In this document: positions 1 to 64,000 of the stretch, in pieces
How the letters are laid out: each line of letters begins with the position of its first letter
Numbering within the stretch: the stretch's first letter is position 1
Origin: Margaritifera margaritifera
Lineage: Eukaryota; Mollusca; Bivalvia; Unionida; Margaritiferidae
Assembly: GCA_029931535.1 (NCBI GenBank)
Contig: JAQPZY010000781.1
Span: forward strand, 124,001-188,000
Length of the DNA: 64,000 nt
Direction: 5' to 3'
Notes under the pieces: model-generated
The model's database searches: none
What the model was told of the DNA's origin: nothing
What the model saw: the letters and a program-made list of their open reading frames with translations, nothing else
Made by a program: the position numbers and the translations under genes

Positions 1-760
1 TTGCAAAGTTCAATTTGAATTATTATTAATTCCGAGCTTAAGGTATAAGATACTATATGCACGAGGGAGATTAAAAGTGAGAGGTAACAAAACAAGAATA
101 TGTGATAATTAACTGAGACAAATTAAGAAAACATTTTAAAAATGTATTCTTTAATTCTTTGGTGGAATTTCTTTCCACATTTCACTGAATTAAATATTTT
201 GATCACACGGCTGAATTATAGAATACAAAATGATCTAAATCCAGCCGCCAAACCACAGGTCCGCCAAAAAAGCAAACACACAAACCCCAAATTAACTACT
301 ACACCTTAGTCATAGTGGACCAGACCCAGGATTTTAAGTACCACCCTGCGAGACTGTAAAAAGACAGAATTTCAAGATTCCATTCATCTTGATGACTTAC
401 ATCATTCATAGAACCCGTACTTCTATGCAAATTGTGTCCTGCAAATAAAAAGGATCAATATAGTTTGGACGGTATCAAGGGATAACAACTTCAAAATAAA
501 TTTTTATGTTCATATATACATTACGCGGAACTGATTGAATGAAGTTACACTATACGTTTGCATTATATTAAATGAGACAATATATTGATAAAGAACAGTT
601 TAAGAACACGAGTGCCTTCCAAGTTAAAATGAAGGCCTCCATCGTTAATAGCATAAAGTTTTCTGATAGGCTGATTATTTTTTAGGAATACTCGATAAAT
701 GAATATTTATTTTTGGAACAAAAGGAAAGCAGACTCTTAATGATATTATTGGCCTTCTCT
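1..760. other. Gene-free AT-rich flank
   Basis: No reading frame with recognisable protein similarity, no RNA gene and no clear repeat family were seen. The stretch is plain AT-rich eukaryotic intergenic sequence leading into the first tandem array. Confidence 0.5.
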
Positions 761-1052
761 ACAGTTATTTCTAAATCTATTGGCCTATAAATGATAGCAG
801 TTATTTCTAAATCTATTGGCCTATAAATGATAACAGTTATTTCTAAATCTATTGGCCTATAAATGATAGCAGTTATTTCTAAATCTATTGGCCTATAAAT
901 GAATGCAGTTATTTGTAAATCTCTTGGCCTATAAATGATAACAGTTATTTCTAAATCTATTGACCTATAAATGATAGCAGTTATTTCTAAATCTATTGAC
1001 CTATACATGATAGCAGTTATTTCTAAATCTATTGACCTATAAATGATAGCAG
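761..1052. repeat. 36-bp minisatellite, about 8 copies
   Basis: A unit containing agttatttctaaatctattg repeats every 36 bp with a few substitutions. Because 36 is a multiple of three, the - strand reads as a 12-residue repeat in one open frame; this follows from the period and is not evidence of a gene. Units are contiguous with no spacers. Confidence 0.9.
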
Positions 1053-1268
1053 ATACGACTATTTTAGTAGATGATTGAGATCTGATGAGCTTAATGAGAT
1101 TGTTATAAGAACTAAAGGTCTCTGAAACGAAGAGGCTTTTAAATTATTTGTGTCATCACGAATAATAGTATATTTGGATCTGATACATGCCTGATTTGCT
1201 TGAATTTAATTCTGTAATTTCGATACTTGATTCAAGATCAAAGAACTCAGTTTTTGAGAAACTAGTAC

Positions 1269-1919
1269 TAGCTGGGTATTCCTTGTGGACATCACTAATC
1301 CAGTCCCCATATAGCTGGGTATTCCTTGTAGGCATCACTAATCCAACACACATGTAGCTGGGTATTTCTTGTAGGCATCACTAATCCAATCCCCATGTAG
1401 CTGGGTATTTCTTGTAGGCATCACTAATCCAATCCCCATGTAGCTGGGTATTTCTTGTAGGCATCACTAATCCAACCCCCATGTAGCTGGGTATTCCTTG
1501 TAGGGATCACTAATCCAATCCCCATGTAGCTGGATATTCCTTGTAGACATCACTAATCCAACCCCCATGTAGCTGGGTATTCCTTGTAGGCATCACTAAT
1601 CCAACCCCCATGTAGCTGGGTATTCCTTGTTGACATCACTAATCCAACCCCTATGTAGCTGGATATTCCTTGTGGCCATCACTAATCCAACCCCCATGTA
1701 GCTGGATATTCCTTGTTGGGATCACTAATCCAACCCCCATGTAGCTGGGTATTCCTTGTAGGCATCACTAATCCAATCCCCATGTAGCTGGGTATTCCTT
1801 GTAGGCATCACTAATCCAATCCCCATGTAGCTGGGTATTCCTTGCAGGCATCACTAATCCAATCCCCATGTAGCTGGGTATTCCTTGTAGGCATCACTAA
1901 TCCAATCCCCATGTAGCTG
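1269..1919. repeat. 43-bp minisatellite, about 15 copies
   Basis: A 43-bp unit beginning tagctgggtattccttgtag and ending near ccccatg repeats without interruption about 15 times. Substitutions cluster at a few positions (ggc/gga/gac; caatcc/caaccc), which would make the array a variable-number marker. Confidence 0.93.
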
Positions 1920-4900
1920 AATTAGTTCCGAAGTAACCTAAGCCTAAAACTGTGAGACCAAAAGAGAGTTTAGTCTTTGCCAATTTTTTCAAATAAATTA
2001 GCATAAATACCTTTGTAATTTTGGATAAGTAACGGGTTCATAGTCTTCCTTGTTAGAACGAAGAGCGAAGACAGAATGCCGGATAATTGAAAATGAGATT
2101 GCTTCTCTCAATCATTTAGAGGCGAATCAGAACTATCTACAATCGGTATCTTCAAAACACTCCGCTCGAACTGATATCCTTTCGATCATATAATATGTAA
2201 ATAATCAGCAGATCTTCAGTGCAAATGTTATCCTGCCTCAAGAGTTGTTTGTTGGTATCAAACCCTCATAATGAATTAGAGACACGAATGGATTTTCTCT
2301 CCATTAAGGAAAATAAAGCAAAAACAAACACCAGAAGACAAAGTCAATGTCATGATCAAATTTCATGACTTTCAACATCTTCAGTAACATTTCAGGTGTA
2401 GTGGGAAGGGTTTTCTTTGGGCAATTAAGGTTGGGTCTAGCAATTCCTTTAAGTTAAAGTTTTAATTTGAATGCTTCAGCTTGAGGAAATTCTATGTCTA
2501 GCATTAAATGTAATTTTTGAGAGAATTAGAATTAGTCAGCTTCATGGAAGAAAATGAGCATACATGCACATAAATATTTAAATCAGCTGGAATTCTACTA
2601 AACATTTAAATTCCTTGACGTTCCTTCTGTGAAGGCACCCTTGATTGATATTTCTACCTTTTGTCTAGGATGCAACAGATCCATTTCTGAAAGAGAAAAA
2701 CCACATTAAATTAAGAAAGATATATTCTAAGTAATGGAAATAGTGTGAGAAACATATGTACAAAAGAAAAAACAAATTTCAAATTAAATACATTTTCTTC
2801 CGTAAAACAGAATAAAAGTTCAGGTCATATAACATCAGGCGGTCAAGACACAATAAAGTAGATGAAAGTCAGTTTAACTTGTAGATTTACCAATCACATA
2901 AAAACTGAAACTACAACTGTGGAACTTTGATTTGCTGAATTTTATAGTCCGTTATTTATTTTGAAAAACATTTTTCTGAAAAACCTTTCAAGATACCACC
3001 TTGAAAGAAGATCGGGTAGTCTTTTGTCATTGCTAATTACATGACGATCCTTAATTGAAACTCTCATACAGGCCTGATGAAATTGATTTCTGGAATGGCC
3101 ATTCTTAATAAAATTTACAGATGTATAAATGTCACAAAGCACTACTATTATTGCACTCTCAAATTTGAGAGTTACTACTATGGTAAGCAACTCAACAGAA
3201 TTGATATGGAGTTATTTTTCCTGAATGAAAGAAGGAAATCTGGAATGAAAACTTACTGTTTTTTGAACCACCGACCGCAACCTTGAAGACATGGATTACA
3301 TGCAACCACTTAATCTGGTGCTGTCCAATCGTCCGGTATCATCATTAATACCCCATTTTAAAAGGCTAAAACAGTATGCCACCATTTTAAGTCTTTCTCC
3401 ACTTCCATTGGAATGACTTCGTTATATGTTTTGAAATAGATGTGCCTGCACCAGTTCCAAGTCTACATATAAAACCTTTTCCAGGTGTGACACATTATGA
3501 CACATAATTTAATTTCCCAATTAGTAACTGAATTTCTTCTACAGTAGAGACTTCGTTACTCAACTAAGAGTTTACTAAGCAAAGAATTTTTCTTGTAATT
3601 TTTCAGGAGTAATTTCCAAAGTCAAAGTTTCAGTATTCAACAAGATACCTGCCAAATTATTCTTGTAAAAGGCATGCATGCCTTTTCCATAGATTCTTCA
3701 ATGCCAAAATTTGCAGAAAACTGAAAAGAAAAAGAATGTATTACCTAATAAAAGAACGTCACCCCCCCCAATAAATAAATAAATTAAAAAAATCATCTAA
3801 ATAATTATCAACTGAAATGTCTAATAAAGTACACCTGTACAGATTATAGAATTAGTAAGTCTCTCACAAATGCAAGCGGCTGATCTTAGGCCCCAAAATA
3901 CAACTTTATTAAAATATGTATTTGTTTTTCCATTGAAAATCAATCAGAGACACATCACCAGGATCAATAAGAATTTGTATGCAGCCTCGTTTTTTAGATC
4001 CCTTGTAAAAAGCAAGCAATTTCTATCTTTTACTTGGATGATGTTCACAAAATCATCGACGGAAGGACTCTTTAATTTCATTGAATTGCCCAAAAAATGA
4101 TATTTGTCAACATTATTATTGATAGCAAAATTTAAAAGGAAAGGAAAGCTCTAACATAGCTCATCTTATATTTGAATCTTTCTTGGGAACTGAGTTTAAC
4201 GACGAAAGTTTGAATGGGCAACAACATGTATTGTCCTTAAAGGGACCAAATATTGCTTAATAGCCAGATTCTTTTTTGAGATATATATCAATATTATTAG
4301 GATATTCCCTTGCCTCTTTACGGTCCTGAAAACACATTATTTTGTATCTATGACTTTTTTCACAAACACCATTGTAACCTATAGGAAATCAATATCTGAG
4401 AAATTGACAAAGGTCTTTATCGAAATAATATGAGACCATGAACTACAAAAAATGATGCGGGTCTTAACTGGTATTTTAAAACATTCAGCAATATATAAAC
4501 TTGATTTGTCAATACAGTAGTGCAAGAGAATGAAATCAATATCTTGTGAATTAGAACAGTAATTATCAACAGCGTTCAAAATATCATTAGCTAAGTACTC
4601 GTGTAATCGTAATCCCTAATTGAATCTATTTTGTAAACTTGATTTCATTTCCTGCATGGGATGCTTTTAATTTGATTCGTGTTTTTAGCGTTTGATAGCA
4701 AACCATTAGATAAATACGTTTCTGAGGTGTGACTGATATTTTGGGAAAGATTTTGAGAATTTCTCATCTTGTTCTCAAAATTAATATGTTTAGGTAGGAA
4801 AAAAAATGTTTGTCTCTGCTCTAAGCTACACACGTCAGAAGCGACTTTAATATGGGTTGGCGGAAGAAGATTCAGAGTGATCTAATTGGAGTTTGTCCCT

Positions 4901-5921
4901 TCTCCAGCAATTGGCACATATGTGTTTTTCCATTCTCATTTGACCTTTGCCCTTTTTGTTTTGACGATCGGATGTTTTAAAACTACATTTGTTCCTTTGA
5001 AAATCCGAACACCACGACCCTTGTTCACTCTTAGACAGAAAACCAGATTACATTTTCTTGCTAGTGTGTGAGACATAGTAGTATCGTAAATGTCTATCTC
5101 TTGGGTATCATCTTCCCATTTACTGAAGCCTATTTCAATTCTTCTAACCCAAAATTTCAGTAAACCCTTCCATTCATAAAGATTGGCATAGTAGACAATT
5201 TTCCGAATACGTTTTAATCTGCCTAGCCTTCCCGAAACAAATGTTGTTTCTTTTGAAGCTAAGAATGATTTTTAATTCTCCTGCCACAAACATTTTTAGA
5301 TCAAAATTCTTAAAAGAAATATTCTCTGAAACAAACTCAATTTGAAGAGTTGCGTAAAGTCAGATTTGTGGATATAAAACCCTGTCTGAGGCTTTGTTTG
5401 TCATGCCTGATGTTTGTATTCTACTAGAGCTTTTGTGTTTGGATTTGTTGTTTTCGTGACCAAAAATATCCCCTGATTCATAAGAAGAGGCATATGTAGA
5501 AGAAGAAGAAGAATCTGATTAAGAATCTAAACTTACAATTTTCAAACGAAAAATTTGTTTCGATAGCTTTTGATTCAAACAAGGCATTTTGGGTAAATTT
5601 CCAATAGTATCGTTTGAAGTTTGTTTATTATGCTGCTTTTTAGTATGGTCTAAATACTGGGGCTACAGTTGCAATTTATCACTGGTTTCTTCAAATGTTC
5701 TCAATTCTAGTTTCATTTGCTCTAATTCTGCTTCAATATGTCCCTCTTTTCCTGTCTCCTTGCCACTTCCAAGCTTCTGTTTGAAGCCTCCATTCTCTCT
5801 CTTGTTTCCTGCATCTATCTTTCCAAAACACTGATTTCCGTCTGCAGATCTTGATCGGCGTTGTGAAATTCTGTTGATGAGTAAGAATCGGAAACACTTA
5901 TGGGGTTTTCTGCTCCTGCGT
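1920..5921. other. Gene-free stretch
   Basis: About 4 kb of AT-rich sequence. Open frames are all short (under 90 codons) and show no recognisable domains. A run of nine C followed by AATA repeats occurs near 3762-3785. I see no RNA gene. Confidence 0.5.
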
Positions 5922-6129
5922 CGGCTGTAATATGAGTGTGAGGGTAGGGGTCCATTCTTTGTTGGCTGTAAGATGAGTGTGAGGGTAGGGGTCCATTCTG
6001 TGATGGCTGTAAGATGAGTGTGTGGGTAGGGGTCCAGTCTGTGTTGGCCATAAGATGAGTGTGAGGGTAGGGGTCCATTCTGTGTTGGCTGTAAGATGAG
6101 TGTGTGGGTAGGGTTCCATTCTGTGTTGG
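5922..6129. repeat. 41-bp minisatellite, about 5 copies
   Basis: The unit beginning ggctgtaagatgagtgtgag and continuing through ggtaggggtccattctgtgtt repeats every 41 bp. Since 41 is not a multiple of three, all three frames stay open in turn and give overlapping spurious frames rich in His, Thr and Pro on the - strand. Confidence 0.9.
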
Positions 6130-6416
6130 CTTGTTGATATTCTATGCAATTGTCTTCTTAACGGTAGGGAGGATGTCCATTCTCTGCGTTGGCGGGTGAG
6201 AGTCCTCCTCAGTTAATCTTCTTCCCGTTGGAGGTTGATTTCCTTTTTCTGCATTCCTGCATGCGTGTCCTCCAATTTTGACCTTCTAACTTCGGTGGGT
6301 GGGTGGATGTCCTGAAAATTTGATCTACCAACGGTATGTAATAGTTTATAGTTCTTTATTTTATTTGTCTTTTTCTTTGGGTTTATTTTCTGGGAAAGAA
6401 AGTCCGCAGTAACAAA

Positions 6417-6632
6417 ATTCTACTCTCGACTAAGCGATGTCGAAAAAAATTCACTTTATTTGTCTATACGTTGTATACAAACCTCAAACGGTCTCGACTG
6501 AGCAATGTCGAACAAGGGAATAAAAAAAATAAAAATAAAACATTTCTCTTTTCACCCTTCAAAATTTGTCTGTACTTTCCGCACGAACCTAAAACGGTCT
6601 CGATTGAACAATGTCGAGCAATGGAATGTCGA
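6417..6632. repeat. Diverged tandem segments sharing a tctcga...atgtcga core
   Basis: The core tctcgactaagcgatgtcga recurs, with changes, at about 6423, 6493 and 6597, with similar T/A-rich sequence between. Spacing is uneven (about 70 and 104 bp), so this is an old imperfect duplication. Confidence 0.5.
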
Positions 6633-7180
6633 GAAGGCGCGAATGAAAAGACTATGTCAATAGTATTTCACGTTACATGTACTTGCTAAAAAAAAAGATA
6701 AATTAGAACAAATTATGCAAAAGGTGTTTTTTCTTTCTTTGTAAGAAATTCTTAACATCCTACTCAAACGTGTTCAAAATCTGTTACTCTTTCATTTAGC
6801 GCGAGTTTCGCTTGTTTTCATAAGTGACCACGTAATTGAGGACTGAAATTACATATTTTCTATTACATTGTCTTTTCCAGACGACTTTTTCTGGAGATAC
6901 TATCGGATTCATGGTTCACATATTCGTGTCTCCTTTCGTTTGAATTAGAGGGTTTGTTTAGGTTTATTCCTCTTCTATATTAATTATATTTTAAGGCACT
7001 CGTCCTTTCCCTGTTTTAAGTGTGGCCCAGTATTGTCGAATCTCCAGGTTCAAAACCTTGTGACATTCTATAGATCAAGCTCTGTATTAATGAAATTCCT
7101 CAACTTGAGTGCCCATGCAAACTCAAATTTTGACAGCGAAGAGTGACCAAACTGGTTTAAATACAAAAGATCTCAAAGTT

Positions 7181-7360
7181 GTGATTTTTGTCAGTTTAAA
7201 CATAGGTTTGACTTAAAATGTATCTGTGATTTTTTTCAGTTTAAACATAGGCTTGACTTAAAATGTATCTGTGATTTTTTTCAGTTTAAACATAGGTTTG
7301 ACTTAAAATGTATCTGTGATTTTTTCAGTTTAAACACAGGTTTGACTTAAAATGTATCTG
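7181..7360. repeat. 45-bp tandem repeat, 4 copies
   Basis: Four near-identical units of about 45 bp containing cagtttaaacataggtttga then cttaaaatgtatctg. They differ mainly in T-run length and one base (cacagg for catagg). Confidence 0.9.
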
Positions 7361-7665
7361 TTTAAATTGCTGAATTCTAAAACAAAATCTAAGAACGGAC
7401 GAAGTTCCATGCATGAAAACCAACGTATCGTGTTTGCCTGATTTCTATCAAAGATCATCTTTTTATCGTAAATTTAGTTTACAACAAACAAACGCCAGTT
7501 GACTTAAGATTGATCAGATCACAATTGGACATTGCAGTCAAGTTTGTATAACACATGTGAAGTATAGTATTCTAGGAGTTTGACTTTCGTTCAAGGATCA
7601 GCTGAGTAAAGGATTGCTTTACCCACCAATGGTGTAATATTTTTCTGAGAAATTAAAGTTTTTTC

Positions 7666-7690
7666 ATGTTAATATTAATATTAATATTAA

Positions 7691-7721
<31 letters not shown>

Positions 7722-7722
7722 G
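7666..7722. repeat. (ATT)n microsatellite
   Basis: Uninterrupted ATT/AATATT repeats. Confidence 0.9.
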
Positions 7723-7900
7723 TAGCATGCTTTTTATATTTTTTTAAAAAAGTTCTGTTGACATAAGACAGGTGGCACATAGATAATACATTACATATTG
7801 GAACAGTATTTCAGCGACTTTTAAAATAAGACAAGAAATGTTAGCATTACTAGACATTTATTTGGTGTCACTGTAAGATGAGATGAGATACACACGATTA

Positions 7901-7932
7901 CATATGTATATATATATATGCTTATACATACA

Positions 7933-7990
<58 letters not shown>

Positions 7991-8007
7991 TACGTACATA
8001 TACACCC

Positions 8008-8076
<69 letters not shown>
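7901..8076. repeat. (TA)n microsatellite, interrupted
   Basis: Two long TA runs separated by a short unique stretch around 7984-8010. Frames translating as IYIYIY on both strands are artefacts of this repeat. Confidence 0.95.
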
Positions 8077-8077
<1 letters not shown>

Positions 8078-8249
8078 ATTTCGTCCAATTCGCGTCGGCC
8101 AGTCCTGAGCATCCGACTTTACGTATTTTCAACGTATCTACGGCTTTAACCTATTGCTTTAAGATCACTGAATTCCACATTAAAAAATCGATATTTTATT
8201 CGAGTTTGATATGGAAATGTTTCCTTGAACTTGTGAATTCACCGCCATT

Positions 8250-8266
8250 CCCCCCCCCCCCCCCCC
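8250..8266. repeat. Poly-C tract
   Basis: A homopolymer of about 17 C residues in otherwise AT-rich DNA; the length may be affected by sequencing error. Confidence 0.85.
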
Positions 8267-8848
8267 TCTCCCCGTTAGGACGCTAGAGCATACACTTCTG
8301 GTTAATTACAACTGAAACACGTAAACTCAGCAATGCAGCAAAACAAAAACCATTTACGCGAGGCATATTTTACCACTTTGTAACCCCTCTTACACAAAAT
8401 AAACTATATAATTTTTTAGAAAACTCGAGGTCTAGGTCAATAGCTGACACTTTGAGTTGATAAATTAAAACTCAGATTATACACTAGTTATCCAGTAAAT
8501 AAAGAAGTTGGACACTTGAAATGTGAAAACATTATGACCTACTTATGGCTTAATGAGTAAGGAAAATTTTGATTCGCTGCTGAGAACAGGAAGTCCGAAA
8601 ATGAAAGTAAAACAGTGACTGCGCAGGATTAGACTGCAAAACTGAATTTACTAGATCATGAGAGGTATGCTGCTTCTGCTTAAACTTTCTCGCAAATTTT
8701 CAGTAAAAAATGTAAGAATCGAGTTTTTAATTTAATTTGAAAGCTGAAGGTCGATGTTTTCAATGCAATAAGTATACAATTATAATTTACTCCAAGACAA
8801 ATAATGGCATGATACAATCCTTTGGTGCGCAGGGTTACCCGACATCAT

Positions 8849-8849
8849 G

Positions 8850-8940
<91 letters not shown>

Positions 8941-9106
8941 TAGATAGATAGATAGATATATATGTATATATTCAAATGCACATACACATAGACAGACAAA
9001 CATGGACCTACACACACGCAAATCCACATCTGCATACATACATACATACATACATACATACATACATACATACATACATACATACATACATACATACATA
9101 CATACA

Positions 9107-9135
<29 letters not shown>
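8849..9135. repeat. Compound microsatellite (TA)n-(GATA)n-(CATA)n
   Basis: About 90 bp of TA, a short GATA run near 8937-8957, about 75 bp of mixed sequence, then about 100 bp of CATA. Overlapping frames translating as CMYV or HTYI repeats are artefacts. Confidence 0.95.
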
Positions 9136-9138
<3 letters not shown>

Positions 9139-9601
9139 CATTTATACATGAAAAACATACACATATATATGGAAACTATTGGCCAGAACAAATATCAGTA
9201 CAAGTATATGTAGGCAAACTCATTCCACAAGCTTCTTTTTCATGATGATTCAGATGTATACAGTTTTGTTTGAACCTCATCAATGTTACACAAAAATACA
9301 AGTGTCATATAACGTGGTTCTGTCAAATGAAGATGAATCATGCTGCGAACATAAGATTACTCACTCAATTGTTTATATAATAACCATTTACTATTCACAG
9401 TTTCTGTAGCATTATAGCATTATATTTTTCGACACTGAAATGAAAGTAAAGGAGCTTTTTAAAATATGACAAATTAGGTCTTTCTTTATAATACCTACAT
9501 TTATAAACAAGTTGTTTTGCTAAAAATAGAAGTAAATTTTTTACATCATCAGCCTGGGTTCTTCCTTTGATTCCAAATATTACATTTTACTTGAAGAAAA
9601 C

Positions 9602-11690
9602 TTAGTTGTTGGCGTGACTGCACTTACAATTGATCCATTGTAACATGTAATGTAGAAATGCCTGTGATATATGACAATCCCAGAACAGGTGGGATATTTT
9701 TTCAGCATGTGACGTACACAGAGAACAAAGATCATTTGTGACAATTTTGACTGTTTTAAGTAAAGTATTTGTAGCCAAGATTCTGCGTAAAATTTTCAGT
9801 TGCATCCATTTAAGGTTTGGACACTTTGTGGTTTTATATGGAAGTATACAAATATTAGGTCTAATCTTTTTCTTCCATGTTACTGTACTGAGCATTCCAT
9901 TTCCTTATAGAAGCTGTTTTTTTGTCATTTTCAATTAATTTGTTATAAAATAAACATTTACAGCCTTTTAATTTTTTAGATGGCAAGACTTGTTATTACT
10001 TCTATATTTTCAAGTGGTGCAAGAACACGCTTATTTCATTGTAAAAGTAAATTCTTAATTTCTCGAAATTTGGTGGGATAGTTAAGAATTGAGATATTCT
10101 CTGAGTTTGTTGAAAACCGCCCCCTCCCAAAAAACAAAAAAACAAAAAAACAAACAAACAAAAAACTGAGGATTTTGAATATTTATATCAAAGATCTAAA
10201 GCAGATTTAAAAGACTTTTCGGAGACGTCAGGAGTGAGTGATATATCGTTTGCGTATTGAGAATTAACATAAGTTGTACCATCAACATTTATTCCTTTAA
10301 TATTCTTATTTTTTTCTTATCAAATGAGCCAATGTATCCATACACAAGAGAAAGATATATAGAAAGAGAGAGTCGCTTTGTCTGCAGCCTCTTTGAATAT
10401 GAATCCATTTAGATACTTATCCATTGATAGTTATACATGATTTGATGTTACAATAAAAAAGCTCTATCTTTTTTATAACCGTGTCATCAAAATTAAGAAA
10501 TATTTCATTACTGTATCTACAAACAGCTTTGCAATAGAGTCAAATGCTTTTTCGACATTAAGTAAATGGAGCAGACCAGGAATTTTATGCTTTCTGGTAT
10601 AAAACATCAAGTCATACAAGTTCTGATCTAGTCATACAAGTTCTTAATATTCTCAACAATGCATCTCTCTTTCAAAAACCGGTTTGATCTAAAGAGTACA
10701 GTTGTAATCTTATTTGCTATACAAGCAGAAGCAATTTTATACGACACATTTAGAAGTGAGAGAGGTTTCAGGTTTGAAATATATTGTTGAGAGTGGTCGT
10801 CTTTTGGTAAGCATATTATTACACCCTCTTTATGGGTGGGAGAGAGTTTTCCACGTTCATATCCGAAACTTTATTGCTTTCACCAACAAGTGTCCAATAT
10901 CTTTCCAAAAGAATTTATAAAATTCTACTGTGAAGCCGTCAGATCCTTGGACTTGTTCATTTTGGATTTTTTGGAGACTATTAGTGGCTTCTATGTAGGA
11001 TATATGGCCATTCATTGAATCCTTCTGAATATTATTTAATTTTGGAATATCAGAGTAATTGAGAACAGTCTCATGGTCAACAGGTTTAACTTCACATTTT
11101 TGTATAAATTACTATAGTAACGTTTGGCTTCCTCTAGAATTTCCTCTTGGGTTTCTGTTACCGACCCATTATTTTGGACAAGTGCTGGCATCATTTTGCT
11201 AATGTAGCTTCTGTTTTCTACATTACAAAAGTATTTGATTACTTTCTCCCCCTCTTCAATCCATTTAGCTAACCTTTACTCCTTCCATTTTCTTCTTTCT
11301 AATGTCTTGAAGTTATCTCCTTTTTTCATCTAATTATGATTCATTGTTTGCATCATTTCTATCTTCTATTGACTGTATCTCAAGCAGTTGATTTTCCTGT
11401 CGATCTTGAGTTTTTTTTTCTTGAGAGAAGAAAATGGTATTGTAGCTCCTCTAATTTCAATAGTATCTCAAAGAAACGTTGGTCACTAACAGTAAATTTC
11501 AGATCAGAAGATGGAATATTTATCGAATTATTAGACTGGTCGACACAAATGTACTCGTACTTTACATTTTGAATGGTTTCCTGAACTTTCTTTATGTATT
11601 CTGGGTCTTTGAGCTGTGAATTAGTAAATTTCCAAAAAGTTTTTCTTTTTGTTTCCTTGTTAAAGACTATTTTTATTTGTACCAAAGAGT
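9602..11690 (-). mobile_element. Decayed non-LTR retrotransposon ORF2 (Tx1/L1-like reverse transcriptase)
   Basis: Read on the - strand, pieces of a LINE polyprotein appear in the right order. The endonuclease-RT linker (FWKFTNSQLKDPEYIKK) is near 11560-11650. RT motifs follow: GSDGFTVEFYKFFW near 10900-10960, GVIICLPKDD and SLLNVSYKIASACI near 10715-10830, VEKAFDSI near 10530-10560, and the catalytic box reading YANDI (family consensus YADD) near 10240. A C-terminal zinc-binding segment, CSLCTSHAEKISHLFWDCH, lies near 9670-9730. The AN instead of AD, plus frameshifts and stops, make it inactive. The endonuclease is missing or too decayed to see. The 3' end at about 9602 has no clear tail. 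Clade placement rests on motif style only. Confidence 0.85.
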
Positions 11691-11789
11691 GAGCAGTCTT
11701 ATATCCTTGTTCAATATTAGCATTTACAACTATTGTAAATAAAATTTCGGAGACATCAAAATAAATTAAGTCTTGCTTGTTTTATGACT

Positions 11790-12001
11790 ATAACCCACGC
11801 AGACAGAGGTGGGATGTGTGAGCGATCTGTAAACGCTAGCGTCTCAGACCACTCAGCCACCCGGGGTCCGACGAGTACGTAGTAAAGTTTTACTCGGCCC
11901 AACCAATTTTTACCCGGTCAGGACGAGAGGACGAGTGGTTTTCCTGAGCTCTGCTGATAAGGGGCTGATGCCCTAGGCTTACAAAAAAAAAAAAAAAAAA
12001 A
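11790..12001. repeat. tRNA-like SINE fragment with A-run
   Basis: On the - strand around 11795-11872 there is a tRNA-like head: an A-box-like ggctgagtggtc and, about 55 bases later, a B-box-like gtgggttatagtc. On the + strand the stretch ends at 11981-12001 in a run of about 20 A. Head and A-run imply opposite orientations, so this may be two abutting retroposons or an inverted composite. Confidence 0.5.
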
Positions 12002-12796
12002 ATTAAACCCACACACAAGACACAAAACACACAAAAAATAGCAATGGAAGAAATATTATATTATAAATGTATATTGTATTACCTGGTTGTCTAATGTATA
12101 TAGTAATACCCGGTTATCTAATGTTTTACACACATATATCCATACATTCTCCTTGACACTAAACAAAGTTTGTTCACATGCCGACCCACATAGAAAACTA
12201 GCCTATAGAGTACAAACGTATATAGTAAAAACATTGCACCATTATATACATGACATTACAGATACCTGATTGTCTATTGATATTTACATCAATTTAATCA
12301 AACTGAGAAAAAAAAATTGTTTAAAATCTATTTTGAGACAGGCCGTCTTGTCTGTATTAGTCGATGGTACTTCACCAATGCACATACCCAGACAGCATGA
12401 CATCGGAAAACCACGAACCCCAACTAATTCCATCCAACTGGGTGCCCAGACCACACAATTCCGATCACATCAGGTAGCCCTCACCCCCAGGAAAAACAAA
12501 ATCAAAACAACAACAACAACAACAACAAAACCCCAGCCACTCGTAACTTTTACGATGCGGTCTAGACCCCTCCCCGGCTGGAGCTAACCACAACTCATCT
12601 CCCCCGCCATGCTAATACTAAATCACACAGCAATAATACATCGTGCAATGACCAAAATCCACCCACCCTCACCTCCACCCCACGCCCATAAAAGCATTAA
12701 GCTTAGGAAGTACAATGTATTCAGGAGTTAACTCCCTTGTTCACACGCACTCTATAGAAATATACAGAATATTGCAACCAAGCATACTCAGAAAAC

Positions 12797-12799
<3 letters not shown>

Positions 12800-12852
<53 letters not shown>
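12800..12852. repeat. (TA)n microsatellite
   Basis: Perfect TA repeat of about 52 bp. Confidence 0.95.
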
Positions 12853-12853
<1 letters not shown>

Positions 12854-12952
12854 GTGCAAAAGATATGTATGTGAACCAAAATTAATCATGGCAGTTGCAC
12901 TATTTATAGAAAGTCAAGCCAGCATATGCAGACTACTCGTTAAACAATTTTG

Positions 12953-13234
12953 TTAGATCGTCAGTTTCTCTAACTCTTCGCTTTCGGTCACTGAATGTAG
13001 ATCCGTGACTTTTTGCGAGTATTCAATAGTTTGTTTGGTCAAATATTCTTTTATGACTAATCTAGGGCCTTTCAACCTTTTCCCATTTTTTAGTACTTCT
13101 ACTTTGTTAAGTCTGGAAATAAACTTACAGAAGCCCGGTTTATTGGAGTCTTTATGAAACTTACCGAGGCGGTGTGCAATACTTATATCACTTTTCCCAA
13201 TTTCTTTTCTGATGTATTGCTCTAATTCATTCAT
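12953..13234 (-). pseudogene. LINE ORF1-like RNA-binding fragment
   Basis: A 93-codon frame resembles the RNA-recognition and C-terminal portion of LINE ORF1 proteins: IAHRLGKF, then FISRLNKVEVLKNGKRLKG and LVIKEYLT, matching the family pattern of an R-x-G-like motif, a KF..R..KE block, an N/GK.LKG block and an I.EDLT block. It lies about 1.3 kb upstream, on the same strand, of the ORF2 relic at 9602-11690, so both may derive from one element interrupted by a SINE and a TA tract. The upstream coiled-coil half of ORF1 is absent. Whether the two halves belong to one insertion is inference. Confidence 0.7.
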
Positions 13235-13363
13235 TCTCTTTTTTTTCTTCTAGTAAATACTTGAAACATAGTATTTGTAGATATTATTAATGGTTTTTGC
13301 AAGAATTTTAAGTATGGATATTGACTTGTTTTCAACATTACCCACCATTTTGTGTTGGCAAAT

Positions 13364-13545
13364 GTTTGAACTATACAAACAGTTAGAACCAGGAATATCA
13401 GAAGTGACTTCATTACGGCGGCTTTTTCAGAGGTACCTAGAAGAAGTAAAGTCTATATTCAGAGGTGAATCACATGCTTAATATATACTAAACACTAGCC
13501 AAGTTCATGATTAATCGTCTAATGATTGCTTACATAAAGTACAAG
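13364..13545 (+). repeat. Left arm of a large inverted repeat
   Basis: This segment and the reverse complement of 17587-17838 share a run of about 75 bases with few differences (from gaactatacaaacagttagaa through cattacggcggctttt), then cttaatatat and catgattaatcgtctaatga blocks. The right arm carries extra sequence between blocks. Translated, both arms give FELYKQLEPG...VTSLRRLF, which I do not recognise as any domain. Confidence 0.8.
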
Positions 13546-13721
13546 TCATACAGGTCATGTAGGCGTTCAGTACTGACTATTTCAGTAATGGGTGTAATTT
13601 CTTAGAATTTGATTACACACACCTTTAAATGGCGGTTATTCACTTTATTACGATCCTCATACGTCCATATTTCTTTGCAAGGTCATTATATACACGCCCT
13701 GAGAAATACATAGGGCAAAAT

Positions 13722-13895
13722 CAGTGGTCTCCAACGCGGTGCCCGCGGGCGCCATGGTTTTTTGTGTGCCCGCGGAAGAGGTTATAATGAATAATAATAT
13801 TAAAAAAAAATAGGTCAAATTAATTGGTTGGCGCCCGCCACTCTCTCATAAATTCACAAATGTGCCCGTAGGCACAAACAGGTTGGGGACTCCTG
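13722..13895. mobile_element. Short non-autonomous hAT-type element with 8-bp target duplication
   Basis: The element starts cagtggtctccaac and ends with the imperfect inverse gttggggactcctg. It is flanked by a perfect 8-bp direct repeat, ggcaaaat (13714-13721 and 13896-13903). Eight-bp duplications and CAG...CTG-type termini are the hAT signature. The interior has gcccgcggg-type GC-rich arms that would pair, typical of a MITE. It is too short (174 bp) to encode anything. Confidence 0.9.
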
Positions 13896-13903
13896 GGCAA
13901 AAT

Positions 13904-15898
13904 CAATGTTAAAGTACGTGGACATTTTTGGACGAAGTCAACCTAAAGATGCGGTCCAGTACAAACTGGATTGAATGTCGCGCGCTGTTATGTCACAATG
14001 AATTTAAAAAAAAAAAAAAATCGTACTACTCTGTTGTTTGTTATGACAGAACCGACATCCTCTTTTGTTGACCCAGTTTAGTACCCGTCTACCATTGTAA
14101 AAGTCCATAGCGATCAATAATTTTCGTCTCGAAGTTTTTTGACGACATTTAAGGTGCAGAATATTCAATAATCAAGATTTAATAGACTTTGGTTAAACTA
14201 TATTAGTATTAAATTTTAGAACAACAATTAATATTTAATCTAATCTGAGTAAATGCACCTACATGACGACGTTGACATACACTCTAAATCTCAGCAGATA
14301 CAAAAATTGGGTTGGTAGACTTTTGTCGCATACATCATAAGTCACATACGTCATAACCTGATAATTACACATTTTCCTGTTCGAATTATTTCGCACGCTT
14401 CAGAGGCACTACCAACCTAAACAGGCTATTCGAAGTATATACTGAATCCAAATGTATCGTACTTAGTCGTTTAATAACATCTTAATCGACTTTAAAAATT
14501 ATCACAAGGAATGAAACTTGGTTCGTTTACAAAGTACTTGACTGTATTTAAGGTTCCAATTTAAAATAAATCCCATTATATTGTGTGGTTGAGAATTGCG
14601 TTGATATACATTATTAAAGTCACTGAGGGAAAACTTTCAAATAAGGTCCTGTATTTTGTAGGAAACTTGTGCGTATCTTTTAGAAGATAGATAAAAATAA
14701 TATAGAAAGATAAATAAGTATAAATGCTAACTAGGTAGTATGCATTAAAACCACTTATAAACATGGTTGAGAAGATCAGGTCGAAATAGGTCTTCACAAT
14801 GAAAAGTAGTTTAGAATGCAAGACTGGTTGTTAATTTGTTTTTCTGGTCTGGCTTATTTCTATGCATCTTCATACGTTACTTAAGTATGTACTGTAGGAT
14901 AAGCGGTTTTAAAATGTAAAATATTCATCTATACGAGTGCGCGAACCAATCATAGATATGATGTACTAAAAGGAAGCGAGTTTTCTCATTTGTTTTAGCC
15001 TCTTCAAACAATCCTAAATTACCACAGAATTTTATGGGAATTCATTATTAGTAGCATACATATGGTGACATAATGTATATTGTTACGACATCAGATCATA
15101 CATTTATGTCGGTGGAACACATGTGCACTTCAAAAACATAACACTTGGGTGTGTTTTTGCTAATGTATGCCTTGATTAATTAGTATGTTTTGACGTAAAG
15201 TAATACCTAAAAAAAAAAAAAAAAATCATATTTCGAAACATTTCTGGTCTATTCTCACGTAGGCTTAGTTATTCTTATAATGAGGCTTGTTTACTACTAT
15301 GGTCATGCATGAGCTCCATTATGCTCTAACGGTTGCCATCACCCATTAATCCATTTTTTCATACGTGTACTGTTGTGACTCTTCGATACAATTGCATTAC
15401 AGTTCACGCCCTGGGTGCATAACTCTGAAATATTTCAAACAGTCGACTTTAAAAAGTGAACCGAAAATAACATCTTAATGGGGTTGACTGTTTAAATGAC
15501 GTTTATTTTCAACAATAACCTCATTTAGTATAAGTACCGTTCTCAAAGTGGCTGTTAAAGTCATAGGACTGGTAAATAGAGCTAACCTGAAAGACAGGTT
15601 AGACTGTATATACTTTATCTGAACTTTTGAATTTGTTACTTTTGGAAAGGATAATAGAGGTATTGCAACATAGTTTAAGATCATAGTTTTTGCAGTCGCA
15701 GTGTATTAAAAGTATTTATATAGATGTTGCTATCATGGCATGACATCATATCGAGTAATTATTCAGATTTAAGACGAAAGTAAGACCGCTCCTTCCGAAC
15801 ACCCCTGAAATGAGGCCACCCTCTAATAACAGCCTCGTTTTGTAATTTACAATAACACAAATATAATCAAATAGGTCAAATATATAAATTCATTAAAA
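13904..15898. other. Gene-free stretch
   Basis: AT-rich sequence inside the inverted-repeat segment. Open frames are short and featureless. An A-run of about 13-16 occurs near 14008 and near 15210, perhaps ends of degraded retroposons. Confidence 0.4.
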
Positions 15899-15899
15899 A

Positions 15900-15940
15900 A
15901 ACTGTTTCGACCCCTCCATAGGTCTCATCAGGTGGTAGCA
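15900..15940 (-). ncRNA. Hammerhead-ribozyme-like core (candidate)
   Basis: On the - strand the order ctgatga, gacc, an 8-base loop, ggtc, gaaac is present (15931 down to 15904). This is the conserved hammerhead core: CUGAUGA, stem II, GAAA. Hammerheads of this kind are known from Penelope-like and other retroelements. I could not find a convincing partner strand for stems I and III or a cleavage-site triplet nearby, so it may be a decayed half or a coincidence. Confidence 0.35.
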
Positions 15941-16096
15941 GCAAACAATAAGTTAATCCCTATGATTTGCTACGGATTTCCCCACAACATTTTTTGTCTT
16001 TGTTTTGTTTAAAAGTATTTATACAGTGTTCCTATCGCCGATCATGATGTTGCCACATTTGCACTATGGTAAATCCACTCACTTAAAGTTCATAAG

Positions 16097-17212
16097 TTAG
16101 GTGAAAGCATTATCTTTGCTTTGTTGATGCAGGTGTCTGTTTCGATTTCCCATCCACTTCCTGACTGCCGGCATCGGATCAAAGTCTTTTATATCTCCAC
16201 CAACAAGATTTATTCTCATAAGTTCGTCAAGAATGTCAGTACTCAGCCTGCACTGCTGCTTTGTTTTGATCAAATTCTGGCGCGAAAATCCTCGCTCACA
16301 CTCCATGCATGATACTGGAAGAACCTATGAAATTTGCATCAAATGAATCACATACGGGTACTGTCCTTTCATTGAAACTAGTTTTCTCAGTAATCCAGCT
16401 GCTGATAGCCCTCTGTAAAATTGTTGTGCACAATGTACTTTAGAATCCCGCACTCCTTCTTTACTTTCGTCATCACTGATTACTGCGTCACTGTTCTCTC
16501 TTGTTCGACCGTAATGAACAATCAATGTGTCTCTGATATAATTGCCACAGGAAAAGTGTTAGACTCAAACACAGTGATTGCATTAAAAAATCTCATGATC
16601 CGGGAATCTGTCACACATGTTTCTATGAATAATCCGTACACACTGTACTACTTTGGTTTGGTTGGGAAGTCATTGTCAGATGATGAACACTTCATTTCTA
16701 TCCCATTTAAGTGACTGCTATCCCACATGGCTGTAATAAATTCATTGCAGAGAGTCCAAAATGGGATGTACCTCCAAGGTACTTAGTTTCCAGCGATGTC
16801 AAAAATCCATAAATATGTTGCTTCGTGGTAATGTAGGGCAATTCTATTGTCTGCAAACACCGGCTAAGGTGTTTAGTTTTCCAAAGACGTCGCAAAGAAA
16901 GTGCAGCAAAATCACCAATTTGTATGATGTCATGTTATGTTCCAAGGAATTTGCCATAATGCCTATGCTATTCTAATCACTCAACATGCCGACTATAGAC
17001 ACCACTGATCGTCGAACATTGTCTAAGGCATCCGCCATAGACAGCCAGCGTATCCGGTGAACCTCTTGGAGGGTCAACACGGGGTTGTCAGTGATTGTTT
17101 CCCAGAATAGCACTTTGGAAAAATGAGTTGCTGACCTCCTGCAGTACGTATGAAAAGAGTTAAGGATACTGTATTTGTAGCACATCTCTGACACTCTCTT
17201 AGCGACATCCAC
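16097..17212 (-). pseudogene. hAT-family transposase relic
   Basis: Three - strand pieces read in the order expected for a hAT transposase of the ZNF862-like type. 17212-16973 has HTYCRRSATHFSKVLFWE and IRWLSMADALDNV, the R-W-L-S block preceding the dimerisation region. 16895-16707 is a middle piece. 16306-16097 has ERGFSRQNLIKTKQQCRLS, the core of the C-terminal hAT dimerisation domain, followed by LDELMRINLVG. Frameshifts and stops separate the pieces and no N-terminal BED zinc finger was seen. It sits inside the inverted-repeat segment bounded at 13364 and 17838; whether those arms are its own ends is uncertain, since hAT ends are normally short. Confidence 0.82.
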
Positions 17213-17355
17213 ACAGAGAAAGAAAATAACGAATAAATATCTTACAGGGAAGCCGATCTTTGAAATCTAATTCACTCAAGGATTAAGTTGTCCTTCTATA
17301 ACCCTGTATGACCAGCCTAACTGAGCGGTATAGCCTTCATGCAGTTGAGCTCTGA

Positions 17356-17482
17356 CAAGCTTAATCGGCGGCACCTCTTTTGATTGTTCGACAAAGACAC
17401 CGTGTAAATAAGACCTAATCACCTTTGAATGAAGCTTAGTCGCCGACACCTTTATTGATTGTCCGACAAAGAAACAATCTAA
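17356..17482. repeat. Tandem duplication of a ~74-bp segment
   Basis: agcttaatcggcggcacctc near 17360 recurs as agcttagtcgccgacacctt near 17434, each followed by ttgattgt(t/c)cgacaaaga. Confidence 0.7.
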
Positions 17483-17586
17483 CATGGATAAACAAATCAA
17501 ATAACATTTGTTATAATGATATTTGGGATATCCTACGACCGATGCCCGGTTGCTTTGAGTATGTATCAGTTTGTATCGGTCGGCAT

Positions 17587-17838
17587 TTAGTATAAGCAAT
17601 CATTAGACAATTAATCATGCACTAAAAAACAGATTAACCAATAGTATCGGGATCTTATAGACGTATTTTTGAAAGGCTGGGATTTGAATAGCATATATTA
17701 AGCAAGTAATACGCATTTGAATATTGACTTTTCTTCTTCGAGTTTTTTTTAAACATACTTCTGAAAAGCCGCCGTAATGAAGTCACTTTTAATGTTCCTG
17801 GTTCTAACTGTTTGTACAGTTCAAACAATCGCTGAAAT
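17587..17838 (-). repeat. Right arm of the large inverted repeat
   Basis: Reverse-complement partner of 13364-13545. The best-conserved part is 17758-17838. The arms enclose about 4.0 kb containing a hAT MITE, a hammerhead-like core and the hAT transposase relic. Confidence 0.8.
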
Positions 17839-17890
17839 GAACGGTAAGTAATTTTGACCAACATTTAATACTTGAAAGTGTTGTCAAAAC

Positions 17891-18215
17891 GAATAATAAT
17901 ATCTATAAACACTATGTATAAAGAATAATAATATCTATAAACACTATGTGTAAAGAATAGTAATATCTATAAACACTATGTGTAAAGAATAATACTATCT
18001 AAAAACACTATGTGTAAAGAATAATAATATCTTATAAACACTATGTTGAAAGAATAATAATATCTATAAACACTATGTTTATATACCTGTTAACAATAAT
18101 ATCTATAAACACTATGTTTGAAGAATGTACATATTAATAATAATATCTATAAACACTCTGTTTAAAGAATATAGATGTTATTAATAATAGCTATCAACAC
18201 TGTGTGTAAAGAACA
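17891..18215. repeat. ~32-bp minisatellite, about 9-10 copies
   Basis: The unit aataatatctataaacacta followed by tgtgtaaag repeats with length variation; the last copies are more diverged. Confidence 0.88.
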
Positions 18216-18445
18216 TACCCGAAGACAATATTGAGATTTAAAATCCACGCTATTAAAATTAAGAATCTGCTAAATTATTAAGACAAGAGGTTGGATTGTT
18301 AATATTTATTTCTTATTTTTTTATATTTGTATTTGTTTTGTTTTTCTTTTTTGTTTGTTTTGGGTGGTGGGCCTGTTTAACGGCACTTTCAACTCAATTT
18401 TGACTATATCATAAAGAGCAAACCGAACCTAAGGGTCTTTCGATA

Positions 18446-18516
18446 GGACACACCGAGGCAGCTGACTCTTGAATTAGGAGTCCGACGCTCTACCATCTGA
18501 GCTACCGCTGCTTCCT
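18446..18516 (-). repeat. tRNA-like SINE head
   Basis: On the - strand the segment begins gcagcggtagctcagatggt and continues agagcgtcggactcctaatt, matching the acceptor, D-arm (A box) and anticodon arm of an Arg(CCT)-like tRNA. The anticodon stem is mispaired and the T-arm/B-box is not convincing, so this is a SINE head or tRNA pseudogene, not a working tRNA gene. Confidence 0.6.
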
Positions 18517-19029
18517 AAAAGCAGATATTCGGTTTTCTCTGTTAAAATCAGTAAATGACTTTTATGAATTAAATTATTAAGCAATTTTTTAATGTTAATC
18601 ATAAAGAGTAAGAATATATTTATAAGGTAACTTTAACATTTATGAGTGCCATTGGTAAATTTGGATTCTAAACTGCGGAGCATGACATAAAAGGATCTGT
18701 ACAAAATATGGAAACTTTTCAAATTGTCAGAAGAGTAGCACGGAAAGATTTACAAGATCTTTAAAATATTCTTCGTCTGGGTTTAAAATCTTTTTTTGTC
18801 AATTTATTTTCTTTCTTTCCTATTCTTCTTTCTCTTTAATTTCTTATTTTAACTTTAATCCCTCTTAACACTCATTTTGACGCTTCTAAATTATTATATA
18901 AGTAAATTCTTCACAATTATATCCGCTTGATTTTTCCTTAAATATGTAGGAATTGTGATCTTTTTCCCAACGCCTGTCAATTTTACTCGTATGAAAATGT
19001 CAAATATTTTTGTTTGTGTTTCTTTTAGG

Positions 19030-19407
19030 TGTTTTTGCAAAGCTGTTGATGCCGATAACTCCAATAATGTTCTCCACGAGCTGTCCTGGAGTAAGTATTC
19101 CGGGGAAAAGCACCTTCCGCACCATAACTAATGTGGGCCTGGGACCCGGCTGAACATCCAGCTGGACGCCGCCAGAAGCCCCAAGCCGGGCGAGGCGCCA
19201 ATCAACCGTGTGGATGTCACGTGCTACTGGTACGACCTGGCATACTCGCGCAGCAATGACATGCGGGACCGGCACAAGGCCGACATGGACCTTATCCAAT
19301 ATCTAAAGGCCATCTGGGGACCCACTATCGGTGAGCGGCTCGGTCGCATGCTCGTTACGGGCGGGATGAAGGCCAGGCTTATGGTTGGCGGACGCGCAGC
19401 AATCTGA
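19030..19407 (+). pseudogene. Parvovirus-VP1-type phospholipase A2-like relic
   Basis: The + frame contains CGPGTRL (calcium-binding-loop motif, preceded by a TAA where the family has Tyr), then PINRVDVTCYWYDLAYSRSN. That second block matches the P-x-N-x-x-D-x-x-C/A-x-x-H-D-x-A-Y active-site helix of VP1-type PLA2 domains, but the catalytic His reads Tyr here. The downstream RDRHKAD block also fits. In parvoviruses this domain helps particles leave endosomes, and related domains occur in some metazoan Maverick-type elements. The stop before the loop and loss of the His indicate it is dead. It is followed by the integrase relic on the same strand. Confidence 0.72.
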
Positions 19408-19529
19408 AGACGAGCCCAAAAGGCTGGAGCGATGGAGGCCAGTCTTGCATCTGTCTAATATAGCCCCAGAGGATACTGGAAGGGGAAGGAGGCGGCTAAA
19501 AGCTAGATGCAGCCGCCAGGGCCCCGATA

Positions 19530-20313
19530 GACACTAAAAGTGAATGGCTAAAAATACAAGCCGTGTGGTAGATCTACCTGCCGGCGCCGCGCAAAGGCGT
19601 TCGCCCGAGTATTAGCGTCTCGACCCCCAACGAAGTGCAAAAGGCCGACATCTTGTTCCTGCAGCACAAAAAGGTTGGACTGATCGTGTACAAGTACGCG
19701 CTGACCGTGGTGGACGTTGACAGCCGCTACATGGTGGCGGAGCCCTTGAACAGCAAGGAGGCTGCCGATGTTGCCGCCACGCTGGCGCAGATCTACAAGC
19801 GTGGTCCGCTCAAGTGGCCCAAGCTGCTGCATGTTGACCCACGGCGGGAGTTTGTAGGCGCTTTACGGCTGCCCCTGGCCAGGCGTGGCGTCCGCGTGTG
19901 GCACGGCGAGGCCGGCGTCCACCGGGTCCAAGGCATCGTGGAGCGGTTTAACTTAACTCTAGCCCATCGGCTGTTTGGGCATCGGTACGCCCAGGAGCGT
20001 TGGTTTCTGGAAAGGGGTGGCGGCGCACAGCGTAGAGTGGGTTCGGCGACTGCCGGGCGTGATTTTTGCCCTGAACGGAGTGGTGACCCGGCTTATTGGT
20101 GCGAGGCCAGTAGACGCCATCCGCGACCCGCCTGCGACACTCGCCCAGTGGGAAATCCCTGGCCATCCCGTCATATACCACCTCGATAAGTCCCCAGATG
20201 GGGTGGGTGCTCGGCTGCTTCGCCGTGGGTACGTGCGAGAAGAACTGCTGGTCGTTCCGAAAGATACACAACTACATCCCAAGGGTCTTCTCACCCAGCA
20301 AAAAGCTCGTTGA
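19530..20313 (+). pseudogene. Maverick-type rve integrase (DDE) relic
   Basis: Motifs appear in order across two frames. IYLPAPRKGVRPS and TPNEVQKADILFL (N-terminal to the core) come first, then LTVVDVDSRYMVAEPL (first Asp), HVDPRREFVGA (second Asp), GIVERFNLTLAHRLFG (Glu), EWVRRLPGVIFALN and VREELLVVPKDTQL at the C-terminus. The D-D-E triad can be read, but a stop near 19570 and a frameshift between about 19985 and 20030 break it. Integrases of this type insert the linear viral or transposon DNA into host chromosomes. Nothing suggests current expression. Confidence 0.92.
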
Positions 20314-20342
20314 TTCCAATTTCAGGTCTCAAGCTATACGCC

Positions 20343-20606
20343 ATGTCTTCCGAATACCTGTCTAACGAGCAGAGAGCGGAGATTCGGTACTTGCGGGATA
20401 CGGGGATCCCGGCCGAGTATGTGGCTTGGACGTATAGATTGACCCTATCATGCGTACTGCAGATATATTGGCCCTCACCCACAGGAGGAGCAAGGAGAAG
20501 AAACTTCCTCCTACGATGGTGCAGCGCCTGCTGGCCAGATTTGTCACGGCTCGTTATTCTGGCACCTCATCCGAAAATGCGTAGGTCTCGAGTAGGGAGT
20601 TCATAA
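20343..20606 (+). CDS. Small HTH-like protein fragment
   Basis: An 87-codon frame starts ATG at 20343 just after the integrase relic. Its first 45 residues (LSNEQRAEIRYLRDTGIPAE, then YVAWTYRLTLSCVLQI) have the spacing of a homeodomain-like helix-turn-helix as found in transposase or resolvase N-termini. The remainder looks frameshifted: it turns Arg/Ser-rich and overlaps the 3' end of the convergent polymerase relic. I infer a DNA-binding role only from the helix pattern; no family name can be given. Confidence 0.4.
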   Translation: MSSEYLSNEQRAEIRYLRDTGIPAEYVAWTYRLTLSCVLQIYWPSPTGGARRRNFLLRWCSACWPDLSRLVILAPHPKMRRSRVGSS

Positions 20607-23370
20607 ACTCTTTAAACTCTTTATCAACCTCCACCTGTGTTTGGACGTGGCCATAGGCTCGGGTCGTAATCGCATCAGGTCGAATCCATTTTTTCGTGTC
20701 CAGCGGTGAGAGGCTCGTCTTTGTCAGGCTATATACCCCCATCTGATGTTTTTTGCTACGTATGGCTGCGTTGGTGTGATGAAACTCCCTTCTCTGCGTT
20801 AGGTTCTCTATGTATAGCTTATGCCGTTGGTCAGTCTTGAACGTCGATCTCGCTATACCCTTCGCCTTTTGGGACTCTACACTGTCTGCTCGCAGGATAG
20901 AGTACATTTTAGGACGTAGGCCTACACATTCAGCGATATGGATGCCGTTATATTTCGTCCTTAAACTTTCACACTACCTTCTTGTTAGTGTCGTTATGTA
21001 AGAAGTGGTCTTTGGGGAGGTCACCCATATCGTAGAGGTCAGCATCATTCGCCATGTCCTTGTAGATGTCTTCTGTCTCCACCTCCACCAGCAGACTGTC
21101 TGTGTTGGTGTAGAGCAACTGGGCCTTAGCATCGTAACGCGCCTTTATGTGGTTATAGTAAAAGTCATACACCAAATATTTTGATAGGCCGAGGACGACC
21201 TGGCCTGTATAAACAGGACGGGACCGTTAACATTATATCAGGATTTGGTGAAGTGTACTGCTACAAGGTTATCTTCAAAGATCTTATGGGTCTTAAATGC
21301 TATGTCGACGATCAGACGTCGCAGCTTGTCCTCTTGACCATCAGGTCGAACCAAATCTACGCATAAACGCTTCCGCAGATTTTCCATGGTTTTGCCAAAA
21401 GACGGAATTGTTCAGCAGCTTAAAATAGTCTTGTGGAAACTATTCGTGGCCTTGGCCAGCCGGTCTGTTTTATTCTGGATGTAGGGTGCCATCCACAGGC
21501 TGTGTTCGAACTCTAGTGCCCTATGAATGTTGATGATGCGCATGCCAAGGCTAGTGTAGAGCTGGAGGTTTCGGTAGTAAATGACATATCGCCTCTTCTT
21601 CAGCAGATTAGGTACTAGTTTCGTACATTCGGTGTAATGACCTATCAGCTTGTTTACCAAACAGTTATGGTAGGAAGATAGTCATTCTTTCGGAATAGTC
21701 ATATACTCGGAGCTAGTTCAAGTCCACATCGAGAAGGAGCATCTGGGGCTACGTTACTTAAATCAATCTTTCCGGGATCTCATCAAACCGATCAAACCCA
21801 TCCATATGCTCGTACTGATATACACCCTTGGCAGTCAAAATGGGGGCATCGTGCGCGGTATATCGACGGGTGATGTGGAAGTCTTTCTGAGGAAGATCGG
21901 TAACCAGTTTCGCCAGGCTACAGGACAAAAACTGGTTGCTGTCTATAAACCTGAGCTGACCCAGGTAAAACGTCATATATTTTTCCATATTGTTGGGAAT
22001 GTCATTGATGTCTGCCGTTCAGGTCGTTCCCAGCGCTGCCATCAGGAGGTGGCCGTCGACGTTCCTCAGGTTGTGAATGGTAACGGCGACTGTTATTTTC
22101 TCCGGGCTTAGTCGTAGCTCAAGTCTTATAGCTGATGCCGTAGGTCAGCCGGAAATGTCGATCTCGGTAAGCCCTTAGCTGTTATGGGCAGCTCCTCGTT
22201 ATTGGCCGGTGATGTGGCAGTGATCTCTGAACCTGGCATCATCCAGGCGCTTTCGGCAGATCTGACAGACCTTTGCCGCTTCAAACGCAGCTGTGTTGGG
22301 AGGAATCATCACTAAAGGGGGAGAGTGGGTTAATTCCTCTCGGAGGCTAACCATTTCTTTCTCCAGGCTTTTAATAAGTTGGACTAAAGCGTCTTTCCCA
22401 CTGTGTACGACTGGGGTTTTGGTTTTACCGTCACATCGTTTAATGACGTACCAAAGCCGCATGGAGGCTGGCTGGAGGTATCATAGGTATCGCTATAGGT
22501 GGGTTCGATCTCTTCCAGTTTTGCTGGCACGTTAAGGGCCTCGAGGTTAGCATAGATAACGTAGGGTATGGTCATCTGATTTCAAGAGGTGCTTAAAGTA
22601 AAGCTTGTTTTTTCCTGGCTCTGGTAAGAAGGTCCTCTGTGGCTTGTAGCCAATGCTGCTACAGTTTTTAACGTGCAACCCAAAAGGTCAATTTTTGAGA
22701 AGACGTGGAGGCATCGACTGCATACGTGCTTTTTATTCTCATTTTTGTTACTGTTATAACCATCCGGGAGAGGTCTTTAATCCACACATAATGCTGCTTA
22801 TTATCTTGTGACAGCATCAGCAGCTTGACGGATTTATCCAGAGCTTTATCGGATAAACGTATGGGGTAGAGGGTGTACTCCCAGCAAAAGACGTTGACGA
22901 CGATGGTAGGGTTAAGGTTCTCAAACTTGCCAATGTCAGAGACCTTAATCGGAAACTTAAGCTTGTCAAATCGTAGCGTCCCCAAATACTTACTGTAATT
23001 GCTGGTGCGTTTCGTGTAGTCATCAGCAGCGTAAAGGGCAGAAAGGATAGCCCATTCAAACATCGTTGACGACGGATCTCTTGGGGATCCACTGGGGTCT
23101 GGTATGTGCTCTTTGGCTCCAAACGGACGGTTCTACGAAATGTATAGCTTCAGCTCGTCGCCTCTGACAAGCCAACAGCTTGAGTCTTTGTTGGTAAACT
23201 TTTCCAATTGCTCTTAAATTTTAGCTATGGCCTTAAGGATCAGCTCAATGAGGGTGGGTGATACGTAGGCTGGGATGAAGATATACTTTCAACAGGTCAG
23301 GAATCAGATACCGTCTTTGTATATCTGGGCGCGAAAGGCGCAGTAAGTATTAAAGCACTTCTTCCCGCAG
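20554..23370 (-). pseudogene. Maverick-type protein-primed family B DNA polymerase relic (A1)
   Basis: Pieces read in order on the - strand. 23063-22668 has WAILSALYAADDY and VWIKDLSRMV (N-terminal domain). 22575-22199 has PYVIYANLEAL (first exonuclease motif, Asp changed to Asn) and a zinc/HNH block, CQICRKRL...RDHCHITGQ. 21988-21758 has YLGQLRFIDSNQFLSCSL (second exonuclease region). 21660-21412 has YRNLQLYTSLGM. About 21420-21230 has TMENLRKRLCVDL. 21175-20969 has YDFYYNHIKARYD and YTNTDS (motif C, D to N). 20907-20554 is the C-terminus with RRWI-like KKWIRPDAI. Stops and frameshifts occur throughout and both an exonuclease and a polymerase metal ligand are lost. The order is complete enough to show a once full-length gene. 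Confidence 0.93.
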
Positions 23371-23469
23371 GGGTGTGTGCGGTGTAAGGGCATAACTGAG
23401 TTCCTTTGCGGCCCATAGTTTATGACAGCATCCTATAGACCCCTAGCGTCTTTAATTGGTGTGTTGGTG

Positions 23470-26165
23470 ATAGTCAACCACCATACCATGACCGCCAAAG
23501 GAATGCCTAAACTCTTTTGGAACAAACAGGAATTTCAAAAGAGACCGTGTGTGGAGTTCCTGAAATGCAACACTTTAAAACGTGTCGCCCCTCGTTATCC
23601 GTTGAAAATATACCCTCAAGTCGTTCGTGGAGATCTCGTGTTTCGAGGACCTAACTTTCCAGACGGAAAATACATTCATAGCTATCATCACCAGAACCAT
23701 TTCGATGCTATTAATAGTATCACAGGATTTCTTGGATACGCATCTTATTGTGACAACTGTGACCAAAGATTTTGCAATCAGGAGCAACATATTCATTGTC
23801 GCTAAAGACATCGTGGCTGTTTAGCGGCGTCAATACCTTGTATTGCTGAAGGACAACAAAGGATTCCATGCTCTATCTGCAGACAAACATTTGTGAGTTC
23901 AGCATGTTACGAGCGACATCACATGAAACAAGCCCAACAACAGAAAAGTGCTGGCAAATTAATGACAGTGTGTCCCACCTGTTGGCCCAATGTTCGTACC
24001 AATTAGAAAAAGCCTCACGTTTGTGCATTAAAGAAATGAATTCGTCGACTTGGATCATCAATGTTATATTCAAAGATATGACAAAGAATCGAACGAATTA
24101 TTAACTGACCTAAACAAGAAAAAGAAACGATTTTTTTATACTTTGAATGTTCTGATGAAACTGGAATTCACATTCCTAACTTTTGTGGCGTCTCATCGCT
24201 CTAGCAGCAACTGTATTAAGGAACTTTTATTTTATCACTCTCGGAATTGTAGCGTAATTCTAGGGGGACGTGAAAAGATATTTCGTGACTCTCATACCGT
24301 TTTGATTTTGCTGAGTGGGTTTTAGAGACCACGGACGAAGAGGAGTTGAATCATTACGGGAAGTGTCATGAATGCGCAAGAGACATTGCTTACATGTTCT
24401 CGGGATACGACGGACAATATTTGTGAAATATGTTTCAGCACAAGACACCGAATTTCTAAAAGTAACCATGAATGGAGTCAAAATCATTTACATGAAAATG
24501 GAAAAAGTACAGTTCAAAGATTCCATGACTTAATTGGTCATGCCTTTGAGTAGAATGTCTCAAACGTTTGGAATGACCCCGATAGTTTGCGAACAGAACA
24601 ACGAGAGCTTTCTACGCCTGGTCCCAACTTTACTCTTCAGACCCTTTTGATTTTCAAGAAGAGATGTTGAAATATTGTCGATCCGATGTGGACATTTTAC
24701 GACGTATTGTGGAAAATTTCGACAGTTATTTATGGATCACGGAGGTATCGATCCCTTGAAATACGCTTCTGCAAATGCCAAAGCGTGTCGATTAGTGTAC
24801 CTAAAGAAGCTTATGCCCGAGAACAACAGGCCATCATACAATCTCAGTCCTATAAATGTGTCAGGCGTTGATATTCAGCCAAAGTTTTACATTGGCTACC
24901 TGCGTGGGGAAGTCAAGAAAAGTGGATAGAACATGCTAGAAATGGTGTAGAAAAAAAGATTCGATCTTATTTCGTGGATGACTGGGATTTAGAAAACCCA
25001 CGACGCCATACAGAGTTTGGAAAGTCAAGGATATGAAGTTTTAGAAATAAGGAAACACGACTACGATCGACGTTTCAAAACAGATTCAGAATTTTGACGC
25101 ATCGTCGAAGACAACGATGTTGTCGACATCGAACCTTTGAATTCGATGACAGCTTGTTTGGAGGCCGAACCAATAATTCACGCTTGCTGTACAAAGCCGA
25201 CGAATCTCAAGGAGAACAAATCAAATGCAATAATGTGTGTTCATTGTATTCTTGGGTGTGTAAACATGCTCGATTTCCTACCGGTCACAATGAAATGTGA
25301 CCAAACACATCGACGTCGAACACATTTGTCAATACGAAGGTTTGATCAAATGTAAAATTCTTCCACCGATGAACTTATACACTACAGTGTTGACCTCATC
25401 ATTGCCACAGAAAACTGATGTTCCTTTATGTCGTGCATGTGCTGAAACGTGTAGTCGGAACCAACCTTGTTGCCACGATGACCACGAACGCGTTTTGAAC
25501 GTGGGTGAGTGTCGAATTATTTCATGCACTCGATCGTGGATCCCGATTGTTACAAGTGTACGAACTTTGGCACTTTCTTACCACAGAACAATACCAACAG
25601 GACAATGATTCGAACCCAGGCATTTTTGCCGTCTACGTCAAAGAGTTTCCGAAATTAAAACAAGAAGCCAGCGGCTATCTCATATGGATGTAAAACTCCA
25701 GAAAAAAATTAAAACAACAGTACCGATTCTTAGAAGGCATCACTTTGGAATATGTATAACAGAAGTCATGCTGAATTGTTGTGGGTGAAACGATCTCAAC
25801 ATCCGATATTGGCATAGACCGAATACTTGGTAGATCCAAGTCAATACTTTCAGCTCATCGACGATAAAGGAAAATTTATTAAACACGTAGAAATAATACG
25901 CGAAGATTTGATCTTGGTGAATTACTAAGAGGTCATGGAGTTTGTTCCTCCTGACGAGTTTGGCAATGTCATCATTGCTGCTTTCGTGACACCCATGCTC
26001 GTTTAAAATTGTATTTGGCGTTGCAACCTTATGGAGACCGCGTCCTTAACTTTGACACCGATAGTTGCATGTATATCGATCGTTCGGATGCTATCACCCT
26101 CGGATTGAAGACGGACGGTTAGGAGCGTTGACCGAAGAACATCCCGACTACACTATTCTCAGCTT
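23470..26165 (+). pseudogene. Family B DNA polymerase relic (A2)
   Basis: Frames in order on +: GISKETVCGVPEMQ near 23530 and IYPQVVRGDLVFRG near 23610; a Cys-rich zinc-finger region (CDNCDQRFCNQEQHIHC, then CSICRQTF) to 23890; an exonuclease-like stretch to 24620; HGGIDPLKYASANAKACRLV near 24740 (family: ...TIASAC...); LIKCKILPPMNLYTTVL and PLCRACAETC near 25340-25450; LKQEASGYL near 25660; and NFDTDSCMYIDRS near 26055. The last retains the DTDS motif C. Many stops and frameshifts occur. The C-terminal ~100 residues seen in copy B are missing: similarity passes straight from about 26160 into the region upstream of the BIR domain. The N-terminus before the zinc fingers is also lost. Confidence 0.9.
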
Positions 26166-26194
26166 TGCAGGGCCTCTCTCCGTTATCCGTGTCG

Positions 26195-26545
26195 TTTATG
26201 TGGATCGTCATCCAAACACTCACAAGTCATTCTTGTCACCCATACAAAAAAATACTTGTTTCCCGTGGCTTTGCCTGGCTATGAAGATTTTACCAGTTGA
26301 TTCCACGCGTTCAATGAGAGATGACCCAAATATCTGGCAGGACCCACTCACAAATTTTTAGCGAGAGCAAGATTTGTCTATTTGGGTCAAGGAGACCAAA
26401 TACAGTGTTTCAGTTGTGGTATAAAACTCCACGAATGAGAGTATGAACACATAGCTTATCTTGACCATTCCAGGTGGTTTCCACGCTGTCGTTACGTTCA
26501 ATTGGTGGGTGCAGAATATGAGTCCACTTGGATATTTTAGTTGAG
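26195..26545 (+). pseudogene. BIR-domain (IAP-type) protein relic (A2)
   Basis: Reading through frame changes, YLFPVALPGYEDF is followed by a BIR core: KFLARARFVYLGQGDQIQCF, then SCGIKLHE, a stop where the family has Trp, YEHIAYLDH and RWFPRCRYVQLVG. The zinc ligands fit C-x2-C-x16-H-x6-C exactly. BIR domains bind caspases or IAP antagonists, or act with RING ligases, in control of apoptosis. Here a single BIR is seen without a RING. Stops near 26285, 26300 and 26437 show the copy is dead. It sits between polymerase and ATPase just as in copy B, so it was part of the element and not a chance neighbour. Confidence 0.87.
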
Positions 26546-26853
26546 AAGAGGAATCGTAGTTGCCCTGCTGATGAGGTGTCCTATGTGTGTTAATGATTGA
26601 ATTTTTCGGATTTCGTTTACCACAGATATTCTGTGGCAAATTGAACACAAGTGCATGCAAAGACAGCCACAACTTTATCTGTGCACGAAAACTCACCGTG
26701 TTAAAAGTGCAACGATTAGTGATGAATACAAATCTATCTCTATGTGAAGAAGAAATCGGTCGTACTTTATCTACTTTTCATACTTACCAAGAGTGTGTAG
26801 CTAGTTACGTATACCAACAGATTTACGACTGGAAGGATGTACGTGACTGGTAA
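26546..26853 (+). pseudogene. Conserved unknown gene upstream of ATPase (A2)
   Basis: The 3' part is open (26587-26853, 88 codons) and ends CEEEIGRTLSTFHTYQECVA, then YQQIYDWKDVRDW. The B copy (44954-45214) ends CEKEIRRTVSTLHTYQE, then HQQTYAWKDVRD, so the two are homologous. HNFICARK also matches NQNFICARK in B. No known domain was recognised; length, position before the ATPase and absence of membrane segments are all that can be said. Its conservation between two elements argues for a real viral gene. Confidence 0.65.
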
Positions 26854-26962
26854 AGTCTTGGATTCAACGCTTGAAAACAAGAGGTCGTTGAATATGCCAA
26901 AGACGTGTGTGACTGTTGAAAGAAAGAAAACATGAAATTTTTGTTTTGAAATGTGAACATGT

Positions 26963-27610
26963 TTGTTCTACCATGAAAATCTATTAAACATGTATAAAAT
27001 GTCTTGTGTTCTTGGTGACTGTCTCAGAATTTTACTGAGAATTATAACTGCATCCTCCGTTCTCAAAGTGAATGACGAAATGTCAGTTCGTCAAAATTGG
27101 GAGGCACTGTATCTTCGCCATCCCTTTAACATGCTAATTGCCAGATCAAGTGGTTCAGGCAAAACCGAACTCGTCAAACATGTGCTTGAACATAAGTCAT
27201 TTTTGCTCGATTGTCCTGCACAATGTATCGTGTGGTGTTACAAAGAGTGGCAATCGTCTCACACGTTACTCAAATAAAGTCAAGGAGAATACATTTCGTT
27301 TATAGAAGGAATTCCTCGCGAAGACAATGGGATCCTGTTTCACTCTAGTCAAACGCATTTCGTAATTTTCGATGACATGTTACGAGAAGATGAAGATGAT
27401 ATTCAATTTTGGTTTATACGAAAAGGACATCATCGTAATGCCAGTATTATTTACATTACTAAAAATTTATATCAACAAAGTAAAGCGCATCGCACCATCA
27501 GTCTCAATGATCATTATGTAGTTTTGTTTGATAAATCTTAAGTTCAAGTGTTGGCTAAAAAATTAGGAACGCCTTAGCTGAATTATGCTTATAACGATGG
27601 CACTACAATT
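26963..27610 (+). pseudogene. FtsK/A32-type genome-packaging ATPase relic (A2)
   Basis: HPFNMLIARSSGSGKTELVK near 27120-27180 is a Walker A loop (GSGKT), followed by IVWCYKEWQSS. After a stop at 27275, THFVIFDDML near 27355-27385 is Walker B, then FWFIRKGHHRNASIIYITKN, which is the sensor region of A32-like ATPases, and NYAYNDGT. Proteins of this family pump DNA into capsids of Mavericks, adintoviruses and larger DNA viruses. Stops at about 27275, 27541 and 27575 break it. Immediately after NDGT the sequence changes to integrase similarity with no intervening genes, unlike copy B, so about 2.5 kb of gene content was deleted here. Confidence 0.93.
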
Positions 27611-27720
27611 CTGGTCATGCAGCTAGCTACGGAGGAATCAAAAAGTTGTATCGTGCAGCCAAAACCAAACTCAAAAGTCAACGTCTGCATGACGCACAAC
27701 ACTAACAAAGACGACAACGC
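27611..27720 (+). pseudogene. Integrase N-terminal scrap (A2)
   Basis: One frame reads SYGGIKKLYRAAKTKLKSQ, matching GYGGIRKLYRAAKRKLK near the N-terminus of the integrase of copy B (about 41,900 on -). The catalytic core is missing downstream, where AT-rich sequence and a TA tract follow until the chromodomain at 28740. Confidence 0.8.
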
Positions 27721-28148
27721 GTACGATAACGAAAGCATTTTTGGTGTGTTACGACTAGGGGTAAATGTAACAAAAGAAAAGACTCAAACAAGCTTTCAAG
27801 ATTTAAAATACAAATATTTAATTTCCTAAAATATTAAAATATTTCAACAAACAATCAAAGTGAAAGAATTAAAAATAACTTACAGTATAGAATATTCTTA
27901 AAAGTCCTAAATTGTTCTAAAGTTCACTGATCCGGAAGTTAATCCAAATATTCCGAATGAAGTAGGTTCCGAATGAAAAATTCACTGTACTGATGTACTA
28001 ACAAGAATCGGTTATATACAATTGTTATAAATTCCAAATAGTCCTTGTGAATATGGAATATCACAAGTTCTAGAAATTTTTCCGATAATTCCACGGAGCT
28101 GTATAATTATTAAAGTTTAAGAAACAGCACTAAATCCTAAATGTACTG

Positions 28149-28271
<123 letters not shown>

Positions 28272-28739
28272 CTGAAATAGAATATCCACACACAAAGTGA
28301 ACCAATCTTGTTTATGACCTCTCAGGCTGAACTAACTATGAACGAATGAATAAACACAGCAATACATCCTATTATATAGCTTCTGACTGCACAAAACAGA
28401 ATAAAGAAAAACCAATTTAAACTGTATTGTGACTTAAAAACAATTTAATCCTTCTAGATTACAACCATCTCCGAACCAATCATAAACTGCGTTACACCGC
28501 TAAAGTACCTATGCACTAACGTTTTTTGCAGTCAATAAAGTATTGACTCTTAATGGAATCATAGAATCTAGGTCAGAAGTTCAACTCTCACGCGCTAAAT
28601 CACGTGATATACTAATGATACAAGCGACAATATTTCGCAAGTCCAATGTACTGAGTCACATTGAAATACCGTATATGTACTTTCTGCAAGACGACAGCTG
28701 TTAGACTATTATGCAGAGATCATAAAACTATACCATTAT

Positions 28740-28897
28740 TTAAAAACGAAATAATACATAATTCCGTAACAGGTGGAAGAACACGTAAAGAGCGAAAACA
28801 TCGTATCCAAGGAGTTAAAGTCCGTTGGGAAGGATATCCGCCCAGCTTGGATTCTTGGATTACAGCTTCACAAGTCATTGCCCATAAAAAGAAGTAG
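28740..28897 (+). pseudogene. Integrase C-terminal chromodomain (A2)
   Basis: The frame reads GGRTRKERKHRIQGVKVRWE, then GYPPSLDSWITASQVI, the second strand and C-terminal helix region of a chromodomain (VKW-x-GYP-x-x-x-x-SW). Copy B has the matching segment at the end of its integrase. Chromodomains on integrases bind modified histone tails and can steer integration into particular chromatin. The first aromatic-cage part is missing here. Confidence 0.85.
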
Positions 28898-28908
28898 CAG
28901 TCACAAAC

Positions 28909-28975
28909 ATGCCGTTAAACAGTGCATCACTTTCTACGAGTTCATCTCTAAGAACTGCAAACTACAGTATAATCT
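28909..28975 (+). pseudogene. Start of small post-integrase gene (A2)
   Basis: atgccgttaaacagtgcatc and the next ~45 bases align with the start of the small membrane-protein gene that follows the integrase in copy B (atgccgttaaatacagctac from 40832 on -). Similarity stops near 28975, where LINE-like sequence on the other strand begins. Confidence 0.6.
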
Positions 28976-29640
28976 TTTCAACGATCAGTTTGGTAAAGCA
29001 CTGGACAAAAATCAAACCCAGTGCAGAGTACAAAACTGTAGAAAAGGTATTTCAAACGATTATACGATCAAGGAGTGTTGCAGAAGTGCTGTCACACGTG
29101 GATTCATCTATGATATTCGTCATATTATCTTTGACTCTTATGTCAGTCAGATCATGTAAACGATTATCAATTAGGTACTCATTTAAATCACTGGGAATAA
29201 TACTATTTTCCCGCACATTTAGGGCCTGTTCGATGGAGTTGTTGAAACCATCTTTTGGTTCTCAGATGGGTAAGTTGTTATGAGAAGAAAAAGTCTACCT
29301 GTAACTTACATTTCAACATATTGAGGTATCAATATTTCCATAATCAAATGCAGGACAGTTAGTATAGAGAATCTTCTCTGTTATGTAGGCCATAACTTCC
29401 ACTCCATATCTGTTACTCTAGTATCGGATTGGTGTATATTCACCTGACAGAATCAAGTCATGACGAGACACATCTGAGTCAAGGTGCGATTTCGTTAGCA
29501 CAATAATATCGAAATAATTTATTTCGTTTTCTATATCATGCACTATCTAAATACTATTTTCAAAAATCAGTAGAGCTAACGTATTCAAAGAAATATGTAT
29601 CCGAACCAGAACTACTAGTTAATGTTCTTATATTCAAGTT
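28976..29640 (-). mobile_element. LINE endonuclease-domain fragment
   Basis: On the - strand, ENEINYFDIIVLTKSHLDSD near 29500-29560, HDLILSGEYTPIR and YGVEVMAYITEKI follow the APE-type endonuclease pattern (FDII-L-E-x-x-L, D-x-x-GGGV-x-x-Y). Further along, MTNIIDESTCDSTSATLLDR near 29080-29140 matches the T-R/P-T-C-x-x-x-x-x-S-L-I/L-D block. Catalytic positions are altered and frames shift. It appears to have inserted at, or truncated, the right end of piece A2. Confidence 0.75.
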
Positions 29641-32982
<3,342 letters not shown>

Positions 32983-33083
32983 CGATTAGTAGCTCAGTTG
33001 TTAGCGTGCCTCACTCGAGACAAGAAGGGTGCGTGTTTGAGTCCTGCCCAGACAAGTATGGGTCTGCTCGTGTGGTGTGTCTA

Positions 33084-33127
<44 letters not shown>

Positions 33128-33140
33128 GTTGTTGTTGTTG
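32983..33140 (+). repeat. tRNA-derived SINE with ATT tail
   Basis: tagtagctcagttgttagcg (A-box-like D arm) and gtgtttgagtcctgccc (B-box-like T arm) lie about 45 bases apart, giving a tRNA-like head. This is followed by unrelated sequence and an ATT/GTT microsatellite at 33087-33140 that would be the 3' tail. Confidence 0.65.
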
Positions 33141-33287
33141 TTATTAAAGGTATAGCCTAGGTGTGTAAATGTTCGGAGGCAATTGCGATTGTGATGGTCT
33201 GAATTTCAATATATAGTCCGACATGTCTGAGAGAAACTTACTTTTTGAATACTGGTCATGATTTCTCTCTGACCCACATTCCCTAAT

Positions 33288-33290
<3 letters not shown>

Positions 33291-33374
<84 letters not shown>
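33291..33374. repeat. (TA)n microsatellite
   Basis: TA repeat of about 84 bp just upstream of the first exon of the host gene. Confidence 0.95.
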
Positions 33375-33379
<5 letters not shown>

Positions 33380-33634
33380 CATATTTAGCTCCCTAACTCT
33401 TTCTGTATTCATCAAATCCATCCATGCGTACACACTGTGTGACTGACTTAATTCGCACCGGATCTCCATGACGAGCGAGAGGTTACAATTTTTACAATAA
33501 TTACTGTAATTGCTGTCAGCGCTCGATTAGTAAAGTTTCGATTCAAACAGGAACAAAGTCCTACAAGTGGACGCTAAAGTGACAATTTCAAAGAGTGTTG
33601 ACAACAAACAGTTAAAAACTTTTCCTTGAAAAAA

Positions 33635-33677
33635 ATGATTGAGAGGATATTGCTTCTTAGTTTCGCATGGAGCTTGG
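33635..33677 (+). CDS. CYYR1/Shisa-like protein, exon 1 (signal peptide)
   Basis: ATG at 33635 opens MIERILLLSFAWSL and runs into a consensus donor, gtaagt, at 33678 (phase 1). Joined to exons 2-4 the phases fit exactly (1, 2, 1) and give 154 residues: signal peptide (1-19), Cys/Tyr-rich ectodomain with Cys at 23, 33, 36, 37, 41 and 42, a membrane span at about 51-72 (IACGISGTVILLGLFIGCCI), an RRRR stop-transfer, and a Pro/Tyr-rich tail with PPPY at 133-136 and PPPPY at 147-151. This is the layout of CYYR1, Shisa and WBP1-like small membrane proteins; PPxY motifs bind WW domains such as those of Nedd4-type ubiquitin ligases. Function in this animal is unknown. Intron 1 is 22.1 kb and holds virus piece B. 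The 5' UTR and promoter were not identified. Confidence 0.85.
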
Positions 33678-34044
33678 GTAAGTAATCATAAAATATAAAC
33701 GCCAAATAACACCAGTGTATGAGATGAATTATCATCTTTTCGTGAAGGGGCGTATTATACAAAAATTCTCATTTTTTGTAACACTTCGGAGAAGTCGGGG
33801 AGGGGAGGTGTGTTTGAAGAAAACTAACCTCCTTCGTGACTGGTGATTTTGAATTTTGAACTTTTAGTTTTGAACTTTGAACTGTTAACAGAAGACGTTA
33901 TGAAATCGAATGGAAAGTCGGGTGCATTTTGAAACTATGGAACATAAGCTATTCAGAGCTTTTTCTAACGACTTAAAACACACAAAAGTCACAAATTTGC
34001 ATTTTTTTACTCTTACACACATGAATTAAAATAGACACATTATT

Positions 34045-34215
34045 ATCCCCACGCTTGAGCGGGAATATTGGGACATCCTGCTCTGTCCGTCTGTCCGTCA
34101 CCACAACTCCTCCTAAACCGCTTGGGGGAATTAATTCACAAACCTGTTATGTTGCCCATAGAGTAACTATCTGCCGGGGCATCATTGGCTCACACTCCTG
34201 GGGTTCCTGCGAGGG
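34045..34215. repeat. Probable interspersed repeat (ccccacgcttgagcggg...)
   Basis: A stretch with ccccacgcttgagcgggaat and ctgtccgtctgtccgtcacc resembles the repeat type scattered through mollusc introns. No second copy exists in this window, so the call rests on its general look. Confidence 0.35.
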
Positions 34216-34449
34216 GTCAAAGGTCAGATGTACATAAATGTGTATTACAATGTCATTTTCAAATATTTTCTGAACAAACTGTATATATACATTCAAAAAT
34301 AACCCCTGAGTTACATACATACAAACATACTCTCACCGTCTGGGGTTGGGGTAGTGAGTAGGTACTGGAAGGGGGTGTTACAGAGGGAGGATTGGAATAT
34401 ACAATAAAAATCGTTAGGATTTGCGATGGCGAGGCACTGCATTCGCATA

Positions 34450-34705
34450 TAAGTAGTAATATGTGGCACTTGGGCCCCTTAGTGGAATTAACATCTCGCC
34501 GTAGATTTATATTAGGCGGTATTCTGGCCCCTTATGGGAATTGTAATGTTAAAAAATGTCCATAGGTTTAACATTAAGCAGCACTCTGGACCCCTATGGG
34601 AATGGTAATGTTAAAAATGTCCATAGGTTTAATATGATGGGGCCAGACTGCCGCTTAAGGTTTACATTAAGTGGCACTCCAGTCCCTTAAGGGAAATGTA
34701 ATGTT
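34450..34705. repeat. ~75-bp tandem repeat, about 3.5 copies
   Basis: Blocks with gtaatgttaaaaatgtccat, then aggtttaacattaag and a gcactctggacccctatggg segment recur about every 75 bp. One copy appears partly inverted (atgatggggccagactgccg). Confidence 0.8.
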
Positions 34706-34707
34706 AA

Positions 34708-34900
34708 ACATTTAAGATACTATCCAACACACCACTTTTTGATTACTATCCAACACCCGACTTTTTGATATACTATCCAGCACACCACTTCTTGATCACT
34801 ATCCAGCACCTATTTTTATATGCTTTCCAACACACACTTTTTGATTACTATCGAGCACACACTTTGTGATATATATCGAGCACACACTTTTTGATATACT
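34708..34900. repeat. ~26-bp tandem repeat, about 7 copies
   Basis: tactatccaacacaccactt followed by tttgat repeats with point changes. Confidence 0.85.
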
Positions 34901-35054
34901 ATCCAATCCCAACCCCCCCCAACCCCGACTATCCAACGAAAATGGTAGCAGTGTTTATACACACACTATAGTGACATACATACAAACCAACTCTCACACA
35001 TAAGCAAAAGTAGGGTAGGTAGTGTCTATATACACACTATACCCACAAAACATA

Positions 35055-35059
<5 letters not shown>

Positions 35060-35142
<83 letters not shown>
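35060..35142. repeat. (CA)n microsatellite
   Basis: CA repeat of about 80 bp with two CAAA interruptions. It lies at the 3' side of the first histone-like unit on the - strand. Confidence 0.93.
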
Positions 35143-35146
<4 letters not shown>

Positions 35147-35271
35147 AACCAGAGGGGTAAGGGGTTTTAAGTTTCAGTTGGGTTGTGAACATAGACATAG
35201 TCACACACCAACCCAACATACAAACACATATTTTGGCAATGAGTAGTATCTCTCTTTTCTAGAGATTTGAG

Positions 35272-35287
35272 TGCCCGTGAAAGGGCC
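35272..35287 (-). terminator. Degenerate histone-type 3' stem-loop, unit 1
   Basis: On the - strand this reads ggccctttcacgggca. It is positionally equivalent to the perfect stem-loop of unit 2, but only the inner four pairs (gccc/gggc) remain. The flanking tctctagaaaagaga downstream is conserved with the other two units. Confidence 0.5.
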
Positions 35288-35453
35288 ATTGGGTATTGTC
35301 CTGGATCATGAATGTTTATTGATATCAAGGAGAACTGCACCTCTCTGATCCGGCTCGACAACAATGACACATCTTGTCCAAGCATTCTTTCTAGCTTCTG
35401 ACGGAGACAGTCAGCCTAAAAGGAAGCTCGTTGGCTCCTTCTCACAATCGTCT

Positions 35454-35747
35454 TCACCTTCTAATCAGGGGTCCAGTCTTTATCCCCCTCTGCCTTATTT
35501 TCTCCTGGACCCTCATCCAGTGGGCACTGAGGTGTGGGAATTCCTTCTCTCTCCTCTCCCGCTCTTTTGCCCTCTTCCCATCCGCTTTGATCTTCGCCAC
35601 TTCTTCTTCCATCACTTCTCTGACGAACTCCTTTGCTATTCGTAAAAAGGTCGTCTCCCTCTTTAAATGCTGCTTGTGGGGGTAACACTTTATTTCCTCC
35701 ACCCGACCCAGGAGGTCCTCTACTCTCTCCATCAAACTTGCTTCCAT
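35454..35747 (-). CDS. Charged coiled-coil-like protein, unit 1
   Basis: A 97-codon open frame, MEASLMERVEDLLGRVEEIK..., rich in Glu, Lys and Arg with heptad-like spacing (FLRIAKEFVREVMEEEVAKI). Unit 2 (36209-36545) has a related stretch, FLKIAQDLVEQVLLEEI. Upstream on - is a TATA-like box (tataaagcgg at about 35838) and a conserved start-region motif, ttcatcgtcgac; downstream lies the degenerate stem-loop at 35272. No known domain is visible. The next downstream frame after the stop remains partly open, so the original protein may have been longer. Being part of a repeated unit with conserved promoter and 3' end suggests a real former gene, possibly carried by virus B. Confidence 0.5.
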   Translation of the reverse strand: MEASLMERVEDLLGRVEEIKCYPHKQHLKRETTFLRIAKEFVREVMEEEVAKIKADGKRAKERERREKEFPHLSAHWMRVQEKIRQRGIKTGPLIRR

Positions 35748-35832
35748 TCATTTTCCAACTCTGCAGTGCTGGCTAGCCATTCATCTTTGCGAACGAGTCG
35801 ACGATGAACGGCAAAACTGGATAGCGCACCGC

Positions 35833-35838
35833 TTTATA
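35833..35838 (-). promoter_or_regulatory. TATA-like box, unit 1
   Basis: tataaagcggtgcg on the - strand is conserved with unit 2 (36584-36589) in sequence and in distance to the ttcatcgtcgac start-region motif, about 25-30 bases further on. Confidence 0.5.
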
Positions 35839-36162
35839 ACGCTTTAAGCGCGGCCGTGAAGGAAAACACCCCTCCGATTCGATACGCTGGCGTGGAGGAA
35901 AATATGATGTAGTACAGAATGCAAAATCAACAGAAATTGCGCAGATCTAAAATATACTATCCTTCTTATTTTTCACATAGGTTTAACATGAAACAAGGGT
36001 TTTGGTGTTTATACAGACAGACTATACCCACAAATACACTATTACACAGAGGTAGAAGGGGTTTAAGTTTTGTTCTATGTGGAAGACATAGACATACACA
36101 AACACATAAACAAAAACTGGCAATTAATGTTTAGTATCATCTCTTTTCTAAGAGATGTGGAT

Positions 36163-36178
36163 GGCCCTGAAAAGGGCC
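36163..36178 (-). terminator. Perfect histone-type 3' stem-loop, unit 2
   Basis: On the - strand ggccct-tttc-agggcc forms a 6-bp stem with a TTTC loop, preceded by caaccaaac and followed by catccacatctcttagaaaa, with a purine-rich aagagat further on. This matches the replication-dependent histone mRNA 3' end (6-bp stem, UUUC-type loop, CAA-rich 5' flank, ACCA-like 3' flank, purine-rich downstream element), with base pairs that differ from the common GGCUCU/AGAGCC but keep pairing. Such ends are bound by SLBP and cut by the U7 snRNP instead of being polyadenylated. Confidence 0.7.
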
Positions 36179-36208
36179 GTTTGGTTGTCGTCCTGGACTG
36201 TTGAGATG

Positions 36209-36545
36209 TTAACGTCGACGATATTTATGACGGGTAGGTCTCGCCATGGGCTTCACTACAGCGCAGGGTATTCTCTTCCTGTAGGAGATAGGGGCCTCAT
36301 CTGTCTCCATCTTCCATTCTTCCACCTCTTCTCCCTTTTGCTCCTGCTGTTTCTTTTCCCTTTTCAGCTGTTATGTTCTTATCTCCTCAAGCAGGACTTG
36401 TTCCACAAGGTCTTGGGCTATTTTGAGGAAAATGGTGATCTTCTTCTCCATTTTCCACTCAATGAGATGGTTCCTTATCGTGTTCATGTGCACGATGGCA
36501 TAGGGTAACTTCCTAATATTTCGCTCAATTTATTATGAGTTTGCT
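36209..36545 (-). pseudogene. Charged coiled-coil-like protein, unit 2
   Basis: After a frameshift near 36510 the - strand reads LPYAIVHMNTIRNHLIEWKM, then EKKITIFLKIAQDLVEQVL, one internal stop near 36370, a Lys/Glu/Gln-rich stretch, and ends PTRHKYRRR with a stop at 36209. The stop lies 31 bases before the perfect stem-loop, as short as in histone mRNAs. It is a tandem paralogue of unit 1 (about 0.75-0.9 kb away, same strand). I do not recognise a domain, and it is not a core histone. Confidence 0.5.
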
Positions 36546-36583
36546 TGGTCGACGATGAGTGGCAAGAGTGGTGAACGCACCGC

Positions 36584-36589
36584 TTTATA
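36584..36589 (-). promoter_or_regulatory. TATA-like box, unit 2
   Basis: tataaagcggtgcgttcacc on the - strand, conserved with unit 1. Upstream, accgaatcggagtt is also shared between the two units. The + strand frame of 75 codons here is a by-product of this conserved promoter region. Confidence 0.5.
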
Positions 36590-36936
36590 TGGTAGAAGCA
36601 AGGACGTTAAGGAACAAAAAACTCCGATTCGGTACGCGGACGTGAAAGAAAAAATTCTTGTTTTTTTACAAAGATTGACAGAAAGAATGAAAGAGGATGT
36701 CAGCACAATTGGTGGGGCAAAAACTAAACAATTTTTAATAATAATAAGAAGCTTCTCTAACTCAAACATGAATAAAAACTGACAAATTAAACATGAACGT
36801 ATTTACAAAGTTGACTAAGTTGTGGAGTCAGACTTGACTTCCAATGGTCATCTACTAATGTGTTATTTTGCCATCGACGCACACTACGTTTCTGAGCTAA
36901 AGAAAACATATAGCCATAATGTTCACAAAATCACCT

Positions 36937-37370
36937 TTATATTTTATCATCGTTTCTAGAGTACTCACTATCAAAACAAGTAGCTAAATGTTCTAAGGGA
37001 AATCCAAGACTGTGTTGATGAAGAAAATAATCATAATATTGTCCACACACAATGGAATCTGATCCTTGTAATATTACATTATTAAATTTAGTAGATACAG
37101 CATTTTGTCTCATAAAATCGATGATGTCGTCTTCCAGAGAAGGTAATCCATAAGAATCAAAATATTCCACACTGTGATCGCTGGAAAAGTAGACGGCTAC
37201 CCAATAGGTTCATGGACAATGACCGAAGTCTGTGTTAATGACACAGGTTTGAACATCTTTAGGTTTTCGATCTCGAAACACCGCTGGATTCCAAGGAGCA
37301 GTGTACGAACGGTGAGTCGGAAGATAATGAAGTTCCCAGGTTTCCATATTTCTTTTTTTCACAAGTAATA
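36937..37370 (-). pseudogene. Adenain/Ulp1-like cysteine protease relic
   Basis: The clear part (37170-36937) reads EYFDSYGLPS, then FNNVILQGSDSIVCGQYYDY, carrying the Gln oxyanion-hole and Cys nucleophile region of adenovirus-type maturation proteases (LQ-x-x-x-S-x-x-CG-x-Y). Just upstream on - a frame reads CVINTD and TYWVAVYF: the family catalytic His before W-V-A reads Tyr, next to a stop. Such proteases cleave capsid precursors during maturation. Loss of the His and the stop make this copy inactive. It is the last gene of the run, after the CHGCQ protein. Confidence 0.88.
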
Positions 37371-37389
37371 ATAAATTATCAGTTCACAC

Positions 37390-37844
37390 ATGACTTTTTT
37401 ATTTAAAATATCTGTCAAGTAAGTCCATGAACGGGTAGTCTCTGTACTCTGTTGCAAGAGAGCTTCGATGCGTTTTGTCTCCAGAGAAATCAATGGAGGT
37501 GAGGAATAGTCATGCAAGTTTTTATACAACTTGTTCAAAGTCTTCTCTTCTGAAATGAGGGCCGATGCATCTTCCAGATACTCTTCCTACTTGACTTCTG
37601 AACTCATCATCAAACATTTGTTGTGCTGTTTCTGACTTGGATGATCGATTTGACAACCATGACAATGTTCTATAGCTAGACCTGTAATTTTTTCAGCCAA
37701 GTCACGAGCAAAACAGGAAACTAATTTTTCTTCTTGTTCTTGCCATCTTGACATCATGACTGTATTTTTGTCTTCTTTTGTCTTCTTCACTTTTGGTCTG
37801 TGACCACTGTTGTTGTTCTGGATAGAAAACATCCTCTTCGCCAA
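37390..37844 (-). pseudogene. Conserved small viral protein with CxGCQxDHPSQ motif
   Basis: The frame 37844-37587 (85 codons) contains IEHCHGCQIDHPSQKQHNKC followed by LMMS, a Cys/His cluster I recognise from a small uncharacterised gene that usually lies beside the capsid gene in Maverick/adintovirus-type elements. A stop at 37587 interrupts a continuation (EEYLEDASALISEEKTLNKL) to about 37390. The Cys/His spacing suggests a metal site. Biochemical role unknown. Confidence 0.7.
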
Positions 37845-37877
37845 TCTCCATAGGTTCGTGTTCCATCTTTGTTTCTT

Positions 37878-39081
37878 CTAATAGTCTAGGATCACTTGTC
37901 TCAAACTGTTGATTTCCATAGTATTGTCGAATTCTGCATATAAGATGACGTTCACTGTGTTCGTCAGAGCTACTGTAAATTAAAGTCCAAAAGAAGTTGG
38001 CCCGATTTTATAGGGTGGAAATGTCCCTCGTTGTAGCCTTGGTCTGGAGTGAAATCAAAGTCCCATAAAGTATATCCTCCTGCATAATCGTCGTACGAAA
38101 TTCAGTGGCTGCTGTTGATACCTAACTGTCCTGTGACTTCAAACAGTGTTAAGTAAGATCTCAAATAATTGTTCTGGGCAAAGTTAAGTTCCAAAGGTCT
38201 GCTACGCAACACCTGGTCATAACGAGTGACTTCTATCTTGGACATGCACAAGTGCTGCAACTCAAAAAGAGTTTGATCGATAGCTCCTTTAAGGGCCGCA
38301 TTGCTGACGGTACAGATGAACAAAAGTTTTGGTAGCTGTCCTTGGAAAACATGATCTTCGATCTTGGCTCGGAGTCCAGAGGCAATGGCGAAGGTTTTGA
38401 CTTCCACTTGTCGTTCTGCTCAAAGTTTGACTTACTGTAGTTTCCCACTTTAGGTAAGACCTCCATATGTCGCAAAGAAAAGTTGGCTTCTTCGATGCTC
38501 GTTTTATACTCGTTAGCATTGGCCATCTAATCGAACACGGTACTACTTCCATTCTGTTTCAGGCGTACATCCACTCTATTCAACATATACTTTTCTCGCA
38601 ATTACATGTCCAAATGCAAGCGATCCGTCATTTCTAAACCACGTCCTTGTTTGATTTTCTTTCAACGGTAGTTTTTCCATACCACAGAAGCATCCAAATG
38701 TGTGTTCTTGGCTTCATTTCCGTACGTCACTATTTTTTGCAGGTGCACCCTGCTGCTGACCAGTTTGTTATTCAAGTACAAATCCACTTCGCTGAACAAT
38801 AAATGCATTAAATTGTTGACGGGATCCTCTCTGGCATCGGCGCTTTGATTGTTGCTTTCGATTTTGAGAACTTTGACTTTCAGGTACAAGTAATTGTTAT
38901 TCAGATCGATGTAATCTTCGGTTTGTCCTTTGATTTCAAATTCGATAGGTGCTGAGTTGGCCAAGGACGACACAGGATCAAATTCTACTCATTGGGATTC
39001 TTGCATTGTTATCATTGTCGGTGGCATGGCAAACAGATCAAGTTCTGACTTGGAACATTCGCAAGAATCTCGGTGCATCAT
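37878..39081 (-). pseudogene. Major capsid protein (double jelly-roll) relic
   Basis: ATG at 39081 opens an N-terminus with SELDLFAMPP; a TGA at about 38987 interrupts before VEFDPVSSLANSAPIEFEIK. Then EDYIDLNNNYLYLKVKVL, LLFSEVDLYLNNKLVSS, YMLNRVDVRLKQNGS, IEEANFSLRHMEVLPKVG, VFQGQLPKLLFICTVSNAA, PLELNFAQNNYLRSYLTLFE, GGYTLWDFDFTPDQG and NTVNVILYAEFDN follow in order across several frames to a stop at 37878. About 400 codons, with the order and motifs of the Maverick/adintovirus capsid family (often seen as F54H12.2-like proteins in animal annotations). At least four frame changes or stops occur. This forms the hexon-like shell of the particle. Confidence 0.92.
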
Positions 39082-39094
39082 TTTTCTTTTTTTC

Positions 39095-39540
39095 AGTTAG
39101 TAGTAAAAAAACGTCCAATTCTCTGACAGCTGTTGTTCTTCTTTTCTTGTACTTTTCTGAATGTGTCCAGGAGGTCTGAAAGGTTTTTGTCGTCTCTTTC
39201 TGCCTTGTCCTTGTTGTGGCGTAGTGGAGGAAGTAATGCCTTGGCCAAAAGTGTGAAGGGATATTTATTGGGGTATTCTGGCGCCCGAGGAGGTCTTTTC
39301 CAGTTTGAAGCAAAATCTGTTTTTCTGCTTTGATGAAATCTTCTTTAGGAGCTGTTTGTCAATGAATACGTTTTGGAGACATTCTTTTCCTTGCGCCAAA
39401 GCTGCTGAGTCTTTTAAAGCATGCAATCCTCGAGTCACGATCGGTTTGAAGATCGATTCTACCGTACGAAAAGCTGATTTTAACATATCTCGTAAACCAT
39501 GTCCTTGTTATTGAGCGACTCCTTGGTACACAGTGTACAT
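39095..39540 (-). pseudogene. Core/pX-like minor virion protein relic
   Basis: From ATG at 39540 the frame reads MYTVYQGVAQ, a stop, then QGHGLRDMLKSAFRTVESIF and KPIVTRGLHALKDSA. The GHGL-x-D motif followed by an amphipathic F-x-x-x-x-P-I/L-x-x-x-G-x-x-A-L helix is typical of a short protein found next to the capsid gene in Maverick/adintovirus genomes and compared with adenovirus pX/pVI. After a frameshift near 39265 a Lys/Arg-rich tail (GQGRKRRQKPFRPPG) continues, suiting DNA binding or condensation. It ends next to the capsid start. Confidence 0.75.
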
Positions 39541-39661
39541 CTGTTGCAATTTACTGAAGAATCGTTTTAGAAAATGCAGCTTCACCGTGACTTTTCTTTT
39601 CGAGAATAGAATATTGTATCCAAGATCTCTTCTTATACTAATATTGACACTGTCAAAATAC

Positions 39662-40432
39662 TATTTACTGAGAGGAAGGTAATGAGGATGTACAAATTCT
39701 CGCTGAACGTGATACGTGTTTTCTCCTGCATCGTAAGCATCTATGGCAGAATCCACTTTGAAAAGAATGACTCTCAGCAACGGAGCGGCTGTGTTTCCCA
39801 TGCTGTTGTTCTCGACGACACCCGAGTACACAAACATCAAATTTAGTCCTTCGTTGAATTCGAATAGGGAAGCAAAAATACTTGTAGAATCGATCGTTAT
39901 TGTGAATTTCTTGTATAGGAACGAGAGTAGAAAACAAACAGGGACAACAATTAATGGGCACCGTTTTGTCGTTAGAAAATCCGTTTTAAGACGATGAACA
40001 ATGGCAAGGTATTCAATCTGTACACCTCGGCGGATTTTCTCAAGTGCTTTGCCAAACTAATGGTTGAAAATAGGTGAAATCGTAACGACGAGATGTCGAG
40101 CATTAACATAATATCCTGTAGGAATTCTCATGGTATTGATGTTCAGTTGAGGATTAGTTGGTGATGGCTTTTTCGATTCGTCACAGCCAGGATCATTTTT
40201 GTCCAACTGTTCTTGAATTTGTTCGTTGAGAATATCTAAGAAAAGTGTTTTGACCGCCGTTGATATTGATAGCTTCAGTAGGATGAATGATTTCTACCCA
40301 AGCTACTTCCCAATGAGCTTCCTGATCCAATTTTGTGGATTGAGGTAATTTGGCCGTGAAACAACATAAGGTGTTGTTGGGAAGATATCCATAGAACTGT
40401 CAATGGGTAATATTACATACAATTGGTTATTT
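39662..40432 (-). pseudogene. Penton-base-like (single jelly-roll) minor capsid relic
   Basis: In order on -: FYGYLPNNTLCCFTAKL, AHWEVAWVEIIHPTEAIN, an Asp/Gln-rich linker, MRIPTGYYVNARHLVV, FGKALEKIRRGVQIEYL and, after a frameshift near 39895, IFASLFEFNEGLNLMFVYSG, NTAAPLLRVI, YHVQREFVHPHYLPLS then stop. W-E-V-A/G-L-x-E-I-x-Y-P, I-P-x-G-Y-Y and the C-terminal PLLR...H..F..P.Y.P pattern are those of the penton-like protein of Maverick-type viruses, which occupies fivefold vertices. Frameshifts near 40395 and 39895 and a stop near 40058 inactivate it. Confidence 0.85.
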
Positions 40433-40634
40433 ATAGTTTGATGGTTCTGGTGTCCGAGGAGCTACTCGTTGTCAAAGAATTATTTTCCAAATATTCTAAA
40501 AGAAGGCTGCTTGCGTGACTGAAAGAGTGGTGACTGGCGTTGGCGGCAAGTCTACCGTTGTTGTTGTTACTGTCGGTATATTTCAACGAGGGATTGGGAA
40601 GAAGTTAATCAATACAACTGCTGAGTAAAATAAT
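40433..40634. other. Short spacer between small membrane protein and penton-like gene
   Basis: Thr/Gln-rich frames on -, with no recognisable domain. It may be the remnant of a short linker gene or the start of the penton-like gene. Confidence 0.3.
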
Positions 40635-40832
40635 TTATATTTGTTTATTTCCTTGTTGCAAACTCAAATTCCCAATGGCAGCTACGATGACACAATACAC
40701 CACAAAGATTCGGCAGTAAAAGACGATTTGCTTTTTAGGGACACGTTCTCCATAACACACCCCGAGGGGTTGTTTTTGTAGTTCTTGGAGACAGGAACTC
40801 TGACAAAGAGATGTAGCTGTATTTAACGGCAT
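40635..40832 (-). CDS. Small predicted single-pass membrane protein
   Basis: An intact 65-codon frame, MPLNTATSLCQSS..., with a hydrophobic segment FYCRIFVVYCVIVAAIGN (about residues 38-55) and a Cys-rich N-terminal part. It begins 12 bases after the chromodomain frame stop, on the same strand. Piece A2 has the start of a homologous gene at the same place after its chromodomain (28909). No family is recognised; a virion membrane or accessory role is only a guess. It is one of the few unbroken frames in piece B. Confidence 0.55.
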   Translation of the reverse strand: MPLNTATSLCQSSCLQELQKQPLGVCYGERVPKKQIVFYCRIFVVYCVIVAAIGNLSLQQGNKQI

Positions 40833-40843
40833 GGTAGTAACTT

Positions 40844-41960
40844 CTAGTTCTGTTTATAGTCGATGACTTGTGAAGCAGCAATCGAAGAATTAAAACTTAG
40901 TGGATATCTTTTCCAACGAACTTTCACTTCTTGAAGTCGACATTTTCCCACTTTACGTGTTCTTCGATCAAAAATTTTTTCGATATCGTACACGTCGTCT
41001 TCTTTCTTAGTCACTCGTTTTAACCCAGGCAAGTTAAAAGTTCCTTTTAACACTTCTCCGTTCATATCTTCCAATTTATAGAAGGAGGATCACGTCCACG
41101 CTCTTGTCCAGTGAGACAAACAAGTCTGTCGTCGAGTTCGATAAATATCCATAAGTGCGTTTTGTTTTTCCAGTGCGAACCCAATCTACAGTGTTTAACA
41201 TTTCTTTCTTTTTTTCTGGTTTGTGACGTTCCAAATAATTTATCAAACACCATCATTTCGTTTTTATGTTTCAATTCTTCTGGTGTACATCTGATGCTTC
41301 GACGATACGATTGATGGTAAACTTTGACTAGACGTAGTAACAAGTCGATGTATTTGAGAGTGTGCTGAGGTGTAAAATATTTTCACATACGTTCTTTCAA
41401 AGTTCCCTGAAAACGTTCCACGCTTCTAGCTTTTGTTTCATGAATTTCAGTGGTGAAAAATGAATGTGTCTTTTGTTAACTTCTTTTTGAAAAGATTGGT
41501 TTAGAAATTCGGTACCTTTGTCTGTTTGTCATCGTAGAGGATGCCGGCCACTTTGTTTCACAACATGTTTTAAAGCTCACACTAACTCTGAACTTCTTTT
41601 AGAAGTCAAAGGAACTACCCAAACTGATTTTGAAAATACGCCAATGACACAAAACAAATATTTGTAGCCACGATTGTACGACGCCAAACGAGAGACATCT
41701 GCTAAATCTGTTTGCCATTGATGATCAATGTCTGCTATTTTCCATTGACTTTTGGAAAATTTTTGTCAAATGGGTTTGTGTAACGTGTACGTCGATTGTT
41801 CTTGTAACCATTGTTACACATCTTGCAGAAGTAAAAGTTTGAGTTTCCTTTTAGCGGCACGATACAATTTCCGAATTCCTCCGTAACCATCAACATGAGC
41901 AAGAGTTTAGTAAATGCTGGCTAGAAGTGTATCCAATTGGTTTGCTGCTTTGGTGCTGCT
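40844..41960 (-). pseudogene. rve integrase with C-terminal chromodomain, relic (B)
   Basis: In order on -: GYGGIRKLYRAAKRKLK; WQTDLADVSRLASYNRGYKY with LFCVIGVFSKSVWVVPLTSK (first Asp); DKGTEFLNQSF (second Asp); RSVERFQGTLKERM in another frame (Glu); YFTPQHTLKYIDLLLRLVKV; YRRSIRCTPEELKH; then, after a stop at 41062, an SH3-like stretch and a chromodomain, VYDIEKIFDRRTRKVG with VKVRWKRYPLSFNS. The D-D-E triad is still readable, but several stops (for example near 41790, 41600 and 41385) and a frameshift break it. The chromodomain probably targeted methylated-histone chromatin. Confidence 0.92.
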
Positions 41961-41962
41961 CC

Positions 41963-43430
41963 TCAATAAGTCGCCCACTGTTCGATACTGCTCTTTAATT
42001 GTTTGTGTGGTATTGTTTTGGATTTCGACAATACTTGACGTGTCTGACGAGCAATATGAGTAGGAGTAATCATCGGCTGTTTGGTTACTTTTTTCTTGAT
42101 TTCCTTTCTCATTTCTGTCTTGCTTTCTTCATTTTTATTTTGCTGAAGAATTGTCGACATCATCTTTTTGACCCATTTCTTCTCGTCTGGGATTTGGGGA
42201 AGGCGTCAACAAGGAGACTGTCATACCAGGTATTTGAGCAGACGGAGTTTGAAACACTTCTTTCGTTTCTTTATCTTCTTACATCATGTTGGCTATTTCT
42301 GTCATCGTCTCTTTTGCTTTTTGTTTTTCTTCGTTTCTTTTTTATGGCATTCTTGAAATCTCTCAGAGTAGGGTTAGCTGTCTCGTCTAAAGCTTTCTGG
42401 TAAAACAATTGAAGAGCTTGCTATGATTGTCCGTACCTTTGCGATTTTTTTTTGTTTCTGACAAATCTGTTCGATCCATCAGCGATTTTAATTCTTGTTG
42501 TAAGTGTGACATCTCAGTGAGATTAGGATTAGGAGGTAAATGGGGTGTCCGTTGTTCGTACCAACGATGGAACTAAAGTTAATTTTCTTCCTTCCATAAG
42601 ATCCAATGGTACAAGTGTGATGTCTTTTCAGAAAAGTATGTCCGTTTATCTTCTTCTTTCTCGTCTAAGCACTCCTCCTACAAGAGGTCCAGCAATCGAT
42701 CCTAATAAAGGAGCAGCCACTTTTAACAATAGTCATATTGGTATGGGTGGAAATCCTTCTCGTTGAACGAGCATTTTTTGTTTGATGGATTGTATTTTCT
42801 TTTTCACAATTTGGCGAAGAAGGTGATGATGTCGACCTAACTGCTGTTTCTGTATCTTGGAAAAAGACACCTTTCCTCTGAAAATGTTCAACCTCATTCA
42901 CGCAATGTATCTATGATTTTGTTTTGGGTGATTTTTAAATGATTTGTTTTCGCGTCGAAACATTGGATTTGGTCAGTACTGACAACACATCCCAATGTTG
43001 AGCCAAACGAAGAGGGAGTCCCTTTTCCGTTTCTTTGATGAAGGTTTGCTTTGGCCGTGGTCGATGATGATGATGGTATAAACTTGGTGACATCTTTGTT
43101 GCAGGAGGAAAGAACTGAAATGAATCATATCGAACGCTTCTTCCTCTTTTATACTAGAATTTATCTCCACTGATTGTCCCCACGGCGTATCAGCTTGACT
43201 CTGGGTACTACTGGTTTTCTCAACTGACTAAATCGTACCATTTCTTGTTTGAACTAATCCAGTAAACTTTGTAACATGCCTGTTCTCTCTTGGACTTTTG
43301 TCTTAGGAGAGGCCACTTTTTGGCTGCAGCAGCAGCAGTTAGAGCAGTAGAAGAAGCCGTTGTTGCCGGAGAAATAGAAGTTCCTTCCGAAATGGATTTC
43401 CCTTTTTTTCATGAAATTGGGAAACACTGG
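41963..43430 (-). other. Low-complexity viral gene region (Lys/Glu/Ser-rich frames)
   Basis: Between the basic protein and the integrase, - strand frames are short and biased: 42163-41963 (Lys/Glu/Gln-rich), 42901-42665 (Ser/Thr-rich) and 43170-42973 (Ser/Lys/His-rich). A poly-Ala stretch (ALTAAAAAKKWPL) lies near 43320-43370. In related viruses this interval holds rapidly changing virion or accessory genes. I cannot name any; frame changes suggest one or two decayed genes. Confidence 0.35.
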
Positions 43431-43433
43431 TTT

Positions 43434-43727
43434 TCAATCAGGTTTGGCGCGCATCATCATGAACGCAGAACAAGAAGAAGAGACAGGAGAAATCGTCAAT
43501 GTGCGTGGTTTTCTTGAGTACGTGCGCATTCTAGTTGCAGTGCCTGTCTTTCTTGCAGGAAATGTTTCTTTCTTGGGAGTTTTTTTTCGGCTTTTCTTCC
43601 TCTTTTTGTTAGAGTGTAAAATTGCTGCACCACCACATCTCTTCTTTTTGCTCTGCTGTCTTTTATGTGATTTGGATTTTCGCTTTGGTATTAAAATCAC
43701 ATTTAAAAAGTGAACGAATAATGACAC
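43434..43727 (-). CDS. Strongly basic protein (core-protein-like)
   Basis: A 97-codon frame dominated by Lys/Arg: KRKSKSHKRQQSKKKRCGG, NKKRKKSRKKTPKKE, then ARKTGTATRMRTYSRKPRTL. The composition is that of DNA-condensing virion core proteins. It overlaps the end of the preceding LLQG-motif frame, so the real gene may start elsewhere or the two may be one frameshifted gene. Identity by composition and position only. Confidence 0.4.
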   Translation of the reverse strand: MSLFVHFLNVILIPKRKSKSHKRQQSKKKRCGGAAILHSNKKRKKSRKKTPKKETFPARKTGTATRMRTYSRKPRTLTISPVSSSCSAFMMMRAKPD

Positions 43728-44037
43728 CTCCTAAAGTTTCACTTCCACCAAGTTTCAAAATGATTTTTTTTTTTTGGTTTTGCGTATTCATTTTTGGATC
43801 AGCCAGTTGTGACACAGCTACTTTATGTTGTCTTTTTAAAAAAAAAAAACGTTTTGTTTGATGTGGTATGTGAATGATACCTTGTAGTAATGTACATGCT
43901 GTCAAAGTAAAATGTACTAATACTTTTTTGAGACTAGCTTCTAACAAATTTGAACGTACTGGTGCATTGTTTTTGCGACTGATGGCATACAGTGCACGAA
44001 TCAATTTAGCAGGAGGATGAGATTGAAACGAAATCAC
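43663..44037 (-). pseudogene. Conserved small viral protein with LLQG motif
   Basis: The first ~80 residues read LIRALYAISRKNNAPVRSNL, then a helical segment and ACTLLQGIIHI, then KRQHKVAVSQLADPK and a Lys-rich IILKLGG end. The pattern of two helices, L-L-x-G-N/I-I/V-P-L, then K-x-x-L/V-x-x-L-A-D, then K-rich, then a GG end is one I associate with an uncharacterised small gene found in most animal Maverick/adintovirus elements. Role unknown. The GG may be a protease site, as adenain-like enzymes cut after such motifs (inference). Confidence 0.55.
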
Positions 44038-44068
44038 GTTGAATACTGTTAAAAAGAAAAGAAGTCAA

Positions 44069-44690
44069 TTATGTTTTTATGGTTTTGTTTAGACAGACGA
44101 AAACTAGCAAGGTGACGTGTAAAGGACCTCCTTCTTGACACCAATCTTGAAACAAGTTTGTACGAAATCTCAAATAATCCAGAGTGGTAGATTTTAAATC
44201 AATGAGTAAATACGCATGTGACAACTGAGTGGCATCGTCATACACATAATTGAGCCAAGATGGTCCTAACTGTTTGGTTAACACTTGCACCTGAGATTTG
44301 TCTCTTGGACTTTTTTAAACAACAGTACATACTATGCACTGAAACTGATGGTGCGATGCGCTCTACTTTGTTGGAATACATCTTTTCTTTAGTAATGTAA
44401 ATAATACTGGTATAACGATGGTGTCCTTTTCGTGTAAACCAAAGTTTCATTTGTTCTTCGTCTTCTCCTAACATGTCATCGAAGATGATGTGATGTGTTT
44501 GCCTAGAGTCAGACACGATCCCATCGTCTTCGCGAGGAATTCCTTCTACAAACGAAATGGATTATCCTTGACTTTCTTTGAGTAACATGTTAGCCGATTG
44601 CCACTCTTTGTAACACCACACGATGCGTTCTACAGGACCATCGAATAATTTGTATTTGTGTTCGATCAAACGCTCTGGCCTTCTAGTCTC
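44069..44690 (-). pseudogene. Packaging ATPase relic (B), P-loop deleted
   Basis: Readable parts on -: RLIEHKYKLFDGPVERIVWC and YKEWQS (44660-44580), THHIIFDDMLGEDEEQMKLW (Walker B, about 44500-44430), FTRKGHHRYTSIIYITKEKM, then after a frameshift LTKQLGPSWLNYVYDDATQL and HAYLLIDLKSTT. The region that should contain the Walker A loop, still present in copy A2 (27150-27175), is replaced by unrelated sequence, so nucleotide binding was lost by a deletion. Stops also occur at about 44566 and 44320. Confidence 0.9.
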
Positions 44691-44953
44691 TGTGAAATTC
44701 ATCTGCCCTAACCTCTCATTTCTTCATTCTTTTCTATGTGTACAATCTACTACTACTTTCGTGGGCTCGTAGTATTTCTTCCTCTATTTCTGGTTGTTAT
44801 TCCACTGTTTCTAAAACAGGCGTTAATTCCACTTTCACTTCTGGCTTTTCTCCTACTCTTTCTAAGTCAAATCTTTTTCTTTGATCAGTCATACCTAATG
44901 TCTTTTGCATAATTAGCCACCTCTTGTATCCAAGCATCGAAGCTAAGACTTTT

Positions 44954-45590
44954 TCAGTCACGTACATCCTTCCAGGCGTAAGTCTGTTGGTGTAACCAAC
45001 TGGCTATATACACTTCCTGGTAAGTATGAAGTGTGGAAACAGTACGACGAATCTCTTTTTCACACGGAGGTACACAACTCGGGTTCATCACTGTTCGCAA
45101 CACTTTTAACATAATGCGTTTTTCGTGCGCAGATAAAGTTTTGGTTGCTATGTCTTTGCTGCATGTACTGTTTATAAATTGTCCACAACGAATTTGCTGG
45201 TAAACCAAATCCAAGAAAAGTAGTCACTAACATACTCATCACACGTCGTCCGAAATAAAATTGAGTCGTGTCGCCTTGTGGAATCAGTTCTTTTAATAGT
45301 ATTTGGTAATCCACTAAGTCTTCAACACTGTCATTGACGTCTTTTATACAATTTGCCGGAGCAATGATGGCAAAAGTCGTGGCATCGAGATCTTTATATT
45401 CACGAAGTGTTTTGTGTCTGTCATAATCTTTCCCAAGAATCAATCTTCTTATACTGTAGCAATAGCAATTGTTTGAGAATCGAGAAATGGTTCTGAGTTT
45501 GCGTTTCACTTGAATCTTTACAAACTCTCTGTAAATGCGTTCTCGAAGTACCAGTGGTAGATTCCGAATGTGGTCTTCTAGACTAGACAT
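44954..45590 (-). pseudogene. Conserved unknown gene between BIR and ATPase (B)
   Basis: A 176-codon frame, MSSLEDHIRNLPLVLRERIY..., frameshifts near 45130 into a frame ending CEKEIRRTVSTLHTYQE and TYAWKDVRD at 44954. The 3' half matches the A2 gene at 26546-26853. The first 40 residues (RNLPLVLRERIYREFVKIQV) resemble the short frame following the BIR domain near 46060-45980 (RSLP-x-EQRERIYRDFVQIQ), so the N-terminal module is duplicated. No membrane span or known domain; helical, charged. Confidence 0.6.
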
Positions 45591-45599
45591 TCACAGGAA

Positions 45600-45891
45600 T
45601 GTCTTTCTTTTTGTGGAAATATACACACGTTTGCCAAATGAAATCTGGTGGTAAAGCATATCAAAGAAATTCAGTCATTATCTCACTACACATCCCACGT
45701 CGTGAAGGAGTTTCGTTTTGAGGCAATACATCTTTTAAAAGTGTTTTTGTATTTCTGTAAGTTTGTAACCTTTTCCTGGACTTCGTTCCATGGAATTCTG
45801 AGTACCACTGCAACATTGCAGATAGAAGTCGTGACATCTTACAGGAGGCAGGTAGTCGTTGATCACTGTCTGACCATTTGAACATCTTCAA
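45600..45891 (-). pseudogene. Unknown viral gene fragment
   Basis: An open frame of 76 codons (45891-45661), MKMFKWSDSDQRLP..., with LLSAMLQWYSEFHGTKSRKR and LLKDVLPQNETPSRRGMCSE, then a continuation to about 45600 in the next frame (LYHQISFGKRVYIST). It lies directly before the conserved unknown gene on the same strand. No domain recognised; a helical character is likely. Confidence 0.4.
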
Positions 45892-45979
45892 ACAATCAAC
45901 TTTGTTTTATAGCATTCAGATACCAATGGTTTAAACGTCTGTGTCATAAAGGATCCAATTGTTCTTTGCGTTTAACTTG

Positions 45980-46065
45980 AATCTGTACAAAGTCTCTGTA
46001 AATGCGTTCTCGCTGCTCCTACGGTAAACTACGATTTGTCTCTTCTAAAGTATCCATGAGGATAA
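45980..46065 (-). pseudogene. Partial copy of the RERIYR module
   Basis: After the BIR domain the - strand reads TLEETNRSLP, a stop, then EQRERIYRDFVQIQVKRKEQ, ending soon after. It parallels the start of the gene at 45590 (LEDHIRNLPLVLRERIYREF), showing a local duplication within the element. Confidence 0.6.
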
Positions 46066-46468
46066 TAATCATGCCCCACCAAGAAAGGTACTGCCAGCAA
46101 GAAGACAATATGGCATGTTCTAGGAAAGCTGAATCTTTATACTTCCATTCGTGGATCTTCACACCACAACTGAAACACTGTACTTGGTCTCCTCGCCCCA
46201 AGTAGCTAAATCCAGCTCTGCTTAAAGTTTTGGTAGTGGGTAATCCATCCAGAACTTTAGGCCATTTTTTGAACGCGTTCAATAGACTTTCAAATTCACA
46301 ATAGCCAGGCAAAGCCAGAGGAAAGAAGTATTCTTCTTTGATTTGTAAATCTCCATGAGCTATTGGTATCCAGATTGGTTTGCGAGTGCAGAGTGCATGG
46401 ATGACATCCATATATAGGTACAATAACGGCATCGCATTCGCTAGTAAAGCGAAAAGGTCATGCTGCAT
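46066..46468 (-). CDS. BIR-domain (IAP-type) protein (B)
   Basis: A 149-codon frame (from 46468) that stays open across the domain. The N-terminal ~57 residues include EEYFFPLALPGY (shared with A2). The BIR spans about residues 65-128: AFKKWPKVLDG, LSRAGFSYLGRGDQVQCFSC, then EWKY and LEHAILSSCWQYL. Ligands are Cys98, Cys101, His118 and Cys124; the H-to-C spacing is five residues, one short of the canonical six seen in A2, so a codon was lost. There is no RING. Known BIR proteins of insect and mollusc DNA viruses can block apoptosis; that role here is inference. The frame continues into the RERIYR module. Confidence 0.87.
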
Positions 46469-46469
46469 C

Positions 46470-46622
46470 GTTTCGCTAGTAGAGCGGCAAGGTTGTGCTG
46501 CATCGCTGATGTCACAGGGTACGGCATCACTCTGATCTCAAGGCACAGCGTTGCACTCGACTTAATTGAACTTGGAGTCTGCACTGGGTCCCTCACTTGG
46601 TCAATGTGCTGAATTTATCTTT
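46470..46622. other. Short spacer upstream of BIR gene
   Basis: A near-duplicated stretch (cgtttcgctagtagagcggc compared with cattcgctagtaaagcgaaa) suggests a small tandem repeat at the 5' end of the BIR gene. No gene seen. Confidence 0.35.
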
Positions 46623-49600
46623 CTAGGTGAACCCTTGTATTTGCAATGAACTTTCTGTCTTGGAACTCTCTCTCTTTTTATAATGGAGATCAGCGTATCC
46701 ATAAGGTAACTTGTTGTGGTCAGGAAGTCGCACTCGTTTCTGGTAGGCAAATTGATATACTTTGTCTAAGGGTCGCCTGACGATTTTGTGATTTCGCAAA
46801 CGTACAATTTTGTGAGGATCCATTGTTTTTACCCGAAAGTATTGATCTTGTTGTGACTTTAATGTTTTTTTAAGACGTCAAAGTTAAGCACTTGCCTGGA
46901 ACGATAGTTAAGTGTAAGTCCTTTAACTTTACATTTCGTATAAAGTTGTCCTTGTTCTTCTCTGTATTGGTAACCGTAATATTTGGGTCCACCACTAGCA
47001 AAAACTCAAAATAGTGTCTTCGGGATGTTCATCGATCCAAGCTCCTAAACGTACTTCTTCGATGCGTGGGTGATAGCTTCCAGGGCGATCAATGTACACG
47101 CAAACTATCGGTGTCAAAGTAAAGGACGAGATCTCCTAAAGGTTCCAAGACAGAATACAAATTTAAACGGGTATTGGCTGTCACGTACGCTGGAATGTTG
47201 ACATTTCCAAATCGGATGTTGAGCCAATTTTCACCACAAACAGTTCAACATGACTTTTGCAAAAGATCGTCTTCGTTCGTTTTTTCCCACGTTTCCCAAA
47301 GTGATGCCTTCTACGGATCGGCACCGTTCATTGAATGTCTCTTTGTCTTCTGAAGTCGTACACCAAGAAGGATAGCCGCTAGCTTCTTTCTTCAGTTGAA
47401 TTTCGTTGACGTAGCCTGAGAAAATTCCTTCACTGGAGTCATCGTCCTGTTGGCACGATACTGTGGTAGGAAAGTGTCAAATTTCAAGTTCTTTTAACAG
47501 TCGGTATATACTGCACGATCAAGAGCATAAAACAATTCGACACACACTCACGTTCCTGTCAAGGCATTTTCATAGATTCGATGGCCACCACGTGGTACTA
47601 TTCAGCAATCCGCCTAAATTCTTGATAGGTTTTTAAACGTCGATCGTAGTCGTGTTCCCACATTTCTATCAGTTTGTATCCTTGACTTTCTAAATTATGT
47701 CGTCGTTGGTATCTTTGCTCGTTCAACTCTTCCAGGGTGAACTCTGAGAAAGGACTTTTCAGGTATCGTTGAGAAAATCAAGTTGGGTATCCATGAAATA
47801 AACATCCTTGAAATTCGTAGTCGATCTGTGGGTTTTCTAAATCCTACCCACCTACGGGAAGACTTCCAATTTACATTTTTCCACCATTTCTAGCCTGGTG
47901 TAGCCTATTGTCTTCAGTTTCACACAAGTAATTGAATCAGGCAAAGCTTTGGCGGAGTATCGACAGCTGACAGAGAGATAGAGTCTAGTTTGTTCTCAGG
48001 CATAAACTTTTTCGGTACACTAATCATCACGCTTTGGCAATGATATAAACTTCCTTCAAGGGATTGATACCTCCGTGATCCAGAAATAATTGTGGAAATT
48101 GTTCACAACACCGTAGGTAAATGTTCACATTAGATCGACAATATTTCAACATTTCTTCTTGAAAGTCAAAAGAGTCTGACGAGCAGACTTGCCACCAAGC
48201 GTAGCATGCTTCTCATTGTTCTGTGTGCATACCGTCAGGGTCGTTGTAGCCAATTTCAGGCAAATGAGGGAGCACAACGTGTTGATTTGCTTCTGTATTG
48301 AAAAAGTGTGGAAAACAGCCATTAGTCATTTCTGTCATTCCAAACGTTTCGGACATTCTACTCAAAGGCATGACCAAATAACTCATGGAATCTTTAAACT
48401 GTACGTTTCCCACTTTAATGTAAATGAATTTGGCTCCGTTCATGTTCACTGTTGGAAATTCTGTTCCTTATTCTGAATAATATTTTAAAAGAAACTGTCC
48501 GTCGGAACTGGAGAAATTGTGAGCCATGGCTGTAACATGTCGATGCCAGTTCCCGTAACGCTGGATTTCCTCTTCGCTCCAAGAGTCGTCAGAAGGGTCA
48601 CAAATCCATTCGGCAAAATCAGAAAGAGTACGAGAGCCACGAAAGATCGTTTCTCGTCCTCCTGGAATATTATTACAATTTGGACGATGAAAAAATATAG
48701 GTTCTTGTTTATTGTCACAAGCATGATGCTCTACGCAAAAATTAGGTATGTGAATTCCAGTCTCTTGTGAACATTCCAAGTAAAAAAAAGATTGAATACT
48801 TCCTCGAGTTTATTGTCATAGTTTTGAATGTAACATTGATGATTGAATCCACAATTTGGTCACAAACGCGGCATCTTTTCTTTCCTGGACAAACATGTGA
48901 CTTATGGTTATTCGTTCGAACAAGATGTCCACAAGTGGAGCACACTCTCTATAATTCGCAAAGATTTTGTTGTTGTTGTTGGAATTGTTTCATGCGATGT
49001 TGTTCGTAAGGGGATGAACTGACAAAGGTTCGCTTGGAATTAGAGCAATGAATTATTTCTTTTCCTTCAGGAATGCAAGGTCTGGAAGCTAAATACCCAC
49101 GACATCTCTTTCCACAATGAATATGTTGATCTCGATGGCTAAATCCTTGGTCACATTTCTCGCAATAGCAACTGTATCCAAGAAATCATGTGATTGCTGT
49201 AAAATGGCATCGAAATGCTCTTGATGACGATAAATGTGAACGTATTTTCCATGTAGAAAATCTGGTCCTCAAAACACGAGAGATCCGCAAACAAATTGAG
49301 GGTATACTTTCAACGTATAACGAAGTGCCAACACATCTTGAAGTTTTTGCATTTCAGGAATTCCACACACGGTCTCTTTAGCAATGCCCGCTTGGTGCAA
49401 AAGAATTTCTTTTTCTCTTCGTTGTTGCAGTCTGTCCGATTTTTTAATGCATTTACATGATCGTTTCCATTCTGCTGTGTCATTCTTCTCGGCATAAGTT
49501 TGAGTCACTACGATGGTACGGGCTAAACACATTTAGTCCTGATGATTGTTAATCTGGACGATACTTTGTTTGGTACTGCAAAGTTCATCCGCGAATAAAA

Positions 49601-50147
49601 CGTTGCGTCGTAAACTCCCTCTTGGTGGTAAAACGTGTGTCATGTGAAGGATGGCTCATCGATAATTTTGAAAGACGTTAATTCTGCAGGTGTACCAAAC
49701 TAGATCTAGACAGGAGACTTCAAACTGTCGTTATAAACAAACGTCATCTTTCTCTTGGCACTGCCGTTTCAATGTTTATAATAATGATTCCCATAAATCT
49801 GCACTGAAACCCGCTGCTTTCTCTGGTGACACTTGAGACTTTAACTCTTTAAATTTCACCGTGTACGTATAAGCCGTCGTTTGAAATTTTCTGGAAGTCA
49901 CTTTTTGGGTCTCTCGAATGTGAAAATAATCTTCAGGAGCGACCGAACAACTTTCTTTCTTGGCTGATCTTGACTCTCTTGGTGTTGTAGTGAAGGTAGA
50001 TCGTGTTGGCTCAGGCTCACTCATGTCCTCGTCAAAAGCATTGGCATGAACTTGTGCTAACACTTCAGTGAGCGTATGTGGTGACATCGAAAGTCGTCGT
50101 GTCTTGGTTTCTTCTTGTTTCTCCTCAGCAAGGTGTGATCGTTTCAT
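46623..50147 (-). pseudogene. Protein-primed family B DNA polymerase relic (B)
   Basis: Starts ATG at 50147 (MKRSHLAEEKQEETKTRRLS). In order: TYTVKFKELKSQVSPEKAAG; CLARTIVVTQTYAEKN near 49520; AKETVCGIPEMQ near 49370; a zinc-finger region with CEKCDQGF-type pairs near 49170-48870 (CSTCGHLVRTN, CPGKKRCRVCDQIVD); TAMAHNFSSSDGQFLLKYY near 48530-48480 (exonuclease); VGNVQFKDSMSYLVMPLSRM near 48390; PEIGYNDPDGM near 48245; VLYFDTDS near 47110 (motif C intact); YYGYQYREEQGQLYTKCKVK near 46990-46930; and a C-terminus with KVYQFAYQKRVRLPDHNKLP near 46740. About 1,150 codons once; many stops and frameshifts now. It is the first gene of the run, transcribed toward the BIR gene. Confidence 0.93.
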
Positions 50148-50244
50148 CTCGATTCAAAATTTGATTTGACTAAGGTACACACTCTCTCCCAACATATAGA
50201 AAGACTATCACCTTAAGAGAATATACTGATTCAGCTTTCAGTCC

Positions 50245-50631
50245 ATGAAGATGGAAGAGTCACAACAAATTGCACTTCTCGCCAGAGATTTACAGACACT
50301 CATACGAAAGTACACTTCAAATTAGACTTCTGACTGCTCCTTTCGAGATAAAAGTCAAAATACCTGCTATATCTGTCAGGAAAAATGATATTGGGCTGCA
50401 GAATGTCCACAACGTCAAAGAAAAGGAACCACTAAGACGGGAGAAAAGAGAGATAAAAGGAGATGTACATGTTATCAATGTAAAGAAAAAGGGCATTAGT
50501 CTTCAGTGTCCCAAGAAAAAAAGACAACAAGGAGGAAGAGCGTTTTTCAGAAGCAGCAAAAAAGACACAAAAAAAAACAACAGAAGAACAACCCATGCCC
50601 GCAAATAGATTCAAGAAGGCAAGACAAGTAG
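50245..50631 (+). pseudogene. Zinc-knuckle (CCHC-like) small protein relic
   Basis: From ATG at 50245 one frame runs 128 codons to TAG at 50629 with no frameshift, only three internal stops. It reads MKMEESQQIALLARDLQTLI, then CYICQEK, stop, YWAAECPQ, then CYQCKEKGH, stop, SSVS, then a Lys/Gln-rich tail (KRHKKKQQKN). The two C-x2-C-x4-H-x4-C knuckles are damaged: the first has Tyr for His, the second Ser for the last Cys. CCHC knuckles bind single-stranded nucleic acid. It is divergent from the polymerase, 98 bases from its ATG, so a shared promoter region (50148-50244) is likely. Not a gag remnant by context, as no retroviral genes are near. Confidence 0.65.
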
Positions 50632-50855
50632 AAGAAACTGAAGTAAAAGATCCATGCCAGTGAAGAAATTCAAAAGAGAAAGACAGTGAAAGAAAGAAGA
50701 AAATATACTTTTTTGTCTCTTTGTCTTGATTTTGTTTCTTTTAGTATCGAAAAGATCTTCACACACGCACGCATTCACATATTATCATGGAGGGATTTAA
50801 GTTTTTTTTGATTTGGCAATCAGTGAATAGCATCTCTTTTCAAAGAGATATAGGT

Positions 50856-50871
50856 GGCCCTGAAAAGGAAG
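50856..50871 (-). terminator. Partly decayed histone-type stem-loop, unit 3
   Basis: On - it reads cttccttttcagggcc, followed by acctatatctctttgaaaag. The loop TTTC and the 3' arm agggcc are intact, but the outer half of the 5' arm no longer pairs. The downstream hairpin-like atctctttgaaaagagat is shared with units 1 and 2. Confidence 0.55.
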
Positions 50872-50929
50872 GTCTTTTTCTCTTCGGATGGGCTAAAAGA
50901 GTCTGGTACATTTCTTTGAGATGTTTTAA

Positions 50930-51312
50930 CAGACTAACCATTTTGTTTCAATCTCTTCCTTCTGTTCGCTGTTCAAAGTTTCCCTCTTTTCTTCTTCTTC
51001 TACTCCCTTTTGTTGTTGTTGAACAAATATTTTTTCTTCTTCTTTCTGACGTCGCAAAAACCTATCCAACTCTTCCTTCCTTTTCCTTCTGAAATAATCA
51101 TACACTGGTAATGATGGAGAAGGAGGTGAAGGTGGTAGTTGGTACTACCGCCGCAAAAATTCTTGCGGGGACAATAGGAAATAGCGCAAGGCCAAATTGA
51201 AGTCATCCTCTTCTGGAAGAGGAATACTTGCTACAGCTTCAGTTGTAGTAGTAGTCGTACTATCACTGCAAGTATACGCACCCCAATACATCGTCTTCAT
51301 TTTATCAGCCAT
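50930..51312 (-). pseudogene. Charged protein with histone-like 3' end, unit 3
   Basis: From ATG at 51312 the frame reads MADKMKTMYWGAYTCSDSTT, a Thr/Glu stretch, IPLPEEDDFNLALRYFLLSP, and a TAG at 51145. It then continues in the same frame with a Pro/Ser linker (QLPPSPPSPSLPVYDYF) and a Lys/Glu/Gln-rich coiled-coil-like tail (RRKRKEELDRFLRRQKEEEK) to about 50930. Upstream on - are ccaat (about 51458) and tatatatgcgc (about 51372). The C-terminal part resembles units 1 and 2 in composition; the N-terminal part differs. It lies upstream of the zinc-knuckle gene and is convergent with it. Confidence 0.5.
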
Positions 51313-51367
51313 ATGTATAGTACTCAAACTGTTCTGCAGTGGTAAATCGTAGGAACACTGGTGCGCA

Positions 51368-51378
51368 TATATATTGAA
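51368..51378 (-). promoter_or_regulatory. TATA-like box with upstream CCAAT, unit 3
   Basis: tatatatgcgcacc on -, about 60 bases upstream of the ATG at 51312, with an accaatcag (CCAAT) motif about 85 bases further upstream. This is the arrangement seen in many histone gene promoters. Confidence 0.4.
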
Positions 51379-51479
51379 AGTGACGTACTCGTCCGCTGAC
51401 CTCTGTTTGGAAGGGAGACTAGAAACCCTGACTGAATTATGGTACGCACATTCTGATTGGTGGAGCATTTCAATCGTTT

Positions 51480-52170
51480 CGATCCGGTCCAAGACTATAT
51501 ATATATACACAGGCACATTGACCCATTGTGTCACCTGTTCTCAAGACGACCCGTCAAGATGTGGACAAGCGTGGAAACAAACAAGAACGTACACAAGCAC
51601 ACACATACACAAAGAGTCACACGCGTAGAACAGTACATATTTACATTTAGAGATAGAGAAGCAAAGTTATTTAGAATAATCAAGGGGTCTAAAGTTAAGA
51701 AAAATAACAAAGTTACAGAAAAATAACTACATGTCAAGAAAGGGACCTATTATCTATGAATAAGGCGAACACGTTTGAATACATGCTAGGATCACTATAG
51801 AGCTGTAATGCTTGACATGACCGACTTATTTTTACGTCATTGCAAGGAAGTCTGGTTACATAGAACGCCATCTGTAGCGGTGCATTATTTTTTGTTTCTA
51901 GTTTTACATCCCCGATATACATTCCATTGCGAGAAACAAATATATGAATGTATTTACCTTACAAGGGAAGATGGTGGAAGGATTCAATAATGAGAGAGGG
52001 GGTGAGCAAAGTGATATGTAACAAAATGAGAAACTGTGGGCTAAACAGAGCCCTGTTGGACTTGAATTTTTCGTTGAAGCCAAAATTCACCATATGTTCA
52101 CTTCTGCAGGATCCCATATTTCTCTTTATGGCAACGTTCATTGTCGGTACATCTGTTATTTGACTCAGTG
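51480..52170. other. Gene-free stretch
   Basis: AT-rich intronic sequence with short featureless frames only. Confidence 0.4.
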
Positions 52171-52444
52171 CAGATCCGTCGCAAGTTTGCGCTGGATGAA
52201 AAGGCGCCCCGGGCAAACGTCGCCTTCGGCGCCTCCACCCTCGGAAAAAACCCCACTGCAAACTGTTTATTTTTTAAATGTTCATGAGAATTTTAACTAA
52301 ACGTGGGTATTTTAATGAAAAAGTTGTACGTTTATTTAAGTAAAATACAGAATAAAAGAACATGATATGTGAAATGGCCCCCCCCCCCCGGAGCTTAGCG
52401 CTCCAGGCGGTCGCCCGTATCGGTTGCCCATTACGACAGCCCTG
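52171..52444. mobile_element. Short hAT-type MITE with 8-bp target duplication
   Basis: Ends cagatccgtcgcaa and, inverted, cagggctgtcgtaa form the imperfect terminal repeats. Flanks actcagtg (52163-52170) and actcagta (52445-52452) match in 7 of 8 positions. The inside has GC-rich arms (ggcgccccgggc, gtcgccttcggcgcc) and a 13-C run near 52378-52390. Confidence 0.82.
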
Positions 52445-52794
52445 ACTCAGTAGGCAGTATGTCGAGGGACTGGACAAAGTGTTCGGCTGTGTTAAAAGGG
52501 TTGACAGGTTTGGTGTTGACCTTGTTTCTGATATGGTTTTTGTGATTGTTCATTCTTTTATTTTATAAAGTCAGCTGTTTCGCAAACATATTGATGGCCC
52601 AATTTTGCTCATTCAGGACGTAAATGATGTTTTTACTGAAACACCCTAACCTTTGGTGTAACTAACTCCTGTTAGTAGTATTCTCGAAGATTTGCTAACA
52701 GATTAGACAACGTATGTTTTTTTTTTATCTATAGGTTCCTGCTTCCGTACTATGGTTTGAGTTCAAATGGACACGCATAACGTAGTCTTTTAAG

Positions 52795-53560
52795 TGTATT
52801 TATCGTCGGTAAGAAACCATAGGTGGTTCTTTGAATATCTCCCTTTGACGTGGAGAGGGACCATTAATGTGTCAATGTCCCCAGACAGTTTTCCCCATAT
52901 TTGGGGCGTCTTGGTAGTATGTTGGAACGAGAGTGATACGATTGTTGGCGTTCATAGTTTTGTATCTATGGTGACTGTTTCAGTCAATAGGTCTCTATAG
53001 CTAGCGGTATCTATAATTTTATTCTTTCATCCTCTTCTTTTCAAGTGCTCTTTGAGTTGAGTCTTTTGTTGAGCGTCTCCATGTATGAGTACATACTTTT
53101 CATGCTAACACATATGCGCAACGGAAGGTTTTTGATTACATGTTTATGATGACTCCTGGTATGTAAGAGATATTGATGGGAGTCTCTCGATTTGCTATAC
53201 ACGTCAGTTTCTGTATTTTCATCTTGTACCGTGAGTAGGGTATCCAGGAATATATTGGACCTCTCTGATGACTCCAGGGTGAATTTTATGGTGCGATGGA
53301 AATTACTAGCAGGTCCAAAAAATTGTTGGAGTTGCTCCTGTGTTCTTACACATTTGATCTCCACGTCATCAATAAATCTGCACCAACTTAGGGTTTTCTT
53401 AAGTTTGTTTGTCTGTGGCTTGATTCAGAAGATTGATTCCCCATAACGTATGAGGGTGCCATTTTGGTGCCCATTGATATACCATTGCCTTGAATATATT
53501 GTTAGTCATTAAACACAAAGTTGTTCATCTTCAAAAAGTGTTTCAGAAGATTGACAAGGT
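52795..53560 (-). mobile_element. Penelope-like element reverse transcriptase fragment
   Basis: On -: ISMGTKMAPSYV near 53475-53440, WCRFIDDVEI near 53380-53350 (the YxDD-type catalytic box, here FIDD), FHRTIKFTLESSERSNIFLD near 53300-53245, TDVYSKSRDSHQYLLHTRSH near 53205-53145, then TPTIVSLSFQHTTKTPQIWG near 52950-52890. This is the order and wording of Penelope-like RTs (MGTKMAP, IDD, HPTIKFT-x-x-x-S, FLDT, Y-x-KPTDxxQYL). No GIY-YIG endonuclease was seen. It is 5'- and 3'-truncated with frameshifts, and lies in intron 1. Confidence 0.85.
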
Positions 53561-53839
53561 ATTATGTGGGTGATCAAAGGGTAGGAACGGAAGTCCCACG
53601 CTTCCATGGAAGCTTGTATGCGCTCCTTATGTGGTCTGTTTGTATGTTTGCACAGAAGAAGCAAACGTTTATGATGAAGAGTGTTACCTTATTGGGCAGA
53701 CTGGTTTAGATGTCTGTAGTCCTGTCTATAAGAGGATACAAGAAGGGAGTTGTTGTGCAAGGGAGTTAATATGGTAGTCGATTATTTCTGTTATATGTTT
53801 TGTGTTCAGTTTTTTTGTTGTCAAGTGAGCTTATGGTAT

Positions 53840-54520
53840 GGTCATGCGTCCGTCCAAATCCACTGAACCAATTTCATCCAGTCTTATAGGATACTATTCT
53901 TACTTAAATAGCTTTCAGTTTTGGTACAAATGATACCAATCCGCCATCAAGTATGACTGTCATTACTAAAACTATAAATATCTTTAAACTGCTTCTTCTC
54001 AAAAGACGCTCTCCAGACTTTTGCCATTTTTGACAGAAAGAGTCTTTTCAAGTTTATATAAATGAAGTCGACCCGCCATCAAATATGGCTGCCGTTAGTA
54101 AAAATATAAAGTCCTTTAAACGACTTCTTCTCAAAGACCGCTCAACAGAATTTTACCAAATTTGACAGAATGCATTCTGACATGAACAGCTTTCATGTTT
54201 TTGTAAGTGATGCCGATGTGCCATCAAACCGTGCCATCAACATTATTAAAAATTAAACGATTTCTTCTAAATGAAGTCACTCAACAAAATTTTACCAAAT
54301 CGGATAGAAAACAGCCTGACATAAAGGGCTTTTAATTTTGAACTAAAATGCCGATCTGCCATCAAATATGGCTGTTGTTACTAAAAATTGAAAAAACCTT
54401 TAAAAAGTTCTTCTAAAATTGTGCTCTATAGATATTGACCAACTTTGACAGAAAACATCCTGTTATAAATGTCTTTCAATATTAAACAAATGATGCTCAT
54501 GTGGCATCAGATATGGATGA
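53840..54520. repeat. ~140-bp diverged tandem repeat, about 5 copies
   Basis: Blocks gccatcaaatatggctg(c/t) at about 53947, 54078, 54222, 54359 and 54505 are each followed by a ttta(a/c)-cgacttcttctcaaa segment and a ttt(t)accaaatttgacagaa segment. Divergence is high, so this is an old array. Confidence 0.75.
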
Positions 54521-55730
54521 AGATAAAAAAAAAAAAGATAAACCTTGAAACAACTGTTTTCATAATATATGCAATCAGCAGCATTGGAATAAATTGCTAC
54601 AGAAAACATCATACTGATCCAGATTTGTATACATGTTCTGTTCTCCGTACGATTCATCTTGGCTGTTCATTGACAAGACATTCCAACGTTGATATAACAT
54701 ATCAGCCACTCTATTTATCTCATGAGTGTCGTTTTCTTCTTTTTCTTCTTATTTCCCACTCCAACAGAGTTGATAGAAGATATATTATCTTTTCCGGTTG
54801 TTTCGTAACGCCAGCCTTAATTTAGACCCTATTCCACATACACTCATCAACATTGTTATGTTGAGATATCTCCGACAAAATAACAACCATTTTTCGTAGC
54901 ACACTCCATATATTGGACCTTATTTCACATAGACTTATGAAAGTTGATATGTGGATGCATCTCAGGGACAGAGACTCAACCATGTCACAATTTATTTGCC
55001 ACTATGACCTATTTTTATGCGTGAATGATTGTTTGTCGAAGCATCTGTAAAGAGAACCATAAACAAAAAGTAACTCACGGTGACATATGTTTGTGCTTTA
55101 TTAATTTTGGCACAAAAGGAATTTCAGCTGATGTTTTTGAAACTAGAAGTTCTCAATATATAAAACTATATACATTGACTCATGCTTAGAGCACTACACA
55201 CTGATATAGAAAGTAGGTCACTGTGACATTTTTCTATCTCTCGTGACTTTGTGTCTAAAAATGAATTTTTAAGCCACATTTCTATGACCGTATTTCCAAA
55301 CTCTCATCAAACTTTACAACATCTTCTGCCCTACCGCGCTTTTTCCAAGATTAGGTAACTGTGGTTTATCTTTAATGCTTGCTTGACATCATCACCAAAA
55401 TGGATTTTTCTTGATATCTTGTAACACTGTCAGCTTTACACTCATAAAACTTTATATATGGATGCATCTCAGCGAGTGGTACTGCGATGATTGAAATACC
55501 AAATGTGGGTCAATGTGACCAAACAGAAAATGTCAGTGTAAACTCCTTGACATACTTTTCAACTAATACACAGTTTAACCCCATACATTAAACTCTCCAA
55601 AGTGAACAGTGACATCATGTAACCTACACGTATTCCTCCTATTGACATGTATGCTAACCTAAGTTAAATTTTCAAAGAAAAATACGGCTGGGGAGGGGAT
55701 TCGTGTTTCGATAGTTAATATTAACATTAA

Positions 55731-55732
<2 letters not shown>
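54521..55732. other. Gene-free intronic stretch
   Basis: Intron 1 sequence with an interspersed-repeat flavour (recurring gaccttattt/cacatagac and gcatctcag phrases). One 118-codon frame (54469-54825) has no domain and I do not call it. Confidence 0.4.

Positions 55733-55772
<40 letters not shown>
55733..55772. repeat. (ATT)n microsatellite
   Basis: ATT repeat 24 bases upstream of exon 2. Confidence 0.93.
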
Positions 55773-55795
55773 ATATATTCTTTGTCCTTTTTTAG

Positions 55796-55895
55796 CAATC
55801 GTCTCTGCGAATTACGAATGTTTTTACAGCGATGGCCGCACACTTTATTGCGACTCTTGTTGTGAGTACGACTGCTGTGTAGATACCAGTGGACC
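55796..55895 (+). CDS. CYYR1/Shisa-like protein, exon 2 (Cys/Tyr-rich ectodomain)
   Basis: Acceptor ...tcctttttttag at 55795, donor gtgagt at 55896. The reading phase accepts one base from exon 1 and passes two to exon 3. It encodes IVSANYECFYSDGRTLYCDS, then CCEYDCCVDTSGP. Six Cys within about 20 residues plus Tyr make the compact disulfide-rich ectodomain typical of the family. The first few residues complete the signal peptide; cleavage near SA-N (residue 19) is likely. Confidence 0.85.
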
Positions 55896-56035
55896 GTGAG
55901 TATAGGATTTTCTAAGTAAAAAGCAAAAGCTTACAAAAGTAGTTTGAATTCTGTCATTTACTTAATACAAGAGGATGTATCTGAAGATCATTAGCTGTGT
56001 AGTAGGTTTACATGTCGAATACCAATAAACGTACG

Positions 56036-56038
<3 letters not shown>

Positions 56039-56098
<60 letters not shown>
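56039..56098. repeat. (CA)n(TA)n compound microsatellite
   Basis: About 40 bp CA then about 18 bp TA, within intron 2. Confidence 0.93.
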
Positions 56099-56164
56099 TC
56101 AATTTGCCTTGCAAGTGAGTTTTCATACACCTGGAGTCCTTACCTTCGACCTTGTTCCATTCTT

Positions 56165-56265
56165 TTTTGGGGATGGTCGCGTGGGTTAGGGCGCTGGTGT
56201 ACTAGAGAAAGGCAATAGTTGCCGTTACTCGCGCATGGGTTAGATTCCTGCTTGGAACGAATTAC
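56165..56265 (+). repeat. tRNA-like SINE head
   Basis: gtcgcgtgggttagggcgct (A-box region) and gcgcatgggttagattcctg (B-box region, near ggttcgattcc) are about 55 bases apart, within intron 2. Mispairing and lack of a recognisable anticodon arm argue against a functional tRNA. Confidence 0.55.
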
Positions 56266-56925
56266 AACTATCTAACCTGTTAGATTATATGTTAGATCTG
56301 TTGGGCATACAATTGAAATTTTCATTACATTGCTCAATATTTATTATTTTCATTTCCCTAGTTTGCGGAAGGGTTACTATCAAACTAGAAGACTTCTGTA
56401 TTGATTAATTCTAGCAATTTTGCGGGTGTAATAGAACAACAAAATTAAAAAACACATACGCTATGTCAGTATACCTGATAGGCCTTGTAGAGTGAATTGT
56501 AGAATGTGCTACCTTACACAACAAGTATGTGTCTTTAAGTGGCAGGTTTATTACGTTCCTTTCCTATAAACTTGTAAACACACAAGAACGGATTATTACT
56601 GTATTCAACTTGATGAATTTTTAAATGCATAACATCAAATTTTTTTTTTAAAACCAAATAAATAGTCACAGATTTTTTCAAAAAGTTGCTCTGTCAAATG
56701 TTCTGTAATTCTAGCCTGTAAATGTGAACATTACTAATGCATGAAAGTAGCAACAAAACTTCAAATTAGTCCATACCTGAATTCGCACAAAAAGAAACAC
56801 ACAAAAATACCCATTTTAGACACAATCGGCAAATACCTATATATGGAAAAATATCCAGAATAAGGTCAACTGCAGAACAATTATATGTATTGAATTCTTA
56901 CGTTTTTATTGTGTAATCTCAACAG

Positions 56926-57098
56926 ATCCACTGTGTACATTGCTTGTGGTATATCAGGAACAGTGATCCTTCTGGGTCTTTTTATTGGCTGTTGCATTCG
57001 GCGCAGGCGCATGATCGTGAGAGGCCAGACACTTACACAGCACCCTAATAGAGTGGTAGTCGTCAATAGGAACATTTACACAGCCGGAGCAGCACCAG
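56926..57098 (+). CDS. CYYR1/Shisa-like protein, exon 3 (membrane span)
   Basis: Acceptor ctcaacag at 56925, donor g|gtactc at 57099. It encodes STVYIACGISGTVILLGLFI, GCCIRRRR and a basic/polar start of the cytoplasmic tail, ending AGAAPG across the junction. If the donor is not used the frame continues 26 codons past it to a stop at 57176-57178 (GTQQHLYLL...DDCL), which would give a shorter isoform lacking both PPxY motifs. Confidence 0.87.
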
Positions 57099-57989
57099 GT
57101 ACTCAACAACATTTGTATCTACTCAAAGACCCGCTTAATATCACTGCAGTCCCAGGTTCGATTGACGATTGCTTATAATGCTCAAAATTTGAGGGGTTGC
57201 ATCGAGTGTCATCCGCAACTCAAAGATCTATATTCCCAATGGATGCGTTTTCAAGAAGATTTAAAATAACTTGCTAGAACTTGCTGCATAATTAAAATAA
57301 TATAAGCGATATTCTCATTGGAGAAATAGTTTGCTAAAATAGTCAAAGAGATATTTTTGAAATGATGCATCTATGGAATCTGAATTTGTACATGTGGGTC
57401 TTATTATATTTTGGTAGCTTCTATTGCCTGCAGTGTATATATTTATGTTTTGTCTCATAATATGGATATCATATATATAACCTACTTATAGAGTACTCTA
57501 TTCATTCCTTTCAATCAATCATCGTCACGTTTCTAGTCTGCCAAATTCTTACGCAAGGTATCTGAACTAGAACCAAATTCTGTTTCAGGGCGAATTCGTA
57601 GAATTAACAACTGTATGCCTTAAAAACTAGTTAATAATGTTCTTGAACAAAGTTCAAGAAGAATATAAAATATATCTTGCACTTGTATAATGTTTTAAAA
57701 AAATCTGTTTGACAAAGATCTTTAATTTGCATAAACAAAAAGTCTCAGTCGTGAAAATTTGGTTTTGTCCATGAGATTCAAGTGCATTCAGAAAATAGTA
57801 TAATTTTTTTTAAAAATTGAATCCCGAATATTAAGTTCTGTTCCTCTTTATTTCTATGGATTTTTTGTATAATTACCTTGTTAGATAGCTTGTTTGATTC
57901 CGATTTTCTTTTTCATGTATCGGTTTTAAAGTGAGGAACAGCAGCAAGAAAATCTATTTGCCCTTATTTTAACGTCTAATAATGAATTA

Positions 57990-58127
57990 CATCTGCTAAT
58001 CCCTAATATTATTACCATCTGCTAATCCCTAATATTATTACCATCTGCTAATCCCTAATATTATTACCATCTGCTAATCCCTAATATTATTACCATCTGC
58101 TAATCCCTAATATTATTACCATCTGCT
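57990..58127. repeat. 26-bp minisatellite, about 5 copies
   Basis: atctgctaatccctaatatt followed by attacc repeats perfectly, in intron 3. Confidence 0.95.
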
Positions 58128-59780
58128 TGTACCAAATACGTTTGTGTGAATGTTATTTTGTGACGTTTTGTGTACAAGGAACTTGTGTTCGATACCATGT
58201 ATTGTGAACGCCTCTTAACATAATAATCAACGATTTCGTTCCTGACTTGCGCATGCGTCGAACAAGAGAAGGAGTATGCTCATTAGCGTGACACATTCTT
58301 TAAGATCTTTCTTTTGTTGTTGTTGTAAAAGTGTAATATTTGACAAAGGGCATTTAAGCATTTTTTAAAATATGTTTTAATGTAAACTAACTATTGGCTA
58401 ATTATGTAACCCTGGATAAATAAAGGATATTATTATTATTATTATTATTATTAAGTATTAAAAATATTAATAATGTCGAATTGTAACACTGTACATTGTA
58501 TATGCCATAGTTTGTAAACAACAAACGTGTCCGTGTTTTGCTTAACCGAGGTAAAATTCCCGTCAAATGCGATTGCATAGTTGTTTATGCCTAAAGCTGT
58601 AGCTTGCAATTCAGTTTTTGTCAGCGGTCTCCTGGAATGTCTCTTATATGATAGTTGATTGATATATGCCGCGCTCGTCCTAGAGTACAATTGACCTATC
58701 GGAAAAACGAAAAATGACCCGCCTACGTATTAGCATAGATGTTTCTTTAAAATCAGTTTTTCTCCTTGAAAAAAAATGATGGTGATTCACAAAGGATTTG
58801 TAAGTGTGTGGTGAAAACGTCATGATAATTGAAGGAGAGATGTTGCTGGGTGATTAGGACGTGATTGTTTTTTGCCGCTGTGAACATAAAATTGTTTGAC
58901 CTTAATTAGTTGTTATGGTATGTTGGTTACCATGAATGTGATGAAAAGTAATGGATTCCTGTTGAAAATCCGGCTAACCAAGGTCACTAAAATATCTGTG
59001 GTGATTTAGGCTGAACTACATATTTCTGGTCACAAGCGCCACAATAAACCATAGTTGGGTCATCGGGCCATTGAAATTTCTATTATGACACGGATGGCGC
59101 GCTTGTCCGAGAAGTCACTTATCAACTTGCGTCCTAACAATCGCAATCCACTTTAATTAAGATGTCTGAACTGCATCGTTTTGAGAGATGTAAACTACTG
59201 CATATTATGCACCCTATTGCATTTCACGAAAGTCTTTCGCTTTCCAGAGTAATTTCCATCAAAACCTTCGATGCGTATTTAAGAGTGATACCACTGTAAT
59301 TTATTGCTATGTGTAAAAGAACAGTACTCTCTGTATATTAATCATTTGAAATATACAGTAAGCTTTATATGATGCATTTACGTATATTTCATATAATTGG
59401 TACATTTCATCGATACTTCACAAAAATGTTTCCAAAGTATCCCAAAATACATCAAATGTTGCTTATGATCCAAAACAATACACCGGGATTAAGAAAAAAA
59501 CATGAATACAATATCCTGCATGTAAACAAAGAAACTAATTGCACACCATTTGCTGTGCCACTTCCATACATTTTTATATAAAACAATCACAATTGACATG
59601 ACAACAACAGCAACAACAACAACGCTATAACAACAACCAAACCAAAAAACAGCACCCACTACTACTACTACATGACCTCCAAAACACCAGCAGAAAATAC
59701 CACTATTGCTGCTGTTTACAGCTTAAAGCCTTATTCAAAGGTTCAATAGAAATAGAAATTGTTTATTGTTTGAAATGTAT
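58128..59780. other. Gene-free intronic stretch
   Basis: Intron 3 sequence. A short ATT run occurs at 58426-58452. No coding or RNA features recognised. Confidence 0.45.
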
Positions 59781-59785
59781 GTTGC

Positions 59786-59905
<120 letters not shown>

Positions 59906-59921
59906 GTTTATATTTTTTCAG

Positions 59922-60070
59922 GCGTTGCTCCAATGTACAACTCGAATGTTCCACAGACCGGAACTTACGCTTACGTTCAGCCGGTCACTTCCGCTGTAAA
60001 ACCGCCTCCCTACACTCCACGCAAAGATGGCAGTAGGGCGGAGCCCCCACCACCATATAGTGATTGTTAA
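59922..60070 (+). CDS. CYYR1/Shisa-like protein, exon 4 (PPxY tail) with stop
   Basis: Acceptor tattttttcag at 59921. It encodes VAPMYNSNVPQTGTYAYVQP, then VTSAVKPPPYTPRK and AEPPPPYSDC, stop TAA at 60068-60070. The two PPxY motifs and the C-terminal Cys are conserved features of this protein class. Phase 1 with exon 3 is correct. Confidence 0.87.
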
Positions 60071-62045
60071 TATTTCTGGCGACAAGGTGGCGCTTGATAG
60101 TCCTCTGTGGTTTTTGAGTACCTGTTTATAGATATATACAATTGTGTTTTCAATGGTGAATTGCGACATTCTTGGCCTTGGCATTCCATACTCCAAATCA
60201 ATTAATTGAGTTTCGTTTTTCATTTTTGTCTAGAAAAGATTATATTTAAAGGTGTCGTTTGCCAAGAATATTTGCAGTGACATTGAAAGAAACGACATAA
60301 ATTGTAAACTTTTTCTCATGCAAATTAAATGAATACACAAAATGTGCTGTGATTGAAAACATTTGCAATGGTATTATTTTATGAATTTTTGCATAGATCG
60401 AATTTCCAGATAATTCACCTAATGTAAACTTTTATATCTTCTCGCCTAAATATACAATATTGGTTCAAAACACGGGGGAATCTTATAAAATGTTATTTTT
60501 GCATATTCTTGCGATGGTGGGTTTAAAGTGTCGGATATGGAGAATCATTAAACTCTTTTTAAACAAAAAAAAAAATAAAAAAATAATTGCATCAAAAGAA
60601 ACTAGTCAATTAGTAGATGGCAAACATTGCTATAGATGTTGGAGGGTTAATATATACACGATATTAAGTGAGTGTTCATTTCAAATGAAAGTTATGAAAC
60701 GTGTAGAGCAATTTCTACGATTGAAAACATTTGACGAGTTTCATAAATTTCATTTTAAATTAACACAAATATAAGATTCTATATGACGAAGCATATTTGA
60801 TTTTATTTGACCAAGCCGCTCATTAGTGTTGTGAAATGACTTTGAAATTCATTTATATGCTTAGGTCGTTACGCCTTTCCTTTGTATACCATTATAACGT
60901 AATTTGTGACGTCATGAGGTGTTATTACACGATTTACATAAATGAAAATTATGTTATGGGTATATAAACGTAGTCATGTAATAAATTGTTTTCTGAAATA
61001 GAACGTTTCCTTAATGGGAACCTCTCCCCCACCGACAAAATTTTCTGAAAGAAAGCATTCAATCAATTTTTTGGAGCACATAGGTACTAGTTTTCAGTTA
61101 AACCAGAATTCAAAAACGTGTTTTGTACTTTATGAAAGTGCACATGTATGCAATATATACGTTATGTTTCATAAATAAACCATTTAATGCTACTTGTAGT
61201 ATTCATGTTTTTATTTTGCTTGTGTTTTTTAACGAATATCGTTAAGGAATTACCATTTATTTTTGGGACAGCCTTTACATGGTAAACCACTTGTTGAGTG
61301 CAACTGGGACCGATTATTACACAAAGCCCATTTTAATCAAGTTACCATCATCTTTACGTATAAAAACGACGATTTCCATTTCATTCCACTTGAGAGTGTT
61401 AAAACAGAATGAATATGTAATATGCCACATTGTATATCACAGACAATTGTTAAATAGAAACAAGGAGATTTTTACATTCCAGACTTAAATCTCCATTCAT
61501 ATCCACCGATATGTTCTGCAAAAGTATCACTATTTAAAGATTTTGAATACTTAATAATCAGGAAGACTTACAGTAGCTCATCTTAATTAAGGACGCATTA
61601 AAACCAATGCATGCATTTTCATTCCCCATATGGAAGGAATACGAATATTGCGCACGTAATTTATGTATCTTTCGCGCTTAAAAATAATGAATCCGTGAAC
61701 ACAAAGATAATAACATGTTTGTTTCTCCGTCTATCTGAGTCTGTCTCTTAACATATACATTCACACTCAGTCACACATCTGCAATCACAATTTCATCGAA
61801 CTATCCGTAAACACAGATAATTACATGCACTTGTTTTGATGGCCATTTCTTTGTTTTTCTGTCTGTCTTTTTCTGTATCTTCACCTGCACGCACACACAC
61901 ACACACATATAAAATCACATTTCACAGAACCACACAAGTACAAAGATGCAGACAATCACTTTTTTCTTACAATATTTATTTTTCTCTCTATTTGGACCTT
62001 TCTGATTATCTGCTTTTGTCTCTCTTCACACACACACACATACAA

Positions 62046-62077
<32 letters not shown>

Positions 62078-64000
62078 TAGGAGGGCATTATAAATGTATT
62101 GACATTAGTATGTCCATCTCAAAGAAAGGATTGATTCACTCCCCTTATAGTGGATTTTGTTTGTTTTTACACACAAATATGTCGCTGGGGTCAAAAGTTC
62201 GTGAAGGCTAAATTTATGTTTGATTGATATGTTGTGTTTTCCATATACAGTGTGATGACAAAGCTGTTGCTAAAATAGATCACACACCTCTGGTCAATGA
62301 CATAAACTAGGGACACACGGCTGTAGCACACTGAATTGGCGAGGATTTCGGAGAATTACATCTACCTTGTGCTTGACAAAATTTCAAAAGTCCTTATGTT
62401 TTGTACATTTTATTTATTTACTGATTATATTTCAAGGTTTGTCGCTAAAGAGTACATTTTTACTTGACGGCTTTAAGTTAACACCGAATACTAGTCATGA
62501 AAAGCCGATTGTAGCTAACAGTGCGAGCACACTTGTAACATTTTCATATAGTATCATCATTTTGGTAGATTTCACCCACGCACAATTAATACAAATACAA
62601 AATGATCCACTGACAAATTCAAATTACCACACTGCCAACTACCATCTATTTGCTTTTCCTGACTATGCATATGACAATGTGAGCGAACCAACCAGATTAA
62701 ACCGGATTAAACCAGATTAAAACATAAGCAGCACGATGCACCTAGTTTCCAAAATCATACAGCCCCTCCCCTACTCTAGGGTATTTGAAAACGTACTAAT
62801 GTAAGCATCACCTTAATTAAAAACTTACGCAGAATCTCTATGATAATTGATTTTGAACATAGCGGCAGTTTATATTGAAATTTATATGATCAAATAAAAG
62901 ATGACAGACACCTGTTGCAGTCTTTCTTTGAGTCAAACTAACACTCGCAAAGCATTGCCAAATGAGTTGAATTTCAACAGCAAAATCATGCACAAATACA
63001 TTTTAAAAGATCAAGCTTGACAATGTATCTTGCAAGATGTTTTTAATGTAGAAGTGAACAAATAGCATACTCGTTCGAATGTTAAACTCGAACCGGTTTT
63101 ATAAAATATTTTGCGACAACTTAATCATTTACAAAGATTTTGCTGATGACCGCATAATTGACAGTGAAGGTTACATAATATGGACACCGAATAAAAGAAA
63201 GATTTCAAATCTACAAATAAAAAAACAGGGATACAATTATCACCTCTCGATGTAACAATCAGGTATGTGAAAGACAACACTACTGCTGTGTACAAAGTTT
63301 TCACTGGCAGATCAAGATTATGATACATTCATTGAAATACTTGAATGTTTAAATCTGAACCTCAGTTGTGAATAGTACTTCATAAAAGACTACGATGTAA
63401 CACAGGACCTCAAGGGAACTGTAAATTTTGATTACACTTATGTTCAGCTATCGCATTGAAATCCTAAGCGGGAGAAACAATGCTATTATGAGCAGTTACG
63501 TTTTGACAAGTCCGCTAGGAAGGGATGTTTCAGTTATTTTCGTAGCTGGCTATTTCACAATGACGTAAAGGCTGTCTATTGAAGCCACGTGCTAAACATC
63601 CAATGGCACAATTGCCAGAAACTGGCTGCCCATCTTTGCTAGCCAGGGGTCAATCAACCCACATCGTTCCACAGCGACCCTGGGCATATGTAGCTAGCCA
63701 GAGCAGTATCTGCCGCTCCGCTATCTGATTGGATGCAGTTCAAAGAAACTGATCAAATGAGAGTAACCATTACATTTTTCTTGGAATATAGTTGGGAATA
63801 ATCATAGCAGCTTCGGTAGACGACGACACATGCCTCGTGTAAACGTCACCAATTTAAACCTTTCATACACGTTTTTCTCTCAATTCAAGGCATGTGCACA
63901 TCATGGAAGACACCATATCAAAACCTAACTGGTCAAGTAACAAGCTCTCTGATTAGACACTTAATTTTACATGCTATAGACAGTCAAGTTTAATTTGCAA
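60071..64000. other. 3' UTR and gene-free downstream region
   Basis: The first part is presumably the 3' UTR of the CYYR1-like gene. The rest is AT-rich intergenic DNA with CA tracts at about 61890-61905 and 62027-62078. A 117-codon frame at 62367-62720 starts with a hydrophobic stretch but has no recognisable domain, so it is not called. Confidence 0.4.
60980..60985 (+). terminator. Candidate polyadenylation signal (AATAAA) of the CYYR1-like gene
   Basis: aataaa at 60980, about 910 bases after the stop. Other AATAAA copies occur near 60573 and 61174, so the true site cannot be chosen from sequence alone. Confidence 0.35.

Follow-up and report, generated by a model that had tools for sequence, protein, structure and literature searches.

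Mavericks/Polintons have terminal inverted repeats and a target-site duplication, and replication-dependent histone genes are the main animal genes with mRNAs that carry histone-type 3′ ends. For adintoviruses, one published account (PMC11071296) describes an integrase with a C-terminal chromodomain, a PolB with an N-terminal OTU-like domain, and a hexon that reciprocal BLAST can recognize. Here, we analyzed a window of 64,000 nucleotides (the whole stretch of DNA under study) from the bivalve Margaritifera margaritifera, which contains a decayed Maverick/Polinton-type provirus in antisense orientation at approximately 35.46 to 51.59 kb. The element is a dead copy from a large endogenous Maverick/Polinton-type virus family, which has a conserved core of polymerase, BIR, ATPase, integrase, penton-like, capsid, and protease genes and carries small orphan genes at both ends, at least five in all (S-1, S0, S1, S2, and S3). 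A histone stop signal on these end genes suggests that the virus ties them to DNA copying.

Results

The initial annotation proposed that the minus strand carries a nearly complete Maverick-type provirus, and this holds up: between 36.37 and 50.15 kb, its pieces match stretches of 20 genome copies in collinear order, with each stretch covering part of the element. The ends that it gave (36937..50147) were too narrow, since S1, S3, S0, and the start of S-1 fall outside. The 20 copies were taken as 9.2- to 9.9-kb stretches, 10 upstream and 10 downstream, and are not a random sample because they were picked for a well-kept ATPase. Related copies number in the hundreds across the host genome. The window copy is dead: its longest open piece is 176 aa, where better-kept copies have a polymerase ORF of 921 aa and a capsid ORF of 449 aa. 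Terminal inverted repeats were not found: the window has no inverted repeat of at least 40 bp from 34 to 53 kb, and the end stretches of one genome copy do not match each other in inverted orientation. The features of the element are given below, with copies and relatives identified by L numbers.

35457..35777, minus strand: relic of S3, a terminal orphan gene (tblastn with S3 of L027, 37.9% identity, E 3e-10)
36138..36183, minus strand: histone-type 3′ end of S1 (stem-loop 36163-36178, then AGAAAAGAG)
36296..36529, minus strand: S1 relic (tblastn with S1 of L028 at 36517-36296, 35% identity, E 2.5e-6)
36790..37383, minus strand: protease (adenain-like) relic (60.8% identity to a 191-aa ORF of L019, tblastn E 5e-66)
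37362..38007, minus strand: relic of p184, an unknown gene (pieces match 9 to 10 of 10 downstream copies)
37973..38988, minus strand: relic of an F54H12.2-type major capsid protein (9 of 10 downstream copies have a match to piece 38665-38988)
39041..39507, minus strand: small conserved gene with a GHGL motif, between the penton-like and capsid genes (9 of 10 downstream copies)
39511..40461, minus strand: putative penton-like gene relic (pieces match 8 to 9 of 10 downstream copies)
40638..40853, minus strand: relic of p145, an unknown gene (10 of 10 downstream copies; homologues in L029-L031)
40847..41920, minus strand: RVE integrase relic with a C-terminal chromodomain at 40847-41089 (Pfam rve, Chromo)
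41966..44064, minus strand: relics of unknown or basic core-like genes in the ATPase-integrase gap (pieces collinear with downstream copies)
44072..44723, minus strand: A32-like packaging ATPase relic (Walker B IFDDML)
44800..46057, minus strand: a tandem pair of relics from the 176-aa LRERIYREFVKIQVKRK family, plus another small gene (direct repeat)
46022..46537, minus strand: BIR-domain gene relic (Pfam BIR E 5.7e-15; 6 of 10 upstream copies)
46626..50153, minus strand: relic of a family B DNA polymerase, broken into many pieces (collinear matches in as many as 8 of 10 upstream copies)
50828..50885, minus strand: degenerate histone-type 3′ end of S0 (stem core 50856-50871, 3 mismatches)
50929..51540, minus strand: S0 relic in two open pieces, recognized by eye (MADKMKTMYWG as in S0 of L009)
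51455..51590, plus strand: promoter shared by S0 and S-1, with the opening codons of the divergent S-1, the rest lost (weak blastn)

The window also holds a second, collinear relic at 23.5-29.0 kb and a separate relic at 19.0-23.2 kb with a phospholipase A2-like domain, which looks nearer to adintoviruses.

The gene set that had been read from the window was borne out for the polymerase, integrase, BIR, and F54H12.2-type capsid genes, while the ATPase and protease fell under Pfam cut-offs. When profiles were run on the window itself, BIR passed, but the chromodomain (E 2.1e-5, 24.8 bits versus a cut-off of 25.1), rve at 41580-41765 (E 0.0027), and polymerase pieces at 48030-48809 (E 1e-4 and 0.002) matched below cut-off. 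Stronger matches came from the genome copies, including the intact integrase ORF of L019 (rve E 3e-13, Chromo E 4.1e-7), the 921-aa polymerase ORF of L011 (DNA_pol_B_2 E 3.3e-15), and intact BIR ORFs (up to E 2e-23), with L011 carrying two BIR genes. For the ATPase, Walker A (GPSGSGKTEF) and Walker B are readable, identity to L029 is 40%, and the ORF of L013 matches Pox_A32 just under cut-off (E 2.9e-4, 20.8 versus 22.8 bits); the 150 scored genome matches, window copy included, all have E ≤1.5e-27. The protease ORF of L019 matches Peptidase_C5 under cut-off (E 0.056), and a PDB search with the window piece returned no protease and nothing relevant. Protease homologues lie 3′ of the capsid gene in L029 and L031, with a weak one in L032.

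The 449-aa capsid ORF of L028 belongs to an F54H12.2-like family with 1646 homologues. Its predicted model is weak (pLDDT 41.5); many of the named Foldseek matches are viral capsids (mavirus, virophages, adintovirus, and asfarvirus), and the best is a bracovirus protein at 32% identity. On its own, a model this weak is too little to establish a double jelly-roll capsid fold. The penton-like label is putative, based on position and on homologues in L029-L032 (weak in L032), and the gene has no Pfam match. Among the smaller genes, the GHGL-motif gene has homologues in L030, L031, and L032, p184 has a weak match in L031 (E 8e-5), and core138, which is one of the relics in the ATPase-integrase gap, has homologues in L029 and L030. 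The 176-aa family, whose tandem contains the direct repeat 45498-45590/45965-46057, has two distant homologues in public data.

The data support a distinct lineage, set apart by its BIR genes, by the 176-aa family, and by the terminal S genes, whose histone-type 3′ ends the initial annotation had not noticed. The chromodomain integrase, which the initial annotation had also cited, is not distinctive because adintoviruses have one as well, and in L029 the match to the integrase runs on across the chromodomain region. The gene order is common to L029 and, as far as covered, to L030 and L031. No BIR genes, S0-S3, or RF00032 matches were found in L029-L032, relatives from other sources whose outer ends are only partly covered, so a derived origin of the terminal genes in this lineage is provisional. 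In L029 there is no room for the BIR and 176-aa genes because the gap between the polymerase and ATPase ORFs is only about 350 bases. In L030, a single poor 5-pair stem match falls within the ATPase region, and we did not take it for a signal. An association with molluscs is plausible given the nearest named capsid homologues, which among the best 120 of 1646 come from Mercenaria, Ostrea, Saccostrea, and Crassostrea. Searches of IMG/VR with a capsid piece, an ATPase alignment, an integrase piece, and a capsid alignment returned no relatives, and no IMG/VR contig had the stem-loop pattern.

Placement in intron 1 of a CYYR1-like gene is plausible, but exon 1 is ambiguous. Exon 2 of the putative CYYR1-like host gene begins at 55796, and two of the gene's exons, when compared with Pfam, matched none of its families above cut-off. 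No exon 1 emerged from an initial scan for signal peptides; a second pass, in the right reading phase, printed 16 candidates. With one of these (33635-33677, MIERILLLSFAWSL, donor TGG|GTAAGTA), the intron would span 22,118 bp and contain the element. With the candidates at 53176 or 54517, both between the element and exon 2, the element would lie outside the gene. The suggestion in the initial annotation that antisense insertion is tolerated, or sense insertion selected against, draws on one observed event.

The terminal S genes are widespread in the family. Among the 10 upstream copies, tblastn searches placed S0 in 6 and S-1 in 5; among the 10 downstream copies, they placed S2 in 6. The S1 piece at 36374-36529 matches all 10 downstream copies. 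Median dN/dS is 0.16 for S1 and 0.15 for S2. A TATA box lies 55-80 nt ahead of S1 in 9/9 cases, and in the window the TATAAAGCGGTGCG promoter is found near 36588 for S1 and just upstream of S3. Because S1, S3, and some S2 genes have promoter motifs in common, they may be paralogues. In the window, S0 gave no tblastn match at E 1e-3. The start of S-1 was recognized by eye (ATG at 51559, MWTSVET), and positions 51455-51503 have weak blastn matches to the S-1 regions of L015 (E 0.01) and L017 (E 0.003). The predicted fold of S1 has helices at 2-26 and 30-94, forming a two-helix hairpin, followed by a low-confidence basic KRGRP tail; from these features one might guess at a nuclear or DNA-binding role. 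We ruled out virus-captured histone genes because S0, S1, S2, S3, and S-1 have no histone match in Pfam and S1 is a predicted helical hairpin.

The genes S-1, S0, S1, and S2 are followed by a histone-type signal made up of a 6-bp stem, a TTTN loop, and AGAAAAGA approximately 13 nt further; this statement covers these four genes, as the 3′ end of S3 lay beyond the stretches examined. In the window, the S1 signal matches Rfam RF00032 (Histone3) at 36.3 bits (gathering threshold 34, E 6.4e-7), and its stem-loop has 0 mismatches, where chance predicts 0.10 matches per window at ≤3 mismatches. The S0 3′ end in the window gave no Rfam match at E up to 1. Of the 20 copies, 15 have stem-loops of 5-6 pairs with ≤3 substitutions 3′ of an S gene or what is left of one (21 sites). 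The five copies with no site were L010, L012, L018, L023, and L026; the L023 site is mutated, the L026 stretch stops within S1, and L010 has a degenerate match only. At the gathering threshold, RF00032 gave 7 matches among the downstream copies, spread over 6 of the 10, and 2 among the upstream copies, in 2 of the 10. The strict stem-loop followed by AAAGA occurred at 13 sense and 3 antisense sites in 197,268 bases and at none in each of 20 dinucleotide shuffles, with the antisense sites belonging to the divergent S-1 or, in L013, to an S-1 remnant. Genome-wide, the full signal had 2192 exact matches, compared to 0 for a reversed control. Chance stem-loops are thus ruled out by mismatch expectation, shuffles, and reversed control.

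Position relative to the coding sequence is also regular. The stem-loop lies 19-35 nt past the stop in 11/11 S1 and S2 genes that were checked; for two S-1 genes, the distances are 21 and 26 nt. In 10 of the 11 S1 and S2 genes, no poly(A) signal lies between the stop and the stem-loop. In layout, the signal resembles the 3′ ends of the host H3 and H4 genes, and it has stayed conserved while the sequence on either side has not. Among 100 listed signal places, neighbors within 2.5 kb were same-strand in 16 cases, divergent in 5 (1146-1184 bp), and convergent in 0.

Discussion

We think it likely that the S genes use host SLBP/U7 processing to produce mRNAs that lack poly(A) and are coupled to S phase. 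From signals that are plainly present in the DNA, we infer processing, S-phase timing, and roles for the proteins. Transcripts of the S genes would most likely be cut by host SLBP and U7 snRNP in the same way as histone transcripts, which would give S mRNAs without poly(A). These mRNAs would be made and translated mainly while DNA is being copied by the cell or the virus and would be cleared once copying ends. Core genes would use ordinary polyadenylation because a poly(A) signal lies 3′ of the protease (AATAAA or ATTAAA within 150 nt in 6/6). The virus would then run two classes of mRNA 3′ ends, with its terminal accessory genes linked to S phase.

Other explanations deserve consideration. 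The stem-loops might be unused baggage from an ancestral S gene that came from, or recombined with, the host histone cluster, so that the 3′ end was copied along. The shared promoter motifs of S1, S3, and some S2 genes, as possible paralogues, would fit such descent, as would the similarity to host histone genes, since host H3 and H4 ends have the same stem and spacing and a AGAAAAGA-like element, with some variation. We nevertheless consider this unlikely. Across the 21 sites, the majority-base frequency is 0.48 upstream and 0.49 beyond the signal, but 0.93 in the stem-loop and 0.80 in the downstream element, with a freer spacer (0.67), and stem variants mostly preserve pairing (third pair C-G, U-G, or U-A). 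Moreover, recent copying from the host is excluded because viral sites mostly have ACCCA and a TTTC loop, whereas the printed host H3 and H4 ends have ACACA and TTTT or TTTA.

It is similarly improbable that the signal works without an S-phase role, as a compact terminator, an export or stability element, or an escape from poly(A)-dependent decay or silencing. The tight packing of the 16 same-strand neighbors (0.8-2.2 kb apart) would fit such a use, and poly(A)-independent expression is described as a viral strategy in general (PMC12846552). Yet, as described in PMC7614891, SLBP restricts the host pathway that reads the signal to S phase, and use without timing therefore needs an extra assumption. 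We find it very hard to believe that the element is an ordinary Maverick and the S genes a multigene family of the host, next to which the virus inserts or which it has picked up by chance. Such an origin would accommodate the lack of S1 homologues at E up to 1 among 5.8 billion proteins, the failure to find S0-S3 in the four relatives, and the 30 of 100 listed places with no other listed place within 22 kb. Against it, S1 comes after the protease in 10/10 downstream copies on different contigs, its 150 scored genome matches, on many contigs, all have E ≤1.3e-66, and the spacing between signal sites recurs among the 100 listed places.

Building on S-phase-coupled processing, we tentatively raise a further idea, which is somewhat less likely to be right than wrong. 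The accessory genes may form a mock histone regulon, with divergent and tandem genes, TATA boxes, and histone-type 3′ ends, that is expressed in S phase only. Host replication would switch on the end genes, the virion core would await polyadenylated transcription, and S proteins may coat or license viral DNA. If so, S proteins may be made alongside viral DNA, as histones are made alongside cell DNA.

In the open-licence literature, we found no paper joining Polinton with SLBP or Maverick with stem-loop binding protein, and among the matches listed none of the titles and abstracts dealt with histone-type 3′ ends on viral genes. If true, use of host processing by the S genes would make this family a clear example of a DNA virus that has commandeered the SLBP/U7 pathway, with the signal on several viral genes, kept where flanks decay, and present some two thousand times in one genome. 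The long-standing question of when and in which cells silent Mavericks are expressed would become directly testable; poly(A)-selected RNA-seq would miss poly(A)-less S transcripts. The viral copies also supply many natural variants of the histone-type signal.

Compared to known systems, the family resembles Mavericks/Polintons in having a polymerase and an RVE integrase, together with probable A32-like ATPase, protease, and capsid genes and a putative penton-like gene, and in being integrated and repetitive. It differs in its BIR genes and in its terminal S genes, whose 3′ ends are of histone type; along with the 176-aa family, these are its distinguishing features. With adintoviruses it shares an integrase with a C-terminal chromodomain, and one Foldseek match of the weak capsid model is to a Drosophila-associated adintovirus (E 2.6e-7). 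Finally, while the S proteins match no histone family, the S genes resemble replication-dependent histone genes in having a short ORF, a TATA promoter, a stem-loop soon after the stop, and a downstream element approximately 13 nt on, and in being arranged as a divergent pair and as tandem neighbors.

Histone-type 3' ends in a decayed provirus

Small orphan genes at the two ends of a Maverick/Polinton-type element appear to end as replication-dependent histone genes do, in a stem-loop followed by a downstream element. In the window, one such stem-loop is recognized by Rfam as a histone 3' UTR stem-loop (36.3 bits; gathering score 34), and a degenerate second one, where Rfam has no match, lies at the other end of the element. 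Positions in the window are as follows.

762-1052: minisatellite, well kept, 36-bp unit, 8 copies
1269-1919: minisatellite, well kept, 43-bp unit, 15 copies
19003-23150, both strands: third, different viral relic, GC 0.43-0.49
23493-28950, plus strand: second relic of the same family, collinear, with polymerase, BIR, 176-aa family, ATPase and chromodomain
33635-33677: exon-1 candidate of the host gene (signal peptide, then NYEC)
36138-36183, minus strand: histone-type stem-loop; the small ORF that it follows comes next to the protease, on its downstream side
36.9-50.2 kb, minus strand: many short open pieces of the element, maximum 176 aa
50828-50885: degenerate second stem-loop; the small ORF that it follows lies upstream of the polymerase
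55796: start of exon 2 of the CYYR1-like host gene

The initial annotation had read a viral gene set from a single strand. Pfam bears this out for BIR (E 5.7e-15, over cut-off), whereas the chromodomain (2.1e-5), rve (0.0027) and family B polymerase pieces (1e-4, 0.002) fall below cut-off, and two polymerase stretches cross in-frame stops. The annotation had also placed the provirus in a 22-kb first intron of the host gene, which we take to be CYYR1-like. The exon-1 candidate at 33635-33677 would give such an intron, of 22,118 bp, and one at 17777 would enclose the element as well, but two others among the 16 candidates listed (53176 and 54517) would leave the element outside the gene. The antisense direction of the element is a single observation, and no rule follows from it.

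A large family with younger members

The ATPase piece of the window has at least 149 further matches in the assembly (2.45 Gb, 1696 contigs) at E 1.5e-27 or better (150 scored among 9273 first-look candidates), many of them open frames of 200-300 aa, so the window element belongs, as a decayed copy, to a large family. The count is a lower bound, because the second same-family relic of the window is absent from it. From the 150 rows we picked 10 upstream (L009-L018) and 10 downstream (L019-L028) stretches of other copies; copies with few stops were preferred, and the sample is therefore not random. Pieces of the window element, from S1, the end gene next to the protease, through the polymerase, are collinear with these stretches, each of which covers part of the element. 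In alignable DNA the window element is 71-79% identical to these copies (most about 74%), while some downstream copies reach 93% with each other, which indicates an old insertion in a family that has younger members. The second relic is 72-80% identical to the window element in the longer aligned pieces. The third appears adintovirus-like: on its plus strand a domain resembling phospholipase A2 passes the cut-off (E 5.4e-6) and an integrase match falls just short of it (rve, E 1.2e-7), and its minus strand has polymerase-like pieces (YTNTDSL, by eye) with no Pfam match.

Core genes in better-kept copies, with Pfam matches
Polymerase, L011: single ORF of 921 aa; DNA_pol_B_2 E 3.3e-15
Integrase, L019: single ORF; rve E 3e-13, Chromo E 4.1e-7
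BIR, L010: single ORF; E 2e-23
BIR, L011: two genes; E 1.6e-15 and 2e-23
ATPase, L013: single ORF; Pox_A32 E 2.9e-4, just under cut-off
Protease, L019: single ORF; Peptidase_C5 E 0.056, under cut-off

The penton-like and capsid genes of these copies had no Pfam match, nor did the end genes S0, S2 and S3. For the capsid ORF of 449 aa, 1646 homologues were found; among the best 120 are 'F54H12.2-like' proteins of Mercenaria, Ostrea, Saccostrea and Crassostrea. The structural model of the capsid is weak (pLDDT 41.5); many of the named Foldseek matches are viral capsid proteins.

Occurrence and conservation of the signal

In 15 of the 20 copies, small end genes, or what remains of them, are followed by stem-loops of 5-6 pairs (21 sites: 14 in 8/10 downstream and 7 in 7/10 upstream copies). 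At gathering score, Rfam finds seven matches in six downstream copies and two in two upstream copies. Five copies yielded no site: the stem-loop of L023 is mutated, the L026 stretch stops inside S1, the L010 match is degenerate, and L012 and L018 show none. A set of 21 sites (19 from copies, mutated L023 included and three antisense sites excluded, plus 2 from the window) gave a majority-base frequency of 0.93 for the stem-loop and 0.80 for the downstream element, against 0.67 for the spacer, 0.48 on the upstream side and 0.49 past the downstream element. Within 197,268 bases, a strict stem-loop followed by AAAGA was found 13 times in sense and 3 times in antisense; none of 20 dinucleotide shuffles contained it.

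In 11/11 S1 and S2 genes the stem starts 19-35 nt past the stop codon, and in one of the 11 an AATAAA or ATTAAA intervenes. One of these hexamers follows the protease stop within 150 nt in 6/6 cases; the other core genes checked (penton 5, capsid 1, integrase 1) show neither signal within that distance.

Genome-wide, the exact form AACGGYCCTTTTCAGGGCCACYCA-N4-9-AGAAAAGA occurs 2192 times (1079 and 1113 by strand), and its reversed control 0 times. Among the 100 matches listed, neighbours closer than 2.5 kb were same-strand in 16 cases, divergent at 1146-1184 bp in 5 and convergent in none; 30 of the 100 had no other listed signal within 22 kb.

The end genes

S1 (about 140 aa) follows the protease in 10/10 downstream copies, and tblastn finds S2 (about 93 aa) in 6/10. 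S3 was seen in two copies, L027 and, at the margin of its stretch, L020; its 3' end lies beyond the stretches covered. On the other side, 6/10 upstream copies have S0 (about 200 aa) ahead of the polymerase, and S-1 (75-76 aa), divergent from S0 on the opposite strand, occurs in 5/10, remnants included (L010, L011, L013, L015, L017). The three antisense stem-loops of the sample belong to S-1. The L028 copy, too, has S-1 at its end, followed by a stem-loop. A TATA box lies 55-80 nt upstream of the S1 start in 9/9 cases; TATAWA lies 5' of S3 in 2/2 and of S2 in 1/6, the other five having TATATTAAAA. In L021 a stem-loop stands behind an ORF whose tail resembles that of S2. By eye, ORFs beside this S2-like gene (L021, 8091-9900) resemble a different viral polymerase type, perhaps from a nested or neighbouring virus.

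The S1 protein has at least 150 genome matches at E 1.3e-66 or better, query copy included (150 scored among 11,483 first-look candidates), and by manual count 127 of the 150 scored rows lack an inner stop. Median dN/dS by counting was 0.16 for S1 (21 pairs) and 0.15 for S2 (10 pairs); dN/dS was 0.43 for the protease and 0.75 for the penton (10 pairs each). Because mean dS of S1 (0.76) and S2 (1.0) far exceeds that of the protease (0.14) and penton (0.15) in overlapping sets of the downstream copies, these sequences indicate a more diverged history for the end genes than for the core, as though the two recombined or had separate pasts. Two pairs of S1 copies recur in the same direction with equal scores, 12,986 bases apart (G000:C119:16529 and 29515) and 13,005 bases apart (G000:C360:13011 and 26016), which suggests head-to-tail arrays of elements.

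Eleven Pfam matches to S1, all below cut-off, were discounted because they overlap its glutamine-rich stretch. Its structure is modelled as two helices and a tail with KRGRP; our guess from the model is a nuclear DNA-binding protein. Five S2 proteins (L019, L022, L024, L025, L028) share the tail WxGSCxACxAxPGRCPHx, and three of them (L022, L025, L028) have a KENW motif. KEN can mark proteins for degradation through the cell-cycle ubiquitin ligase APC/C.

Relatives and comparison with histone genes

Four relatives (L029-L032) come from metagenome-assembled genomes that evidently contain animal DNA, L029 from a symbiont of the tubeworm Escarpia and L030 from one of Bathymodiolus. Gene order in L029 is the same (polymerase, ATPase, core, integrase, p145, penton, capsid, protease). 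In the parts covered, which extend about 0.8 kb beyond the protease in L029 and 5.1 kb in L031, we found no S0-S3, no BIR and no match to the histone stem-loop family RF00032 at E up to 0.5. S genes with histone-type 3' ends therefore look derived within the lineage of the window element, as far as a search for S0-S3 in the partly covered outer ends can tell.

As a positive control, the ends of host H3 and H4 genes, which sit in tandem clusters, have the same stem and spacing as the viral signal and a AGAAAAGA-like element, with variants such as AAGAAAAGAG, ATGAAAAGAG and TAGAGAAGA. Published work describes SLBP, which binds the histone stem-loop in animals and increases before S phase, and U7 snRNA, which base-pairs with the downstream element in a complex containing the endonuclease CPSF73 (PMC7614891). 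Because signals and layout match, S transcripts should be cut like histone transcripts, which would most likely yield poly(A)-less mRNAs restricted to S phase. The virus would thereby express its end genes during DNA copying. A search of an open-licence library yielded no paper linking Polintons or Mavericks with SLBP, and we know of no virus other than this Maverick-type one with histone-type 3' ends as a gene-expression device.
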